64,000 nucleotides of DNA from Nitrospira defluvii (GTDB lineage: Bacteria; Nitrospirota; Nitrospiria; Nitrospirales; Nitrospiraceae): positions 744,001-808,000 of the forward strand of contig FP929003.1 of the NCBI GenBank assembly GCA_000196815.1, read 5' to 3'. The position numbers and the translations under genes were made by a program. This document shows positions 1-64,000 of this stretch, one piece after another. The notes below the pieces were generated by a model. It was not told the origin of the DNA. It made no database searches and was given only the letters and a program-made list of their open reading frames with translations. Positions within the stretch are counted from its first letter, which is position 1. Each line of letters starts with the position of its first letter.

Positions 1-1139
1 CGTTTGCGTCCGCCGATTCGGCCGTCGAGGCGATGAAGCACGGCGCCTATGACTATCTCACCAAGCCGTTCCAGGTCGATGAAGTGCAGCTGATTATCCG
101 CAACGCGATCGAACGGCGCCGGTTGTCCACGGAGAATATGCTCCTGAAGCGGGAGCTGGCCAGCCAGTCGTCGTTCTCTCAGATCATCGGTCAGAGCGAG
201 GCGATGCAGAAGGTCTATGACGTCATCAAGAAGGTGGCCGATTCGAAAAGCAATGTGTTGATCGGCGGGGAGAGCGGGACCGGCAAAGAGTTGGTCGCCC
301 GGGCCATCCACTTCAACAGTGCGCGCGCCTCCATGCCGTTTGTGACGGTGAACTGCAGCGCGGTGCCGGAAACGCTGCTTGAAAGTGAACTGTTCGGCCA
401 CATGAAGGGCTCGTTCACCGGGGCGATCTCCAATAAAGCCGGTCTGTTCGAGGTGGCGAACGGGGGGACGATCTTCCTCGATGAGATCGGGGATACGACC
501 CCGGCCATCCAGGTGAAGCTGCTACGGGTGATTCAGGAGCGTGAGTTCCGGCGGGTTGGCGGGACCCAGGATGTGAAGGTGGATGTCCGTATCGTTGCCG
601 CCACGAACCGTGATTTGGAGAAAGCCGTCGCAGAGGGCGCCTTCCGGGAAGATTTGTACTACCGGCTGGATGTGATCCCGATCAAGCTTCCCCCGTTGCG
701 TATGCGGACCGGCGACATTCCGTTGTTGAGCCAACATTTCCTGGAGAAATTTGCCAAGGAAAGTGGTAAACCAGTGCCGACGATGAGCCAGGAGGCCATG
801 CGCGTGCTGTTGGCGCATGAGTGGCGAGGCAACGTTCGGGAATTGGAGAACGTCGTCGAACGTGTCGTGGCCTTCACAACGGGATCGTCGGTGACGGATG
901 CGGATATTCGCGGCTGGCTCCACAAGCCGGTGAGTAATCACCAGGCCCTGCCGTCTGAGTTGCCTGAAGATGGCCTGGACCTGGAAGGGCTCATCAATAC
1001 GATCGAGAAGGATCTGCTGTTGAAAGCGCTCGAACGGAGTCAGTGGGTCAAGAAGCGCGCCGCGCGGTTGTTGCGGTTGAATACCCGGTCGTTCCGGTAC
1101 CGTCTCGAAAAGTACGAAATCAAAGGAGGCCGGGATTAG
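1..1139 (+). CDS. Sigma-54-dependent response regulator, NtrC/AtoC type (5' truncated)
   Basis: The reading frame is open from the window edge, so the N-terminus is missing. The first visible residues are the end of a receiver domain, with the conserved Lys in YDYLTKPF. A full AAA+ sigma-54 activation domain follows: Walker A GESGTGKE, the sigma-54 contact loop as GSFTGA (usual form GAFTGA), Walker B GGTIFLDEIGD, and an arginine-finger region near FREDLYYRLDV. The C-terminus has a Fis-type helix-turn-helix (AARLLRLNTRSFRYRLEKY). Such proteins are phosphorylated by a sensor kinase and remodel sigma-54 RNA polymerase at enhancer-dependent promoters. The cognate kinase is probably outside the window. 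The stop lies 20 bases before the ispE start. The phospho-acceptor Asp is not visible. Confidence 0.93.
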   Translation, partial: FASADSAVEAMKHGAYDYLTKPFQVDEVQLIIRNAIERRRLSTENMLLKRELASQSSFSQIIGQSEAMQKVYDVIKKVADSKSNVLIGGESGTGKELVARAIHFNSARASMPFVTVNCSAVPETLLESELFGHMKGSFTGAISNKAGLFEVANGGTIFLDEIGDTTPAIQVKLLRVIQEREFRRVGGTQDVKVDVRIVAATNRDLEKAVAEGAFREDLYYRLDVIPIKLPPLRMRTGDIPLLSQHFLEKFAKESGKPVPTMSQEAMRVLLAHEWRGNVRELENVVERVVAFTTGSSVTDADIRGWLHKPVSNHQALPSELPEDGLDLEGLINTIEKDLLLKALERSQWVKKRAARLLRLNTRSFRYRLEKYEIKGGRD

Positions 1140-1159
1140 CGCCGCCCAGTAATCTGCGA

Positions 1160-2074
1160 GTGAACTCTACCAGCCTGCGTGTTCTGACCCCTGCGAAGGT
1201 GAATCTGATCCTCCGTGTGCTCGAACGGCGTCCTGACGGCTTTCATGCCGTCTGGTCGTTGATGCACACGGTCGGACTCGACGATGAGCTGACTCTTACG
1301 ATCCAGCCCGGCACGACTTCCCGCATTGCTTTGCACTGCGACCATGCCGCGCTGGCGGCCGATCAGAGCAATCTTGTCTATCGAGCCGCGCAGCTCGTGT
1401 TGGCGCGTATCGATCGAGTCGTCGATCTGTCGATTACCCTGACGAAACGCATTCCGCTTGGGGCCGGCTTGGGGGGCGGTAGCAGCGATGCGGCCGCGAC
1501 GATTCTCGGCCTGACTCGCCTGCTGGGATTGAAGTGGTCGATCGATCAGATGTCGGAATTGGGGCAGCAGTTGGGCAGCGACGTGCCGTTCTTTTTTGTG
1601 GGGCCGGCTGCCTGTGTCACCGGTCGAGGTGAACAGGTGCGAGCCGTGCAGGTGACGGGCGCTCGCTGGATCGTGCTGGTCAATCCCGGCTTTCCTGTCG
1701 AAACCAAGTGGGCGTACCGGCAGCTGTCTGCCACCAGGGCGGCGGTGCGTCCTTTGTCCACGGAACTCCAGCAACTGGGCACCCGTGCTGTCGTGGATTG
1801 GTCCGAGATCATTCCTTTGGTGGAGAATGATTTTGAGGCGCCGGTTTTTTCGCAGCATCCGGTATTGGCCCGACTCAAGAGCGAATTGCTGCGTCAGGGC
1901 GCTGAGGTTGCCCTGTTGTCCGGGAGCGGGGCCACGATGTTCGGGATATTTCCCGGGCAGGCCGATGCGGAGCGGGCCGCCGCTGTGTTTGCCCGCGACC
2001 CGAAGATGAAGACCTATGCCGTACCGGCGGCAGGTATTCCGGTCACGAGCGCAGTTGAAGCCCGAAGGCCATAG
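1160..2074 (+). CDS. ispE: 4-diphosphocytidyl-2-C-methyl-D-erythritol kinase
   Basis: GHMP-family kinase of the MEP isoprenoid pathway. It phosphorylates the 2-hydroxyl of CDP-methylerythritol with ATP. The start of the catalytic domain (LTPAKVNLILRVL, then RPDGFH) and the glycine-rich ATP loop (PLGAGLGGGSSDAA) are clear, with a C-terminal GHMP motif at LSGSGATMFG. From GTG 1160 the protein is 304 residues, close to the usual 280-310. The frame stays open upstream to a GTG at 1043, but that would run about 100 bases into the preceding regulator and add residues unlike the family. No good Shine-Dalgarno precedes 1160; an AAAGGAGG at 1122-1129 is too far away, so the start is uncertain. Confidence 0.93.
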   Translation: MNSTSLRVLTPAKVNLILRVLERRPDGFHAVWSLMHTVGLDDELTLTIQPGTTSRIALHCDHAALAADQSNLVYRAAQLVLARIDRVVDLSITLTKRIPLGAGLGGGSSDAAATILGLTRLLGLKWSIDQMSELGQQLGSDVPFFFVGPAACVTGRGEQVRAVQVTGARWIVLVNPGFPVETKWAYRQLSATRAAVRPLSTELQQLGTRAVVDWSEIIPLVENDFEAPVFSQHPVLARLKSELLRQGAEVALLSGSGATMFGIFPGQADAERAAAVFARDPKMKTYAVPAAGIPVTSAVEARRP

Positions 2075-2179
2075 TCCTCAGGGGCAGCACGGTCAGGGAG
2101 CAAGGCCACGATCTATCAGAAAGTGGCTGAACGTACCAATGGAGGGCGCATGGCGGACGCGTCACCTGCCGCAGATTGG

Positions 2180-2209
2180 TTGACAACTTCCCAGCGTTTT
2201 CGCTATTGT
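2180..2209 (+). promoter_or_regulatory. Sigma-70-type promoter upstream of prs
   Basis: TTGACA (2180-2185), an 18-base spacer and TATTGT (2204-2209) in the 284-base gap between ispE and prs. It would give a leader of about 140 bases before the prs ATG. No tRNA or riboswitch fold was recognised in the rest of the gap. Confidence 0.55.
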
Positions 2210-2358
2210 GCTGTGCTTCGGTAGGCGTCCTCTTGTCCTGACAAGTGCGCGAGGTCAGCGGGACTCACAACGGGTCCTGTCCGTGCCCACCGTTTTTACG
2301 AACTCGACAAGCACCGTTACAGCATAGGCATCGCCTCGTACGGCATCGAAGGGGTCGG

Positions 2359-3300
2359 ATGAACAGGGAACTCAAGCTCTTTTCGGGCAGCGCCAATCCT
2401 GCGCTTGCGCGGGCGATTTGCTCGTATCTCGATCTGCCCCTCGGCGCGGCGACGGTGTCTTCCTTCAGCGACGGGGAAATCCGGATTCGCGTGGAAGAAA
2501 ACGTGCGCGGCGCCGATGTGTTCGTCACGCAATCCTGCTGTTCCCCGGTCAACGATTCGATCATGGAAATGCTCATCATGATCGATGCCCTCAAGCGCTC
2601 GTCGGCCAACCGTATTACGGCCGTGATTCCTTATTTCGGGTATGCCCGGCAGGACCGCAAGGATCAGCCGCGTGTGCCGATTTCCGCGAAGCTGGTCGCC
2701 GATATCATTACCACGGCCGGTGCGGACCGTGTGCTCACCATGGATCTCCATGCGAGCCAGATCCAGGGGTTTTTCAATATTCCAGTCGATAACCTCTACG
2801 CTCTGCCGGTGCTGATGGACTACATCACGAAACGGAAGGTGTCGGATCTGGTGGTGGTGTCGCCGGATGCCGGCGGAGTGGAGCGCGCCAGAGCCTTCGC
2901 GAAGCGCTTGCAGGCCAATCTGGCCATCATCGACAAGCGGCGCGAGGGGCCCAACCAGGCGCAGGTCATGAATATCATCGGTGACGTGCAGGGCAAGAGC
3001 GCGTTGCTCCTCGACGATATGATCGATACCGCGGGAACGATCGTCCAGGGCGCTCAGGCCTGCCTGGATAAAGGCGCGCGTGAGGTGTGGGCCGGTTGTT
3101 CACATGGCGTGTTGTCGGGGCCCGCATTGGAGCGGCTCCAACAGTCCGGTCTGACGGAAGTGCTGGTGACCGATTCGATTCCCTTGCGTGGCAAGGAACA
3201 GAAGTGTCCGAAACTCAAGGTGTTGTCGGTGGCGCCTCTCTTCGGAGAAGCTATTCGACGTATCCATGAAGATGAATCAGTAAGTTCGTTATTCGTGTAG
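2359..3300 (+). CDS. prs: Ribose-phosphate pyrophosphokinase (PRPP synthase)
   Basis: Makes PRPP from ribose 5-phosphate and ATP for nucleotide, His and Trp synthesis. From ATG 2359 it is 313 residues, the normal class I length. Visible motifs are the N-terminal LKLFSGSANPALA, SFSDGEIRIRVEENVRG, the catalytic flexible-loop region YFGYARQDRKDQPR, the metal site VLTMDLHASQIQGFF and the PRPP-binding loop DDMIDTAGT. The frame is open further upstream (GTG 2245), but the extension has no family similarity and the ATG fits known N-termini. It is preceded by its own promoter and followed 37 bases later by rplY, an order common in bacteria. Confidence 0.96.
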   Translation: MNRELKLFSGSANPALARAICSYLDLPLGAATVSSFSDGEIRIRVEENVRGADVFVTQSCCSPVNDSIMEMLIMIDALKRSSANRITAVIPYFGYARQDRKDQPRVPISAKLVADIITTAGADRVLTMDLHASQIQGFFNIPVDNLYALPVLMDYITKRKVSDLVVVSPDAGGVERARAFAKRLQANLAIIDKRREGPNQAQVMNIIGDVQGKSALLLDDMIDTAGTIVQGAQACLDKGAREVWAGCSHGVLSGPALERLQQSGLTEVLVTDSIPLRGKEQKCPKLKVLSVAPLFGEAIRRIHEDESVSSLFV

Positions 3301-3337
3301 GCCGTCCGCGTCGAGCGACTGGTCGAGGAGGAGTATC

Positions 3338-4105
3338 ATGAAATTCGATTTAACCGTTGAAAGCAGAGAGGGTGGGGGCAAGGGGCCCGCGCGTCAACTT
3401 CGTCGTGCCGGTCGGGTTCCGGCCGTGTTGTACGGGCAGGGGGAATGTTTGCTGCTCTCCGTGAAGCCTGACGAGTTGGTAAAGATTCTGCGGTCTCAGG
3501 CCGGATCCACCGCGCTGATTTCTCTGACCATCAACGGCGCGAAGAGCAAGGCCAAGCGCACGGCGTTGCTGCGGGATTTTCAGGTTGATCCGATCGCAGG
3601 AAGCGTGCTCCACGCGGATTTCTTTGAAGTGGCGATGGATAAGCCGATCCGCGTCAAGGTTCCCGTGCATTTGACCGGCGGGCAGCCGATCGGTTTGAAG
3701 GAAGGCGGTGTGCTGCATCATGTGTTGCGCCAGCTGCACATCGAATGTCTCCCGTCTGTCCTGCCCGATTTTATCGAAGTCGACGCATCGCAGCTCCAAA
3801 TCAACCAGGGCATCCATCTCAAGGACATTCCGAAGACCGAAGGATTGCGGTTCTTGGACGACCTTGAGCACATGGTCGTGAGTGTGGCTGCGCCGATGAC
3901 TGATGCCAAACTCGAAGCATTGCTTACGGCCGGGGCGCCGGGCGCTGAAGGGGCCAAGGAGCCTGAAGTGGCGGCGAAGGGCAAGGCGGTGGCTGAAGGA
4001 GCGGCGGGTGCGGAGGCCGGCAAGGCGGGAGACGCGAAGGCTGGGGCTGCGGCGTCCAAGGCCGGAGCCGCGCCTGCGAAGAAGGAAGCGGAAAAGAAGA
4101 AGTAG
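3338..4105 (+). CDS. rplY: 50S ribosomal protein L25/Ctc family, long form
   Basis: Binds 5S rRNA in the large subunit. The N-terminal L25 domain starts at about residue 4 (REGGGKGPARQLRRAGRVPAVLYG). It is followed by the TL5/Ctc beta domain (about 100-185, including GVLHHVLRQLHIECLP). The last 65-70 residues are a low-complexity Ala/Gly/Lys tail of alternating KAG/AAKGK units, longer than in most relatives. A strong Shine-Dalgarno GAGGAGGAG at 3325-3333 fixes the ATG. It is followed after five bases by pth, so the two are very likely co-transcribed, as in many bacteria. Confidence 0.94.
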   Translation: MKFDLTVESREGGGKGPARQLRRAGRVPAVLYGQGECLLLSVKPDELVKILRSQAGSTALISLTINGAKSKAKRTALLRDFQVDPIAGSVLHADFFEVAMDKPIRVKVPVHLTGGQPIGLKEGGVLHHVLRQLHIECLPSVLPDFIEVDASQLQINQGIHLKDIPKTEGLRFLDDLEHMVVSVAAPMTDAKLEALLTAGAPGAEGAKEPEVAAKGKAVAEGAAGAEAGKAGDAKAGAAASKAGAAPAKKEAEKKK

Positions 4106-4110
4106 TTGCG

Positions 4111-4701
4111 TTGCGCCTGCTCGTTGGATTGGGTAATCCCGGAGCCGACTATGCCGACACACGGCATAATATCGGTTGTTGGGTGATCGAACGGGCCGCA
4201 GCGCGGTGGTCGATACGTCTCGCCAGGAAAGGCGCGGCCCAGCGAGGCTCGGGTCGCGCCGGTTCCAAACTCGTCGAACTCGCCAGTACCCTCGACTGGA
4301 TGAATCTCAGTGGTCCTCCCCTCAAGGGGCTCCTTCGCGAACTTGGCCTGACTCCCGAAGCTCTGGTGGTCGTGCACGACGATCTGGATTTGGAACCGGG
4401 TCGTTTGCGGATCAGGCAGGATGGGGGCAGTGGCGGACACAACGGCATCAAGTCTGTCATTGAAGCATTGGGCACGCCGCAGTTCGTGCGGCTGAAGATC
4501 GGCGTCGGTCGTCCGGCACCGAGGCAGGATTCGGCCGACTACGTCCTCGAACAGGTTTCAGCTGAAGAGCGGGCGATCTATGCCCCCTGCCTCGAGCGAG
4601 CCGTCGATGCTCTCGAATTGCTCCTCAACCGCGACGTCGCCACGGCGATGAATCAATTCAACGTGCGGGAAAAGGCCGAGGGCGGCGAGCGGGCGAGTTA
4701 G
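4111..4701 (+). CDS. pth: Peptidyl-tRNA hydrolase
   Basis: Releases tRNA from prematurely dropped peptidyl-tRNA. The N-terminus LLVGLGNPGADYADTRHNIG matches the family and includes catalytic His19. VVHDDLDLEPGRLRI and GGSGGHNGIKS are the other active-site segments. The length, 196 residues, is typical. The start is a TTG at 4111, chosen because the family motif begins within two residues of it. It lies five bases after rplY, so expression is probably coupled. Confidence 0.95.
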   Translation: MRLLVGLGNPGADYADTRHNIGCWVIERAAARWSIRLARKGAAQRGSGRAGSKLVELASTLDWMNLSGPPLKGLLRELGLTPEALVVVHDDLDLEPGRLRIRQDGGSGGHNGIKSVIEALGTPQFVRLKIGVGRPAPRQDSADYVLEQVSAEERAIYAPCLERAVDALELLLNRDVATAMNQFNVREKAEGGERAS

Positions 4702-4828
4702 CGCTCCCGTCAACCACTGCCGCGCAATCATCCGGTGGATTCACCTGATCCTGGCGCCGTACGCTGCTTCGCTGGAGACGGTTTGACTGTGGTAGAGTGA
4801 ACTATGTTCGTCTCCCGTGGAAGCCACC

Positions 4829-6034
4829 ATGACGACGTCTAGCCATCAGCCCCTCTCGCTTGCGCAGTACGACATCTCTCCTGAGCGAGGCTTCCTTCCG
4901 GCGACAGATCCGTTGGCGCAGCTGCCGGATGAGCCGATCTTGAATCAGATCGGTGCGGAGCTTCCGAAGTTCCTGACGGCGCGACAATTTCGATCCTTCG
5001 TCCAGGACCATCAGCAGCTCATGGGCCCGGTGGCGGATGATTGGGGCCTCGATGTCTTTCGTTGCGCGATGCGTACGCTGTCGTTTTCCGGTCATGCCTA
5101 CGTCTGGGAAGATCCCGACCATCCTGCGACACTTCTCCCGTCCAGTCTGGCCTTGCCGTGGGTTGCCGTCGCGCAACAGCTCGGCCGGCCGCCTGTACTG
5201 TCCTATGCCTCCTATGCCCTGCACAACTGGCGGCGCCTCGATCCGCACAAGCCCATCGAGTTGGGCAATGTGGTGCTCCTGCAGAACTTTCTCGGGGGCC
5301 TGGATGAAGAATGGTTCGTCCTGATCCACATCGATATTGAGGCAAAGGCAGGTCCGGGGTTGGTGGGGATGCTGCAGGCTCATCATGCTGCGCGAGACAA
5401 TAAGCCGGATGACGTGCTGGAAGGACTACAGGTCCTGGCGGTTGCGCAGGAGGCGATGCGGGAGACGCTGCTTCGCATGCCCGAGCGTTGCGATCCGTAT
5501 ATTTATTACAGCCGCGTGCGACCCTACATCCACGGTTGGAAGAACAGCCCGTCATTGCCTCAGGGCGTCGTCTATGAAGGGGTTGCAGACTACGCGGAGC
5601 AGCCGCAACAATTCCGTGGCGAAACCGGCTCGCAAAGCTCGATTGTGCCGGTTCTCGATGCCGGCCTTGGAATCTCTCATGCGGACGACCCGCTGACGCA
5701 GTACCTCATGGAGATGCGTGACTATATGCCTCCGCGACACAGGGCGTTCCTGGCGGCGCTCGAAGCGCGCAGAGATGAGCAGCATCGGCCGCTGCTCTAC
5801 GGCTATGCGCGCGATCGCAAAACGACGCACCCCGAACTATGGACGGCCTTCTGTACCTGTGTGGAATTACTCGCGCAGTTTCGAGACATTCACATCGGGT
5901 ACGCCGAGCGGTATATCTTCCGGCAACACCAGTCGCATGCCAGCAATCCTACCGCCGTCGGCACCGGCGGGACGCCCTTTATGCCCTATCTGAACAAACA
6001 CCTCGAAGAAACGAAGCGATTGATACTCGATTGA
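4829..6034 (+). CDS. Indoleamine 2,3-dioxygenase family heme protein
   Basis: Predicted heme dioxygenase that opens the indole ring of tryptophan to N-formylkynurenine. The C-terminal half follows the animal IDO pattern closely: SQSSIVPVLDAGLGISH, then MRDYMPPRHRAFL, then FRDIHIGYAERYI, whose His aligns with the proximal heme ligand (RSYH in human IDO1), then GTGGTPFMPYL. It is 401 residues from ATG 4829; a GTG at 4817 is the alternative. There is no signal peptide, so it is probably cytoplasmic. No other kynurenine-pathway gene is nearby, so the physiological substrate is inferred from the family only. It stands alone between pth and envelope genes. Confidence 0.88.
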   Translation: MTTSSHQPLSLAQYDISPERGFLPATDPLAQLPDEPILNQIGAELPKFLTARQFRSFVQDHQQLMGPVADDWGLDVFRCAMRTLSFSGHAYVWEDPDHPATLLPSSLALPWVAVAQQLGRPPVLSYASYALHNWRRLDPHKPIELGNVVLLQNFLGGLDEEWFVLIHIDIEAKAGPGLVGMLQAHHAARDNKPDDVLEGLQVLAVAQEAMRETLLRMPERCDPYIYYSRVRPYIHGWKNSPSLPQGVVYEGVADYAEQPQQFRGETGSQSSIVPVLDAGLGISHADDPLTQYLMEMRDYMPPRHRAFLAALEARRDEQHRPLLYGYARDRKTTHPELWTAFCTCVELLAQFRDIHIGYAERYIFRQHQSHASNPTAVGTGGTPFMPYLNKHLEETKRLILD

Positions 6035-6122
6035 ACCTCAGGCCTGCGCTCCTGACACCCCTTGTTCTCCAGTGGAATAATGGAGCCAGACTTCGTACAC
6101 TGCGGGTACGTCACGTTGATGT

Positions 6123-6335
6123 ATGCGAAAACCCGGCGAACCCATCTACCTCTGGATTCATCTGCTTGCGTTACTGCTGGTCATTGTCGCGACGGTGGCG
6201 TTGCCGCGTGCAGCGGAGTTTTTCGTGGGGCCGCTAAGTTTCGGTACGCGTGCTCTGGCGGGGCTGTGTATCGCCGTGGCCGGCGGGATCGGACTGTACC
6301 TTCTCTATAATTCATCCGCTCGAAATCAACCGTAG
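6123..6335 (+). CDS. Small two-helix membrane protein, unknown function
   Basis: 70 residues with two clear hydrophobic segments (about 9-28, IYLWIHLLALLLVIVATVAL, and about 40-60). Between them is a short loop with RAAEFF. The C-terminus is hydrophilic (NSSARNQP). There is no recognisable family and no convincing Shine-Dalgarno before the ATG. It is accepted because the two-helix pattern is coherent, the codon usage resembles its neighbours and nothing overlaps it. It could still be a chance frame. Confidence 0.5.
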   Translation: MRKPGEPIYLWIHLLALLLVIVATVALPRAAEFFVGPLSFGTRALAGLCIAVAGGIGLYLLYNSSARNQP

Positions 6336-6496
6336 CAGACCGTCGGCAGAACTCTCTCCCTATCCCGCGCCCGAACCAAGGGCGTTCTGTTCGTGACACA
6401 TTCGATATCCCTCAGTCGATCAAGTCAAAGTTGTCCAGTCTGCCGCGCAGATTGCCTGATAAGATTCAGCTATGCCTCGCCCATGGAGTATGGACC

Positions 6497-7138
6497 ATGG
6501 TGTGGATCAGACTTGTGCGCAGCGCAGGGTGGGCAGGGCTGCTGAGCTGGTGGGTTCTCCTGTTTTCTCCCTCTCCGATCCAGGCTGAATGGTATGCGGC
6601 CGCGCAGCTGGGCGTGAACTTTGCCGATCCCCTCCGGAATGTGCGCGGGAGCGGGACGCTGGCTGGTCTGGATGCGCCGAACTTCAATCTCAAGACCAGC
6701 CCTGCCTTCGGAGGCAAGCTCGGATTTTTCCCTTCGCATGGCCTCTTCGGGCTTGAGCTGGATGTCTCGCATAGTACCCCGCATATCAAAAATCTGGACG
6801 ATGTTCCGGGGATCCACCTTTCCGTGACCAACATCGGCGGCCATGTGGTGTTGCGCTATCCCGGTGTGACCTGGCAGCCCTATATCGGCGGCGGTCCGGC
6901 ATTGCTCGTAGCGCATCTCGGCCGATCTACGACCACTGAACGTGACACACAGGTGTCGGTCGGCGGGAATGTCCTCGTCGGAATTCGAGCATTCGTCACT
7001 CCCAAGGTGGCGATGTTTACCGAATATAAATACACGGACTCGACGTTTCGTTTCGGCGGGGCGTTCGGGCCGGTCGGCGGCTTTGATGCGACCTATCGGG
7101 CCCATCAACTCTTTGTGGGCCTGTCCTATCATTTTTAG
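6497..7138 (+). CDS. Outer-membrane beta-barrel protein (OmpA/Opa-like fold)
   Basis: 213 residues from ATG 6497, which has GGAG at 6485-6488. The first 31 residues form a signal peptide ending near IQAEW. The mature part has alternating hydrophobic strands typical of small eight-stranded barrels: WYAAAQLGVNFADP, KLGFFP, FGLELDVSHS, GGHVVLRYPG, YIGGGPALLVAHLG, VGGNVLVGIRAF, AMFTEYKYTDS, and the terminal strand HQLFVGLSYHF ending in Phe, the usual assembly signal for the BAM complex. Probably an outer-membrane structural or adhesion protein; the specific role is unknown. It is followed closely by two lipoprotein genes. Confidence 0.8.
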   Translation: MVWIRLVRSAGWAGLLSWWVLLFSPSPIQAEWYAAAQLGVNFADPLRNVRGSGTLAGLDAPNFNLKTSPAFGGKLGFFPSHGLFGLELDVSHSTPHIKNLDDVPGIHLSVTNIGGHVVLRYPGVTWQPYIGGGPALLVAHLGRSTTTERDTQVSVGGNVLVGIRAFVTPKVAMFTEYKYTDSTFRFGGAFGPVGGFDATYRAHQLFVGLSYHF

Positions 7139-7149
7139 ACGGTGCGGGC

Positions 7150-7446
7150 ATGAGACGAGCCGTTGCATTCCTATTCGGTGCCGCTGCGGTGATATTCATG
7201 ACGGCTTGTGCGGAATCGCTGCACCAAGGGCAAGGTGTTGCTCCCCAGCGCGCCCACTGGAACGCCGGCGATCTGGAGGCGCCATCCTACGGGCAACGGC
7301 CCGGCGCCTGGTGGTCTCCGTTCGGCTACTATGGTTCTGGCTATGGATGGCACCGTGGCGGGGGTGAAAATCAGCAGTCGAGCGCACCCGTGCCACGTCC
7401 GACACCACCGGCCAATGCGCCGCCGCAGTTTCAGAAGAAATATTGA
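7150..7446 (+). CDS. Small lipoprotein with PTPPAxAPPQFxKK tail (copy 1)
   Basis: 98 residues. It has a hydrophobic signal sequence and lipobox MTAC, with predicted lipidated Cys20. The body is rich in Gly, Tyr, Trp and Ser (WWSPFGYYGSGYGWH). The C-terminus PTPPANAPPQFQKKY is nearly the same as in the next gene. It starts 11 bases after the barrel gene. No known domain. Likely anchored to the outer membrane or periplasmic face; function unknown. Confidence 0.72.
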   Translation: MRRAVAFLFGAAAVIFMTACAESLHQGQGVAPQRAHWNAGDLEAPSYGQRPGAWWSPFGYYGSGYGWHRGGGENQQSSAPVPRPTPPANAPPQFQKKY

Positions 7447-7510
7447 TTTGATGCCAACGTCTGTGTCTGAATGAAGGAGCGTGACGTGTCAGGTCTCTGA
7501 GGATGCAGTC

Positions 7511-7876
7511 ATGACTCGATTCGTGCCTGGGTTCATCGCGCTCTGCGTCATTCTGCTCCTGACGGGTTGTGCGCAATCGGTTCATCAGACGGAACGGTTG
7601 GCGCAGAGTGACTTTCTGGTGGATCCCGGCTATGCCGGCAGTCAGTCCTATTCCTACTGGCCCGGTCCCGGATACGGGCCAGGGTACGGGATTGGATATG
7701 GTCCCGGTTATTGGGGGCATCCGCTCGGGTATTATGGCGGTCCCTACGGGCCGCTCGGGTTTGGCTGGTATGGTGGGTATGGTGGCTTCGGCGCAGCGCG
7801 TCCTCCATCCGGGACATCAGGCGTTCGCCCCACGCCTCCAGCTCACGCACCCCCGCAGTTCAGAAAAAAATTGTGA
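7511..7876 (+). CDS. Gly/Tyr-rich lipoprotein with PTPPAxAPPQFxKK tail (copy 2)
   Basis: 121 residues from ATG 7511, with a TGAGGA ribosome site upstream. Signal sequence with lipobox LTGC (predicted lipidated Cys). The start of the mature part, AQSVHQTERL, resembles AESLHQGQGV of copy 1. A central tract of repeated GPGYG/GYGPGY/GGYGGFG units fills residues about 50-95. The C-terminus PTPPAHAPPQFRKKL matches copy 1. This points to tandem duplication followed by expansion of the glycine-tyrosine tract. Function unknown; a low-complexity, surface-exposed lipoprotein is the most that can be said. Confidence 0.75.
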   Translation: MTRFVPGFIALCVILLLTGCAQSVHQTERLAQSDFLVDPGYAGSQSYSYWPGPGYGPGYGIGYGPGYWGHPLGYYGGPYGPLGFGWYGGYGGFGAARPPSGTSGVRPTPPAHAPPQFRKKL

Positions 7877-8008
7877 GCCTGGGTATCATCTCGGAGCCGC
7901 CGCATGGTTCCTGTGCTGTTGCGTTCTGCGACGGCCGGCCACGCGATGTGGGGCCTCGATCATTGGATCGTGCCGGTCTCGGCATCGCGGGAAAAGCCGC
8001 TCACCTGT

Positions 8009-8038
8009 TTGACACATTCTTTCAAGCTGTGCTACCTT
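8009..8038 (+). promoter_or_regulatory. Promoter of the rpsF-ssb-rpsR operon
   Basis: TTGACA (8009-8014), an 18-base spacer and TACCTT (8033-8038). The -35 is perfect; the -10 matches three of six positions. A start near 8045 gives a leader of about 75 bases before rpsF. The rest of the 7877-8120 gap shows nothing convincing. Confidence 0.5.
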
Positions 8039-8120
8039 CGCCAGCTCGTCCCGGCTTGTCCGGCGTACCTACACCTCGCTCCCATCTGTGAATGGGGGCC
8101 GATGCCCAGGAGGATTCTGC

Positions 8121-8474
8121 ATGGAACTCTATGAGTCCCTGTTTATCATTCGTCCGACCTTAAGCGACGAAGAAACCACTGCATTGATTGAAAAGATGAA
8201 GGGCACCGTGACCAAAAACGGAGCCTCGCTCGAGCGGGCCGAGAATTGGGGCCGCAAGAAACTCGCCTACGAGATCAAGCGCGAGCGCAAGGGCACGTAC
8301 GTCTACTTCTACTTCAAAGGGCCGGGAGCGGTCATCGCCGAACTCGAACGCGCCTACCGACTTGAAGATTCCATCATTAAGTTTCTGACCGTGAAGTTGG
8401 AGCAGGAGCCTGCTCCGCCCAGAGGTGCCCCCGTGGTCGCACCACAAGGAGCCACCGTTGGCGGGGTTCAATAA
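8121..8474 (+). CDS. rpsF: 30S ribosomal protein S6
   Basis: 117 residues from ATG 8121, with AGGAGG at 8108-8113. The N-terminus MELYESLFIIRPTL and the segments ENWGRKKLAYEIKRERKGTYV and LERAYRLEDSIIKFLTVKL are typical of S6, which binds 16S rRNA together with S18. The last 17 residues are a Pro/Ala/Gly tail and overlap the start of ssb. It is the first gene of the rpsF-ssb-rpsR operon. Confidence 0.97.
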   Translation: MELYESLFIIRPTLSDEETTALIEKMKGTVTKNGASLERAENWGRKKLAYEIKRERKGTYVYFYFKGPGAVIAELERAYRLEDSIIKFLTVKLEQEPAPPRGAPVVAPQGATVGGVQ

Positions 8475-8850
8475 AGTCATCCTGGTCGGGAATCTGACCC
8501 GCAACCCGGAGTTGCGCTATACCCCCAGCGGAACGCCGGTTGCCAGCTTTGGCTTGGCGACGAGCCGTCGGTTTAAGCAGGGGGATGAACTCAAGGAAGA
8601 GGTCTGTTTCATCGACATCGTGGTGTTCGGGAAACAGGCGGAACATTGCGGGCAATATCTTAGCAAGGGCAACGGCGTCATTATCGATGGCCGGCTCCAG
8701 CAGCGCCGTTGGGAGACCGAAGACGGACAGAAACGCAGCAAACATGAAGTTGTGGCCCAAGGCGTGACCTTCCTGCCGAAGCGAGGCGAGGCAGGAGGCG
8801 AGAGCGGCGGCCTACACGAAGAACCTTCTTACGAAGACGAACAGCTGTAG
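8458..8850 (+). CDS. ssb: Single-stranded DNA-binding protein
   Basis: 130 residues with an OB fold: FNKVILVGNLTRNPELRYTPSG at the N-terminus, then FIDIVVFGKQAEHCGQYLSKG, DGRLQQRRWE and a short acidic tail EEPSYEDEQL that would bind partner proteins. The start is inferred to be TTG 8458, because AAGGAG at 8446-8451 is six bases upstream and the next residues AGFNKVIL match family N-termini. A GTG at 8425 would add an unlikely Pro/Trp/His-rich extension. It overlaps rpsF by 17 bases. Coats single-stranded DNA in replication and repair. Confidence 0.95.
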   Translation: MAGFNKVILVGNLTRNPELRYTPSGTPVASFGLATSRRFKQGDELKEEVCFIDIVVFGKQAEHCGQYLSKGNGVIIDGRLQQRRWETEDGQKRSKHEVVAQGVTFLPKRGEAGGESGGLHEEPSYEDEQL

Positions 8851-8865
8851 CAGACGGAGGCGAGT

Positions 8866-9123
8866 ATGGAACGAGGAGATCGCGGGAATGGCGGAGGCGG
8901 AGGCGGTCGGTTTTTTCAGCGCCGCAAGCCGTGCCGGTTTTGTGTCGATAAGGCGCCGATTGACTTCAAGGATGTCGGCCTGTTGCGGAATTTTCTGACT
9001 GAGCGCGGACGAATCGTCCCACGCCGCATTTCCGGAAATTGCCTGCAGCACCAGCGCGTGTTGACGGTGGCGGTAAAGCGGGCGCGTCAGATTGCCTTGG
9101 TTAGTTTCGCTGAAGAGCGATAG
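8866..9123 (+). CDS. rpsR: 30S ribosomal protein S18
   Basis: 85 residues. A Gly-rich N-terminal run precedes the S18 core [20 protein letters not shown], then [18 protein letters not shown] and [11 protein letters not shown]. The core Cys pair and Cys near GNC form the Cys-containing version of the fold. Third gene of the rpsF-ssb-rpsR operon. The L9 gene that often follows is absent. Confidence 0.96.
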
Positions 9124-9207
9124 GGCGAGGGATAGGTTTTGGTGAGTCTTGGATCAAGTAGCCGGGCAGCCTGTCTTCCGCTCAGTTCGGGGGCGGCGCT
9201 TCCCGTC

Positions 9208-9813
9208 ATGACGGTGCTGATGGATACGCTTAACCCAGCGATTGTCGATATCGCCCCAGAGGGATTGTCTCTGTCGTGCGAGGCCACGGGGACTGAGCTC
9301 GGCTTGGATGAGCCCGAAGAGAAGTTTGAGGGGCCGCTTACGATTCAATTGGAACTTGTCCGCCATGACGGTCCGATCACGGTGACCGGCACGTTGGAAG
9401 GGACGGCGATCCGTCAGTGTGTCCGCTGCCTCACGGAATATTCCGACCCGTTTTTCGTGAATCTCTATGCGGAGTATCTTTCTCAGGCTGGCGTGGCGAC
9501 CAAGCCGGCTCCGGCTGAACAGGGCCGAAGAGGGCCGAGGCGTGATGCCCAGCCGGTCGAGCCTGTTGATGAGGCGGAAGAGGCGGACGAAGTCTATCTG
9601 TATCAGGGTGACCACCTCGACCTGGTTCCTATGGTGCGCGAGCAGGTGATCCTGGCTGCTCCGATGCAGCCGTTATGTCGGGAAGATTGCCTTGGTCTCT
9701 GTCCGCAGTGCGGACAGAATCTCAATGAGCATCGCTGCGGCTGCCCGCCGGAGCAAGGGCCGAGTCCCTTTCGTGTGCTGAAGGGGCGCCTGTCCAAAGG
9801 TGGAAACGCATAG
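9208..9813 (+). CDS. yceD: YceD/DUF177 family protein
   Basis: About 201 residues. The DUF177 signature is visible: PLTIQLELVRHDGPITVTG, the RQCVRCL Cys pair, an acidic middle (VDEAEEADEVY), and the C-terminal CREDCLGLCPQCGQNLNEHRCGC cluster, probably a zinc site. The family is linked to 23S rRNA accumulation and nearly always precedes rpmF, as it does here by 39 bases. The frame is open to TTG 9139/GTG 9142. ATG 9208 was chosen because the family match begins shortly after it, but ATG 9220 is equally possible. Confidence 0.85.
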   Translation: MTVLMDTLNPAIVDIAPEGLSLSCEATGTELGLDEPEEKFEGPLTIQLELVRHDGPITVTGTLEGTAIRQCVRCLTEYSDPFFVNLYAEYLSQAGVATKPAPAEQGRRGPRRDAQPVEPVDEAEEADEVYLYQGDHLDLVPMVREQVILAAPMQPLCREDCLGLCPQCGQNLNEHRCGCPPEQGPSPFRVLKGRLSKGGNA

Positions 9814-9852
9814 TCTGTTAACCGGGGCATGTACCCGTTGTAAGGAGTCGTC

Positions 9853-10038
9853 ATGGCAAATCCAAAACACAAACATTCACGGTCCCGGCGGGATATGCGG
9901 AGAACGGCCAAGACCAGGCTGGTTCCCCCTGGGTTTTCCTTGTGCCCGCAATGTCACGAATTGAAGTTGCCGCACTATACGTGCATGAATTGCGGGACGT
10001 ATAAGGGGAAGGCCGTCATCGTCGTCGAGGAAAGCTAG
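9853..10038 (+). CDS. rpmF: 50S ribosomal protein L32
   Basis: 61 residues, [17 protein letters not shown] at the N-terminus. Two CxxC pairs (CPQC and CMNC) form a zinc ribbon. AAGGAG at 9842-9847 sets the ATG. It sits between yceD and plsX, the conserved order that links ribosome synthesis to phospholipid synthesis. Confidence 0.97.
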
Positions 10039-10189
10039 CCGAGTTTTATTTTCCAGACGTGATTCGGGTACAATTGCGCACCGTGATCACGATCCGACGC
10101 TATGTCATGCGTGAGGCCGTTCAGGTCCTAGCCGGCAAGGCGTCTCTACACGATTCTTCACATCTCTATCCGTGGACCGCTAACCGCAC

Positions 10190-11221
10190 ATGAAGATTGC
10201 CGTCGATGCGATGGGCGGAGACCACGGACCGGCCCCGGTCATTGAAGGCGCGATGCAAGCCGCGCAAGAACTGGGGGTCGGGATCATTCTGGTCGGCAAG
10301 CAGGATGAGCTGGCCGCCGCATGTCAAAAACTCGCGTGTGCCGATGCCCGGATCACGATCCACCATGCCCCGCAGGTGGTGGAGATGCACGAGTCGCCGG
10401 CGACCGTGGCACGAAAGAAGCGTGACTCGTCCATCTGGGTGGCTACGGAGTTGGTGAAATCCGGTGAAGCCGATGCGGTGGTGAGTCCGGGGAATACCGG
10501 CGCAAGCATGGTCGCCTCGTTTTTTGTGCTCGGATTGATCAAAGGTGTGGAACGCCCGGCGATTGCTACGATGTTGCCCACCTTGACCGGCAGCGCAGTG
10601 ATGCTCGATGTCGGCGCCAATGTCGACTGCACGGCACAACATCTTGAGCAATTCGCCCTCATGGGGAACGAATTCGCCAAGCATGTGTACGCCAAGCCGA
10701 ATCCGCGTGTGGGGCTCTTGAGCATCGGCGAGGAAGACAGCAAGGGCAACGAAGTCACCAAGGAAGCCTTTAAACTGCTGAAAGCCAGTCCGCTGAATTT
10801 CATCGGCAACATCGAGGGGCGGGAAGTCTACAGCGGCAATGCCGATGTGGTGGTCTGCGATGGATTCATCGGCAACGTGGCGCTCAAGATCTCCGAAGGG
10901 GTTGCGGACGTCATCAAGAAGCTCTTGATGAAGGAGATCTCCGGCTCATGGCTCGGACGATTGGCCTACCCTCTGATTGCGAAGCCGTTGCTGAACCTGA
11001 AACGGAAGATCGATTATGCCGAGTTCGGGGGGGCGCCCTTGCTCGGAGTGAACGGGACCACCATGATCTGCCATGGCCGATCCTCCGCCAAGGCGATCAA
11101 GAATGCGATTCGCCGCGCGAAGGGGTTGGCCGAGACTAGGCTGGACGAATTGATCCAGCGCGATATTGAAGAAAGCCTGAGGCGGCACCAGGACGAACGG
11201 CCGGAAGGGAAGCAGGCGTGA
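10190..11221 (+). CDS. plsX: Phosphate acyltransferase PlsX
   Basis: Converts acyl-ACP and phosphate to acyl-phosphate, the donor for PlsY in phosphatidic acid synthesis. The 343-residue protein begins MKIAVDAMGGDHGPAPVIEG. It has SGEADAVVSPGNTGASM, MLDVGANVDC, NIEGREVYSGNADVVVCDGFIGN and GAPLLGVNG, all family hallmarks. No Shine-Dalgarno is obvious before the ATG. Its stop overlaps the fabH GTG by four bases (GTGA), so the two are translationally coupled. Confidence 0.96.
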   Translation: MKIAVDAMGGDHGPAPVIEGAMQAAQELGVGIILVGKQDELAAACQKLACADARITIHHAPQVVEMHESPATVARKKRDSSIWVATELVKSGEADAVVSPGNTGASMVASFFVLGLIKGVERPAIATMLPTLTGSAVMLDVGANVDCTAQHLEQFALMGNEFAKHVYAKPNPRVGLLSIGEEDSKGNEVTKEAFKLLKASPLNFIGNIEGREVYSGNADVVVCDGFIGNVALKISEGVADVIKKLLMKEISGSWLGRLAYPLIAKPLLNLKRKIDYAEFGGAPLLGVNGTTMICHGRSSAKAIKNAIRRAKGLAETRLDELIQRDIEESLRRHQDERPEGKQA

Positions 11222-12195
11222 TACGAGCCCGAATCACCGGAACCGGGTCCTACGCCCCGGACCGGGTGATGACCAATGCCGATTTGGAGAAACTGGTCGC
11301 GACGTCCGATGAGTGGATTCGCGAGCGCACGGGGATTCGTGAACGTCGCATTGCCGCCGAGGGGCAGGCCTGTTCCGACTTGGGCCTGATTGCCGCGGAA
11401 CGCGCCTTGAAGGCTGCAGGCATTTCAGCCGGTGAACTCGACATGATCCTTCTGGCCACCTGCACGGGAGACATGCCGTTACCTTCCACGGCCTGCCTGC
11501 TCCAGCACCGGCTGGGAGCGACCCGTGCCGCGGCTTGTGATGTGTCTGCCGCCTGCTGTGGATTCGTCTACGCGCTCGGGGTGGCCGATGCCTATATTCG
11601 AACCGGTATGCGGCATGTTCTGGTCGTAGGGTCGGAAGTCATGTCGACGATCACCGATTGGACGGATCGCAATACCTGCATCCTCTTCGGAGACGGCGCC
11701 GGTGCGGCGGTCGTGAGCGCATCGGACGGTGAGCGCGGGGTGCTGTCCACTCACTTGCACTCGGATGGAAGCCTCTCCGATTTGATCGTGGTACCCGGCG
11801 GTGGAACGCGCATTCCCCCGTCAGAGGCCATGGTGAGCGAGCGCTCGCAGTACATTAAGATGAAGGGCAATGAAACGTTCAAGGTGGCGGTGCGGACTCT
11901 TGAGGAGGTGGCGCGGGAGACACTTGCCGCGCATCACCTGTCGGTCGATGAGCTCGATGTCTATATCCCCCATCAGGCCAACTTACGGATCATTAAAGCG
12001 GTTGCCGACCGGCTGCATTTGCCCCTGGAAAAAGTGGTGTTGAATATGGATCGCTACGGCAATACCTCCGCCGCGTCGATTCCCATCGCCTTGGATGAAG
12101 CGGTGCGGGATGGACGGGTCAAAGAGGGACAGTTGGTGATGTTCGGCGCATTCGGGGCAGGGTTGACCTGGGCATCGGCATTGGTTCGCTGGTAG
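11218..12195 (+). CDS. fabH: 3-oxoacyl-ACP synthase III (KAS III)
   Basis: Starts fatty-acid synthesis by condensing acetyl-CoA with malonyl-ACP. 325 residues from a GTG start that overlaps plsX. The catalytic triad is present: Cys113 in SAACCGFVYAL, His in YIPHQANLRI and Asn in YGNTSAAS. TSDEWIRERTGIRERR is the usual CoA-site region near the N-terminus. It is the first condensing enzyme of the cluster and is followed by a 105-base gap with a separate promoter for fabD. Confidence 0.96.
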   Translation: MIRARITGTGSYAPDRVMTNADLEKLVATSDEWIRERTGIRERRIAAEGQACSDLGLIAAERALKAAGISAGELDMILLATCTGDMPLPSTACLLQHRLGATRAAACDVSAACCGFVYALGVADAYIRTGMRHVLVVGSEVMSTITDWTDRNTCILFGDGAGAAVVSASDGERGVLSTHLHSDGSLSDLIVVPGGGTRIPPSEAMVSERSQYIKMKGNETFKVAVRTLEEVARETLAAHHLSVDELDVYIPHQANLRIIKAVADRLHLPLEKVVLNMDRYGNTSAASIPIALDEAVRDGRVKEGQLVMFGAFGAGLTWASALVRW

Positions 12196-12261
12196 GCGGG
12201 AAGCACCTGATCGGGCTGGTCGGTCGCGACTGATGTGCGGGGCTCGTTCAGCTTTTTCCCG

Positions 12262-12292
12262 TTGACATTGAGCGTGGTTTCTACGATACCTT
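12262..12292 (+). promoter_or_regulatory. Promoter for fabD giving a near-leaderless mRNA
   Basis: TTGACA (12262-12267) followed by GATACC (12285-12290, spacer 17) or TACCTT (12287-12292, spacer 19). Either predicts a start around 12297-12299, just before the fabD ATG at 12301. No Shine-Dalgarno lies between. The TACCTT element also occurs in the rpsF promoter. Confidence 0.45.
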
Positions 12293-12300
12293 ACGCGGCT

Positions 12301-13254
12301 ATGATGGCGTCACACATTGGATTTTTGTTCCCCGGACAGGGGTCTCAGTCTGTAGGAATGGGGCGCGGGTTTTACGAAGCGTCTCCGGCGGTCAAGGCGG
12401 TCTATGATGAGGCCTCCTCGATCCTTGGGTACGATGTCGCGCAGCTCTGTTTCGAAGGTCCGGCTGAACGGTTGAATTTGACGGAGAATACCCAGCCGGC
12501 GTTGCTGGTGAGTAGCGCGGCGGCGCTCAAAGCATTGGAACCGGCCGGGTTGAAGCCGCTGGCCGTGGCAGGGCATAGTCTCGGTGAATATTCGGCGGTC
12601 TATGCGGCCGGCGGGGTGTCCTTTCGGGATGCGGTGGCCCTCGTGCAGAAGCGAGGGCGCTATATGTCGGAAGCGGTTCCGCCCGGAACCGGACTCGTCG
12701 CGGCGTTATTGGGACTGACTGCCGACGTGGTCAAGGCCGTCTGTCAGGAGGCCGCTTCGGTCGGCGTGGTGGCGGCGGCGAATTTTAATTCTCCCGGGCA
12801 AGTCGTGATCGCCGGAGAGAAGGCCGCAGTCGAACGGGCCATTGAGATTGCCAAAACCAAGGGATGTAAAAAAGCGATTCCACTTCCGGTCAGTGTCCCG
12901 GTGCATACGCCGCTTATGCAGAGGGCGGCAGACCGGCTCGCAGCAGAGTTCGGTGGAGTGGCCTGGCGTGATTTGGCCGTGCCGTTGGTGAATAATGCGG
13001 AAGCAACGGCCCTGCAACGCTCCGAAGACATCCGGGCCTCACTGGTTCGGCAGTTGCCGTCATCGGTGAGGTGGGAAGAATCCGTGCAGACGATGGCCAG
13101 GCTCGGTGTCACGACTTTCGTCGAGATCGGGCCGGGAAGCGTGTTGACGGGGTTGGTGAAGCGGATACTTCCGGCCGCCGTCACGGCGAATGTCAATGAT
13201 CCGAAGTCGCTGGAAGCGACGCTCACGACATTGGGCGTGAACAGTCAGGCATAA
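12301..13254 (+). CDS. fabD: Malonyl-CoA:ACP transacylase
   Basis: Loads malonate onto ACP. 317 residues from ATG 12301 (a second ATG follows at once). FLFPGQGSQSVGMG is the N-terminal signature and GHSLGEYSA carries the nucleophile Ser93. VPVHTPLM holds the catalytic His and EIGPGSVLTGL is near the C-terminus. The frame is open further upstream to 12235, but that stretch contains the promoter and lacks family similarity. Followed by fabG after 29 bases. Confidence 0.96.
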   Translation: MMASHIGFLFPGQGSQSVGMGRGFYEASPAVKAVYDEASSILGYDVAQLCFEGPAERLNLTENTQPALLVSSAAALKALEPAGLKPLAVAGHSLGEYSAVYAAGGVSFRDAVALVQKRGRYMSEAVPPGTGLVAALLGLTADVVKAVCQEAASVGVVAAANFNSPGQVVIAGEKAAVERAIEIAKTKGCKKAIPLPVSVPVHTPLMQRAADRLAAEFGGVAWRDLAVPLVNNAEATALQRSEDIRASLVRQLPSSVRWEESVQTMARLGVTTFVEIGPGSVLTGLVKRILPAAVTANVNDPKSLEATLTTLGVNSQA

Positions 13255-13283
13255 GACGAGTTGAGATTGCGGGGAGCAGGCTG

Positions 13284-14027
13284 ATGTCATTACAGGGAAA
13301 AGTAGCGATTGTCACCGGTGGGGCGCAAGGAATCGGACGCGCCATTGCAGAAGCGTTGGCCGAAGACGGAGCAGACATTGCGGTTGCCGACCTCGATCCG
13401 GCGCGTTCGCAGGACGCAGTCGCGGCGATCCAGAAGCTGGGGCGGCGGGCGCTCAGCGTGAAGGTGAACGTGGCCGATTGGAACGATGCCAAGGCCATGG
13501 CCGATCAGGTGATGCAGGAATGGGGGAAGATTGATATTCTGGTCAACAACGCCGGTATTACCCGTGACGGATTGTTGCTTAGAATGAAAGAAGAAGATTG
13601 GAACCTGGTTCTGCAGGTCAATTTGAACGGGACTTTTCATTGTACGAAAGCGGTCCTGCTCCCGATGACGAAACAGCGGTATGGACGAATCGTCAACATT
13701 GCCTCGATCGTCGGGGCGATGGGGAATGTGGGGCAGGCGAATTATGCGGCGTCCAAGGCGGCGGTGATCGGGTTTACCAAGACGGTCGCGCGCGAATACG
13801 CGAGCCGGGCGGTGACGGTGAATGCCGTGGCGCCGGGCTTTATCGATACGGCGATGACCCAGGGGTTGTCGCCGGAGGTCAAGGAAGCCTTGCAGAAACA
13901 GATTCCGCTGGGACGCCTGGGGCTTCCCTCCGATATTGCGGCGGCGGTTCGGTTTCTGGTGTCGGATGCAGCGTCGTATATCACGGGGCAAGTGTTGCAC
14001 GTGAACGGTGGCATGCTCATGGTATAA
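13284..14027 (+). CDS. fabG: 3-oxoacyl-ACP reductase
   Basis: NADPH-dependent short-chain dehydrogenase of fatty-acid elongation, 247 residues. The cofactor motif TGGAQGIG is at 11-18, NNAG at 88-91, and the catalytic Ser141, Tyr154 and Lys158 are present (YAASK). The C-terminus SYITGQVLHVNGGMLMV is typical of FabG. GGGGAG precedes the ATG at normal spacing. Member of the fabD-fabG-acpP-fabF operon. Confidence 0.96.
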   Translation: MSLQGKVAIVTGGAQGIGRAIAEALAEDGADIAVADLDPARSQDAVAAIQKLGRRALSVKVNVADWNDAKAMADQVMQEWGKIDILVNNAGITRDGLLLRMKEEDWNLVLQVNLNGTFHCTKAVLLPMTKQRYGRIVNIASIVGAMGNVGQANYAASKAAVIGFTKTVAREYASRAVTVNAVAPGFIDTAMTQGLSPEVKEALQKQIPLGRLGLPSDIAAAVRFLVSDAASYITGQVLHVNGGMLMV

Positions 14028-14126
14028 GTGAGTTGGGTCGGGTGTCCGGGTTGGTGTCCTCGATCCGGAATCTCCCGGTGAGGAATGTGGAGGTCAAGTA
14101 AGATGGGGAAGGAGGTGGGCAAGTCC

Positions 14127-14360
14127 ATGGCAACAGTAGATGAACGGGTGAAGAAAATTATTGCCGAACAGTTGGGGGTCGAGGAAGAAGAAGTGACGCT
14201 CGAGGCCCATTTCGTCGAGGATTTAGGCGCCGATTCGCTCGACACGGTCGAATTGGTCATGGCTCTGGAAGAAGAGTTCGAGATCGAAATCCCCGATGAG
14301 GACGCCGAAAAGATCCTCACTGTCGGCAAAGCGCTGGATTATATTAAAGAGAAGGCATAA
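14127..14360 (+). CDS. acpP: Acyl carrier protein
   Basis: 77 residues, very acidic. The phosphopantetheine attachment motif [12 protein letters not shown] gives Ser37. The start was set at ATG 14127 ([12 protein letters not shown]), with AAGGAGG at 14109-14115. An ATG at 14103 would add eight residues and has its own GGAGG. It carries the growing acyl chain between the Fab enzymes. Followed by fabF after 13 bases. Confidence 0.96.
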
Positions 14361-14373
14361 CGGGACCGTAGAT

Positions 14374-15624
14374 ATGCACGATCGACCTGCCAGACGTGTG
14401 GTGGTGACCGGTCTCGGACTGGTAACTCCGCTTGGAACCGGGGTGGAGAAGACCTGGAAAGCGCTGTGCGCCGGGGAGTCCGGGATCGGCCGAATCACGC
14501 GATTCGATCCGACCGGCTATGATGCGCAGATTGCCGGAGAGGTGAAGGATTTCGACCCGGCTCAGTTCATCGAGAAAAAAGAAATCAAGAAGATGGACAC
14601 CTTCATCCACTATGCGGTGGGGGGGAGTCAGCTGGCGGTCGACGATGCGAAACTCAAGGTGGCCCCTGAAGAAGCCACGAGGGTCGGGGTTTATATCGGG
14701 TCGGGTATCGGCGGGCTGGGGTCGATCGAACATTACCACGACGTCCTCAGGGAGAAGGGACCCGGGCGGGTCTCTCCGTTCTTCATCCCGATGACGATCA
14801 TTAACCTTGCCTCCGGGCAGGTGGCAATTCGGGTCGGCGCTAAAGGGCCGAACTCCTGCGCCGTGACTGCCTGTGCCACCGGTAATCACTGTATTGGCGA
14901 TGCCTATCGGCTCATTCAGCGCGACGATGCGGATGTGATGATCGCCGGCGGTGCGGAGGCGGCAATTACGCCGCTCGGCGTGGCAGGGTTTGCCTCGGCA
15001 AAAGCCCTCTCTTTCAGAAATGACGACCCGACGAAGGCCAGCCGTCCGTTCGACAAGGATCGAGACGGGTTCGTATTGGGTGAAGGGGCCGGCGTGGTGG
15101 TGCTCGAAGAACTTGAACATGCCCGCGCGCGAGGCGCCCGCATCTATGCCGAAGTGATCGGGTATGCCATGAACAGCGACGCGTACCACATTACCGCCCC
15201 GCCTGAAGAAGGAGAGGGGGCGGTCCGTTGTATGGAAATGGCCTTGAAGGATGCGGGTGTGGCCAAGACGGACATCGGCTATATCAACGCCCACGGCACG
15301 TCTACCATGGCGGATGCCATCGAGACCAAGGCCATCAAGCATGTGTTTGGGGAGCAAGCCTACCGGATTCCTGTCAGTTCGACAAAATCCATGACGGGAC
15401 ACCTTTTGGGTGCGGCCGGTGGTATTGAGGCGGTCTTTAGCATTTTGGCGCTGCATCACGGCATGTTGCCTCCCACGATCAACCTTGATCATCCCGATCC
15501 CGCCTGCGATCTTGACTATGTGCCCAATACGGCGCGTCCGGTCCAGACTCAGGTGGTCCTTTCAAATTCCTTCGGCTTCGGCGGGGTCAACGCCTGCCTG
15601 CTCTTTCGCAGGTGTGATCAGTAA
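14374..15624 (+). CDS. fabF: 3-oxoacyl-ACP synthase II (KAS II)
   Basis: Elongating condensing enzyme, 416 residues from ATG 14374. [17 protein letters not shown] is the N-terminal signature. The nucleophile is Cys167 in AVTACATG, with histidines in [14 protein letters not shown] and [12 protein letters not shown] and the C-terminal NSFGFGGVN. The frame is open upstream into acpP, but the ATG after acpP fits the family. Last fatty-acid gene of the operon. Confidence 0.97.
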
Positions 15625-15651
15625 TCCACTTCAGGGCGTGAGTCAGGTCGT

Positions 15652-16356
15652 ATGACGCCGGCAACGTCAATTGAGGCGGTCCAGCGCCTTCTCGGCTACC
15701 GCTTCCATCAGCCTCGCCTGCTGGAGGAAGCTCTGACTCACAAATCCTACTCAAACGAACGGCGCAGCAGAGATCGAACCCAGAACGAACGCCTTGAGTT
15801 TCTCGGCGATGCGGTGCTCTCGCTTGTCATGAGCGAGTATCTCGCTGCCGAATTTCCAGGCAGCAACGAGGGCGGGCTTTCCAAGCTCAAAGCGCACCTG
15901 GTCAGCGAGGCGTCACTCGCGAAGGCAGCCAGACGTATGAAGCTAGGTCGGCTGTTGCGATTGGGGAAAGGCGAAGAGCTCTCGAAAGGGCGTGAGAAGC
16001 ATTCTCTGTTGGCCGATGCGCTCGAAGCGTTAATCGCCGCCATCTACCTGGACGGTGGTCTTGAGGCCAGCAGAAAATTCACCTTGCAGGTGCTGGAGGA
16101 GGAATTACTGGCGACGCGCGCGGAGCAGGCCCGGCCGGGAATGGAGGATTACAAAACGCAGCTCCAGGAGGTCTGTCAGAAGCGGTATGAAAGTCTGCCG
16201 CAGTATGAGACGGTTCGGGAATCGGGTCCTGACCATGAGAAAGTCTTTGAGGTCGAGCTGACCATTCAGGGAGTCATGCGAGGGATCGGGCGCGGTCGCA
16301 GTAAAAAGGAAGCAGAGCAGATGGCGGCGAAGGAAGCGTTGACGCAGTTGGCGTGA
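15652..16356 (+). CDS. rnc: Ribonuclease III
   Basis: Cleaves double-stranded RNA in rRNA and mRNA processing. 234 residues. The signature NERLEFLGDAVLSLVMSEYL carries the metal-binding acids, with SLLADALEALIAAIYLDGG as the second site. The C-terminal dsRNA-binding domain runs from about residue 160 (DYKTQLQEVCQKR) to IGRGRSKKEAEQMAAKEAL. The fabF-rnc order is widely conserved. Confidence 0.96.
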   Translation: MTPATSIEAVQRLLGYRFHQPRLLEEALTHKSYSNERRSRDRTQNERLEFLGDAVLSLVMSEYLAAEFPGSNEGGLSKLKAHLVSEASLAKAARRMKLGRLLRLGKGEELSKGREKHSLLADALEALIAAIYLDGGLEASRKFTLQVLEEELLATRAEQARPGMEDYKTQLQEVCQKRYESLPQYETVRESGPDHEKVFEVELTIQGVMRGIGRGRSKKEAEQMAAKEALTQLA

Positions 16357-16393
16357 GCAAGCGGTCGCGGACCGACTAGAAGGAGGCATGATG

Positions 16394-17044
16394 ATGGGAC
16401 AGCGGCGATGGAGCAATCGATTCAGGATCGCGGGAATGATGAGTCTGTTCATGATCGTCGGAATGACAGGCATCGGCCTGGCCGCCGATGCCGCTCCGGC
16501 TGGAAGCGAATCTGTCAGTGCGAGTAACGCGCGTGCGGTCATCAAGACGAAGTTCGGCGATATCGAGATCAAGTTTCTTCCCGATGTCGCCCCGAAGCAT
16601 GTCGAGAATTTCATCAAGTTGGCCAAGTCGGGGTTCTATAACGGCACAATTTTCCACCGGGTGATCCCGGGATTCATGATCCAAGGCGGCGATCCCAACA
16701 CAAAAGATTCGCTGAAGAAGGGGGCATATGGCCAGGGCGGCCCCGGGCATAATGTGAAAGCCGAGTTTAGCGATCTCCCTCATAAGCGTGGCATGGTGTC
16801 CATGGCCCGGGCTCAGGATCCGGACAGTGCAGGATCCCAGTTTTTTGTCGTCGTGGAGGAGTCCCGGTTCTTAGATCGGAAATATACGATCTTCGGCGAG
16901 GTCGTCAAAGGTATCGGAGTGGCGGATAAGATCGTGGCGTTGCCGCGAGTCATGTGCCAGACCGGCGCACCGAGTCCTGCGGACAAGGGGCCATGCGACA
17001 ACCCGATCGATCGGGTTGAAATGACTGTGACGATTATTGAGTAG
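16394..17044 (+). CDS. Exported peptidyl-prolyl cis-trans isomerase (cyclophilin)
   Basis: 216 residues from the third of three consecutive ATG codons (16388, 16391, 16394). The third is seven bases from AGGAGG at 16381-16386, the best spacing. A signal peptide ends near GIGLAADA. The cyclophilin core follows: ENFIKLAKSGFYNGTIFHR, VIPGFMIQGGDP, GMVSMARAQDPDSAGSQFF and YTIFGEVVKG, including the active-site Arg in FHR. Likely assists folding of periplasmic or outer-membrane proteins. A late Cys pair (MCQTG, GPCDNP) could form a disulfide. Confidence 0.93.
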   Translation: MGQRRWSNRFRIAGMMSLFMIVGMTGIGLAADAAPAGSESVSASNARAVIKTKFGDIEIKFLPDVAPKHVENFIKLAKSGFYNGTIFHRVIPGFMIQGGDPNTKDSLKKGAYGQGGPGHNVKAEFSDLPHKRGMVSMARAQDPDSAGSQFFVVVEESRFLDRKYTIFGEVVKGIGVADKIVALPRVMCQTGAPSPADKGPCDNPIDRVEMTVTIIE

Positions 17045-17060
17045 GTGAGACGGTGGTGTG

Positions 17061-17094
17061 TCCGGGCCGATCTCTTCACGAGTGTCGGCCCGGA
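17061..17094 (+). terminator. Strong hairpin between convergent genes
   Basis: Perfect 10-base arms TCCGGGCCGA and TCGGCCCGGA around a 14-base loop that itself can pair CTC with GAG. No T-tract follows on either strand. It lies between the cyclophilin gene (+) and an oppositely oriented gene, so it could serve both. Confidence 0.6.
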
Positions 17095-17109
17095 GCAGAC
17101 CGATTTCGG

Positions 17110-17685
17110 TCAGAAGGGTTGGTTCTGCTGTTGGGCGCGGACTAACCCTAAGAAGTGAGCGAGCGCCTTGGTCATTCGCTCGGCATTAGAGGCGGAGCGA
17201 AACAGCAAGGTATCTTCAGGGAACTGTGCTTCGAGTTCGGTGACGGCTCCGGTACAGAAGCTGGTTTTCATGATGCAGGGGCCGTTGCTCTTGCAGGTGA
17301 TGCGGACGCCGTACAGGACCAGGTTGTTCTCTTTCGTGTCTTGGCCCTGATACTCGATCGTGTCGATATCGTGCAAATCGAAGTGCGTGAAGCCGGTATT
17401 GACCTCGTCATGTCCGTGATTGAGTTCGACCGTGCCGAGTTTGGTCCCGGTTGGAATGACACTGTAGATCTCGGTAATTTTCGTCGGTTTTCCCGCCTTC
17501 GGATTTCTGCAACTCAGGCTCCTGACAAAGCCATGTGTGTTGGCCATGTCGCTGATGAACTGCACGGTGTCGTCCAGGCTCTGTCCGGCGGCCGCTGCGG
17601 GTAATAAGATCATACAGGCTAGTGCCCATGCCAGGCCCGTTGTGTTGCGCGACTGCTGTCGCCGGTTCCTATTCCCGTGATGCAT
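17110..17685 (-). CDS. Exported hypothetical protein
   Basis: 191 residues from ATG 17685, which has GGAG seven bases upstream (an ATG at 17691 is too close). A basic N-terminus and hydrophobic stretch (AWALACMILLPAAAAGQS) form a signal peptide. The mature part has four Cys residues (SCRNP, TCKSNGPC, SFCTG) that could make disulfides. It also has a segment HFDLHDIDTIEYQGQD that resembles polar beta structure. No known family was recognised. It converges with the cyclophilin gene; function unknown. Confidence 0.75.
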   Translation of the reverse strand: MHHGNRNRRQQSRNTTGLAWALACMILLPAAAAGQSLDDTVQFISDMANTHGFVRSLSCRNPKAGKPTKITEIYSVIPTGTKLGTVELNHGHDEVNTGFTHFDLHDIDTIEYQGQDTKENNLVLYGVRITCKSNGPCIMKTSFCTGAVTELEAQFPEDTLLFRSASNAERMTKALAHFLGLVRAQQQNQPF

Positions 17686-17840
17686 AGTCATTCTCCGTGA
17701 AAGCTTCGTGCTGGATTTGTCAGAAGGCGACCCCTACCGTACTGAAACCGCATACACACTGCAATCCCTACTTTGTCATAGCGGGAGCCATGGCGTACAC
17801 CCGGTGGCCGGGCGATGCCTTCGTGGGGAGTATCGACGGG

Positions 17841-18734
17841 CTACGCCACGTCTTGCGCGATTTCAGCAGAAGGAAGAGCCGGGAAGATGGTTGGATCGAG
17901 AGGCATGATCGGTGACAGGTCGATCTGTTCGGCGATGGGGCCGAATCGGAATGTATTCATCAATGTAGAGATCCGGAACTCCATCTTGTCGAGGTTGAGA
18001 TAGTGGAAGAGTTGCGAGAGCATCGGCCCTTCCATGTGCGGCTGGTGAGGATCGAGTTCCCACGGATGGAAATACATGACCAGGGGACGACCTTTGTGTT
18101 CAATCCGTCGCAACAGTCCGCAGAGGGCCGGAAATGGAAGAAGCCGAAAGTAGCTACCACCGGCAATGGGAAGCCGCACTCCGCCGAGGCTGACCGTGGA
18201 TGGGGGAACTTCCCAAATGGGGCCGGAAGAGGTCTGTCTCAGATGGTGCCAGGGATCGGACCCCGGCAGGCCGCAATGGTCGTGCCGGATGGGGACAAGG
18301 CTGGAATCGTACGTATGACCTTCCTCTGCCAGAATCGGCAAGGCCCACAGCGTTTCACGTGTAATGGTGAAGCCAGGTGCGCGATAGCCCTGGATCGGAG
18401 AGCCCGTAAGGTCTTCGAGGATCTGCTTGGCTTTTCGCACGTCTGCACGAAACAATTCAGGCGTCTGGGCAGTGACCAGCTCATGGCCGTACCCATGTGA
18501 GGCGATTTCATGGCCACATTCGGCAATCTGCTTAATGAGCCCGGGATGACGCTCCGCAACCCATCCCAAGACGAAGAAGGTTGCCCTGGTCTGATAGCGG
18601 GCGAGGAGATCCAGCACCTTGCAGGTGTTTGGAGTGACTCGACTTTCAAATGAGCCCCAGTGCCGTCGACGAATTGGCGAATCGAAACGGGAAACTTGAA
18701 AATGTTCTTCGATGTCGAATGTCAGGCAATGCAC
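17841..18734 (-). CDS. Polysaccharide deacetylase, XrtA/PEP-CTERM-associated type (DUF3473)
   Basis: 297 residues from GTG 18734. AAGGA lies eight bases upstream and the resulting N-terminus HCLTFDIEEHFQVSRF matches the family, where the catalytic domain starts at once. The frame is open up to 18920, but the extra residues look non-coding and contain the promoter. Metal-dependent NodB-type motifs are visible: the first Asp in TFDIEE, the ASHGYGHE histidines, GYRAPGFT and MYFHPWELD near the C-terminus. Relatives usually sit in exosortase-linked exopolysaccharide loci; no exosortase or glycosyltransferase is next to this copy. Confidence 0.88.
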   Translation of the reverse strand: MHCLTFDIEEHFQVSRFDSPIRRRHWGSFESRVTPNTCKVLDLLARYQTRATFFVLGWVAERHPGLIKQIAECGHEIASHGYGHELVTAQTPELFRADVRKAKQILEDLTGSPIQGYRAPGFTITRETLWALPILAEEGHTYDSSLVPIRHDHCGLPGSDPWHHLRQTSSGPIWEVPPSTVSLGGVRLPIAGGSYFRLLPFPALCGLLRRIEHKGRPLVMYFHPWELDPHQPHMEGPMLSQLFHYLNLDKMEFRISTLMNTFRFGPIAEQIDLSPIMPLDPTIFPALPSAEIAQDVA

Positions 18735-19060
18735 TGGTGCGATCCTTGGGTGTATGGTTTCGCCTACTAGGTGAGCCAGGTACGGTTTGCCATCAAGAAG
18801 TTTGAGCGGGAGATCACAGAGCGAACCTTTTTCCCGTGCTTTGTATACTATGTGCGCATGACGAAGTAAAGCAAAGTTTAAGCCATGCCATTTCCCTAGG
18901 TATTTCAAGGTGATAATCAACGGGAATGGGGGATCCAGTGCAGGACTGTATCGAGGTATCGTGTCGGTTCGTATCTTAATAGATACAGATCGATTATGGG
19001 TTTGCGTGATGAGCCGAGCTCAGGGGAGGAAGGGACCAAAGGTGTGAGGAGATTGGCGGT
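18735..19060. other. Intergenic region upstream of the deacetylase
   Basis: 326 bases between the deacetylase start and the stop of the receiver-kinase gene. It contains the minus-strand promoter at 18842-18870 and otherwise nothing recognisable: no tRNA, no repeat, and no T-tailed hairpin for the kinase operon that ends at 19061. Confidence 0.5.
18842..18870 (-). promoter_or_regulatory. Promoter of the deacetylase gene
   Basis: On the minus strand TTTACT (18870-18865), a 17-base spacer and TATACA (18847-18842), four of six matches each. The predicted start near 18835 lies inside the frame upstream of GTG 18734, which supports the shorter start codon. Confidence 0.42.
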
Positions 19061-20308
19061 TCAGGCTGCTTCTCTCCTCCGGTTACTGTTCGCCAGTGGT
19101 TGCTGAAGCGGCACGGTGAATCGAAAAATGGAACCGGATCCTGGTTCGCTTTCCGCTCCGATATGCCCACCCATCAATTCAACAAGCTGTTTGCAGATGG
19201 CCAGTCCCAACCCGGTTCCACCATATTTCCTGGTGGTGGACCCGTCGGCCTGCACAAACGGCTGGAATAATTTCGAAAAGGCGCTGGGTTCAATGCCGAT
19301 TCCATTGTCCGAGACGGAAAATCGTATATGCGTCACCTGCTCCTGCTGCGCCGACGGTTCACCATACCTGGTCGCAGGAAACTCAAGGCCTTGTTCGGCT
19401 GGCCTCTGATCGAGTTCCACCAGGACAGAGACGGATCCGTGCTCACTGAACTTGATGGCGTTCGCGAGCAAATTGCTGAGGATTTGCTGCAGTCTCGCCG
19501 GGTCACCGCACAAGCTGCCTGGCACGTCCTCGGCGATCCGTGATGTCAGCAACAAACCCTTCCGTTGTGCCCGTTCTCCAAACAGGGCCATGACACGGTC
19601 TAGAAATGTGGACAAGTCGAAGTCCAGCAATTCAAGGGACAGTTTCCCGGATTCGATTTTGGAAAAGTCCAGAATGTCGTTGATAATGACCAGCAAGGCA
19701 TCGCCCGATGAGCGGATCGTCTGGGCGCAGTCAAGCTGTTCGGCGGTAAGGGGCGTGTCCAGCAACCAATCCGTCATGCCCAGGACGCCGTTCATGGGAG
19801 TACGGATTTCGTGACTCATGGTGGCAAGAAATTCGGATTTGAGTCGGGCTCCCTCAATCGCGGCATCGCGGGCTTGCGTGAGCGTGGCCTGACTCTCCCG
19901 GAGTTCCTGGAGCACCTGGTCGGCGCGCACCATATAGCGGATCCTGTGCGTCAGCAGCATCGCATTCAGCGGCTTGACGATAAAATCGGTCGCGCCGGCA
20001 TCGTAGGCCTTCGTAATCGACTCAAAATCGTCCAGTCCGGTCATGATAAGAATGGGGGTATGTTCGCCGCCCGGCAGCCGGCGTAACGCCGCGCAGGTGG
20101 CGAATCCGTCCATCCCGGGCATCATGACGTCGAGCAGTACCACGTCCGGCGGACACTTCTGGAAAAGTTCGCAGGCCTCACTTCCGTTTTGAGCCTCTTC
20201 GACCACCCACCCGGCTTGTTCCAGCGCCTCCCGGGCGAACATACGGATGATGATATCGTCGTCCGTAATCAGTGCATAGGGTGCTCGGCCTGGTATCAGG
20301 GGGTTCAT
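19061..20308 (-). CDS. Receiver-histidine kinase (REC-HisKA-HATPase)
   Basis: 415 residues. An N-terminal receiver domain (about 12-130) has the acidic triplet TDDD, phospho-acceptor Asp60 (VLLDVMMPGMDG) and Lys in FIVKPLN. It is followed by a HisKA domain with His166 ([14 protein letters not shown]) and a HATPase domain with NLLANAIKF, DNGIGIEP and [11 protein letters not shown]. There are no membrane segments. This order suggests a kinase controlled by a phosphorelay from another protein. Its ATG overlaps the stop of the 1210-residue hybrid kinase by four bases, so that kinase, whose last domain is HPt, is the obvious phosphate donor (inference). Last gene of the four-gene signalling operon. 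Confidence 0.92.
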   Translation of the reverse strand: MNPLIPGRAPYALITDDDIIIRMFAREALEQAGWVVEEAQNGSEACELFQKCPPDVVLLDVMMPGMDGFATCAALRRLPGGEHTPILIMTGLDDFESITKAYDAGATDFIVKPLNAMLLTHRIRYMVRADQVLQELRESQATLTQARDAAIEGARLKSEFLATMSHEIRTPMNGVLGMTDWLLDTPLTAEQLDCAQTIRSSGDALLVIINDILDFSKIESGKLSLELLDFDLSTFLDRVMALFGERAQRKGLLLTSRIAEDVPGSLCGDPARLQQILSNLLANAIKFSEHGSVSVLVELDQRPAEQGLEFPATRYGEPSAQQEQVTHIRFSVSDNGIGIEPSAFSKLFQPFVQADGSTTRKYGGTGLGLAICKQLVELMGGHIGAESEPGSGSIFRFTVPLQQPLANSNRRREAA

Positions 20309-23300
20309 GCCTGTTTCTCCTTGGCGATCTCATTTCGAAAGACGGTACAAGCAGCGCGATAGTCGGATTCCAACTGGGCAAACATCTGGTCGGCATCGAC
20401 GAGATTCTTCCTGTTCCCCATGCTTTCGAGCTCTTTGCAGCAGGCGGCCACCGCAATGGCGCCGAGCTGCGCGCTGCTTGATTTGAGGCGGTGGGCGATT
20501 GCTTCCAAGGCTATCGGGTCGTTGGCGCGGATAGCGTCACGGAGTGCGTCCACGCTTTCTCGCGAATTGTCGAGATACTTGCGAAGCACAGAGGCCAGCA
20601 CGTCCGGCCGGTTGGGGCGTTGCAAGGCGCGGATGCCATCCAGGGCCTTGAAGTCCATTCCGGGCGATGCAGATCGGGTGTCCGCTGCCGGCTCAGTTGT
20701 GGGTTGAGGTGGTACGGATTGATTTCCGGGAGCGGTCGTGTTCGGCTGTGCGGCCTGCGAGGGGGGCTCATGGTGACTCAGCCATTTGCGGACGATTCCC
20801 TGCAACTGCATCTGGGTGAATGGTTTACTCAGATAATCGTCCATGCCGGCTGTAAGGCAGTGTTCGCGGTCCCCCTGCATGGCATGCGCCGTCAAGGCTA
20901 TGATGGGGAGCCGACGTCGACCGGAGGCTGTTTCGCGACGGCGAATTTCTCCGGTGGCCGTGAGCCCGTCCATTTCAGGCATCTGACAGTCCATCAGCAC
21001 GATGTCGAAATGGTCGCGTTCGGCGGCCGCGAGTGCCTGCCGGCCGTTTTCCGCCACCTCAACTTCATAGCCCAGTTGCTCCAACATGCCGACGGCCACT
21101 TCACGATTGACCGGACTGTCTTCGGCCAACAGAATTCGCCCGCTCTGTTTGGGACTCGACGCTGCTGCTCCCGCTTCAGTTACCTGGGGGGAAGGGATGT
21201 CGCTTGTCTGTCCGGGCGAGACGAGGGGATCTGCCCATTGCGTATACGGCGCGAGCTTCGTCGAGAGTCCAGATCCCAAGGGTTGCAGATCGAACCGGGT
21301 GGTAAACGCGAAGGTCGAGCCGCTTCCCGGTGTGCTTTCCACGGTGATGGTCCCACCCATGAGGCCGACCAGTTGCTTGGCAATGGAGAGGCCCAGACCG
21401 GTGCCGCCGTATCGTCTGGTGGTCGAACCGTCCGCCTGAGAGAATGCGTCGAAGATGCGTGACTTGGCCGCCGGCGGGATGCCGATGCCGGTGTCTGTCA
21501 CCGCGAAGCGCAGCAGGGCCTGGGTGGTGGTTCCCTCCACATACTCGGCGCTCAATGAGACACCCCCAGTTTCGGTGAATTTCATCGCGTTGCTCAGCAG
21601 ATTCATGAGGATCTGGCGGAATCGGACCGGGTCGCCTTTGAGGTAGCGCGGGACCGCGTCGGCGATGTGTTGAGAAAGACGAAGCTGTTTCCGACGGGCC
21701 GCTTCGCCGAACAGTTCGAGCGATTCCTCGAGCACCGGGAGCAGGTCGAAGTCGACGCATTCCAAATCGAGTTTCCCGGCTTCGATTTTGGAGAAGTCCA
21801 GAATGTCGTTGATGATGGCCAGCAGCGTTCTTCCGGAACGATGCACGGTCGATGCAAGATGTCGTTGTTTGTCCGTCAGCGCACTGTTGAGCAGCAGTTC
21901 GGTTGTGCCCAATACTCCGTTCATGGGCGTGCGGATTTCGTGACTCATATTGGCCAGAAACTCGCTCTTCGCTTTGCTGGCGGCCTCTGCGGCTTCCTTG
22001 GCCGAACGGAGTTCCTCTTCGGTGCGTTTTCGGTCGGTCGTATCAATGTGGATGCCGACCATGCGCGCGGTCACGCCATACAGGTCTCGAATCAAGCTGC
22101 CGCGGGACAGGATCCAGCGATAGGAGCCGTCTCGGTGTCGAAGGCGATGTTCAAGTTCGAACTGGGATCGTTGGCCATCCAGGCAGGCTTGGATGGTCTC
22201 CTGCACGAACGGTTGGTCGTCAGGATGGATCCGCGTTCGCCATTCGTCGAAGCTATTGGGAAGCGTGGTGTCGTCGTAGCCGAGCTGGTTCTTCCATTGC
22301 GAAGAGAAATAGATTGCGCCGGTGGTGAGATTCCAGTCCCAGATCCCGATATGCGAGCCCTGCACGGTCATTGTCAATCGTGCTTCGCTCGTGCGTAAGG
22401 CTTCTTCCGCCTCTTTTCGTTCCGAAATATCCACCACGAAGGCGGTGAAGGTATAGGCGTTCTCGATACGGAGGGGGGTAATGGCCAGCTCGACCGGGAA
22501 CTCTGTGCCGTCGCGTCGTAGCGCCGTGACCTCGATCCGTTTGTTCAAGATCGGGCCGTCACCGGTTTTGAGGAACCGCTCAAGCCCGCGTTGGTGGGTC
22601 TCGCGGTGCGCAGGCGGAATGAGGGTGTCTGTCATCGCACGGCCGAGGGCCTCCTGGCGGGTCCAGCCAAAGATCTGCTCGGCCTGTGTATTCCAGCCGA
22701 TGATAAGGCCTCGCTCGTCCATCCCAATCACCGCGCTCAGTGCGGTGTCGATGATCAATCTCGTCCGGCCTTCGCTTTTGCGCAGCGCTCCTTCTGCGTG
22801 AAGCCGTTCGACGGCTTCGAGGGCTAGTGATACCAGAGACGCGATCGCATGGCCGAACTGCTGTTCTTCCAGCATCCAGGGGCGAGGCGGGCCGATATGC
22901 TCATTGCAGAGCACCCCGACGAGTTTTCCTTTGAAGCGGATCGGAATATCCAGCATGGCGCCGATCCCGAGGGGCTCGAGATAGCTGGCGGTGAACTCAC
23001 GGGTGCGAGGGTCGCTTTTGGCATCTGCGGCATCGATCACACGCTCGGAAAGAAGTGCACGGAAGTATTCGGGAAAGTGGGCCGATTGGATATCAATTCC
23101 CGAGGAGTGGCTGTGCTTCGACGATTCATAGAGATCTTTGCATCGGATTGAGTCGTGGTCTTCACTCAACAGCCAGATGCTGGTCCGGCTCACTCCGAGG
23201 GTTATCGCCGTCGCGCGGGTAATTTCCTGCAACGCCGGTTCCAGGACACCGCTCTGAATGATGCTGTTGCGCGTCAGCTCAAGGAGGGTGGTCTGTTGCC

Positions 23301-23937
23301 GCCGCAGCAAACTCTCTGTGTGACGACGGATGTCCTCGGTCTGTTTGCGTTCCATAATGTCGCGAAACACGAGCACGGCCCCGGCCGAGCGGTTCTCCTG
23401 AACGATCGGTGCCAGAACGCACGACACCGGAAACGAACGCCCGGTGATCGAGGTCAGCAACCCGTCATCGGTCCGGAAGGAGCCTCCCTGTGCCGTATCG
23501 TCCAGCAAAATCTGGGTGAAGATCGGTTCCGTAAGCTTCGTGCCGTAGGACAAGGAAATCATGTCGTGCAGCCGGCGACCGACGACCTCTTTTTCGGTCA
23601 GACCCCACAGCCGTTCGCCTTCGGGATTCAACAGCACGATGTTCCAGTGCCCATCGACCACGCAGAGGCCGTCACCGATGGAGCGGAGGACTGTCTGCAA
23701 TTTGTCCCGTTCCCCGGCGAGCTGGCTTTCTGACGTACGACGGAGTTGCTCGTTCAGCTCCTGCATTTCCAGCGACGACAGCGCGATGGAACGTTCCAGG
23801 AGTTCGTGCCCTTGGTCGGACTCCAGATAGCTCTGGCTCACTCGTTCGAGGAGCTGTTGCCAGCTGTCGAGCGAGGGCGGCACGGTGGCCGCCTCCAGTC
23901 CGATGCGCTTCAGTTGTCGTTTAAGCAGCGGATGCAT
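20305..23937 (-). CDS. Cytoplasmic hybrid histidine kinase (PAS-GAF-PAS-PAS-HisKA-HATPase-REC-HPt)
   Basis: 1210 residues with no membrane segments. In order: an N-terminal coiled stretch, PAS (about 75-190), GAF (about 215-380), PAS (about 390-510), PAS of PAC/PAS_3 type (about 515-640), HisKA with [15 protein letters not shown], and HATPase with NLLSNAMKF, DTGIGIPP and RYGGTGLGLSI. Then a receiver domain (ILLAEDSPVNREVA, VLMDCQMPEMDG) and a C-terminal HPt with the phospho-His in AHRLKSSSAQLGA. All residues needed for a His-Asp-His relay are present. It starts five bases after the FIST gene stop and overlaps the receiver-kinase gene. The signal is unknown but is probably cytoplasmic. Confidence 0.94.
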   Translation of the reverse strand: MHPLLKRQLKRIGLEAATVPPSLDSWQQLLERVSQSYLESDQGHELLERSIALSSLEMQELNEQLRRTSESQLAGERDKLQTVLRSIGDGLCVVDGHWNIVLLNPEGERLWGLTEKEVVGRRLHDMISLSYGTKLTEPIFTQILLDDTAQGGSFRTDDGLLTSITGRSFPVSCVLAPIVQENRSAGAVLVFRDIMERKQTEDIRRHTESLLRRQQTTLLELTRNSIIQSGVLEPALQEITRATAITLGVSRTSIWLLSEDHDSIRCKDLYESSKHSHSSGIDIQSAHFPEYFRALLSERVIDAADAKSDPRTREFTASYLEPLGIGAMLDIPIRFKGKLVGVLCNEHIGPPRPWMLEEQQFGHAIASLVSLALEAVERLHAEGALRKSEGRTRLIIDTALSAVIGMDERGLIIGWNTQAEQIFGWTRQEALGRAMTDTLIPPAHRETHQRGLERFLKTGDGPILNKRIEVTALRRDGTEFPVELAITPLRIENAYTFTAFVVDISERKEAEEALRTSEARLTMTVQGSHIGIWDWNLTTGAIYFSSQWKNQLGYDDTTLPNSFDEWRTRIHPDDQPFVQETIQACLDGQRSQFELEHRLRHRDGSYRWILSRGSLIRDLYGVTARMVGIHIDTTDRKRTEEELRSAKEAAEAASKAKSEFLANMSHEIRTPMNGVLGTTELLLNSALTDKQRHLASTVHRSGRTLLAIINDILDFSKIEAGKLDLECVDFDLLPVLEESLELFGEAARRKQLRLSQHIADAVPRYLKGDPVRFRQILMNLLSNAMKFTETGGVSLSAEYVEGTTTQALLRFAVTDTGIGIPPAAKSRIFDAFSQADGSTTRRYGGTGLGLSIAKQLVGLMGGTITVESTPGSGSTFAFTTRFDLQPLGSGLSTKLAPYTQWADPLVSPGQTSDIPSPQVTEAGAAASSPKQSGRILLAEDSPVNREVAVGMLEQLGYEVEVAENGRQALAAAERDHFDIVLMDCQMPEMDGLTATGEIRRRETASGRRRLPIIALTAHAMQGDREHCLTAGMDDYLSKPFTQMQLQGIVRKWLSHHEPPSQAAQPNTTAPGNQSVPPQPTTEPAADTRSASPGMDFKALDGIRALQRPNRPDVLASVLRKYLDNSRESVDALRDAIRANDPIALEAIAHRLKSSSAQLGAIAVAACCKELESMGNRKNLVDADQMFAQLESDYRAACTVFRNEIAKEKQA

Positions 23938-23942
23938 GGAGA

Positions 23943-25091
23943 TTAGTGCTCGGCAATGGTCGTGAGCGTCATGGTTTGGTTATGCAGATCGCAGGCGCCG
24001 CTCTTGTAGGGCGAGATTTCGCCATAGGAGTAGAAGCCGATTTGCCGACTGCCTTTCGGCAGGATCTCCAGTGTGGCTTCGATTTCCTCTTCCGTCCGTT
24101 CACCAAGCACCAGGCGTCGGCCGACACAGCTGATCGCGATGGAGAGTGTCGGCGAATCGGAGTACGAACCGTTATGGTGATCGAACGTGAGCGTGGCGGC
24201 TTCGGAGGCGCCCTGAATCAGCCGATCGAAATTCGCGCGCATCAGCTGGGCAAAGACCCCTTCGGGAATGTCTCCGGCAAACGTCATGGATTGGGTGGCT
24301 TCGTCCACGGCCAGAATGGTGCGGACCAGGACTTTCCCCTCTGCCTGCGAAGGTCTGATTGCAAGAGGGAACAGGAGCCCGGTGGCGGGCAGTCCGGAGG
24401 CGCGATCCCCCAGATATTCTTTGTAGAGCCCCAGTGCGGGGCGGCCGTCCAGTTCATAGAGTACATTGCCGATCGATTTGGTGACCTGACGTTCCGGGCC
24501 GAATTTATCCCAGCCCCCCTTCGAGCCATGTCCAAGCCGGATGTGGTCGCCATAGAATCCGACGGCGGTCACGTAGCCGCTTTGAGGCGTGCGATCTTTC
24601 AATACCCAGGTACGTTTGAAGTGAGTCCCATCGCCCGCCAGCCCGCCGGTGACGACGACGGCCTCTCCCAGCGTGTCATTGAGTCCTTTGACGAGTTCGC
24701 TGCCGTTAACATTCAGGCCGTCGGAGAGGACCAGGACACCTCGTAGCGAAGGTTGGGTGAGCTGTGTGGCGATCGCGCGTCCGGCGGCGTACGAATCGTG
24801 TGGGGAGTGCACTGCCGCTTGTGCGGTGCGGATGGGGGTGTTGTCGAAGCGCAGGGTGGCAACGGCCATGCTGTTATCGGAAATTTCGCATCCGTGAATT
24901 TCGCCTGCCGTCGAACAGCCCATCACGTGACTCCGGGGACAGGCGTCGACGACCTCCCGGATTCGATGCGGCGTATCGATCAAGTCCGGGGCTCCGAAGA
25001 GCAGGACGAGGGTTTCCTCCGAATCCAGTGTGGAGAGCGACGCAGGGGAGAAGGAACCGCCGGTTTTGATAGAGCAAGTCTCGACATGCAT
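23943..25091 (-). CDS. FIST-domain sensory protein
   Basis: 382 residues, with AAGGAG before the ATG. FIST N (about 25-225: ETLVLLFGAPDL, VMGCSTAGEIHG, GVLVLSDGLNVNGSELVKGL) and FIST C (about 230-370: YELDGRPALGLYKEYLG, FPLAIRP, NFDRLIQGASEAA, CVGRRLVLGERTEEE) are both present. FIST modules are thought to bind small ligands such as amino acids and to feed signalling proteins. It has no output domain of its own, so the neighbouring kinases, five and 15 bases away, are the likely partners. Confidence 0.9.
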   Translation of the reverse strand: MHVETCSIKTGGSFSPASLSTLDSEETLVLLFGAPDLIDTPHRIREVVDACPRSHVMGCSTAGEIHGCEISDNSMAVATLRFDNTPIRTAQAAVHSPHDSYAAGRAIATQLTQPSLRGVLVLSDGLNVNGSELVKGLNDTLGEAVVVTGGLAGDGTHFKRTWVLKDRTPQSGYVTAVGFYGDHIRLGHGSKGGWDKFGPERQVTKSIGNVLYELDGRPALGLYKEYLGDRASGLPATGLLFPLAIRPSQAEGKVLVRTILAVDEATQSMTFAGDIPEGVFAQLMRANFDRLIQGASEAATLTFDHHNGSYSDSPTLSIAISCVGRRLVLGERTEEEIEATLEILPKGSRQIGFYSYGEISPYKSGACDLHNQTMTLTTIAEH

Positions 25092-25106
25092 GTGAGGGAT
25101 CTCCTT

Positions 25107-26858
25107 CTAGATGTCTGGTTGCTGTCGTGTCGCCATTGTGAGGGGTGTCTCATCGGACCTGTGCGGCTGCGACTCCGTTTCTGGTGAGGCGCTCCTGTCT
25201 ACGGAGATCGTGAACCAGAAGGTCGTGCCTTGTCCGGGTGTGCTGGTGAGGCCGAGTTGTCCACCCATCATGCCGACCAGTTGCTTCACAATGGCGAGTC
25301 CAAGTCCGGTGCCGCCGTATTTTCTCGTCATCGATCCGTCCGCCTGCGAGAAGGAGTCGAAAATCTTTTCCTGAGCCTGTAGCGGGATGCCGATGCCCGT
25401 ATCGGTTACCTCAATGCGGACCCGTCCCGGACGACCTTCGTCCGGTCTCACGAAGACCGCCACAGTTCCCGTCTCGGTGAATTTGAGGGCATTGCCGACC
25501 AGGTTGGTCAGAATCTGGCGGAGCCGGTGCGGATCGCCGTGGGCCATGTCGGGGATGTCCGGCGTCATGGTCACGCTCAGCGCCAGTCCCTTTTTTCGAG
25601 CCTGCTCGTGATAGAGCCCGATGGTTTCGGTGAGTAGCTGGCGGAGACCGAAGGGGATGTATTCCAAAACCAGACGGCCGGCTTCGATCTTGGAGAAATC
25701 CAGAATGTCATTGATGATGTGCAACAGATTGGTTCCCGAGTTGTGCACGGTGTGGGCGTATCGGCGTTGTGTGTCGTTCAGCGGTGTCGTCAGGAGGAGT
25801 TCGGTCATCCCGAGGACGCCGTTCATGGGGGTTCGAATTTCATGACTCATGTTGGCCAGGAATTGGGATTTGGCCAGGCTGGCAGCCTCGGCGGCCTCCT
25901 TCGCGCGGCAGAGGCGCTCTTCCTGCTGCTTTCGCTCGGAAATGTCCTGCACGAAGATGGTGAACTGCTGCGTCCCGCCGGCGGCCAGACAGCTCATGGC
26001 GATTTCCACGGGAAAACTTGTTCCCTGGTAGGTGAGGCCCAGCATTTCGCTACGCCGGTTGAGAATGGCTCCCGGGACTAACCCCGCGTACGGTGTAATG
26101 GGGGTGGATCCGCTTGCGGGGCATGCGGCGGATACGTAGGTGGTCAGGGGCTTTCCGATCGCCTCGGTTCGCGGGACGTCAAACATCAACTCAGCCTGGG
26201 TGTTCCATCCGTTGATGGTCCCCGTGGCATCCGTCGTGATGACGGCGTCGAGGGCGGTTTCGATGATCATGCGGGTTCTGGCCTCGCTTTCCCGGACTTC
26301 GTCTTGTGCGAGTTCATTGACCCGCCAGAAATAGAGCAGAGCCGCACATTGGGCTAGGATGAAACCGCCATGGATCAAGGCCCAGGTCCAGGGGTGTGTT
26401 TGTCCATCCGTATGCCCGTACACCATGTCAGGCATGAGCGTGCCCACCACTCCGTGATCGAGGATGATAAATTGGAGCCCGACGAGAAACGGCAGCCAAT
26501 CCTGGTACAGCACAATCACAGACATCATCACGAAGAAATGAAAGTGCAGTTCCGTCTGGCCTCCGGCGAGGTGGACGAGGAGGGCCGAGGCGGTCATCAG
26601 TCCGCAGGTGGCGATGGCAGATTGGAGACGTCGGCGGACAACGGAAAGTCGTGCGGTGACGGCGATGAAGGCCAGTAGCCCGCCTCCCCCGAGATAGAGG
26701 GCGGGACTTGCCCCCATGTAGATACCGAACATCGGCACTCCCGGCACGTGGAGCCAGAGGATCGAAAGAATGCCCCGGTGACGGGCGTTCCAGGCCGGTT
26801 CGGCCAGTGCCTCTCCTTTTGGCAGGCCTGCCAGAAGATCCATAACCAAAGAGCCCAT
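25107..26858 (-). CDS. Membrane histidine kinase with multi-helix sensor and PAS domain
   Basis: 583 residues. The first 190 contain about five or six membrane segments (around ILWLHVPGVPMFGIYMG, LLAFIAVTARL, CGLMTASALLVHLAGG, FHFFVMMSVIVLY, FLVGLQFIILDHGVVG, ALIHGGFILAQCAALLYF). A conserved-looking TELHFHF and further His residues lie near the membrane. Then PAS (about 205-325), HisKA with [14 protein letters not shown], and HATPase with NLVGNALKF, DTGIGIP and [11 protein letters not shown]. There is no receiver domain, so it must pass phosphate to a separate receiver, perhaps that of the downstream kinases. First gene of the operon. Confidence 0.92.
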   Translation of the reverse strand: MGSLVMDLLAGLPKGEALAEPAWNARHRGILSILWLHVPGVPMFGIYMGASPALYLGGGGLLAFIAVTARLSVVRRRLQSAIATCGLMTASALLVHLAGGQTELHFHFFVMMSVIVLYQDWLPFLVGLQFIILDHGVVGTLMPDMVYGHTDGQTHPWTWALIHGGFILAQCAALLYFWRVNELAQDEVRESEARTRMIIETALDAVITTDATGTINGWNTQAELMFDVPRTEAIGKPLTTYVSAACPASGSTPITPYAGLVPGAILNRRSEMLGLTYQGTSFPVEIAMSCLAAGGTQQFTIFVQDISERKQQEERLCRAKEAAEAASLAKSQFLANMSHEIRTPMNGVLGMTELLLTTPLNDTQRRYAHTVHNSGTNLLHIINDILDFSKIEAGRLVLEYIPFGLRQLLTETIGLYHEQARKKGLALSVTMTPDIPDMAHGDPHRLRQILTNLVGNALKFTETGTVAVFVRPDEGRPGRVRIEVTDTGIGIPLQAQEKIFDSFSQADGSMTRKYGGTGLGLAIVKQLVGMMGGQLGLTSTPGQGTTFWFTISVDRSASPETESQPHRSDETPLTMATRQQPDI

Positions 26859-27052
26859 GAGTTCCAGTCAGTTGTGGCGATTCGCCTGGCCGCGCTCCTT
26901 TGCGCAGTCGTAGGTCTTGGCACGCCTGTATCGGAAGAAATCAACCGAAACTAAAGAGAAAATAGGTGCAGGGAAGGCGCAGGAATCAACAGGAGCGGCC
27001 GGTTACGGGCATGACAGGGCAGTGACGGATGCAAGGCTGATGAGACGAGGGG

Positions 27053-27751
27053 TTAGTGATGGTGATGACGGCATTCCGGACTATGAACATGGGCCGGCTC
27101 CTGAGGCGGCGGAGTCAATTGCCCGGGGAGCACAATGCGACCGGCTTCGTGCTGTTTGGTCAGATGCTCTGCAATCTCGGGGTGGAAGGTTTTGACGTAG
27201 CCGATCATGCCGTTCAGGAAGCGGCGTGATTGAAAGTCCTGGCCGGAAAACTCTGTCAGAATCGCGACCGCGCGATCGAGAATTTCCGGAGCTGACCCGG
27301 CATCGCTGACCTGCTGAGGTTGTTGCTTGACGAAGGTGTCGTATTCCTTCTTGAGTCGTTCCGCAAACACCGGCATCGGGGCCGACGGCACATGGAGGGG
27401 ACTCAAGGTCCGGCGAAGGGCTTGGATGGCGGCGAAGACTTCGGCATCCTGGCCGTCGCGCCGGTCGTGGAAGTAGCCGAAGGTGACGACTTCGATGAGG
27501 TTGAACAGCGCGGCCGCCTTTTCGCCTCCCGCCACGCTCAGTTGCCGGTAGAGCTCCCGCCGGACCGGGGCGAACTGCTCGCCCAGCCGCTTTTGCTGAT
27601 AGTCGCTTCCGGTGTCGAGATAGTCGCAATCAGGAGGACAGGAAATTCTCGTCAGTCGATGTTCCCCGCAGCATTGGCTGCAGATTAACCCGGTGAGGGC
27701 GGGACAGGAACGTTTGCCCTTGCGTTGTTTGCAGTAGACACATCGGCTCAT
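27053..27751 (-). CDS. Cys-rich zinc-binding hypothetical protein with His tail
   Basis: 232 residues. The first 42 contain eight cysteines (4, 7, 16, 24, 27, 28, 38, 42) with the pattern CVYC, CPALTGLICSQCCGEHR and CPPDC, which suggests a binuclear zinc module like a cross-brace. The middle is mostly helical with no known domain. The C-terminus is HVHSPECRHHHH, a natural His-rich metal-binding end. Its ATG overlaps the stop of the NHL propeller gene by four bases. The last gene of that pair; possible roles are metal handling or protein interaction, but none is shown. Confidence 0.72.
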   Translation of the reverse strand: MSRCVYCKQRKGKRSCPALTGLICSQCCGEHRLTRISCPPDCDYLDTGSDYQQKRLGEQFAPVRRELYRQLSVAGGEKAAALFNLIEVVTFGYFHDRRDGQDAEVFAAIQALRRTLSPLHVPSAPMPVFAERLKKEYDTFVKQQPQQVSDAGSAPEILDRAVAILTEFSGQDFQSRRFLNGMIGYVKTFHPEIAEHLTKQHEAGRIVLPGQLTPPPQEPAHVHSPECRHHHH

Positions 27752-28779
27752 TTGCGAGGGGATCCTTCCTTGTCGGATTTCTTGGGTTCGACGAATCCGT
27801 AGTCCGCGAGTGTGCGTTTGGCCCGATCACCCGCTGCAGCCGTCGGCGATTCGAGGCCGTTGACCTCGGCGGCATTGGAGTCCTGGTAGGGGACGAGAAT
27901 CAGGTGGTTGACGCGATCGATTCCCACATCGGATGGACCCGGCAGGTATTCTGCGATCACTTGAAACTTTCCATTCGGGAGCATGCGCCAGATCTTGCCT
28001 TTCGTCCCATCCGAGACATACATGCTGCCCCACCGGTCGAAATCCACGCCGCTGAGATTCTGGAACCGGGCGGTGAAAAATCCGTTCGACGCCAGTTCTG
28101 TGAGCGTCCCTTCCGGGGTGATGTCGAAAATCTTTCCGGAATCATAACTGACCACGACCACATGTCCGGTCTTGGGATGCACGGCGACTCCGGAGGGGCC
28201 GGCCAAGTGCGCACCGGAGACATATAACGACAACGTCCATGTCGGCGCGAGATCCACGCGGTAGATCGCGTTGCCGCCCTGGTCGGCCAGGTAGAGGTGG
28301 CCTTGGCCATCGGATGCCACATCGGTGAGGGACTGGGCGGCGCCGCCAGCTGCGGGGCGTGGGAGCGTCAGAGTAGCGAGAGGTTTACCCGTCGTCTTGT
28401 CGAAGGCGCGCAGGATATCCAGGTCGGTGACGTAGAGGACGTCATCGACGACCACCATGCCCTTGGGGGCATGGAGCGTGACGTCTCCGCGGCCGCCCTC
28501 AATGAACTTGAAGGCGGTGATCCGGCCGTCGTCGCTCAGCTTGGTGATGAATCCATTGTTATCCCGGGCATCGGCTTCCCCGTTGATGTTGGAAATGTAA
28601 TAGGACCTTGTCGCCGGGTCGGCCAGGAAACTATGCGGAGACTCCAGTCCGCTCACTTGAAGAGCCCAGGCCCAGGGTTGATGGAGCAGGACTCCAATGG
28701 CCAGAGCGAGTGCCAGGCCGAGGCCCCGGCGGCGCAGTGGCCGTGTGAATCTGTTGTGGCGGATGGCCGTGGAAATCAT
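27748..28779 (-). CDS. Exported NHL/SMP-30-like beta-propeller protein
   Basis: 343 residues. A basic N-terminus and hydrophobic core ending near WAWALQ form a signal peptide. The rest is a series of about 45-residue blade-like repeats: LADPATRSYYISN, VVDDVLYVTDLDILRAFD, DGQGHLYLADQGGNAIYRVD, HPKTGHVVVVSYDSGKIFDI, DRWGSMYVSDGTKGKIWRM and DRVNHLILVPYQDSN. This is typical of six-bladed propellers of the gluconolactonase/NHL type. Catalytic metal residues cannot be assigned with confidence, so enzyme versus binding role is open. Probably periplasmic. Co-transcribed with the Cys/His-rich gene. Confidence 0.82.
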   Translation of the reverse strand: MISTAIRHNRFTRPLRRRGLGLALALAIGVLLHQPWAWALQVSGLESPHSFLADPATRSYYISNINGEADARDNNGFITKLSDDGRITAFKFIEGGRGDVTLHAPKGMVVVDDVLYVTDLDILRAFDKTTGKPLATLTLPRPAAGGAAQSLTDVASDGQGHLYLADQGGNAIYRVDLAPTWTLSLYVSGAHLAGPSGVAVHPKTGHVVVVSYDSGKIFDITPEGTLTELASNGFFTARFQNLSGVDFDRWGSMYVSDGTKGKIWRMLPNGKFQVIAEYLPGPSDVGIDRVNHLILVPYQDSNAAEVNGLESPTAAAGDRAKRTLADYGFVEPKKSDKEGSPRK

Positions 28780-28814
28780 GAACGAAGGTGTCGCACAGAG
28801 GATAGTGTGGCTGC

Positions 28815-28844
28815 ATCGTAGCCAAGGGCCTCGGAGACTGTCAA
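28815..28844 (-). promoter_or_regulatory. Promoter of the NHL propeller operon
   Basis: On the minus strand TTGACA (28844-28839), an 18-base spacer and TACGAT (28820-28815). It predicts a start near 28808 and a 29-base leader before the ATG at 28779. Confidence 0.55.
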
Positions 28845-28965
28845 GGAAGCCGTAGGTCGGTGCATGGAGGAGCGACTGATCGCGGAGTGGCTCCGACAGG
28901 AGCGGAGCGGTGGAATATCGCTTCCTAACGGGGTGTTATCGGTGGTCTGCGCGGAGCCGCCAGCG

Positions 28966-28995
28966 TTGACTTGTTGAAAAATTGCCTGCTATGGT
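28966..28995 (+). promoter_or_regulatory. Promoter of the folD-metF-panB operon
   Basis: TTGACT (28966-28971), an 18-base spacer and TATGGT (28990-28995), followed by the folD GTG at 29036. The position argues against the upstream in-frame starts for folD (28982, 28991), which would lie within the promoter. Confidence 0.5.
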
Positions 28996-29035
28996 GCCGA
29001 CACTTTTTGATTCTATTCAGGCCAGGGAGGATATC

Positions 29036-29896
29036 GTGGCAGCTCGAATTATCGATGGGAAGGCGTTGGCGCAACAGGTTCGTGAAGGACTCGCGAAAGA
29101 ATCCGCGGCGGTATTGGCCAAAACAGGGATGAAACCGGGGTTGGCCACGATCTTGGTGGGGGACGATCCCGCCTCGCATCTCTATGTCAAAAGTAAACAG
29201 AAGGCCTGCGATGCAGCGGGGATCTATATCGACGATTCGAAGTTGCCTGCCAGCACGACTCAGGCCGATCTGTTGTCCCTGATCGCCCAGAAGAATGCCG
29301 ATCCGAAGATCCACGGCATTCTGGTGCAATTGCCGCTGCCCAAACATATCGACAGCAAGGTTGTCCTGGACGCGGTGTCCGCTCAAAAGGATGCCGATGG
29401 CTTTCACCCGTACAACTTCGGTCGGCTCGTCGAGGGAAGCCCCATTTTTGAGGCCTGCACGCCGAAGGGGGTTATTAAGATGATCGAATCGACCGGCGTG
29501 TCGATCGAGGGCAAGCGTGCGGTGGTGCTTGGCCGCAGCAACATCGTCGGCAAACCCCTCGCGCTCATGCTGCTCCACCGCAACGCGACCGTCACGATTT
29601 GTCATTCCAAAACAAAAGACCTGCCGGCTGTCTGCCGGGAGGCGGAATTGCTGCTGGTGGCGATCGGAAAAGCCAAATTCGTAACGGCCGATATGGTGCG
29701 CGAAGGCGCGGTGGTGATCGATGTGGGTACCAACCGCCTGCCGGACGGCAAGGTGGTGGGAGATGTCGATTTCGACTCGGTCAGCCAGAAGGCCGGGTGG
29801 ATCAGTCCGGTTCCCGGCGGAGTCGGGCCGATGACGATTGCGATGTTGCTCGACAATACGGTTGAATCTGCTAAGAGAATGGCAGGGATGAAGTAG
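29036..29896 (+). CDS. folD: Methylenetetrahydrofolate dehydrogenase/cyclohydrolase
   Basis: Bifunctional one-carbon enzyme interconverting methylene-, methenyl- and formyl-tetrahydrofolate. 286 residues from GTG 29036, with AGGGAGG at 29024-29030. Active-site motifs are SHLYVKSKQKACDAAGI (catalytic Lys), GILVQLPLPKHID, PCTPKGVI-like EACTPKGVIKMIE, VVLGRSNIVGKP and PVPGGVGPMTIAML. It begins an apparent operon with a metF-like gene and panB, all folate-linked. Confidence 0.96.
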   Translation: MAARIIDGKALAQQVREGLAKESAAVLAKTGMKPGLATILVGDDPASHLYVKSKQKACDAAGIYIDDSKLPASTTQADLLSLIAQKNADPKIHGILVQLPLPKHIDSKVVLDAVSAQKDADGFHPYNFGRLVEGSPIFEACTPKGVIKMIESTGVSIEGKRAVVLGRSNIVGKPLALMLLHRNATVTICHSKTKDLPAVCREAELLLVAIGKAKFVTADMVREGAVVIDVGTNRLPDGKVVGDVDFDSVSQKAGWISPVPGGVGPMTIAMLLDNTVESAKRMAGMK

Positions 29897-29912
29897 GGTC
29901 GGTTGACGACAA

Positions 29913-29933
29913 GGCTCGTCTCATTGACGAGCC
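29913..29933 (+). other. Intercistronic hairpin between folD and metF
   Basis: Arms GGCTCGTC (29913-29920) and GACGAGCC (29926-29933) with loop TCATT. No T-tract follows. It could reduce read-through or stabilise the folD message inside the operon. Confidence 0.45.
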
Positions 29934-29963
29934 GGCGTGCGCACAGATGCAGGGGAGAACGAG

Positions 29964-30854
29964 ATGATCCGAGAGCCGCGGCGACTCAAAGACGTATTGG
30001 CCCAGGGACAATTTGCCGTAACGGTGGAATATAACCCGCCGAAGGGCACGAACCTGACCCATGTGGTCGAGAGTGCCAAGGCACTCGTCGGACGTGTGCA
30101 TGGGGTGAACGTCACCGACAACACGGCGGCAATCGTACGCGCCGGGTCCTTGCCGGTCTGTCGCGTGTTGTATGAGTTGGGGCATGACCCGGTGATGCAG
30201 CTGACCTGTCGTGATCGCAATCGGATCGCGATGCAATCGGATCTCATGGGGGCACACATCCTGGGCATCCGGAATATCCTCTGTCTCACCGGAGACTATC
30301 CCACCGTAGGCGACCATAAAGAAGCCAAGCCGGTGTACGATCTGGATTCTGTTCAGGTCATGCAGCTGGTGACGGGATTGAATAACGGGAAGGACTATGC
30401 GGGCAACAAGCTCGACGGATCCACCGCTTTTACGATCGGCGGGGCCGTGACTCCCGAGGCCGATCCGCTCGGCCCGATGCTGGTGAAGTTCGAGGTCAAG
30501 GTGCGGGCCGGCGCGGAGTTCTTTCAAACCCAGGCGATTTATCAGCCGGAGCAGTTCAAGACCTTTATGCAGGCGGTGCGTCCGTTCAACGTGAAGGTGC
30601 TGGCGGGCATTCTATTGCTTCGCAGCGCCAAGATGGCGGAATTCATGAACGCCAACATTCCAGGCGTCTGTGTGCCGCAGGACATGATCGACGAAATGCG
30701 CGCAGCAGGCGACAAGCGCGCGCTCGATGCCGGAGTCGAGATCGCCGTGCGCACCATCAAAGCCGTACGCCCTTACTGCGACGGCGTGCACATCATGGCG
30801 ATCAAGTCGACGGAACGGCTGCCGGAAATTCTCACGAAAGCAGAGCTGGGGTAA
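29964..30854 (+). CDS. metF: Methylenetetrahydrofolate reductase family protein, short form
   Basis: 296 residues from ATG 29964, with AGGGGAG at 29951-29957; the frame is open to GTG 29937. A single TIM-barrel of the MTHFR/MetF family: FAVTVEYNPPKGTNLTHVVE, HGVNVTDNTAAIVRAG, MQLTCRDRNRIAMQSDLMGA, NILCLTGDYPTVGDH, FFQTQAIYQPEQF and KVLAGILLLRS. It reduces methylene-THF to methyl-THF. It lacks the C-terminal Cys-rich MTHFR_C domain, which is encoded as a separate small gene at 44120-44368. Its stop overlaps the panB ATG by one base. The electron donor is not evident from sequence. Confidence 0.87.
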   Translation: MIREPRRLKDVLAQGQFAVTVEYNPPKGTNLTHVVESAKALVGRVHGVNVTDNTAAIVRAGSLPVCRVLYELGHDPVMQLTCRDRNRIAMQSDLMGAHILGIRNILCLTGDYPTVGDHKEAKPVYDLDSVQVMQLVTGLNNGKDYAGNKLDGSTAFTIGGAVTPEADPLGPMLVKFEVKVRAGAEFFQTQAIYQPEQFKTFMQAVRPFNVKVLAGILLLRSAKMAEFMNANIPGVCVPQDMIDEMRAAGDKRALDAGVEIAVRTIKAVRPYCDGVHIMAIKSTERLPEILTKAELG

Positions 30855-31642
30855 TGACCGTCCCCGACTTGCAGAAGTGCAAGCGTGACAGGCGGAAGAT
30901 CGCGGTCGTCACCGCGTACGACGCGTTGTTTGCGCGCATCGTCGAGCAGGCCGGGATTGACGTGATCCTGGTGGGCGATTCCCTGGGGGTGGTGGTACAG
31001 GGCAAGTCGAATACTCTCTCCGTCACGATGGAGGAGATGCTGTACCACACGAAGCTCGTAGCCGGAGCCGCTCAGCGGTCGTTGGTCATCGGCGATATGC
31101 CCTTTCTGTCTTACCAGGTCAGCCAGGAGGAGGCGCTTCGAAACGCCGGCCGGTTCATTCAGGCCGGAGCCCATGCCGTGAAGCTGGAAGGGGGAGCTGC
31201 GGTCGCGGACCGTGTGTCGGCGATCGTGAAAATTGGTGTCCCGGTGATGGGGCACCTTGGCATGACGCCCCAATCGGTCCATCAGTATGGCGGGTATAAG
31301 GTTCAGGGAAAGGGCAAGGATCGGGCGCAGCAACTGCTTGAAGACGCGCAGGCGTTGGAAGCTTCCGGGGCCATGGGGATCGTGCTGGAAGCGATTCCCG
31401 CAGGGTTGGCCAAGACCGTGACGGAGGCACTCACGATTCCGACGATCGGCATCGGGGCCGGTCCGCATTGCGATGGTCAGGTGCTGGTGCTGTACGACCT
31501 GCTGGGTCTATTCGATGAGTTTGTGCCGAAGTTCGTCAAACCCTATGCGCATCTCAAGGTCGATGCACTGCAGGCTCTCCGCCGATACAAGGAGGAGGTT
31601 GAGCAGGGCACCTTCCCGTCCGATTCTGAAAGTTATCACTAG
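30854..31642 (+). CDS. panB: 3-methyl-2-oxobutanoate hydroxymethyltransferase
   Basis: First committed step of pantothenate synthesis, using methylene-THF as hydroxymethyl donor. 262 residues. Motifs: VVTAYDALFARIVEQAGIDVILVGDSLG (metal ligand Asp), HTKLVAGAAQRSLVIGDMPF, GAHAVKLEGG, VPVMGHLGMTPQSVHQYGGY and TIGIGAGPHCDGQVLVLYDLLG. It overlaps the metF-like stop by one base, and the shared folate substrate makes the operon coherent. Confidence 0.96.
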   Translation: MTVPDLQKCKRDRRKIAVVTAYDALFARIVEQAGIDVILVGDSLGVVVQGKSNTLSVTMEEMLYHTKLVAGAAQRSLVIGDMPFLSYQVSQEEALRNAGRFIQAGAHAVKLEGGAAVADRVSAIVKIGVPVMGHLGMTPQSVHQYGGYKVQGKGKDRAQQLLEDAQALEASGAMGIVLEAIPAGLAKTVTEALTIPTIGIGAGPHCDGQVLVLYDLLGLFDEFVPKFVKPYAHLKVDALQALRRYKEEVEQGTFPSDSESYH

Positions 31643-31655
31643 CCCGTTGCCGCTT

Positions 31656-31666
31656 CCCCCCCCCCC
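31656..31666 (+). repeat. Poly-C tract of 11 bases
   Basis: An uninterrupted run of 11 cytosines 14 bases after the panB stop, in the 159-base gap between convergent genes. It is not in a coding region, so slippage would not change a protein here. Confidence 0.7.
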
Positions 31667-31801
31667 AATTCGATCTCGGCCCCAATCAATCCTTACCGTT
31701 GCCGGCCGTGAGGGTGCTGCTTACGTCTCGACGCGGACTTGTCGGCTGACCTGCCTGGATAATCGAAGGTGTTCCTGACCCTACCAGGAGGGATGAATTG
31801 C

Positions 31802-32341
31802 TCAGGGAGCCTCGTTCACTGATGGCCCGATGCCATAGGGCCTCAATCGAATGCGCACGCCTGGCCGGCTGTTGTCCCCCATCCACACTGTGACGTCATT
31901 GGCGAATGTGACGGTATCAAGCCCCATGTAGGATGTGGGACTGTTCTGCAGGCGCAGAAGCCCCCTACGGGCCAGGTTGCGGGCAGCGGTCTCATTGCCG
32001 AGCGCGCGTTTGAGATGGGCCGCCGCGAATTGAATGAGGGCTTGGAAGTAGTTACCCGCCGTCGTCGTGCGTCCGCACGCGTGCCACAACCCCTCCAACA
32101 CTTCGTGCGATTCCCACCAGTACCCGAAGTTATAGAGATCGACCGCATACAAATAGTCTGCTGAGTTCGACCATTGGTGCTGTTCAAACGGGCGCGGGCG
32201 CGGCTCCGGCTCTGCGAAGGAGTGCCCCAGCGGATCGCGGCGTGGATGCGGGGTCAGGCCGGGGAGGAATCGGTAGGTCGGCAGCGCCCTGCTGCTGTAG
32301 CGAGGCCAATCGGCCGTGACCGGCGACTCATTTGCCTGCAC
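31802..32341 (-). CDS. DUF309 domain protein
   Basis: 179 residues from GTG 32341, supported by GAGGAG a few bases upstream. The frame is open to 32518, but that part overlaps apaH and has no family match. The DUF309 core is LYNFGYWWESHEVLEGLW, then NYFQALIQFAAAHLKRALGNETAARNL; the family is a small helical bundle of unknown function. A Pro/Arg-rich N-terminal arm of about 60 residues precedes it and a C-terminal extension of about 45 residues follows. It overlaps the apaH stop by 14 bases, so it is co-translated with it. Confidence 0.8.
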   Translation of the reverse strand: MQANESPVTADWPRYSSRALPTYRFLPGLTPHPRRDPLGHSFAEPEPRPRPFEQHQWSNSADYLYAVDLYNFGYWWESHEVLEGLWHACGRTTTAGNYFQALIQFAAAHLKRALGNETAARNLARRGLLRLQNSPTSYMGLDTVTFANDVTVWMGDNSRPGVRIRLRPYGIGPSVNEAP

Positions 32342-33146
32342 GCGTCTCCTCGCAACGCACTTGGAAGACCTTCCGGTCCTCCAGTCGCACGGCGGTGAGC
32401 TGCCGCCCATAGACGCAGCCGCTGTCCAATCCGAGGAGGTTCGGAGTGACATGAAGTCCCATCGCCGCCCAATGCCCGAACACAATCGTGGCGGTCGCAC
32501 TTTGTCGGTTCGGGACATCGAACCAGGGGTGAAATCCCTGGGGTGTGAGTTTCGGCGGGCCGGAGAAGGTTGATTCCATGATCCCGCCGTTCGAGCAGGT
32601 TCGTAGCCGGGTCAACACCTTGATGATGGTGGCAAGGCGCACCGTGCCTTTCAGATCGGGGGCCCATTGCAAAGGGCCGTTGGGGTGGAGTGCGCGGAGC
32701 GTTGCGTCGCACTGTTTCCCCCGCAGTGCCGTTTCGGCCTCCATGGCCAATTGCTGGGCCTCCTCAATGGTCCAGGGCGGCAAGAGCCCGGCATGGACCA
32801 GCACATAGGAACCCTCCCGATAGAGCAACGGCTGCTGTCTGAGCCAGGTCGTGAGGTCGCCGCAGTCCGGGGCATCGAGGATTTGGGTCAACGTATCGTC
32901 GCGCCGAAGGGTTGTCAGGCCGGTCGCAACGGCAAGCAGGAACAGATCGTGATTGCCGAGCACGGTGACCGCGGCTGACCCGAGGTCCCGGATATAGCGA
33001 AGGACACCAAGCGAGTCCGGTCCGCGATTGACGAGATCCCCCACGAACCAGAGCCGGTCCTGTGCCGGATTGAATCCAACCGTCTTGGTGAGCTGCCTGA
33101 GCGAGGCAAAGCAGCCTTGTACATCGCCGATTGCATAGGTAGACAT
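32328..33146 (-). CDS. apaH: Bis(5'-nucleosyl)-tetraphosphatase, symmetrical
   Basis: Hydrolyses Ap4A to two ADP, and in some bacteria removes Np4 caps from RNA. 272 residues from ATG 33146 (an upstream TTG at 33185 is less likely). Calcineurin-like metal motifs: GDVQGC (7-12; the common GDxHG has Gln instead of His here, a variant seen in ApaH), GDLVNRGPDS (36-45) and GNHD (64-67). Later segments are FGHWAAMGL and LDSGCVYGRQLTAVRLED. It follows the soluble hybrid kinase by 66 bases, so it may be the tail of the long envelope/kinase operon. Confidence 0.93.
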   Translation of the reverse strand: MSTYAIGDVQGCFASLRQLTKTVGFNPAQDRLWFVGDLVNRGPDSLGVLRYIRDLGSAAVTVLGNHDLFLLAVATGLTTLRRDDTLTQILDAPDCGDLTTWLRQQPLLYREGSYVLVHAGLLPPWTIEEAQQLAMEAETALRGKQCDATLRALHPNGPLQWAPDLKGTVRLATIIKVLTRLRTCSNGGIMESTFSGPPKLTPQGFHPWFDVPNRQSATATIVFGHWAAMGLHVTPNLLGLDSGCVYGRQLTAVRLEDRKVFQVRCEETRAGK

Positions 33147-33212
33147 GAGTGCGTGCAGACTAGCGCGGGCGACGTCTATTCGCAAGTCGAGAGAGCCGGT
33201 CGAGCGGTTGGT

Positions 33213-36200
33213 TTATCGGGCGGAGCGCTGTTGCAGTTCCGAGGTGATCGCGGCGCAGGCGAACTGATGGGCTTCGATGAGTTGCGACAGACGGTGCGCA
33301 GCTTCGTCGATCCGGGCACGCCGTCCGAGGGCCTCCAATTCTTTGCAGTGGGCGGCGGTGGCCAGGATTCCGAGCTGGGCGCTGCTGGACTTCAAGCGGT
33401 GGGCGGCCTGGGAAAGAGCGACGGAATCCTGTGACTGCACGGCGGAGCGAATCTGTTCCACCAGCTGGCGGGAATCATCCAAGTAGGTCGCCAGCACGCG
33501 GGCTAAGATGTCGGGCCGTCCCGGGCGTTGGAGCGATAGAATCGCATCCCAGGCAGCCTTGTCGATGGTTGTCGGAACAGGTGCTTCCTCTGTGGCGGCC
33601 GGTTCGTGGGTGTTGGCGGCATGGGTGGAGGGGGCCTGATCGGTCTCGCTCTCCTCGGCTGGTCGTGGCGTCAGCCATTGTGTGAGGAACGCGTATAGCT
33701 GCGCGACGGTAAACGGTTTGGTGAGATAGTCGTCCATCCCGGCGGCCAGGCAGCGGGCGCGATCGCCTTCCATGGCATTGGCGGTCAACGCAATGATGGG
33801 CACATGGCGGCGGTCGGTCGCGGTGGCTTCTTGCCGGCGAATGGCTGCTGTGGCGGTGAAACCATCCATCTCGGGCATCTGACAATCCATGAGAATGAGG
33901 TCGAACCGGCCGGTCGTGGCTGCCTCGACGGCGGCCCGTCCGTTGGGCGCGATCGTGATGCGACATCCCAGCATCTCCAGCATCGAAGACGCCACATCCT
34001 GGTTGACGGGGTTGTCCTCGGCCAGGAGGATGCGGGCGTCGACGCGCGGACGCGGAGTCGCCGCGAACTCCGGGCTGTGGGGCACTGGTCCGGCGGACCC
34101 TCCGAGCGCTCGCGTCAGGCAGTCTCTGAGCAGTGACTGTCGGACGGGCTTGCGCAGGAAGCTGTGAAAAAGCCGGTGGGTCACGTCGCTTTCGTCCGAG
34201 AGACGCTCCACTGAACTGAGTGCAATCAGGGGGAGGTTCTGATAAGCCGCCTGCTCTTTGATGGAACGCGCGAGATCGACGCCGTCCCGCCCCGGCATTC
34301 GAAGGTCGAGGATGGCCATGTCGATTTGCTGCTGCTTATGCCGGAAGTGCTCCAATTGGAGGAGCGCGTCGTCGGCAGACTCCGCGGTGAAGACCGTGGC
34401 TCCCCAACTCTGCAGGTGGGTGGCTAGAATCTCCAGATTTGTGCGCATGTCATCGACGATCAGGATCTGCCGTCCGGCGAGATGGCGTTCGGCAAGCGGA
34501 GGGTATGCGGCGTGAGCACTTCCACGTGTGACGGTGAATGTGAACGAGAACGTCGTGCCCTGGCCGGGCGCACTCACCAGACCGACTTCGCCACCCATCA
34601 GCTGTACCAGTTGTTTGACGATCGCCAGGCCGAGCCCAGTGCCGCCGAATCGCCGGGTGGTGGAGCCGTCGGCCTGGGTGAATGCCGTGAACAGTTGGGC
34701 CTGAGCGGCGTCAGGTATGCCGATGCCGGTATCGCGCACCCGGCAAGCGAGTGTGAGGGTGTCCGCATGTTGTTCTGCCAGCGCAAACGCGACCGTCACC
34801 TCCCCCTGTGCCGTGAACTTGATGGCGTTGCCGATCAGGTTAAGCAGAATTTGGCGCAGGCGTACAGCGTCTCCTACGAGACTATCCGGCACGTCGGCGG
34901 GGATGAAGTAGGTCAACTCCAGTTTCTTGTTGCCGGCGGACCCGGCAAAGAGCTCGACTGCTTCCTCGACGACCTGTCTCAGGCCGAACTCCACCTGTTC
35001 GAGTTCAAGCTTTCCCGCTTCGATCTTGGAGAAATCCAGAATGTCATTGATGACTTCGAGGAGGGCCACGCCTGAGCGGCGGACGGTTTCCAGCAGCGAC
35101 TGTTGTTTGGCCGACAGGCTGGTGCTCAACAGCAGTTCGGTCATTCCGAGGACGCCGTTCAGCGGCGTGCGGATTTCATGGCTCATGTTGGCCAGGAACC
35201 GGGACTTTGCCACATTGGCTGCCTCGGCCGCTTCCTTGGCCGAAACCAACTCCTGTGCCGTCAGCTTCAGCGGCGTGATATCGGTGGCGATGCCGAGGTA
35301 GCCGGTGATCCGGCCATCCGCCTCCCGCAGTGCCGTGACATTCAACAGTACTGTCTTCCTGGTGCCATCTTTACAGACGTACGCCCACTCATGCTCGTTG
35401 GGGAGATTCCGCCGGCATTTTTCGACGAACACGTCGAAGCCGGGTTCGATCGTGGTCCCCAATTCCGCGGAAAACTGACGCGCTCGCGCGACCACTTCGT
35501 CCAAGTCGTGGAAGATGCCCGGCGTCTGTTTGCCGACCAATTCGTCGGCGCTGTATCCCAGCAGGGCTTCCGCCGCCGGATTGAAGACTTGGATCATGCC
35601 GTCGGGTTTGCACGAGATGATCGCATGACCGGCGTTGTCCAGCATGGCCTTCTGGAAGGTCGAATAGGCCTGCAGTGTGGCTTCGCTGCGGCGTTGTTCG
35701 GTAATGTCGCGGACGGTCGCCTGCAGTCCGGTGGTCCCCTTCAATGTGATGCGGGTCAACTGTACGCTCGCCAGGAAGGCGGGGCCGCCGACTCGTTTGT
35801 GCAACCACTCGAAGCTGTGAGAGCCTTCCTGAAGGGCCATCCCAATCATCTTCGGCGCCTTGACCATCGATTCTTCGCCGTCAGGCTGATGTTCGGGGGA
35901 GACGTCCCACGGTCCGAGTGATGTGAAATGCTCGGCGTCCCGTGCCCCGAAGAGCTGGACGGTCGCCGGGTTGCAGGCCGTGAAATTCCAATTCGGGGAA
36001 GCCAAAATCATGATGGCATCGCGCGAGGACTCGAACAGCTCGCGATACTTCTCTTCGCTCTCGTGCAGAATCGATTCGTGGGCGCTCCGGTCGGTGATAT
36101 CTTCGGCGATGCCGAGCAGGAAGCGGGGACGTCCCTGCTCATCCATGACAGGCAGTTTCTTGGTGCGCAGCAGTCGCACGCCCCGGTGCTGTGTGTGAAT

Positions 36201-37508
36201 TTCTTCTGAAGCGACCTCGATGAGGCGGCCGCTCCGGAGCGCCTCGCGATCATGGAGTGTGAAGCGGTCGGCCTCCTCCTTGCGGAAAAAATCATGGCCG
36301 GTCCGGCCAAGGATGAGGTCGCGACTGAATCCTGTGAGCTCCTCCGCCGCCCGATTCCAGCGTGTGAACCGGAGCTGTTCGGCTTCTTTCACGTAGACCA
36401 TGATGGGTAGGTTTTCGATCACCGAGTCGAGAAATTGTTCGGCACGTTTCGTTTCGGTTTCAGCCTTATGCCGATCTGCTGCCTCCGCGGCGAGTGAGAC
36501 GGTGTTCGCCACAGAGGCCGCAAACTGCTGTTCCTCCGTCGTCCAGACTCTCGGCGTTCCGATGTGTTCACAGTGCAGCGCCCCAACCAGAATACCCTCG
36601 GCGCGGATGGGCACGTGCAGCATGGAGGTGATCCCCAGCGGCAGCAGATGGTGTGCTGCAAATTCAACCGTTCGCGGGTCCGACTGCGCCTCATCCGCGA
36701 CGATCATCTCTCCCGCCTCGAGCGATGAGAAGTACTGCGGATAAAGGGCCGCGGGTTGCTCGATGCCGTTTGAGTGTTGATCGCCCGGTTGGTCATAGAG
36801 GTCCGCGCACCGGAGGACCGCGTGGTCCGGCGCAAAAAACCAGATGCCGACCCGTGCGACGCGGAGGCTCTGTGCCGTGACCCGGGTGATGAGGTGGAAG
36901 GCCTCGGTCAATTGTCCGCGGTAGATCGCCTGATTGCTTGCTAGCCCGACCATGCCTGTCTGTAAGCGGCGGAGCAACGCGGAGTTTTCGACCTGATGTG
37001 ACTCCGCCTCCTTCTGGGTTGTGAGATCCCGGAACGTCAGGACGGCTCCGCTCACGACGCCATCATGTGACATCGGAGTGATTGTCAGAGAAATTGGCGT
37101 TAACTGGCCATCTTGTCTAAGCAGGAAACCATTGTCCGTCCGGTAGGGGAGTCCGGACTGCAGCGGAGGAATGGAGCTGTCGGTTACGAGGCACTCGTGG
37201 CGGAATTCCTCCGGGCCGGGAGCAATCAGTTGATACGCGGGGCGTCCCTTCAGGTCATGGGCGGGGGCACCGAACAGGATCTCGGCTTGGGGATTCAGCC
37301 GGAGGATGTGCCATTGCGCATCGACGATACACAAGCCTTCGTCGAGCGAGCAGAGGATGGCGTCGAGCGCGCGGCCTTCGTCGAGGGACGTAGTCGTGTT
37401 GGAAGGCGGAAGTTCCCGGCGTTCGGTTTGCGAGTGGCCCGAGTCGGTCGCGGGTTGCCGGGTCGCGCGCCGCACGCTCTGCCTGAGTTGTTGGAGGAAC
37501 CGACGCAT
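33213..37508 (-). CDS. Soluble hybrid histidine kinase (PAS-GAF-PAS-PAS-PAS-HisKA-HATPase-REC-REC-HPt)
   Basis: 1431 residues from ATG 37508; a GTG at 37574 would add 22 and overlap the upstream kinase by 38 bases. No membrane segment. Order: PAS (ILCSLDEGLCIVDAQW), GAF (about 180-350), PAS (VIENLPIMVYVKE), PAS (LFESSRDAIMILAS), PAS (MLDNAGHAIISCKPDG), HisKA ([15 protein letters not shown]), HATPase ([29 protein letters not shown]), a first receiver (ILIVDDMRTN, AILDLRMPGRDG), a second receiver ([25 protein letters not shown]) and a C-terminal HPt (AHRLKSSSAQLGI). Each phospho-acceptor is present. Partner of the membrane kinase just upstream. Confidence 0.94.
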   Translation of the reverse strand: MRRFLQQLRQSVRRATRQPATDSGHSQTERRELPPSNTTTSLDEGRALDAILCSLDEGLCIVDAQWHILRLNPQAEILFGAPAHDLKGRPAYQLIAPGPEEFRHECLVTDSSIPPLQSGLPYRTDNGFLLRQDGQLTPISLTITPMSHDGVVSGAVLTFRDLTTQKEAESHQVENSALLRRLQTGMVGLASNQAIYRGQLTEAFHLITRVTAQSLRVARVGIWFFAPDHAVLRCADLYDQPGDQHSNGIEQPAALYPQYFSSLEAGEMIVADEAQSDPRTVEFAAHHLLPLGITSMLHVPIRAEGILVGALHCEHIGTPRVWTTEEQQFAASVANTVSLAAEAADRHKAETETKRAEQFLDSVIENLPIMVYVKEAEQLRFTRWNRAAEELTGFSRDLILGRTGHDFFRKEEADRFTLHDREALRSGRLIEVASEEIHTQHRGVRLLRTKKLPVMDEQGRPRFLLGIAEDITDRSAHESILHESEEKYRELFESSRDAIMILASPNWNFTACNPATVQLFGARDAEHFTSLGPWDVSPEHQPDGEESMVKAPKMIGMALQEGSHSFEWLHKRVGGPAFLASVQLTRITLKGTTGLQATVRDITEQRRSEATLQAYSTFQKAMLDNAGHAIISCKPDGMIQVFNPAAEALLGYSADELVGKQTPGIFHDLDEVVARARQFSAELGTTIEPGFDVFVEKCRRNLPNEHEWAYVCKDGTRKTVLLNVTALREADGRITGYLGIATDITPLKLTAQELVSAKEAAEAANVAKSRFLANMSHEIRTPLNGVLGMTELLLSTSLSAKQQSLLETVRRSGVALLEVINDILDFSKIEAGKLELEQVEFGLRQVVEEAVELFAGSAGNKKLELTYFIPADVPDSLVGDAVRLRQILLNLIGNAIKFTAQGEVTVAFALAEQHADTLTLACRVRDTGIGIPDAAQAQLFTAFTQADGSTTRRFGGTGLGLAIVKQLVQLMGGEVGLVSAPGQGTTFSFTFTVTRGSAHAAYPPLAERHLAGRQILIVDDMRTNLEILATHLQSWGATVFTAESADDALLQLEHFRHKQQQIDMAILDLRMPGRDGVDLARSIKEQAAYQNLPLIALSSVERLSDESDVTHRLFHSFLRKPVRQSLLRDCLTRALGGSAGPVPHSPEFAATPRPRVDARILLAEDNPVNQDVASSMLEMLGCRITIAPNGRAAVEAATTGRFDLILMDCQMPEMDGFTATAAIRRQEATATDRRHVPIIALTANAMEGDRARCLAAGMDDYLTKPFTVAQLYAFLTQWLTPRPAEESETDQAPSTHAANTHEPAATEEAPVPTTIDKAAWDAILSLQRPGRPDILARVLATYLDDSRQLVEQIRSAVQSQDSVALSQAAHRLKSSSAQLGILATAAHCKELEALGRRARIDEAAHRLSQLIEAHQFACAAITSELQQRSAR

Positions 37509-37536
37509 TGTCACGACCTGTCCGTCCGATGGTGCA

Positions 37537-40464
37537 TCATGCCGCCGACCGTCCTGCCCGGTTGAGTTCTTCACTCATCAGGGCGCATACCGCCCGGTGT
37601 TCAGGAATCAGGCGCCCGCAGAGGTCGGGAAGATTGTCCGGAGTGCCTGCCCGGCATGCCGCTTCGATCTGCGCGTACAGGTCGGCCAGTCGCGGTGCGC
37701 CGAGCTGCGCCGTTGAGGATTTCATCATATGGGCGATGGTCTTTACCGCCTGCATGTCGGCGCCGGCCATGGCCTGCTGGAGCTGAGTAAGCTGGGCGTC
37801 GGCATGGGGCACATACAATGAGAGTGCCTTGTGGAGAAGATCCGGCTGGCCGGGTCGTTGACGGGCACGGATCGCGTGCCACGCCTTGAGGTCCACATGG
37901 TCGTCGCCTGGCAGGACGGGTTCGGGCGGTAGTGTCGCCTGTCGGGGCGGTGTCTGCGGTGTCGACCGCAGAGGGGGGGCGGTTGTTCGTGAGGGCCCCG
38001 TGATGGAGAGCCGGCGGTGCAGCACCTCCTTGAGCGTAGTCAATGTAAACGGCTTGGATAGGTAATCATCCATGCCTGCCGCCAGACACCGCTCGCGGTC
38101 TCCTTGCAATGCATTTGCGGTGAGGGCCACGATGGTGGTGTGCCGAGGCTGCGTGGCCTGTGTTTCTTGTTCACGAATCAGGGCGGTGGCGGTCAGGCCG
38201 TCCATCTCCGGCATGTGGCAATCCATCAGAACCAGATCGAATGACCGATTCGTGAGTGCCTCGACCGCTTCCCTGCCGTTTTCAACCATGGTGGTGGTGC
38301 ACCCGAGTAGCTCCAGCATAGTGAATGCCACTTCGCGGTTGACGGGGTTATCTTCCGCGAGCAGGACGTGGGCGGCGAATGGGACGGCCTGATCGTCCGG
38401 CTGGACCGGCGCGGGTGCCCCGGTCGTCGGGACGTGGTGGCACAGGCGTGTGAGGCAATCTTTTAACAAGGACTGGTGGGCCGGCTTTCTCAGCCAGGCA
38501 CTGAAGAGAGACGGGTGCCTCTGGGATTCGTCTGTGACCTGGTCGACCGAGCTGAGCGCGACGAGCACCATGCCGGAAAGTCGTGCATCTTCTCGAATGG
38601 TCTGGGCCAGCGTCATGCCGTCCATGTCCGGCATGTGAATATCCAGCACGGCCAGATGGATTCTTCGCTGGGCGGTGCATTGGCGATCGAGCAAAGCCAG
38701 CGCTTCCAGGCCGGAGGTGGCGGACAGCACTGCGGCGCCCCAGGCGCTCAAGTGCGTTTCAAGGATGTGCCGGTTCGTTGGATTGTCATCGACGATTAAG
38801 ATGGAGAATCCGTCTAACGGTCTTTCGGTTGCTCCAGAGGCGGCCGTACGTTGGGCGGCCTGTTCCAGTTCGACAGTGAACCAGAAAGTGGATCCCTGGC
38901 CGGACACGCTGTCGACGCCGACGTCGCCTCCCATCAGGAGGGCGAGTTGTTTCACAATCGCGAGGCCAAGCCCTGTGCCGCCGAATTTCCGTGTGGTGGA
39001 GTTATCGGCCTGCGAGAATGCCTGAAATAGTCGAGCCTGCGTCGCTTCAGGAATGCCGACTCCCGTATCGCGGATGCGGAATTTGAGCGTCAGGTTCGTC
39101 GTGGTAGGGGTGACGAGCTCGAGCGTGACGGCCACATCGCCGCTCTGGGTGAACTTAATGGCGTTGCCGACGAGATTCAGAAGGATTTGCCGGAGCCGAA
39201 CAGGATCTCCAATCACGGTGTCCGGGATGTCCGGCGGCACGAAACAGGTGAGTTCGAGGTGTTTGCGACCGGCGGTTTCTGCAAACAGATCCACGGCATC
39301 TTCAACCGTCTGTCTCAGGCCGAACTCGATCCGCTCCAACTTCAGTTTGCCGGCCTCGATTTTCGAGAAATCAAGGATTTCATTGATGATGTCCATGAGC
39401 CCGGTGCCGGACCGGTGCAGGGTTTCCGTCAGTGAACGCTGCTTCTGCGTGAGAGCGGTGCTGAGAAGGAGTTCCGTCATCCCCAGCACCCCGTTCATCG
39501 GGGTGCGGATTTCGTGGCTCATATTCGCGAGGAATTGCGATTTGGCACGATTCGCCGCCTCGGCCGCCTCCTTTGCCTGATGCAATTCGGTAGTTCGTTC
39601 CCGTACCGCTTGCTCCAGTGAGTCGGTGAAGGATTGGAGCCGCTGTGCCTGCGTGGTGAGCAGAGTGGTGGTCGTCTCAACCAGGTCGACTACCTGCTCC
39701 AGGTCGCCCTTGCAGGACGGCGAGGCATGGGAATTGTCGTGATCGGACGCCGCATCGCCGGACGGCGCCTGTTCCGAGACGCAATGGAGGGTATGGAGGG
39801 TCTTCTGCAGCTTTTCGGCAGTTTCTCGAAACAGGCCGGACATGCGCCTGATCCCGAGTTGAGCGACCGAAATCGTGGCCCCCATGAATAGGACTGATAG
39901 GAGGAAGAGGTGGCGCGCTTCGCGGGTGAGTTCCTCCTGCATCGCCGCGAGGGAAAACTCGATGCGCACCCAGGCGGCGATGTCCTGCTCGTTCAGGAGC
40001 GGCGTGGCCACTAGAAGTGTGGGCACGCCGTCCACAGTCTGGCCATGGGAAATGGTCTCCGCGTTGGTTTCGTGTGCCTGCGCGAGGGTCTCATCCGTCA
40101 GCTGCTGCCCGATTTGCCGAGGATTCGTCGCTGCGACGATCATGTTATCGGGATCGATGATGAGGATACTCAGAATGTCCGAATCCTGGGCATAGCGACC
40201 GAACGCCTCTTGGATGCGAAAGAGATTGTCCAACACGGCGGCGGCGCCCACCATTGAAAAGGTGCGGCTGACCGCCAGCGCCCTGGCTTGCGTGGCCTGT
40301 TCGATAGACTGGCGGATTTCAATCAGCCGGAAGGTCGCGAAGCCGGCCATGCCGATCGTAATCAGGACCGCCATTCCGATGCTCAGACGAAGGCGGAGAT
40401 TCCCGTGCCAGATGCGCCAGGGGCGACAAAGCCAGTCGGTCCTATTTTTTATTGGCATCGACAT
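37537..40464 (-). CDS. Membrane hybrid histidine kinase with periplasmic sensor (HisKA-HATPase-REC-REC-HPt)
   Basis: 975 residues. A first membrane helix (about 27-47, [17 protein letters not shown]), a periplasmic domain of about 135 residues with [20 protein letters not shown] (single Cache/PAS-like), then a second helix (about 184-203). A cytoplasmic linker with coiled-coil character follows. HisKA has [15 protein letters not shown]; HATPase has [18 protein letters not shown] and [11 protein letters not shown]. Two receivers ([10 protein letters not shown] with [22 protein letters not shown] with [12 protein letters not shown]) and an HPt ([13 protein letters not shown]) end the protein. 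Its start overlaps the cupredoxin-like gene by 23 bases, tying it to the envelope redox genes. Confidence 0.94.
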
Positions 40465-41161
40465 GAGCGGGGTATTCGATCGTGATGGTGACTTCGCCGC
40501 GAGCTGGAATCGTGACTCGTTGTTGGAACGTTCCCAGCGTGTCGTGCCAGACCGTTACGAGGTGCTCCCCCGGGGTGAGTTGGGCGATCTGGAACGCGCC
40601 GGTGTCGTCTGTGACACTAAAAAAGGGGTGGGTGAAGGCGACCATAGTGGCGCGCATAAATTTGTGCGCATCGCACTGAACCAGATAGATGCCGGGTTGC
40701 TTGAGCGGCTTTTCGACCGGTCGGCTCGCGGGGATCATGGCGACATTCACAAAGGTTCGCGGTCCCATGGAAATGTGGGTGTTGTGCATGACGGGGTCGT
40801 CGTTGCGGATCTCCAGTTGCTGGCCAACCTCCCCCGCGACAATGCGAGGTGAGAAGGCACAACGGGTATTGGTGAGCACAAGCGGGCGGCGTGGGAAATC
40901 GGCCGCGGGGACTGTGTTGTCGTCGATGCTGACGACGGCGCCTTGAAGGCCTCGCGTCTTCGCATTCACCGTCACGGTGTGGATGGCGGTGGTGGTGCCG
41001 CAGAAAGACGAATCGCGTGTGACCGCGACCACCTGCCCTGATTCGATCGGGCCAGGATAGGTGATTCGACCCACCAGTGTGCTCATGGGAGATTCCGCTC
41101 TCAGGAGGGCGCTCGGGCCGAGCATTACGCAGAGCGTCACGGTGAGCAGTATCGGTTTCAT
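40442..41161 (-). CDS. Exported cupredoxin-like protein with C-terminal Ig-like domain
   Basis: 239 residues from ATG 41161, nine bases after GGAG; ATG 41170 sits directly on that site. Signal peptide to about residue 23. The cupredoxin-like core has candidate type-1 copper ligands: His126/His129 (DPVMHNTHI), Cys163, His166 and Met169 (QCDAHKFM). The last 60 residues ([23 protein letters not shown]) form a carboxypeptidase-regulatory-like beta domain. Proteins of this architecture are often annotated as methylamine-utilisation or plastocyanin-like; no methylamine dehydrogenase is present. Likely periplasmic copper or electron-carrier protein. It overlaps the membrane kinase gene by 23 bases. 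Confidence 0.8.
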
Positions 41162-41236
41162 GTATCGCATCTCCAGGTCCCCGTTGGGCGTCCGTCTCGT
41201 CGGTTGTATGAAATGTGGGTGCTTCATGGTGCCGAA

Positions 41237-42010
41237 TTATCGCCCCGGCTGACCTGATAAGGACTGGAGGTACCACACCAGATCCCATGCAGCTTCTTCC
41301 TGTCCGGCAAATTGATCGGCATAGGCAGGCATGGGGGTGCCGTCGAGTCCGGTCATGATGCTTCGATAGAGATCGTGAGGCGTCGCCCCGTTTTTGAATG
41401 AGGATGGGTCGGTCAGGTCCGTGGCGGTGATGGGAAGGTTGTAGGCGTCCCGCAGGTGCCCGGCCTTCGATTCCGGTCCATCACCGGCACCATTGTCCCC
41501 GTGGCAGGTCCGACACTCGTACTTGGCATACAGCGCCCGGCCGTTCGTGATTCCATTCCCGGAGGGAAAGAGCGGCGGAGAGGGGAGCACCATCGGCGTC
41601 GGCTGTTCCTGCTCGAACGCCGGATTCAACGATTTGAGATAGGCGATGACCTGCCATCGCTCCTGCTCGTTCAAGGATCGGTACGACGGCATGAAGCCGG
41701 GAATGCCCTGTGTGATGGTTCTGAAAAGGTCCTGATCCGTGGGCAGTTCACCCGAGGGGGTGCTGCGCAGTTTGTAGCTCTCCGCCGTGAAGTCGCGAGG
41801 ACGAGGGGCTGCGTAGCGACCGATGGACCAGCCGGATGGCCCGTCCCCTTTCCCTTCGGTCCCATGGCACCAGACACAGGCCCGATCATAAATTCGATGC
41901 CCCTCTGTGATGGTATCCCGTCCGTCCTTCGGCCGTAGCGCCTGCGCGGTCGTGGCGCAGAAGCCTGTCACGATGAGGATCGCAAGATATCGGAGTACAC
42001 GGCGATGCAT
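41237..42010 (-). CDS. Exported diheme cytochrome c
   Basis: 257 residues from ATG 42010, with GGGGAG just upstream. Signal peptide ends near residue 24 (ATTAQA). Two class I cytochrome c domains: CVWCH at 45-49 with Met107 (GFMPSY), and CRTCH at 166-170 with Met227 (GTPMPAY). Each domain closes with the usual helix (WQVIAYLKSL, WDLVWYLQSL). Likely periplasmic electron carrier. It lies 13 bases after the heme-barrel gene and 75 before the cupredoxin-like gene on the same strand. Confidence 0.9.
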   Translation of the reverse strand: MHRRVLRYLAILIVTGFCATTAQALRPKDGRDTITEGHRIYDRACVWCHGTEGKGDGPSGWSIGRYAAPRPRDFTAESYKLRSTPSGELPTDQDLFRTITQGIPGFMPSYRSLNEQERWQVIAYLKSLNPAFEQEQPTPMVLPSPPLFPSGNGITNGRALYAKYECRTCHGDNGAGDGPESKAGHLRDAYNLPITATDLTDPSSFKNGATPHDLYRSIMTGLDGTPMPAYADQFAGQEEAAWDLVWYLQSLSGQPGR

Positions 42011-42023
42011 GATGCTCCCCGGT

Positions 42024-43403
42024 TTAGTAAGAGATGTCGATTCCCACAAAAACTGCATGTCTCAGATTGCGAGCTGCCGCATTGCCCTCTTCTGCACGAC
42101 GCAAATTGAGGTCGTGTCGGGCGTAAAGGGCCACATTCGAGCGAAGGTAGTGCTTGATCTGCATGCCGGCGAACGTTTGTGATGTGCGCTGGGTCAGATC
42201 TCCTCCGGCATCCATGTTGTCGTACCGTAGCGAGAGCAGGGTTCGGTTCGTGACGTAGGCATCCAGTGCGACGGTCACTCCGCTGGCGGTGGTGTCGAAA
42301 TTGCTCAAGGCCGCTGTCGGGGCATGTGTGATTCGATCCAGGGTATACATCCCATGGAGATCCAGCATTTTGTAGCGCAGATGCGCGGCTGCACCGTAGC
42401 GATTCCAATTCGCATCGACGTTGCGTGTGCCGTCGAACACAGTGGCATTGCTGTTCCCGAGATAGGCAAATCCCGAGAGGCTTGCTGAAAAGTTGGCTGA
42501 GCGGGCGTAATCAAGGCGGATGGCGCCGTAAAAATCTTTGCCCTTATTGGAATCTCCAAAGCCCTCGTTCGAGCCGTTCAGCACGCCGACCTGATACATG
42601 AACCAGTCGCCGAACGGACGCCCACGGACTTCGACGCCGGTTTCCGCTACTGCGTTGTAGAGTGAGGGGGCATAGGGGGAAATGACGGTTCCTGAGCGAT
42701 CGCGCAGACCGTAGAATTTGGCGGCTGTGGCAAGCGGGAAAAGCCCTGCCCGCTGGACCGCGTCGGTGGAGGAATTCGTGCTCTCACCGATAAATTCGAG
42801 TTGTTGCCGGAGGGTGGAAAAGGAGAATACGGCCGAAGGGTCGAGTTTCCCGATGCGGATGTTGGCGATATTCTCACCTCCAACGTTGTTGAACGTAATG
42901 AAGGCTCGCTCAATCCCTGTTGCCCCTTCTTCGAGATTGGATTCCATCTCGGCAAAAAACCCCATATCTTTGCTCAAGGTGCCGGCAGTAAATAGACTGA
43001 ACACTTCCGGGAATCCGAGCTCGCTCTTGTTTTGGACCGTGCCGGATTCCGCCCCCGGCGGATTCTGCTGCTTGAAGTTGTGGGCGCGCAGGACGTTTCC
43101 ACGGAGCCGGACACCTGTGTAGTGCGCAAAATCATCCAGGCTGAGGTCGCCGAGATTTTTCTTTCCTGTGATGCCCCCGTCTTCGGTTCCCGGAAGCTGA
43201 TAGCCGTTTTCGAGGAACCGTTCACCGAATGTATTGAGCTGTGGTGGAGCCGTGTGGCACGTCGTGCAGTTCAACGCGTATTTCCGCGCAAAGGCGGGAA
43301 TAGCTTCTGCGGTTTGAACTGACATGTCGTACGTTCCCGATATCACAACGAAGAGCCCTGCCACCGTCTGAACGATGGTCGCTCCGATGGAGTGCGTGCG
43401 CAA
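42024..43403 (-). CDS. Outer-membrane beta-barrel protein with N-terminal c-type heme site
   Basis: 459 residues from TTG 43403, chosen because AAGGA (43415-43411) is seven bases upstream and the N-terminus then becomes a clean signal peptide ending near AEA; an ATG at 43469 would add 22 basic residues. Mature protein starts with AFARKYALNCTTCHTAPPQLNTFGERF, a heme-binding CTTCH at 46-50, a pattern known in bacterial single-heme porins. About 390 residues of alternating strands follow, ending in HAVFVGIDISY. Predicted to bring a heme to the periplasmic mouth of a barrel. First gene of the envelope/kinase operon. Confidence 0.82.
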   Translation of the reverse strand: MRTHSIGATIVQTVAGLFVVISGTYDMSVQTAEAIPAFARKYALNCTTCHTAPPQLNTFGERFLENGYQLPGTEDGGITGKKNLGDLSLDDFAHYTGVRLRGNVLRAHNFKQQNPPGAESGTVQNKSELGFPEVFSLFTAGTLSKDMGFFAEMESNLEEGATGIERAFITFNNVGGENIANIRIGKLDPSAVFSFSTLRQQLEFIGESTNSSTDAVQRAGLFPLATAAKFYGLRDRSGTVISPYAPSLYNAVAETGVEVRGRPFGDWFMYQVGVLNGSNEGFGDSNKGKDFYGAIRLDYARSANFSASLSGFAYLGNSNATVFDGTRNVDANWNRYGAAAHLRYKMLDLHGMYTLDRITHAPTAALSNFDTTASGVTVALDAYVTNRTLLSLRYDNMDAGGDLTQRTSQTFAGMQIKHYLRSNVALYARHDLNLRRAEEGNAAARNLRHAVFVGIDISY

Positions 43404-43667
43404 GTCGGTGTCCTTTTCCCGCTCGATAGCGACCCTGTTGCGACGTACGGGTACCCTGTGCCGACCCATGCCGCACCCTGACTGTCTGATGTCGGTGGAT
43501 TTTGAGTCGGACTTTAGGCGTTTTTAGTGAGAACCATTGGCAGTGCGCAGCACGTACGGAGTTGTCGCAGTGTGAGTGGGATAGTTGCGATGGGTGTGCA
43601 GGTGATGAGGTGAAGCGAGGCAAGTAGCCAGTGGATGGCGTACAGAGGAGGTTGCGGAGTGGGCAAT

Positions 43668-44096
43668 TTATGCTGGATAGTTTGCTTCGATTACGCTTCG
43701 CAGTCCTCCACGAGCGGCAAATTCACCGGTTACTGTGGCCTTGGTTGGCCGACAGGCTCGTACGATGTCCTGAAGGATGCGATTGACGGCATTCTCGTAG
43801 AAAATTCCTACATTTCTGTAGGCATGAATGTACATTTTGAGAGCCTTAAGCTCGAGGCAATACTTGTCTGGCTGGTAGCGAAGGGTGATAGTTCCGAAGT
43901 CCGGCAGGTTGGTCTTAGGACATATGGCTGTGTACTCTGGTATGACGATTGTAATTTCGTATCCCTTGTATTGATTGGGGAATGTCTCAATGTCGGGCAG
44001 GGGAGTAGAGATTCCACTCTTGGCGTGCCGTTCGTTGTATCCCAGCCTTGTTGTTGCTCCCGCGGGCTTCTGTTTTTTATTACCTTTCGCTGCCAC
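43668..44096 (-). CDS. queF: NADPH-dependent 7-cyano-7-deazaguanine reductase
   Basis: Reduces preQ0 to preQ1 in queuosine synthesis. 142 residues from GTG 44096 (GTG 44138 would overlap the upstream gene by 19 bases). Short, type I QueF: the T-fold core has the catalytic Cys59 in EYTAICPKTNLPDFG with Asp66. ELKALKMYIHAYRNVG is the family substrate-site segment, and ACRPTKATVTGEFAARGG completes the domain. It lies 23 bases after the stand-alone MTHFR_C gene. No other queuosine gene is in the window. Confidence 0.92.
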   Translation of the reverse strand: MAAKGNKKQKPAGATTRLGYNERHAKSGISTPLPDIETFPNQYKGYEITIVIPEYTAICPKTNLPDFGTITLRYQPDKYCLELKALKMYIHAYRNVGIFYENAVNRILQDIVRACRPTKATVTGEFAARGGLRSVIEANYPA

Positions 44097-44119
44097 CCGT
44101 TCACCCCACCTTCTTGTTA

Positions 44120-44368
44120 TCAGACTTGCTTCATCCACTCCAATTGGCCCAGTTCGTTCAATTTATTGTAGAGCGTGACCCACGGACAGGTCATTTCCGG
44201 ATAGACCTCGCAGAATCCACCTTTGCGGACGCCTCCGCATGGACCATGGCTCATGAATTTTGGGCACTCGGCCTTGAGTGAGCCATCCGGGATTGGTGGT
44301 CGCTTGTGCACCCCTCCCGCATGTTGCTCGCCATGTTCTTCTCCTGGGACCAGTACTCGTATAGGCAT
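44120..44368 (-). CDS. Stand-alone MTHFR C-terminal (Cys-rich) domain protein
   Basis: 82 residues. CPKFMSHGPCGGVRKGGFCEV followed by CPWVTLY gives four cysteines (35, 44, 53, 61). This matches the domain found at the C-terminus of some methylenetetrahydrofolate reductases and in MetV-like partners. It carries no catalytic barrel. It probably binds zinc or an iron-sulfur cluster and may act with the short MetF encoded at 29964-30854 (inference). It precedes queF on the same strand. Confidence 0.78.
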   Translation of the reverse strand: MPIRVLVPGEEHGEQHAGGVHKRPPIPDGSLKAECPKFMSHGPCGGVRKGGFCEVYPEMTCPWVTLYNKLNELGQLEWMKQV

Positions 44369-44828
44369 AGGCGCAGTGTAGATCGAAACGCGTTAAGCGA
44401 CAATGTTTACCCGCTTCTCGGGTCAACTGCAACTGAATTGCGTGACGCATCGTGTTTGCGACAGAAGTAAAATCTCCGCGTTCAAGCGGATTTAGGGCCA
44501 AGGGCCTAGCACGGTTATTTCTACTAGGCCTTCTTTCGTCCGGTGTGGGCCTTCTGCAAAGTTGCAATGCTTTTCTGGACTCTATAGACTCCCCATTGTC
44601 CTGATGTAATGAGAGCGGTTGCAGTACTAGTTGCGATTGACAGATTTTTTCGGGCTTTGTTACACTCGGCGACTACACGAAGCAAGAAAACTAAGATCCG
44701 TTCCGTGTCGGGATCACAGTTCGGTACTCAGTCCAAATATAGCGTCAAGATAATCTGCACCTGACTTTTTCTGGCCGCTCTTGTTGGTCCGAAGAAAGTC
44801 CTCAGTTTATAAAAGGGAGGGAGTCCTT
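44369..44828. other. Divergent intergenic region between the queF pair and the oxidoreductase operon
   Basis: 460 bases, visibly richer in A and T than its surroundings, without a convincing ORF. It holds the operon promoter at 44637-44666. It also holds an inverted repeat GGCCTAG (44503-44509) / CTAGGCC (44524-44530) followed by a T-rich stretch, and a short CCGC/GCGG pairing just before it. No upstream plus-strand gene needs a terminator here, so the repeat may be an operator or transcript structure. No tRNA was recognised. Confidence 0.5.
44637..44666 (+). promoter_or_regulatory. Promoter of the 2-oxoacid:ferredoxin oxidoreductase operon
   Basis: TTGACA (44637-44642), an 18-base spacer and TACACT (44661-44666). 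A start near 44673 leaves an untranslated leader of about 155 bases before the first ATG, long enough for regulation. Confidence 0.58.
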
Positions 44829-45728
44829 ATGAGCCTTGATTACGTCAAGTTTTCAAGTGGCTTTGAGAAGTTCATGCCGAAAGAATATCGGGACATGGTT
44901 GAGCATGGTCCCTTCGGGAAAAAAGTCTCCGTTTCGCAAATGGGTTCTTTTAAGGAGGTGCTTGAAGAGCACCCGATGTGTGCCGGCTGTGCGATGACTC
45001 TCTTCATCCGACTCGCCATGATCGCCTTCCCCAATCCAGAGGATACCATCACGGTTGGAACTGCCGGTTGTGGACGCCTGGCGATCTCGCAGGCCGCCAT
45101 TCCTTTTGTGTACGGCAACTACGGCGACCAAAATGGTGTGGCAAGCGGGTTGTCCCGTGGCTTGCGTCTTCGGTTCGGTGATAAGCCTAAGGACGTGGTC
45201 GTTATGGCCGGTGACGGCGGTACGGCTGATATCGGATTTCAGCAGGTCCTTCACTCCTGGTTCCGTAAGGAACGATTCACCACCATCATGCTGGACAATG
45301 AAGTGTACGGGAACACCGGTGGGCAGGAAAGCGGTATGACCAATCGTGGCGCTGTTCTCAAGATGGCTCCGTTAGGGAAGAAGTTTGAGAAGATGGATAT
45401 GCTGCAGATGGCCAAGGTTGCCGGATGCGCCTATGTTGCGACGGTGGTGCCGAACAATCCTCGCCGTGTTGAGAGCGTCATTAAGAAGGCTGTGTTGATA
45501 GCTAGGGAAGTCGGGTCGACCTATATTCAGGCTTATACTTCCTGCAACATTGAATATGCCATTCCGACCGACAAGGTTATGGAAGACGCAAAGAACGTTG
45601 AAAACGATCGCTATCAGTTCTCCGAATATATTACCGACGAGGCGAAGCAATTTCTTACGGAACGGTATGGCTACAAGGAATTTCTCCCGAAGCCGGCTGC
45701 TCCCGCTCCGGGGCTTCCCAAGGCCTAA
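44829..45728 (+). CDS. 2-oxoacid:ferredoxin oxidoreductase, beta (TPP) subunit
   Basis: 299 residues from ATG 44829 after an AGGGAGGG site. Cys51 and Cys54 (HPMCAGCAMTL) with Cys81 are candidate cluster ligands. GDGGTADIGFQQ (128-139) with DNEVYGNTGGQ (156-166) is the thiamine-diphosphate/Mg motif. The enzyme carboxylates acetyl-CoA to pyruvate or succinyl-CoA to 2-oxoglutarate using reduced ferredoxin in the reductive TCA cycle. Which substrate this copy uses cannot be read from sequence alone. First of five genes with an unusual beta-gamma-delta-epsilon-alpha order. Confidence 0.92.
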   Translation: MSLDYVKFSSGFEKFMPKEYRDMVEHGPFGKKVSVSQMGSFKEVLEEHPMCAGCAMTLFIRLAMIAFPNPEDTITVGTAGCGRLAISQAAIPFVYGNYGDQNGVASGLSRGLRLRFGDKPKDVVVMAGDGGTADIGFQQVLHSWFRKERFTTIMLDNEVYGNTGGQESGMTNRGAVLKMAPLGKKFEKMDMLQMAKVAGCAYVATVVPNNPRRVESVIKKAVLIAREVGSTYIQAYTSCNIEYAIPTDKVMEDAKNVENDRYQFSEYITDEAKQFLTERYGYKEFLPKPAAPAPGLPKA

Positions 45729-45751
45729 GCAACGTTTAAGGAGGGTTGAGT

Positions 45752-46465
45752 ATGGCGACACGGTTCAATATTCGTATGGCGGGTGTGGGCGGCCAGGGCG
45801 TTGTGACCGGCTCGCATATTCTTAGTACGGCGGTCATTCATGCCGGAGGAGAAAGTACGATCGTTCCGTTTTACGGATCAGAAAAGCGTATGGCACCAGT
45901 CGAGAGCTATGTTCGAGTCTCGGATGAGCCTATCTATGAAATCGGTGAGATCACCTTCCCGCACATCATCATCATCTTTCACCCGCAGGTCATCACGCAC
46001 GGCAAGTCATACACCATGCCGTTCTACTTCGGGTTGAAGGAGAACGGGATTGCCTTGATCAATAATGATGGCCCCATGAAGCTCCATCGCGACCAGGCGC
46101 GTGAGCTCGAAGAGCGTCATGCGAAACTGTATTATTTCCCGGCTACGAAACTTTCTTTGGAAGTGGCGGGAATGGACCTCGCCACGAACATGGCCTTGAT
46201 GGGTTGCATCGGGGCTATCACAGGGCTGACCTCTGTCGAGGCCTTGGAGCAATCGGTGAAAGATCGGTTCCTCGGGAAAGGTTTTGTGGTCTCCGGAGGT
46301 ACTGCAGCGCTGGACAGCGTCGTTGAACGGAAATTCAAGAAGAAGCAAGAGTTGATCGAGAAAAACGTGGCAGTTATTCGCGCCGGCTGGAATTATGCCG
46401 TTGACCATGGATGGGCGGCCCCCTCTGTGAAGCGTTCGGAAGCGGCGGAGAGCGTCACCGCATAA
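45752..46465 (+). CDS. 2-oxoacid:ferredoxin oxidoreductase, gamma subunit
   Basis: 237 residues from ATG 45752, seven bases after TAAGGAGGG. IRMAGVGGQGVVTGSHILSTA is the family N-terminus, followed by FYGSEKRMAPVESYVRVSDEPI and the NNDGPMKL region. The gamma subunit completes the CoA-binding part of the enzyme. The C-terminal 40 residues (KKKQELIEKNVAVIRAG) form a helical extension. Second gene of the operon. Confidence 0.92.
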   Translation: MATRFNIRMAGVGGQGVVTGSHILSTAVIHAGGESTIVPFYGSEKRMAPVESYVRVSDEPIYEIGEITFPHIIIIFHPQVITHGKSYTMPFYFGLKENGIALINNDGPMKLHRDQARELEERHAKLYYFPATKLSLEVAGMDLATNMALMGCIGAITGLTSVEALEQSVKDRFLGKGFVVSGGTAALDSVVERKFKKKQELIEKNVAVIRAGWNYAVDHGWAAPSVKRSEAAESVTA

Positions 46466-46489
46466 TCCAGTTATGGACAAGGAGTTCTC

Positions 46490-46813
46490 ATGTATCTCGT
46501 AGCCGATATCAGCGTTGAGATCTGTGCCGCCAAGAGCTGTAAGCTGTGCACTCAGTATTGCCCGGAAGCCAATACCATTTTGTATAGCGATGAAATGGGT
46601 AAGGACAAGGGGTTCAAGTACGGCTCGGCTTATGTGGCGGTAGATCGGTGTAAGGGCTGCGCGCAATGCGTGTGGGTCTGTGACAATATGGCAAAGAACA
46701 ATGCCATTAAAATGATCATGATTGATCAGCTGCCGGTTGCAGCGTTGACGGACAATATTACCTATGGGGAAAAGAGCACGACAGCTACATTGGTCAGCCC
46801 TGTAGTTGGGTAA
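46490..46813 (+). CDS. 2-oxoacid:ferredoxin oxidoreductase, delta (ferredoxin-like) subunit
   Basis: 107 residues with two [4Fe-4S] motifs: Cys12/17/20/24 (CAAKSCKLCTQYCPEA, with an extra two-residue gap in the first spacing) and CKGCAQCVWVC near residue 54-64. The second ends in CDN rather than the usual CP. It would shuttle electrons between external ferredoxin and the TPP subunit. Third gene of the operon. Confidence 0.9.
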   Translation: MYLVADISVEICAAKSCKLCTQYCPEANTILYSDEMGKDKGFKYGSAYVAVDRCKGCAQCVWVCDNMAKNNAIKMIMIDQLPVAALTDNITYGEKSTTATLVSPVVG

Positions 46814-46834
46814 TTGCACGAAAGGGGAACGGGC

Positions 46835-47599
46835 GTGGGAACGACGCAAGATACGAGAGAACGGATAATCGTGCCGGGACCGGCAGGGTTCCATCCACCA
46901 TCAGCGGCTCAGTTGGGAGTCTCGCTGCCGGACCCTGGGCAGGGACTGTATTATGGCTTGCTGGAGCCCAATGAAGACACGGTAATTGAAGAGATGGCTC
47001 GGAAGATGTTGACGAGTCCGAATGCGACGATTTTCCCGGGTCCTCTCGTCTTGTGGGCGTGGAATAACCATGCCGTCGAGAAGGCGCAAGCGGTTCTTGA
47101 AATTGCGGCGCAGATCCCAGATGTGATGATCATTCCCATGCCGGATTATCGGCCCAAGTATCCCAAAATCGATCCGGAAGAGGTGATCAATCCGAACCAC
47201 CCGAATCTCACTATTTGGGGTAACAAGATTGAGGCCTGTATTTTTATCGGTGTTCACTGTCACTATGCCAATCTTACGTTGAAAATGATCCGGGCGGGGA
47301 CGAACTGCTGCACCATGGCTATCTGTGCCGAGCAGGGACACGAGGACGCCATGCTGACAATTCGCGATTCGGACACGTTGAAGCTGAAGAAGACCGCACA
47401 AATCTTTAAGAAGGTTCGTGAGGAAATGGGCATAAAACTTCCGGATAATGGCGAGAACGTCCGATTCACTGGAACGCAGTCCAAGGTCCACGATGGAAAG
47501 ACGCACACGAATCCTATGACCTTTATGCCCTCCGCTGCAGGCGTAGGCAGCGCGGCTACATTTGGCCACTCAGCTGAACAGATGAAGCGGGAAGGCTAA
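46835..47599 (+). CDS. 2-oxoacid:ferredoxin oxidoreductase, epsilon subunit
   Basis: 254 residues from GTG 46835 with AAAGGGGAA upstream; an in-frame codon at 46814 is less likely. The middle, NLTIWGNKIEACIFIGVHCHYANLT with RAGTNCCTMAICAEQG, resembles the small domain seen in the fifth subunit of Hydrogenobacter-type five-subunit enzymes and in CO-dehydrogenase-linked proteins. Its role is unclear, but its presence marks the five-subunit class. Fourth gene of the operon. Confidence 0.82.
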   Translation: MGTTQDTRERIIVPGPAGFHPPSAAQLGVSLPDPGQGLYYGLLEPNEDTVIEEMARKMLTSPNATIFPGPLVLWAWNNHAVEKAQAVLEIAAQIPDVMIIPMPDYRPKYPKIDPEEVINPNHPNLTIWGNKIEACIFIGVHCHYANLTLKMIRAGTNCCTMAICAEQGHEDAMLTIRDSDTLKLKKTAQIFKKVREEMGIKLPDNGENVRFTGTQSKVHDGKTHTNPMTFMPSAAGVGSAATFGHSAEQMKREG

Positions 47600-47637
47600 G
47601 GTTTTAGGCTAAGGCGATACAGTCAAGAGGTGCAACG

Positions 47638-48984
47638 ATGAGCGAAGCATTGGAACCCAAGCAAAAGACTAATCCGCAGGGCGACTCTACTACCAGCGTG
47701 TCGGCCCAGAAGGCCGAGACCAAGAAGGATCCGCACGCGGATGCAAAGCGGCAGAAAGTTGTCACTCCTGAGTACATGTTCCTGGAAGCTCCTCGAACGA
47801 AGGAGTTCATCACCGGCAGCGAGGCTGCAAAAGAGGCCATTCGCCGGTCAAATGTCGATCTTGCCATTGCATACCCCATTACCCCCCAAAGTGAAACTAT
47901 GCAGTTGGTTGGCGTGTTGTATGGTGAGGGGTACGTCAAGGAATATTACCGTGGCGAAGAAGAAGTCGGCGTCATGGCGGCTATCGCCGGCGGGTCACGG
48001 GCTGGAGTTCGTTGCTATACGGCAACGGCTGGGCCAGGGACGCTGAGAGGGCTGGAAGGTATTGCTTCTTGGCCAGGGCACCGGCTACCAGTTGTGGCCA
48101 TGTTCACCTGCCGAGTGGTGAACGCACCGTTGGCCATTCAGCCTGACAACATTGAGGTCTCGTATCTCCTAAATTGCGGCATGATTGTGTTCCATGCCGA
48201 AAATCAGCAGGACATGTATGATTTCACGTTGGCTGGGTTTGTTATCAGCGAAAAGAATGATGTGACCCTTCCCGTCGGCGTGTGCTGTGACGGGTTTTTT
48301 GTGACGCACGCCCGTGGCTATGTGCGTATGCAAGATCGTGGGATGAAACTTCCCCCGCGCGAACCTTGGCGTGGGGCGGTTCCGGTGCTTGATGCTGAGA
48401 ATCCTCCGGCACGGCTCTCGCGCGATGCCCCCGTTCAGAAGTCCAATTTCATGGCCTACAACATTCACGCGGTGTGGCAGCAGGAAGTGTGGGCTGCTGT
48501 GGAGCGTTCCCGTAAGTACATCAACCAGTACATGGGAGGATTGCTCACGGCAGAAAATGTAGATGACGCGGAGGCTGTTATTATTGCCTCAGGTAGTGCG
48601 GCCGCTCAATCACGTGAAGCGGTTCGTATTTGCGCAGAAAAGGGCATTAAGATCGGCCTGATCAAGATACGATCGCTCCGTCCATTCCCGACTCAGGAAT
48701 TGCGCAAACTCTGCGGAAAAGCTAAATTGATTGTTGTGCCGGAATTCAACTATGTCGGATGGTTAGCAAAAGAAGTGGCAACTGCTATTTACGGTTTCTC
48801 AAATGCCAAGATTATCGGTGGCCCGAGAGTGTATGGCGGGCAGTCTATGCCGGTGGAGCTGATCGTGGACGAAGTCGAGTCTGGTCTAACCGGAAAGAAG
48901 TCCACGAACGTTGCCATTTCGCAAGTTATGGGCGCATCAGCTGCTGATCATGAGGCTATGGGACATTTCATGCGCAGCATTTAG
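47638..48984 (+). CDS. 2-oxoacid:ferredoxin oxidoreductase, alpha subunit
   Basis: 448 residues. A charged N-terminal arm of about 55 residues (many Lys, Glu, Thr) precedes the pyrimidine-binding domain: FITGSEAAKEAIRRSNVDLAIAYPITPQSE, then EEEVGVMAAIAGGSRAGVR and TATAGPGTLRGLEG. The C-terminal half has IIASGSAAAQSREAVR and LIKIRSLRPFPTQEL, the domain II/III region. Last gene of the operon, followed by a strong hairpin. Together the five genes give a complete oxygen-sensitive carboxylating enzyme. Confidence 0.93.
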   Translation: MSEALEPKQKTNPQGDSTTSVSAQKAETKKDPHADAKRQKVVTPEYMFLEAPRTKEFITGSEAAKEAIRRSNVDLAIAYPITPQSETMQLVGVLYGEGYVKEYYRGEEEVGVMAAIAGGSRAGVRCYTATAGPGTLRGLEGIASWPGHRLPVVAMFTCRVVNAPLAIQPDNIEVSYLLNCGMIVFHAENQQDMYDFTLAGFVISEKNDVTLPVGVCCDGFFVTHARGYVRMQDRGMKLPPREPWRGAVPVLDAENPPARLSRDAPVQKSNFMAYNIHAVWQQEVWAAVERSRKYINQYMGGLLTAENVDDAEAVIIASGSAAAQSREAVRICAEKGIKIGLIKIRSLRPFPTQELRKLCGKAKLIVVPEFNYVGWLAKEVATAIYGFSNAKIIGGPRVYGGQSMPVELIVDEVESGLTGKKSTNVAISQVMGASAADHEAMGHFMRSI

Positions 48985-49012
48985 ATCAAGAGTAACGTCA
49001 GGGTAAAAACAT

Positions 49013-49045
49013 TAGGGCCCGTTCGGTTATACCGAACGGGCCCTA
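49013..49045 (+). terminator. Terminator of the oxidoreductase operon
   Basis: Perfect 15-base arms (49013-49027 and 49031-49045) with a TAT loop, 28 bases after the alpha-subunit stop. The arms are GC-rich at the base of the stem. There is no T-run afterwards. It also faces the convergent small gene at 49077 and may serve both. Confidence 0.72.
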
Positions 49046-49076
49046 CGTATTTGGGAAGATGCCTGAACGAGGCTCA

Positions 49077-49325
49077 TCAGCCCTGAAGATCTTCCTCTAC
49101 CAAATCGGGGCTCTCCGGCATTCCGTGAGCAACGTACTTGGCGTAGGATAGATAGATCGATGCGCTATCGCGCATGGCTTTGGTACCGTTGGCCATCCGG
49201 TGCAGCTTGTCAGAGCCAGGGGCTTCAGTTTTGCGGAGATGATCGACATGGTCATGCAGGACAAGCGTGAAGCGCTCCATAGCCATCTCCACCTCCCGAT
49301 ATGCTTGCAGAATAGGGTCAGTCAT
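49077..49325 (-). CDS. Small helical hypothetical protein
   Basis: 82 residues from ATG 49325, with AAGGAG seven bases upstream and a good promoter (49347-49376). The sequence is mostly amphipathic helix: ILQAYREVEMAMERFTLVLHD, then KLHRMANGTKAMRDSASIYLSYAKYV, and an acidic end DLVEEDLQG. No family recognised. It converges on the oxidoreductase operon. Confidence 0.7.
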   Translation of the reverse strand: MTDPILQAYREVEMAMERFTLVLHDHVDHLRKTEAPGSDKLHRMANGTKAMRDSASIYLSYAKYVAHGMPESPDLVEEDLQG

Positions 49326-49346
49326 GTGAATGCTCCTTGTATGCCG

Positions 49347-49376
49347 AGAATACTCCAGCCAGCTTTGGAGGGTCAA
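49347..49376 (-). promoter_or_regulatory. Promoter of the small helical protein gene
   Basis: On the minus strand TTGACC (49376-49371), an 18-base spacer and TATTCT (49352-49347), then AAGGAG and the ATG at 49325. All elements are well placed. Confidence 0.55.
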
Positions 49377-49390
49377 CCGAGGGTCCGTCT

Positions 49391-50596
49391 ATGTACCAAC
49401 TATCACCGGAAGTTTTGATGGCTATCGCGAAGGTGGCCAAAGTAAGTCTCCTGGAGCACTCTCAGGGGCCACCACAATCAATCATTGAGGCGGTATCAGA
49501 TCTTTCACAAATGTTTACGCGTAGTGGGCAGGCAGAAAGCAGGGTTTACTTCGAGGCCGCACAGTTGCGCGCAGGATACTTGGTCTACTACCTGCCGGTA
49601 AATCTCGCCAAGGTGCAGGTACTCTTGGATGAACTGCAGCCCGTGTTTCCAATCGCTCCGGAGCAGGATTTTCGAGTATTGGACCTTGGCGGAGGGCCTG
49701 GAACAGGAGTCTTGGGAGTACTCGACTGGTGCCTTTCAAAGTCTGTGAGGGCGCCGTCTACCCTCCGTATGATAGCTGTTGATCGATCCCCCCAGGTCTT
49801 GCGGGTGTCTACTGAGCTTTGGAAGGCGTATTGTGAACAGCAGCGTGACCTTTCCGTCCCATCGTTAACAACCGTGGAGTGTAATCTTGAACGGTCCCTG
49901 CCCTCCACTCTCCGTGAAGGCGGTGGGGTGTATGGATACCAACTCATTATTGTTCAGAATCTTCTCTCAGAGTTATTTCTAGGAAGTGTGGATCCCGTGG
50001 GGCAGCGCACTGCGTTCCTAGGTGAACTCCTGAACTACTTGGCACCTGAGGGGAGTCTATTGCTGATCGAGCCGGCTACGCGGTCTGCTTCTCGGGAGCT
50101 GCATCAGGTGCGAGACCGACTTCTGGCAGGACGGCACTGTTCTGTCTATGCCCCCTGTCTTCATGACGCGCCCTGTTCCGCGTTAGTCAAGCCGGATGAT
50201 TGGTGCCATGAAGAGCGGAGGTGGGAATGTCCGGGCTGGATTGCTCAGATTGATCGAGAAGTCGGGCTTATAAAGGATGCGCTGAAATTTTCCTATGTGA
50301 TTTTGCGCAAGGATGGGAAAACGCTCGTGCCACGAAATCCCGACTATCACCGGGTGGTGAGTGAGTTGCGTGTGATGAAAGGCGAGAAACGAGTTTGGTT
50401 GTGCGATCAGGCGGGGAGGTCGGAGATTGGACGCCAGGATAAGGAGCGCTCAATCTCAAACGCTGCCTTTGATGGCTGGCATCGTGGGGCCATTATTCAG
50501 GTGAGTGAAATTGTCAGGAAGGAGCGAAAAGGGCGACCGGCTATGGTAGGTCGCATTACCTCGTCCGGAACCGTGGAAGTCGTTCGTTCTGCGTGA
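49391..50596 (+). CDS. Rsm22-like small-subunit rRNA methyltransferase family protein
   Basis: 401 residues from ATG 49391 (a TTG at 49337 is the alternative). A SAM-binding motif VLDLGGGPGTG lies at 97-107, with IAVDRSPQVL as the acidic strand. Then comes the family's Cys signature: Cys256, Cys262, Cys272 and Cys280 (YAPCLHDAPC and DDWCHEERRWEC), which in the mitochondrial homologue METTL17 holds an iron-sulfur cluster. The family acts in small-subunit ribosome assembly. The C-terminal 90 residues contain basic beta-rich sequence suited to RNA binding. It stands alone. Confidence 0.83.
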   Translation: MYQLSPEVLMAIAKVAKVSLLEHSQGPPQSIIEAVSDLSQMFTRSGQAESRVYFEAAQLRAGYLVYYLPVNLAKVQVLLDELQPVFPIAPEQDFRVLDLGGGPGTGVLGVLDWCLSKSVRAPSTLRMIAVDRSPQVLRVSTELWKAYCEQQRDLSVPSLTTVECNLERSLPSTLREGGGVYGYQLIIVQNLLSELFLGSVDPVGQRTAFLGELLNYLAPEGSLLLIEPATRSASRELHQVRDRLLAGRHCSVYAPCLHDAPCSALVKPDDWCHEERRWECPGWIAQIDREVGLIKDALKFSYVILRKDGKTLVPRNPDYHRVVSELRVMKGEKRVWLCDQAGRSEIGRQDKERSISNAAFDGWHRGAIIQVSEIVRKERKGRPAMVGRITSSGTVEVVRSA

Positions 50597-50600
50597 GAAT

Positions 50601-50792
50601 CTAGTCAGCTTCAGGTTCTGAAGAACCGTGCTGATGGGATACCCGATCTTCGTCAAACAGTTCGGCCATTTCCGCGGCAATCATGTCGCGATCGTTAGGT
50701 ACCGAAATGAGCGGAATTTCCTTCCGAGGCTTCGTTTCATTCTGGGTCGATGTGGGAGTTTTTTGAGGATCTGGAGTTGGTGTCGTGCTCAT
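50601..50792 (-). CDS. Small acidic hypothetical protein
   Basis: 63 residues from ATG 50792. It begins with a Thr/Pro-rich stretch (STTPTPDPQKTPTSTQ) and has a central DRDMIAAEMAELFDEDR helix and an acidic end. No Shine-Dalgarno is present. A TATACT element on the minus strand (50807-50802) ends nine bases before the ATG, so it may be translated from a near-leaderless message. It is the weakest coding call in this part; no family recognised. Confidence 0.5.
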   Translation of the reverse strand: MSTTPTPDPQKTPTSTQNETKPRKEIPLISVPNDRDMIAAEMAELFDEDRVSHQHGSSEPEAD

Positions 50793-50829
50793 AATAAGTT
50801 CAGTATACATGAAAATGTGGTTGGAAGGG

Positions 50830-51189
50830 TTACTCAAACGCTTCCAATGAAGAACGTTCCGGGAACTGTGTTTGGCAGGCATTGCAGGTGACAAAGTAGA
50901 TCGCCTCGCGTACGGACATTGTGATTCGAAAATCCAGGGTGACGCCTCGATATTGGCAGTTTGGGCAAGAAATCTCTTTCAGCCGATAGGGTATATCCGG
51001 TTGAGTCCGAAGGTAGAATTCCATGTCGGTGTAGACAGGGAAATTGTACCGGCATTTCAAGCAGACACCCCGGCATTCTCCATCTGGCTGCAGTGTGCGG
51101 CGGTCGACGCCGAAGGTATTGGTCTTACAGATTGCGCACTGGACACTCGCCAGCCGTTTTTCTACCGCTTCAAGCGACGTGTGAGCCAT
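50830..51189 (-). CDS. Double zinc-ribbon hypothetical protein
   Basis: 119 residues from ATG 51189, with GAGGAGGAATTA upstream. Four CxxC pairs: Cys18/21 (CAIC) with Cys43/46 (CLKC), and Cys75/78 (CPNC) with Cys102/105 (CNAC), so two zinc ribbons in tandem. An additional Cys39 is present. No DNA- or RNA-binding motif is otherwise recognised. It is transcribed divergently from the phosphatase gene. Confidence 0.78.
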   Translation of the reverse strand: MAHTSLEAVEKRLASVQCAICKTNTFGVDRRTLQPDGECRGVCLKCRYNFPVYTDMEFYLRTQPDIPYRLKEISCPNCQYRGVTLDFRITMSVREAIYFVTCNACQTQFPERSSLEAFE

Positions 51190-51215
51190 TAATTCCTCCT
51201 CGAAGAGCGGAGCTG

Positions 51216-51245
51216 AGTATACGCACCGATTTAAGCGATGTTCAA
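51216..51245 (-). promoter_or_regulatory. Promoter of the zinc-ribbon protein gene
   Basis: On the minus strand TTGAAC (51245-51240), an 18-base spacer and TATACT (51221-51216). It predicts a start near 51209, then a leader with GAGGAGG before the ATG at 51189. Confidence 0.5.
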
Positions 51246-51273
51246 CCGCCTTGCCCGAATTCCGAGGATTCAC

Positions 51274-51301
51274 TTGACCGTAAGCGTGCGCCTCCTATAC
51301 T
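51274..51301 (+). promoter_or_regulatory. Promoter of the phosphatase gene giving a near-leaderless mRNA
   Basis: TTGACC (51274-51279), a 16-base spacer and TATACT (51296-51301). The predicted start, near 51308, is about three bases before the ATG at 51311. There is no room for a Shine-Dalgarno. Confidence 0.5.
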
Positions 51302-51310
51302 AACGACACG

Positions 51311-51739
51311 ATGCACATGATCAGCAAACGTCTTCTGGTCGGCAATGCCGATGACGCCAGGAATCCTCCTCCCCAGGTAAGTGCCGTTCTCATGGTGGCT
51401 GAAGAACAAAATGTGACAGTTCCCTCGCGGGTTATCTATGCCAAGATTCCGCTCAAGGAGTTTGGTGAGCCGGCCGCAGCTGCGTTGTATGAGGCTGTAG
51501 AATGGATTGCGTCGCATGTGGCTGGTAATCGATTGATGGTCTGTTGCCGGGTCGGCATGGGGCGATCAGTGTCAGTGGTGATTGCCTATCTATGCTGTAT
51601 TGAGGGAATGGCCTATGATGATGCGGTGAAGCTTGTGTTGACCAGGCGGCCAGGCGGCATGCCGTTGCCGCGCCTCCAAGAGAAGATTCAGGATGTTTGT
51701 CGCCGGCGACAAGCTAGAGTGAATTCATCAACGCCCTAA
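51311..51739 (+). CDS. Dual-specificity protein phosphatase-like protein
   Basis: 142 residues. The phosphatase P-loop is CCRVGMGRS at 78-86, with nucleophile Cys79 and Arg85. The usual His before the nucleophile is replaced by Cys78. The following helix SVSVVIAYLCCIEGM and the AVKLVLTRRPGGMPLP segment fit small DSPs. No clear general-acid Asp is seen upstream (the region IPLKEFGEP has Glu instead). Likely dephosphorylates Tyr/Ser/Thr proteins or other phosphates; the substrate is unknown. Alternative ATG at 51317. Confidence 0.82.
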   Translation: MHMISKRLLVGNADDARNPPPQVSAVLMVAEEQNVTVPSRVIYAKIPLKEFGEPAAAALYEAVEWIASHVAGNRLMVCCRVGMGRSVSVVIAYLCCIEGMAYDDAVKLVLTRRPGGMPLPRLQEKIQDVCRRRQARVNSSTP

Positions 51740-51811
51740 AAGTGGTGTTATTCGGGATGTCCCGATTTGTCCTACTCGTCAGTCCCTCCTCCCCTCTCCG
51801 ACCGATCTCGT

Positions 51812-51817
51812 TATAAT
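51812..51817 (+). promoter_or_regulatory. Perfect -10 element upstream of fpg
   Basis: TATAAT at 51812-51817 without a recognisable -35 at the right distance. It would give a leader of about 105 bases for fpg. The element is listed as possible only. Confidence 0.3.
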
Positions 51818-51928
51818 TGTCTAAATTGATGCCTGGGGACCTATCTCAGGGCGGGGTTGCATTTTAACTCGGCCCCATGGCGTAATTTGCCCTTCATACA
51901 GTCCACTCCGTCGCCGAGAGAATATTTG

Positions 51929-52792
51929 ATGCCTGAGTTGCCGGAAGCCGAAGTAGCCGCGCGTCAATTGCGCGAACGGGTCGTCGGAGCCACCGTCCGT
52001 GATTGCTGGATTGGCCGTGAGGACATCGTGCGAGAAGGGTTGCTTTCTCTGGAACAGTATCGTCAGGCCAAGATTACAGGGGTCGAGCGAAAGGGAAAAA
52101 GCGTAATTCTTCACTTTCTCTGCGGCAAGGAGCCGAGATTTCTCGTCGCAGAGTTAGGTATGACGGGATTATTGCTGTTCCGATCCACCTCGACCAAGCA
52201 TCCCCACCATACCCACTTCGTCCTGCACCTCGATGGTTGTTCTGAGCCCGATATCAGATATTGGAATCCGCGCCGGTTTGGTCGTTTATCGTTGCTTGAC
52301 CAAGCGGGGCTGGAACGATATGTCGCTCGCCGGTTCGGCTATGACCCCCTCACGATCAGTCATGAGCAATTTTTGTGTGTGCTCCGGGCGACACGGAGTC
52401 GGCTGAAGTCTCTCCTGATGCATCAACAAGTGATCGCAGGGATCGGTAACATCTATGCAAATGAGATCCTCTTCCGTTCCTGCCTCCATCCCAATCAGCC
52501 ATCGAATACGATTCCAGAGAAGTCGATCGTACGCTTGCATCAAGTCATGGGCGAGGTGTTACGGGAAGCCATTGCCATGGGAGGGTCGAGCGTGCGCGAT
52601 TATTTTGCGCCGGATGGGACCGAAGGCCAATACAAGAGCAGGCATCTGGTGTATGCCAAGGCCGGTGAGCCCTGCCCGAATGCCTGCGGTACCGTCATTT
52701 GTCGCTCCGTCGGCGAACGAAGTTCGTTTTACTGTCCCACATGCCAGCGAAACGGGCGTCGGCATGCCACAAGGCCTAAAAAGTTTCACTAA
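51929..52792 (+). CDS. mutM: Formamidopyrimidine-DNA glycosylase
   Basis: Removes oxidised purines such as 8-oxoguanine and nicks abasic sites. 287 residues from ATG 51929. The N-terminal catalytic PELPEAE has Pro2 and Glu3 (the more usual form is PELPEVE). The catalytic Lys is in ERKGKSVIL, and HQQVIAGIGNIYANEILF is the helix-two-turn-helix. The C-terminal zinc finger has CPNAC instead of the usual CxxC, then CPTC. The frame is open upstream, but the catalytic Pro must be residue 2, which fixes the start. Confidence 0.94.
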   Translation: MPELPEAEVAARQLRERVVGATVRDCWIGREDIVREGLLSLEQYRQAKITGVERKGKSVILHFLCGKEPRFLVAELGMTGLLLFRSTSTKHPHHTHFVLHLDGCSEPDIRYWNPRRFGRLSLLDQAGLERYVARRFGYDPLTISHEQFLCVLRATRSRLKSLLMHQQVIAGIGNIYANEILFRSCLHPNQPSNTIPEKSIVRLHQVMGEVLREAIAMGGSSVRDYFAPDGTEGQYKSRHLVYAKAGEPCPNACGTVICRSVGERSSFYCPTCQRNGRRHATRPKKFH

Positions 52793-52908
52793 CCGCAACC
52801 CTTGAAGCATCGGAGACAACAATAACGTTATCAATTATTTATGGTGATGAATCTTCGGTGCTCATTATGGTAGGACTTCTGTGCTCGAAGCTTGGGCCTT
52901 TTGGAGGA

Positions 52909-52937
52909 TTGAGGTAATCAGCAGAATTCGGTACTCT
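52909..52937 (+). promoter_or_regulatory. Possible promoter of the citrate-lyase/TCA gene block
   Basis: TTGAGG (52909-52914), a 17-base spacer and TACTCT (52932-52937), upstream of aclB. Both elements are imperfect. A leader of about 40 bases with an AAGGAG just before the ATG would result. Confidence 0.35.
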
Positions 52938-52983
52938 ACCGCTCCGTTTCTCTGCCCTATCACACACCAAGGAGTCGTCAATC

Positions 52984-54183
52984 ATGGCGAAAGTGCTGGA
53001 AGGTCCCGGGATGGGGCTGATGAAGAAGTGGGGGATTAATGTTCCCAATTATGTGGTCGTCACTTCCGTTGATGAGTTGTCCAGGCTCGGTCAAGCCAAT
53101 GAATGGTTGAAGAAATCCAAGCTTGTTGCGAAAGCGCACGAGGCTCTCGGGTCGCGCTTCAAGTTGGGGCTTGTGAAGATCGACTTGGACTTTAAGGCGG
53201 CGGAAGCCGCTACGAAAGAGATGATCGGCCGTCAAGTCGGCAGCATCACCGTGACTCAGGTGATTGTCTCTGAGATGATCCCGCACAAGGAAGAATATTA
53301 TTGCGCGGTGAAATCCACGCGCGAAGGCAGTGAGGTCCTGGTTGCCAATTGCGGCGGGATCGAAGTCGAATCAAATTGGGAACGTGTTAAGAGGCTGTGT
53401 CTTGAGATCGGTCAAGCTCCTTCTCCTGAATCCCTCGAAAAACTGTCGAAAGAGGCAGGATTTAGTGGGCCGCTCGCGAAGAAGGTGGCTGAGTTTGCAG
53501 GGAAAATGTTTGCCTGCTTCGACAGTGAAGATGCGCAATATCTCGAGGTGAACCCGGTCGTCCTTCGTGCTGCCGATGAAGAGCTGGTGGCGCTTGATGC
53601 CGTGACATTGCTCGACGGCGATGCCAAATTTAGGCATCCGGACTGGAATTTCGCTTTTGCGGCGGAATTTGGTCGTGCTTATTCCAAGCAAGAGCTCGAG
53701 GTGATGGCTGTCGATAGCAAAATCAAGGGCTCAGTTAAATTCATCGAAATCCCTGGTGGGGATACAGCGATGTTGCCGGCGGGTGGCGGTGCCAGCGTGT
53801 ACTACTCAGATGCGGTCGTGGCGCGTGGCGGCAAGCTGGCCAATTATGCCGAATACTCCGGTGATCCACCTGATTGGGCCGTTGAGGTCCTCACGGAAAA
53901 AGTCTGTTCTTTGCCGGGAATCAGGAACATCATTGTGGGTGGTGCGATCGCCAACTTCACCGACGTGAAGAAGACGTTCGGAGGGATCATCAACGGCTTC
54001 CGGAAGGCGAAGTCGGAAGGGAAGTTGAAGAACGTAAAGATTTGGGTGCGCCGCGGTGGGCCGCGGGAAAAAGAGGGCCTTGATGCGATGCGTGCGTTGA
54101 AAGAAGAAGGCTTTGACATCAATGTCTTCGACCGCAATACACCGCTCACCGACATTGTCGACAAGGCGCTCCAAGCGAAGTAG
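52984..54183 (+). CDS. aclB: ATP-citrate lyase, beta (small) subunit
   Basis: 399 residues, like the small subunit in Chlorobium. ATP-grasp type fold related to succinyl-CoA synthetase beta: VLEGPGMGLMKKWGINVPNYVVV, LVAKAHEALGSRFKLGLVKID, YLEVNPVVLRA and LALDAVTLLDGD-like ALDAVTLLDGDAKF. Then comes the citrate/CoA-binding half, IPGGDTAMLPAGGGASVYYSDAV and IIVGGAIANFTDVKKTF. With AclA it splits citrate to acetyl-CoA and oxaloacetate, the key step of the reductive TCA cycle. AAGGAG precedes the ATG. aclA follows after 42 bases. Confidence 0.95.
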   Translation: MAKVLEGPGMGLMKKWGINVPNYVVVTSVDELSRLGQANEWLKKSKLVAKAHEALGSRFKLGLVKIDLDFKAAEAATKEMIGRQVGSITVTQVIVSEMIPHKEEYYCAVKSTREGSEVLVANCGGIEVESNWERVKRLCLEIGQAPSPESLEKLSKEAGFSGPLAKKVAEFAGKMFACFDSEDAQYLEVNPVVLRAADEELVALDAVTLLDGDAKFRHPDWNFAFAAEFGRAYSKQELEVMAVDSKIKGSVKFIEIPGGDTAMLPAGGGASVYYSDAVVARGGKLANYAEYSGDPPDWAVEVLTEKVCSLPGIRNIIVGGAIANFTDVKKTFGGIINGFRKAKSEGKLKNVKIWVRRGGPREKEGLDAMRALKEEGFDINVFDRNTPLTDIVDKALQAK

Positions 54184-54225
54184 CCTGCCGCCTATGACCA
54201 ACCGAAGATAAGGGGAGATCCCGAG

Positions 54226-56046
54226 ATGAGTATTCTGGCAAACAAAGACACCCGTGTGGTGATCCAGGGTGGTCAAGCCGGTGTCAACGCTGCCCGCCGT
54301 ATGGCCGAGTTCTGTTATCTCATTAAGCGTCCGCTCAATGTTGAGGCGTTTGTCTACCCACCCGATGCCGGCAAGAGCAATGAGATCCCATACGGCAGTG
54401 GCCTGATCGCCATTCCGGTTTACAAGTCCATTGCTGAAGCCACCAAGCATCATCCGACCCTGAATACCAGTCTCGTATACATTGGTGCAGACCGCGCGAT
54501 GAAGGGTGGCATGGAGGCGCTGGACGATTCTCACATCAAGGTGGTCTCAATGATCACCGAGGGGGTGCCGGAAAAAGATGCCAAGATTCTTGGCGCTCAT
54601 GCGCGCAAGTTGGGGAAGGTCTTTAACGGCCCCTCATCCATTGGTATCATCTCTGCTGGAGCGTGCCGGCTTGGCGTAATTGGCGGTGCGTTCGACAATC
54701 TTGTTCTCTCCAAGCTTTATCGTGAAGGATCGTTCGGCGTCATCACCAAGTCCGGCGGTCTCTCGAACGAAATCATTTGGATCTGCTCTCAGTTTGCCGA
54801 CGGGATCACGACGGCTATCGGTATCGGCGGTGATGCCTATCCTGGCACCGATTACGTCAGTTATCTTGAGATGTTTGAGAACGATCCCCAAACCAAGGCG
54901 GTCGTTATTGTCGGAGAGATGGGCGGCGATCTCGAAGAGCGGGCGGCAGAATGGTATGGCGCGAAAAAGCGACGGGTAAAGCTGATTGCCGTCGTCTCTG
55001 GCTTCTGTCAGGAGAGTTTGCCGAAAGGCATGAAATTCGGTCATGCCGGCGCGAAAGAGGGCATGAAGGGTGAAGGATCAGCTCGGTCCAAGTCCGATGC
55101 GCTGAAGAAAGCCGGGGCCCTCGTGCCGCCAACTTTTGGCGCGCTTGGTCCTGCCATCAAGGAAACTTATCAAGATCTCTTGAAGTCGGGCCAGGTCAAG
55201 GAGCCGGTCGAGCCGGCTATGTTGCCCCGGTTGCCAAAAACCGTCGAGGAGGCGATGAAGGCCGATGAGGTCATGGTTTCGCCGCTGATCCGTACGACCA
55301 TCAGCGATGACCGCGGCGATGAGCCCTGCTACGACGGTTATCCTGCCTCTGAGCTCATTAACAAGGGCTACGAAATTCCTCACGTCATCGGTCTTTTGTG
55401 GGACAAGCGGCTGATCTCGAAGCAAGAGGCTGAAATCATTAAGCGCATCATGATGCTTTCCGCTGATCACGGTCCCTGCGTGAGTGGCGCATACGCGACA
55501 ATTCTTGCGGCTTGTGCCGGGATCGGGCTGTCGCAATCAGTCGCCGCAGGCATGATTATGATTGGCCCGCGCTTCGGCGGTGCGGTCACTGATGCCGGAC
55601 GATTCTTTAAATATGCTGTTGATAGCAAGATGTCGGTCGACGAATTCTTGGCCTACATGAAGAAAAACCATGGGCCGGTTCCGGGAATTGGTCATCGCGT
55701 GAAGAGTCTGCGCAACCCGGACAAGCGGGTGAAGGAATTGGTCGGGTACGTGAAGAGTTTGAACATCAAGACTCCCTGTCTGGATTTCGCGCTGGAAGTG
55801 GAGAAAATTACCTCCGTGAAAAAAGACAATCTGATTCTGAATGTCGATGGGACAATGGCGGCCGTATTGGTCGATATCGGTTTCCCTGTCGACAGCTTGA
55901 ACGGATTCTTCATACTTTCGCGGACCATTGGGCTAATTGGCCATTGGGTCGATCAAAAACGTCAGGATAGCCGCCTGATTCGTTTGTTTGATTATCTCGT
56001 GAATTATGCCGCACCCAAGAGGCGAGAAGTTCCGCCGTTGAAGTAA
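54226..56046 (+). CDS. aclA: ATP-citrate lyase, alpha (large) subunit
   Basis: 606 residues. The N-terminal half resembles succinyl-CoA synthetase alpha: VVIQGGQAGVNAARRMAEF, GPSSIGIISAGACRLG, VITKSGGLSNEIIW and the phosphohistidine His273 in KFGHAGAKEG. The C-terminal 300 residues form a citrate-synthase-like domain with GPCVSGAYATILAACAG, GPRFGGAVTDAGRFF and His490 in GIGHRVKSLRNPDKR. Residues for phosphorylation and citryl-CoA cleavage are present. Located between aclB and aconitase. Confidence 0.96.
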   Translation: MSILANKDTRVVIQGGQAGVNAARRMAEFCYLIKRPLNVEAFVYPPDAGKSNEIPYGSGLIAIPVYKSIAEATKHHPTLNTSLVYIGADRAMKGGMEALDDSHIKVVSMITEGVPEKDAKILGAHARKLGKVFNGPSSIGIISAGACRLGVIGGAFDNLVLSKLYREGSFGVITKSGGLSNEIIWICSQFADGITTAIGIGGDAYPGTDYVSYLEMFENDPQTKAVVIVGEMGGDLEERAAEWYGAKKRRVKLIAVVSGFCQESLPKGMKFGHAGAKEGMKGEGSARSKSDALKKAGALVPPTFGALGPAIKETYQDLLKSGQVKEPVEPAMLPRLPKTVEEAMKADEVMVSPLIRTTISDDRGDEPCYDGYPASELINKGYEIPHVIGLLWDKRLISKQEAEIIKRIMMLSADHGPCVSGAYATILAACAGIGLSQSVAAGMIMIGPRFGGAVTDAGRFFKYAVDSKMSVDEFLAYMKKNHGPVPGIGHRVKSLRNPDKRVKELVGYVKSLNIKTPCLDFALEVEKITSVKKDNLILNVDGTMAAVLVDIGFPVDSLNGFFILSRTIGLIGHWVDQKRQDSRLIRLFDYLVNYAAPKRREVPPLK

Positions 56047-56066
56047 GACGACAATGGTCTGTCGTC
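56047..56066 (+). other. Hairpin immediately after aclA
   Basis: GACGACA (56047-56053), loop ATGGTC and TGTCGTC (56060-56066), starting at the base after the aclA stop codon. No T-tract. Probably a 3'-end or stabilising structure between aclA and aconitase rather than a full terminator. Confidence 0.45.
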
Positions 56067-56160
56067 AAGAGTGATTCGGCAATCCGTTCTAGGAGCTTTT
56101 GCGGTCCCTGACGGTTGACGGTTCTGCTCCAGCGACAGGCATATTATAAGGAGATAAGTC

Positions 56161-60664
<4,504 letters not shown>

Positions 60665-60687
60665 GGGTGTATCCGTTAATTAAGCGT

Positions 60688-60722
60688 CAGGCGTGAGGGA
60701 GAAGCGAATCTCCCCACGCCTG
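60688..60722 (+). terminator. Hairpin after icd
   Basis: Arms CAGGCGTG/CACGCCTG and GGGAGA/TCTCCC with a single bulged A and loop AGCGAA, 23 bases after the icd stop. A short GCTTT follows. It separates icd from the fumarate reductase-like pair and may be a terminator or a processing site. Confidence 0.6.
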
Positions 60723-60747
60723 GCTTTCAGTGGTCCACGAGAGAAAC

Positions 60748-61458
60748 ATGGCACAAGAAGACACCAACGTGATCGATCAGCCGGAAGTATTGCGCCACAA
60801 GATGGTGACGATTGAAATTTCCGGCAAGAAGTATGAAGTGCCGGAAGGTATCACCGTCATCAAGGCATTGTGGCATACGGGTCAGGAGGTGGTGCGCGGA
60901 GCCGGCTGTCTCGGGGGGTTCTGTGGCGCTTGTGCGACCTACTATCGAACCAAGGATGATCCGAAAGTTCGGACCTGCTTGGCTTGCCAGATGGCTGTGG
61001 AAGACGGCATGTCTTTCACCATCATGCCACCGTTTCCTGCTCGCAAGGCTCTATACGACATCCAGTCGCTGAAAGATCCCAAGCAAGACCTCTTCAATCT
61101 CTATCCAGAAGCGCCACTCTGCCGAAATTGCAATGCATGTACGGAAGCGTGTCCCCAAAAGATTGATGTGCGTGAAGGGGTTTGGAAAGCAGTGTTCGGG
61201 GATTTTAAGAGCGTCTCCGAGATGTTCATGGATTGTGTCATGTGCGGGATGTGCACGCCTGTTTGCATCGCCGACATCGCTCCCAATCTTGTCGCCCTGT
61301 ATGTCAGCCGGGCGCAAGGTGCTCATTTCACCGAGAAGCCGCAGGGGTTGGACATTCGGATCAAGGAAATTCAGGACGGCCGTTTCAAGGATGAATGGAA
61401 CAAAGTGCTCGCAATGAACGAACAGGAGCTGGCCGACCACTGCGCGAAAGTGAAGTAA
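60748..61458 (+). CDS. Fumarate reductase/succinate dehydrogenase-type iron-sulfur subunit
   Basis: 236 residues from ATG 60748. A plant-type ferredoxin domain has Cys54, 59, 62 and 77 or 80 (GAGCLGGFCGAC, RTCLAC) for [2Fe-2S]. A C-terminal domain holds two CxxCxxCxxxC sets: Cys125/128/131/135 and Cys163/166/169/173. Both look like [4Fe-4S], whereas ordinary SdhB/FrdB have one [4Fe-4S] and one [3Fe-4S]. It passes electrons to the flavoprotein encoded 69 bases downstream. No membrane anchor subunit is adjacent, so the complex may be soluble or use an anchor elsewhere. Confidence 0.85.
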   Translation: MAQEDTNVIDQPEVLRHKMVTIEISGKKYEVPEGITVIKALWHTGQEVVRGAGCLGGFCGACATYYRTKDDPKVRTCLACQMAVEDGMSFTIMPPFPARKALYDIQSLKDPKQDLFNLYPEAPLCRNCNACTEACPQKIDVREGVWKAVFGDFKSVSEMFMDCVMCGMCTPVCIADIAPNLVALYVSRAQGAHFTEKPQGLDIRIKEIQDGRFKDEWNKVLAMNEQELADHCAKVK

Positions 61459-61527
61459 TGCCTCGTGCCGTCAGCCGGTCCAGGGCAGATATGCCTGACG
61501 ACTGTGCTCCGTGCTGAAAGCGAAACC

Positions 61528-63129
61528 ATGGATATTCACGCACTCCAACAGATCGTCCACCAGACTCGGGATGCTCGTCGCAAGCAAACGATCCCGAAGT
61601 TCGCTCCTGCTGATCGCGACCAGCTGATCCATAAGTATCATCCTGATTACCGCACCAGCGCCTATCGCTCGATTCGATTCGGCCCGAACAAGAATGACAA
61701 AACGGTCGTTGAACTCGCCGCTCTTCTCGAAGGGGATAGCTCCATCTCTGAAAGTCTTGATCTGACTCCACACTACACGACGGATGTCCTGGTCGTCGGA
61801 GGCGGTGGCGCAGGGTGCGCGGCAGCTTTGCATGCCTATGGTACCGGTGCGAAGGTGATTCTGGCCACGAAGCTGAGACTCGGCGACTCCAATAGTGTGA
61901 TGGCGCAAGGCGGAATGCAAATTTCCGTTGCGCCGGAAGATTCTCCAGTCACCCATTTTCTTGACACCCTCAAGGGTGGCCATATGCAGAACGACCATGA
62001 ATTGCTCAAGGTCATGGTCGAGGATGGGCCGTCCATTGCAAAGTGGTTGATTGAATTGGGTGTGCTGTTTGATCGACAGGCCGACGGAAATCTCCACGTA
62101 AAGAAAGGGGGCGGAAGTTCTAAGCCTCGCCTTCTGACTTGTTCAGACTATACCGGCTTAGAGATCATGCGTGTCCTCAAAGACGAGGTCCTGAATCAAA
62201 AGATTCAGCTCCTGGAATTCTGCGCGGCCGTTGAATTGCTCAGCGACGACAACGGGCATTGCACAGGCGCCATATTTAAGGATCTCGACAATCACAGACA
62301 GGTGGTGGTGGCTGCGAAGTCTGTGATTCTCGCGACCGGTGGAATCGGCCGGTTGCACATCCAAGGATTTCCTACCAGCAATCACTATGGCGCGACGGGC
62401 GACGGGTTGTGCCTCTCCTACCGAATCGGAGCGAAGCTGGATCACATTGATACGTTCCAGTATCATCCTTCAGGCGCAGTCTATCCAGAGCAATTGATCG
62501 GGGCGTTGGTGACTGAGGGCATCCGGTCGGAAGGCGGTCACTTGGTCAACGCCAAGGGTGAAAGGTTCGTAAACGAATTGGATACTCGTGATGTTGTGTC
62601 TTCCTCGATTATTCGTGAGTGCGAGGAGGGCCGTGGTATTCGCACCATGTCCGGTCGCGTCGGGGTGTGGTTGGACACGCCGTTGCTCGATGCAGAGCAT
62701 GGGCCCGGAACGGTGGAGAAGCACTTTCCAGCCATGATGATGCAGTTTGAGCGGTTCGGCATCGACATCAGCAAGGATCCTGTCCTCATTTATCCGACGT
62801 TGCACTATCAGAACGGCGGAGTGAAAATCGATGCCAACTCAGAAACCAACGTGAAGAATCTCTTCGTGGCCGGAGAAGCTTCCGGTGGATTGCACGGACG
62901 GAATCGCTTGATGGGGAATTCGCTACTAGACCTCATGGTGTTTGGAAAGCGCTCTGGGTTGACAGCGGCGTCGCGCGCTGGATCCATGTCACAAGGCAAG
63001 CTCACTCTCCAACATCTGCGACGATTCCGGGCGGAGGCCAAGCAGCACGGCAGCTCCAGTGGTGTGATCTCTCCGATGATTCTCCCTGCCTATACGCGAA
63101 AAGAACCAGAGCGTACGGCGAATAGCTAA
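61528..63129 (+). CDS. Fumarate reductase/succinate dehydrogenase-type flavoprotein subunit
   Basis: 533 residues from ATG 61528. About 80 N-terminal residues precede the FAD motif DVLVVGGGGAGCAAALHAY. The site that is a covalent-FAD His in E. coli FrdA/SdhA (SHTVAxxGG) is Asn122 here (DSNSVMAQGG), so FAD is probably bound non-covalently. Catalytic segments are QYHPSGAVYP, EGIRSEGGHLVN, FVNELDTRDVVSSSI, YPTLHYQNGGV and GEASGGLHGRNRLMGNSLLDLMVFG. In a reductive cycle it would reduce fumarate to succinate, feeding sucC next door. Direction cannot be proven from sequence. Confidence 0.88.
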   Translation: MDIHALQQIVHQTRDARRKQTIPKFAPADRDQLIHKYHPDYRTSAYRSIRFGPNKNDKTVVELAALLEGDSSISESLDLTPHYTTDVLVVGGGGAGCAAALHAYGTGAKVILATKLRLGDSNSVMAQGGMQISVAPEDSPVTHFLDTLKGGHMQNDHELLKVMVEDGPSIAKWLIELGVLFDRQADGNLHVKKGGGSSKPRLLTCSDYTGLEIMRVLKDEVLNQKIQLLEFCAAVELLSDDNGHCTGAIFKDLDNHRQVVVAAKSVILATGGIGRLHIQGFPTSNHYGATGDGLCLSYRIGAKLDHIDTFQYHPSGAVYPEQLIGALVTEGIRSEGGHLVNAKGERFVNELDTRDVVSSSIIRECEEGRGIRTMSGRVGVWLDTPLLDAEHGPGTVEKHFPAMMMQFERFGIDISKDPVLIYPTLHYQNGGVKIDANSETNVKNLFVAGEASGGLHGRNRLMGNSLLDLMVFGKRSGLTAASRAGSMSQGKLTLQHLRRFRAEAKQHGSSSGVISPMILPAYTRKEPERTANS

Positions 63130-63216
63130 TAATGGCGGCTGGTTCTGTAAGAGGACTCCGCCGATAGTCACGCTCTACGCCATTTGTCATGAGCCAATAG
63201 CTCTTATGAGGTTTCG

Positions 63217-64000
63217 ATGAACGTTCATGAGTTTCAAGCCAAGCAATTGTTCGCACAGTTCGGGGTACCAGTGCCACGGGGCAAGGAAATTACCTCGCCC
63301 GAAGCAGCCGCTGCTTGGGCAAGTGAACTGAATACGCCGGTCTTCGTAGTGAAAGCTCAGATCCATGCAGGCGGACGTGGTAAGGCCGGCGGGGTCAAGA
63401 TTACGAAGGAGAAGGGGGCAGTCGCAGGGATCGCCAAGGAATTAATAGGCAAAACCTTGATCACCCACCAGACCGGACCCAAGGGGAGAAAGGTTCATCG
63501 GCTGTTGCTCGAAGAAGGCGCCAATATTGCAAAAGAGTTGTATCTAAGCATTCTTGTTGATCGCGACACCGGTTGGCCGACGTTCATCGCCAGCACCGAA
63601 GGCGGGATGGAAATCGAAGAGGTGGCTGAAAAGACTCCCGAGAAGATCATCAAGGAAGCGATCGATCCTGCTGTTGGATTTCAGGGGCACAATGGGCGCA
63701 ATGTTGCTTTCGCATTGGGCCTCCAGGCGATGGAACCGGCCGTCATCAATCCATTCGTGCAGATGCTCGGCAATCTCTATCGACTGTTCATGGAAAAACA
63801 TGCCGCGCTCGTGGAAATCAATCCTTTGATTATCACGAAGGAAAAGACGTTGGTGGCGTTGGATGGCAAAGTTTCATTTGACGACAACGGCGTTTTTAAG
63901 CATGACGATGTGCAGAAAATGCGAGATCTTAATGAAGAGGATCCGCTGGAGATCGAAGCCACGGCGAATAATCTGAATTACGTCAAGCTTGACGGCAACA
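63217..64000 (+). CDS. sucC: Succinyl-CoA synthetase beta subunit (3' truncated)
   Basis: Open to the window edge; 261 residues visible of about 390. MNVHEFQAKQLFAQFGVPVPRG is the family N-terminus. The ATP-grasp parts VVKAQIHAGGRGKAGGVKI, GRKVHRLLLEEGANIAKELYLSILVDR, IASTEGGMEIEEVA and ALVEINPLIITKEKTLVALDGKV are clear. It would make succinyl-CoA from succinate with ATP, the step before 2-oxoglutarate synthesis in the reductive cycle. Follows the flavoprotein by 87 bases. Confidence 0.95.
   Translation, partial: MNVHEFQAKQLFAQFGVPVPRGKEITSPEAAAAWASELNTPVFVVKAQIHAGGRGKAGGVKITKEKGAVAGIAKELIGKTLITHQTGPKGRKVHRLLLEEGANIAKELYLSILVDRDTGWPTFIASTEGGMEIEEVAEKTPEKIIKEAIDPAVGFQGHNGRNVAFALGLQAMEPAVINPFVQMLGNLYRLFMEKHAALVEINPLIITKEKTLVALDGKVSFDDNGVFKHDDVQKMRDLNEEDPLEIEATANNLNYVKLDGN

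Follow-up and report, generated by a model that had tools for sequence, protein, structure and literature searches.

The small gene beside queF in the window (the whole 64,000-nucleotide stretch of Nitrospira defluvii DNA analysed here; Table 1) probably encodes a minimal form of MetV, the accessory subunit of the anaerobe-type enzyme MetVF; it would be a partner of MetF that binds a single metal, probably zinc, and lacks the predicted electron relays of MetV. The comparisons presented below establish that the protein descends from MetV, that cysteine sets were lost step by step, that the accompanying MetF has MetVF character and that the gene is strongly conserved. More tentatively, the pair may constitute an undescribed type of methylenetetrahydrofolate reductase (MTHFR) in the Nitrospirales, in which a MetVF-type MetF has a single-zinc MetV core free of iron-sulfur clusters as its obligate partner and receives electrons straight from ferredoxin. 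If this were true, methyl-group synthesis would be coupled to the pool of ferredoxin used by the neighbouring reductive TCA oxidoreductase, in an organism living with oxygen. In the parts of the open-licence literature that were accessible, we found neither a cluster-free MetV nor a MetV of Nitrospira described, which is not proof that no description exists. The accessible text of one study treats the physiological electron donor of MetVF enzymes as an open question in acetogen energetics (PMC8760232). The small protein points to a piece of MetV that may be essential, and no smaller system than the Nitrospira pair would be available for asking what the invariant core of MetV does without clusters; the finding also fills in the one-carbon metabolism of a major nitrite-oxidising group.

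Table 1. Features of the window discussed in the text, with positions counted from its first letter.
Feature	Position	Strand	Remarks
folD (upstream neighbour of metF)	28982..29896	(+)	
metF (MetVF-type methylenetetrahydrofolate reductase)	about 29937..30854	(+)	assigned by PF02219, residues and tree; exact start uncertain
panB (downstream neighbour of metF)	30854..31642	(+)	
queF (QueF-II, preQ1 synthase), directly downstream of small gene	43668..44138	(-)	most upstream start, probably too long
Small gene (probable minimal MetV-like protein, 82 aa)	44120..44368	(-)	ATG start; C-terminal half of PF12225
Conserved non-coding element, between small gene and oxidoreductase genes	44492..44555	(-)	
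2-oxoacid:ferredoxin oxidoreductase, five genes (B, C, D, CO_dh-epsilon-like, A)	44781..48984	(+)	divergent from small gene

The small protein and its relation to MetV

The earlier note had described a small open reading frame with nothing but the Cys-rich MTHFR_C domain, and such a gene is indeed present. Its product matches PF12225 (MTHFR_C) with 49.6 bits in a profile search (cut-off 23), over profile positions 40–87 of 95 only, that is, just the C-terminal half of the domain, and a profile search of the 4.3-Mb single-contig genome gave this gene as the only PF12225 match. It is a real, constrained gene under strong purifying selection, since codon comparison with 11 relatives places pN (0.02–0.16) far below pS (0.39–0.82).

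The 30 full-length MetV proteins of the phylum have 12 invariant Cys in three sets of four (27/30/34/93, 131/134/137/146 and 151/160/168/176); of these, the small protein has counterparts of the last four, the other eight being gone. Absent from the alignment of the 82-residue protein are thus both the N-terminal domain with four Cys, which is the first predicted [4Fe-4S] site of MetV, and the CxxCxxC...C set, which is the second. What is present is the C-terminal four-Cys core (CPK, GPCGG, CEV, CxW), with C35, C44, C53 and C61 as likely metal ligands; H21 is also invariant and follows GGV, which aligns with the GGI before the last Cys of the CxxCxxC...C set. In the sister families f5 and f9 of the same class, a form of 93–117 aa keeps seven Cys (3+4) and stands in the metV slot, folD-X-metF-panB, in all seven loci read. 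In outgroups metV lies between folD and metF, and in family f36, of the same class, a full metV still follows folD. The operon of the Nitrospiraceae (f1) reads folD-metF-panB, and the small gene is found beyond panB, on the opposite strand and beside queF. Because the longer version in f5 and f9 sits exactly in the place of metV, and because the MetF partner belongs to the MetVF kind, the small protein is, judged from alignment and gene order, a descendant of MetV. There seems to be a natural deletion series with 12, 8, 7, 4 and 0 conserved Cys, each step beside a MetVF-type MetF.

All 150 distinct GPCGG-bearing sequences that were collected have the last four Cys: 102 of 102 small forms (and another one truncated at a contig end), 7/7 mid forms, 5/5 proteobacterial forms and 35/35 full MetVs, three of which read CAK where the motif pattern demanded CPK or CSK after the first Cys. 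One could view the small gene as a degenerate and functionless remnant on its way out, given that the lineage lost parts of MetV stepwise and that family f2 has no such gene at all, but the purifying selection and the retention of all four Cys in every copy collected make this most improbable.

Structural models give a limited picture. In the AlphaFold model of the small protein, built from 45 homologues (mean pLDDT 68), the N-terminus is poorly defined (residues 1–8 and 13–22 below 50) and the Cys region, with two helices, is better defined (72–91 for the ten-residue blocks from residue 41). A fold search of the PDB with this model gave no match, the model of a full MetV (mean pLDDT 69) matched Rossmann-like folds only weakly (E 2e-3 or worse), and searching the PDB by sequence, with either the small protein or full MetV, led to no useful match.

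Purified MetVF of Clostridium ljungdahlii contains about 7.4–7.5 Fe per heterodimer, equal to two [4Fe-4S] clusters, and MetV carries an NGPCGG ‘MTHFR-C’ motif; in the accessible parts of these two reports, MetV figures as an iron-sulfur-zinc protein by annotation or prediction only (PMC8515935, PMC8760232). Two clusters set against 12 invariant Cys leave one Cys set for another metal, and from the motifs we infer that this iron-free set is the core kept in Nitrospira, a part of MetV that has no obvious cluster motif. The MetFV-like split enzyme proposed in the earlier note thus stands as to MetV descent and a partner MetF of the MetVF kind; its separate iron-sulfur subunit is probably wrong in detail, since both Fe-S-like Cys sets are gone. 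An electron relay in which the four Cys nonetheless hold a [4Fe-4S] cluster and pass ferredoxin electrons to the flavin of MetF, as is thought for MetV, would draw on the fact that these are the same four Cys as in MetV and that genes of a ferredoxin-dependent oxidoreductase adjoin the small gene in 69 of 70 testable loci (among the best 80 of 130 relatives). We consider it unlikely, however, because the motifs that best match two clusters, the N-terminal set and CxxCxxC...C, are the ones missing, because the iron counts of purified MetVF, as given in the accessible text, fit two clusters and not three (PMC8515935, PMC8760232), and because the four remaining Cys are evenly spaced and without CxxC.

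In the reading that we prefer, that of a minimal MetV with one metal, MetV would have lost its N-terminal cluster domain and its CxxCxxC...C cluster motif, leaving the 82-residue core. This core would most likely fold around a single metal held by C35, C44, C53 and C61, with zinc more likely than a [4Fe-4S] cluster. The small protein would bind the MetVF-type MetF encoded nearby, thereby stabilising it or completing its active site, and MetF would be supplied with electrons by a soluble carrier without any relay, for instance by reduced ferredoxin or flavodoxin, as both Cys sets predicted to relay electrons are gone.

The partner MetF and its co-occurrence with the small gene

MetF had been described earlier as short and without the Cys-rich domain, and this proves correct: apart from the window metF, the genome gave no PF02219 match and no MTHFR gene, its product is roughly 300 aa long without an MTHFR_C domain, and the single PF12225 match of the genome lies elsewhere. 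A short MetF is ordinary, E. coli metF (891 bp) being about as long. At E. coli positions 60, 88 and 219, all 95 MetVF-type rows, Nitrospira MetF included, have D, Q and M, and Y, H and Q/G stand in the ten E. coli-type rows from the phylum. F223 was tried as a marker of NADH use and rejected, position 223 being F in five and M in five of these ten E. coli-type rows. In a maximum-likelihood tree of 87 MetFs, with the f1 rows thinned to 17, the E. coli type stands separate (11 rows, 100/100), and Nitrospira MetF groups with the MetFs whose genes adjoin full metV, and not with the E. coli type. Residues and tree both assign Nitrospira MetF to the MetVF kind and not to the E. coli kind. Acetogen MetF of this kind is described, in the accessible part of one source, as not binding NADH and as working with accessory subunits such as MetV (PMC13001107). 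Judged by open-frame lengths, no natural MTHFR_C-MetF fusion was evident among the Nitrospirota matches. The MetVF-type MetFs of the order, from families with the small gene (f1, f33 and f34) and from f2 without it, form one clade (100/99); a single origin of the small form followed by loss in f2 would fit this, and the tree would ask for one or two changes.

The earlier note had proposed co-occurrence as a check on the pairing, and in the direction from PF12225 to PF02219 this is complete in the phylum sample and nearly so in the class. PF12225 was found in 131 of 198 phylum genomes and PF02219 in 178; all 131 genomes with PF12225 have PF02219, and the 20 without PF02219 include none of them. 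PF12225 is likewise absent from all 16 phylum genomes whose sole PF02219 match scores as E. coli-type. In the class, PF12225 occurs in 176 and PF02219 in 247 of 269 genomes, with PF02219 in 168 of the 176 (profile counts; MetF type by residues and tree was assigned only for the sequences read, not for all co-occurring genomes). By family, PF12225 is present in 159 of the 175 genomes of f1, the family of N. defluvii itself, the 16 others all being at most 90% complete, and furthermore in 6/8 genomes of f33, 3/4 of f34, 6/8 of f5, 1/1 of f9, 1/1 of f36 and 0/48 of f2. The two f5 genomes without PF12225 (G390, G391) gave no metF by BLAST either.

A small gene in a genome that lacks metF, the case named in the earlier note as speaking against a split enzyme, is not seen in the phylum sample. 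In the class, eight genomes with PF12225 had no PF02219 match (G231, G220, G262, G324, G340, G211, G212 and G216). BLAST recovered pieces of metF at contig ends in two of them, G220 and G262; the six other genomes, all drafts, gave no metF and also no match for its neighbour panB. Since panB is missing too, the metF region may simply be unassembled in these six, in which an assembly gap and a true loss are indistinguishable; an assembly gap is hardest to accept for G340 (96% complete, 610 contigs) and G216 (94%, 250 contigs). Of the eight f33 genomes, five have no PF02219 match; metF lies about 10 kb from the small gene at a contig end in G217, a genome with a second, full copy elsewhere, on another contig, and otherwise on a different contig from the small gene. 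In f34, too, the two genes are on different contigs.

MetVF-type metF without any PF12225 is common, occurring in f2, f3, f4, f35, f10 and f18, and thus MetF can do without a MetV-like protein, which speaks against the reading preferred here. MetV of any length is absent from the loci read in these families (L075–L084, L237–L244), and in f3, f4, f10, f18 and f35 the MetVF-type metF is the only MTHFR match in the genomes read. Many f2 genomes have an E. coli-type MetF, either by itself or together with one of the MetVF type, and a few (e.g. G351) have the MetVF type only.

Linkage to queF and the oxidoreductase genes

The loci named here are the best 80 of 130 confirmed relatives from a scan of the genome collection, and all 80 are recorded as Nitrospira, Nitrospiraceae or Nitrospirae/Nitrospirota. 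Among them, queF follows the small gene in 76 of 76 loci with enough sequence, and the oxidoreductase B gene is divergent from it in 69 of 70 testable loci (it is absent in L121), at a distance of up to 700 bp in 63 and of 3.3–4.2 kb in six. In the same set, metF is at most 6.9 kb away in 33 of the 53 loci that have that flank and out of reach in 20, and in those 33 it is always on the opposite strand, facing the small gene. The overlap of the small gene with queF arises from the most upstream start of queF; in the majority of relatives the start of queF lies past the small gene.

The pairing with queF, which the earlier note had left unexplained, is thus real and holds throughout the order, but there are genomes with queF that lack the small gene and genomes with a MetV-like gene that lack queF. 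Such constant neighbours might suggest that the small protein, after leaving the metF operon, was re-used as a partner for either QueF or the 2-oxoacid:ferredoxin oxidoreductase, and the linkage to both does persist in f34, where metF is elsewhere. We nevertheless regard this as quite improbable. First, queF is present in 11/11 f2 genomes searched, all of them without PF12225. Second, five of the six f5/f9 genomes with a MetV-like gene gave no queF match. Third, a window-type oxidoreductase B gene exists without the small gene in 8/8 f2 genomes, one f3 and one f4 genome searched. The family with full MetV, f36, has only remote matches to the B gene. In fact, queF and the oxidoreductase are dispensable neighbours of the MetV-like gene: across the class, metF tracks the small gene in one direction, and they do not. 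A preQ1 or other riboswitch behind the queF pairing was also considered and rejected, there being no Rfam match in the window or in positions 44000–45000.

Between panB/apaH and queF, at about 33213–43469, the window holds histidine kinase, cytochrome c and porin-like genes, named from profile matches or by reading only. In many relatives panB, apaH and queF are close together, and the block appears to be a lineage-specific insertion or rearrangement. It parts metF from the small gene by about 13 kb.

The conserved element upstream of the oxidoreductase genes is built of repeated GGCC half-sites, with two AGAAGGCCYA and an inverted TAGGCC-TT-GCCC part, and was found in 104 distinct copies with flanks among the loci collected. 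It has no Rfam match, and its 6-bp hairpin shows no compensatory change; it seems more like an operator array than an RNA. As a part of the small gene's system it was rejected, since it goes with the oxidoreductase side: in f33 and in some f1 loci, which have the small gene at a distance of about 3.6 kb, it remains with the B gene. At about 44637–44667 (+), a TTGACA-N17-TTACAC-like stretch is well conserved in 16 aligned loci; going by the promoter consensus, we take this to be a possible promoter of the oxidoreductase.

Comparison with known systems

A tblastn search of plasmids with the small protein matched 11 records, of which five proteobacterial loci were read (L245–L249, from Paracoccaceae, Azoarcus, S. 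meliloti, P. aminovorans and P. methylovorus). In each, a gene for an MTHFR_C protein of 157–196 aa, which keeps the second and third Cys sets (8 Cys) and lacks the first, stands immediately upstream of metF, and the MetFs carry D60 and Q88. Hosts of such proteins are generally regarded as aerobes. A MetV-like protein without the N-terminal part, beside a MetVF-like MetF, thus also occurs outside the Nitrospirota, as an independent case. Four of the five loci belong to clusters that also contain corrinoid- or cobalamin-binding, methyltransferase or pterin and ASKHA genes, and the proteins look like a further intermediate MetV type.

We focus finally on the likenesses and differences between the Nitrospira pair and the systems already described. 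First of all, Nitrospira MetF and E. coli-type MetF (type I MTHFR) are similar in length and both lack the MTHFR_C domain; however, they are 22% identical, and D60, Q88 and M275 of Nitrospira MetF correspond to Y60, H88 and Y275 in E. coli-type enzymes. Second, the small protein shares the CPK-GPCGG-CEV-CxW (MTHFR-C) region with MetV of the MetVF-type (type II) MTHFR, such as that of C. ljungdahlii; like MetV, its gene occurs with a MetVF-type MetF, and shortened homologues occupy the operon slot of metV. Unlike MetV, which has about 215–237 aa, it has 82, without the N-terminal domain and without either of the Fe-S-like Cys sets, and its gene stands outside the metF operon, in the window not directly upstream of metF but at the distance given above and on the other strand. 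As those two sets define MetV, the unqualified name would be unsuitable, and ‘minimal MetV-like subunit’ describes the most likely mode of action. Finally, the proteobacterial ‘methylenetetrahydrofolate reductase C-terminal domain-containing protein’ (Paracoccus, Sinorhizobium and Azoarcus plasmids) is, like the Nitrospira small protein, a stand-alone protein without the N-terminal Cys set that occurs beside a MetVF-like MetF, whereas it differs in its greater length, in keeping the CxxCxxC...C set and in being encoded immediately upstream of metF.
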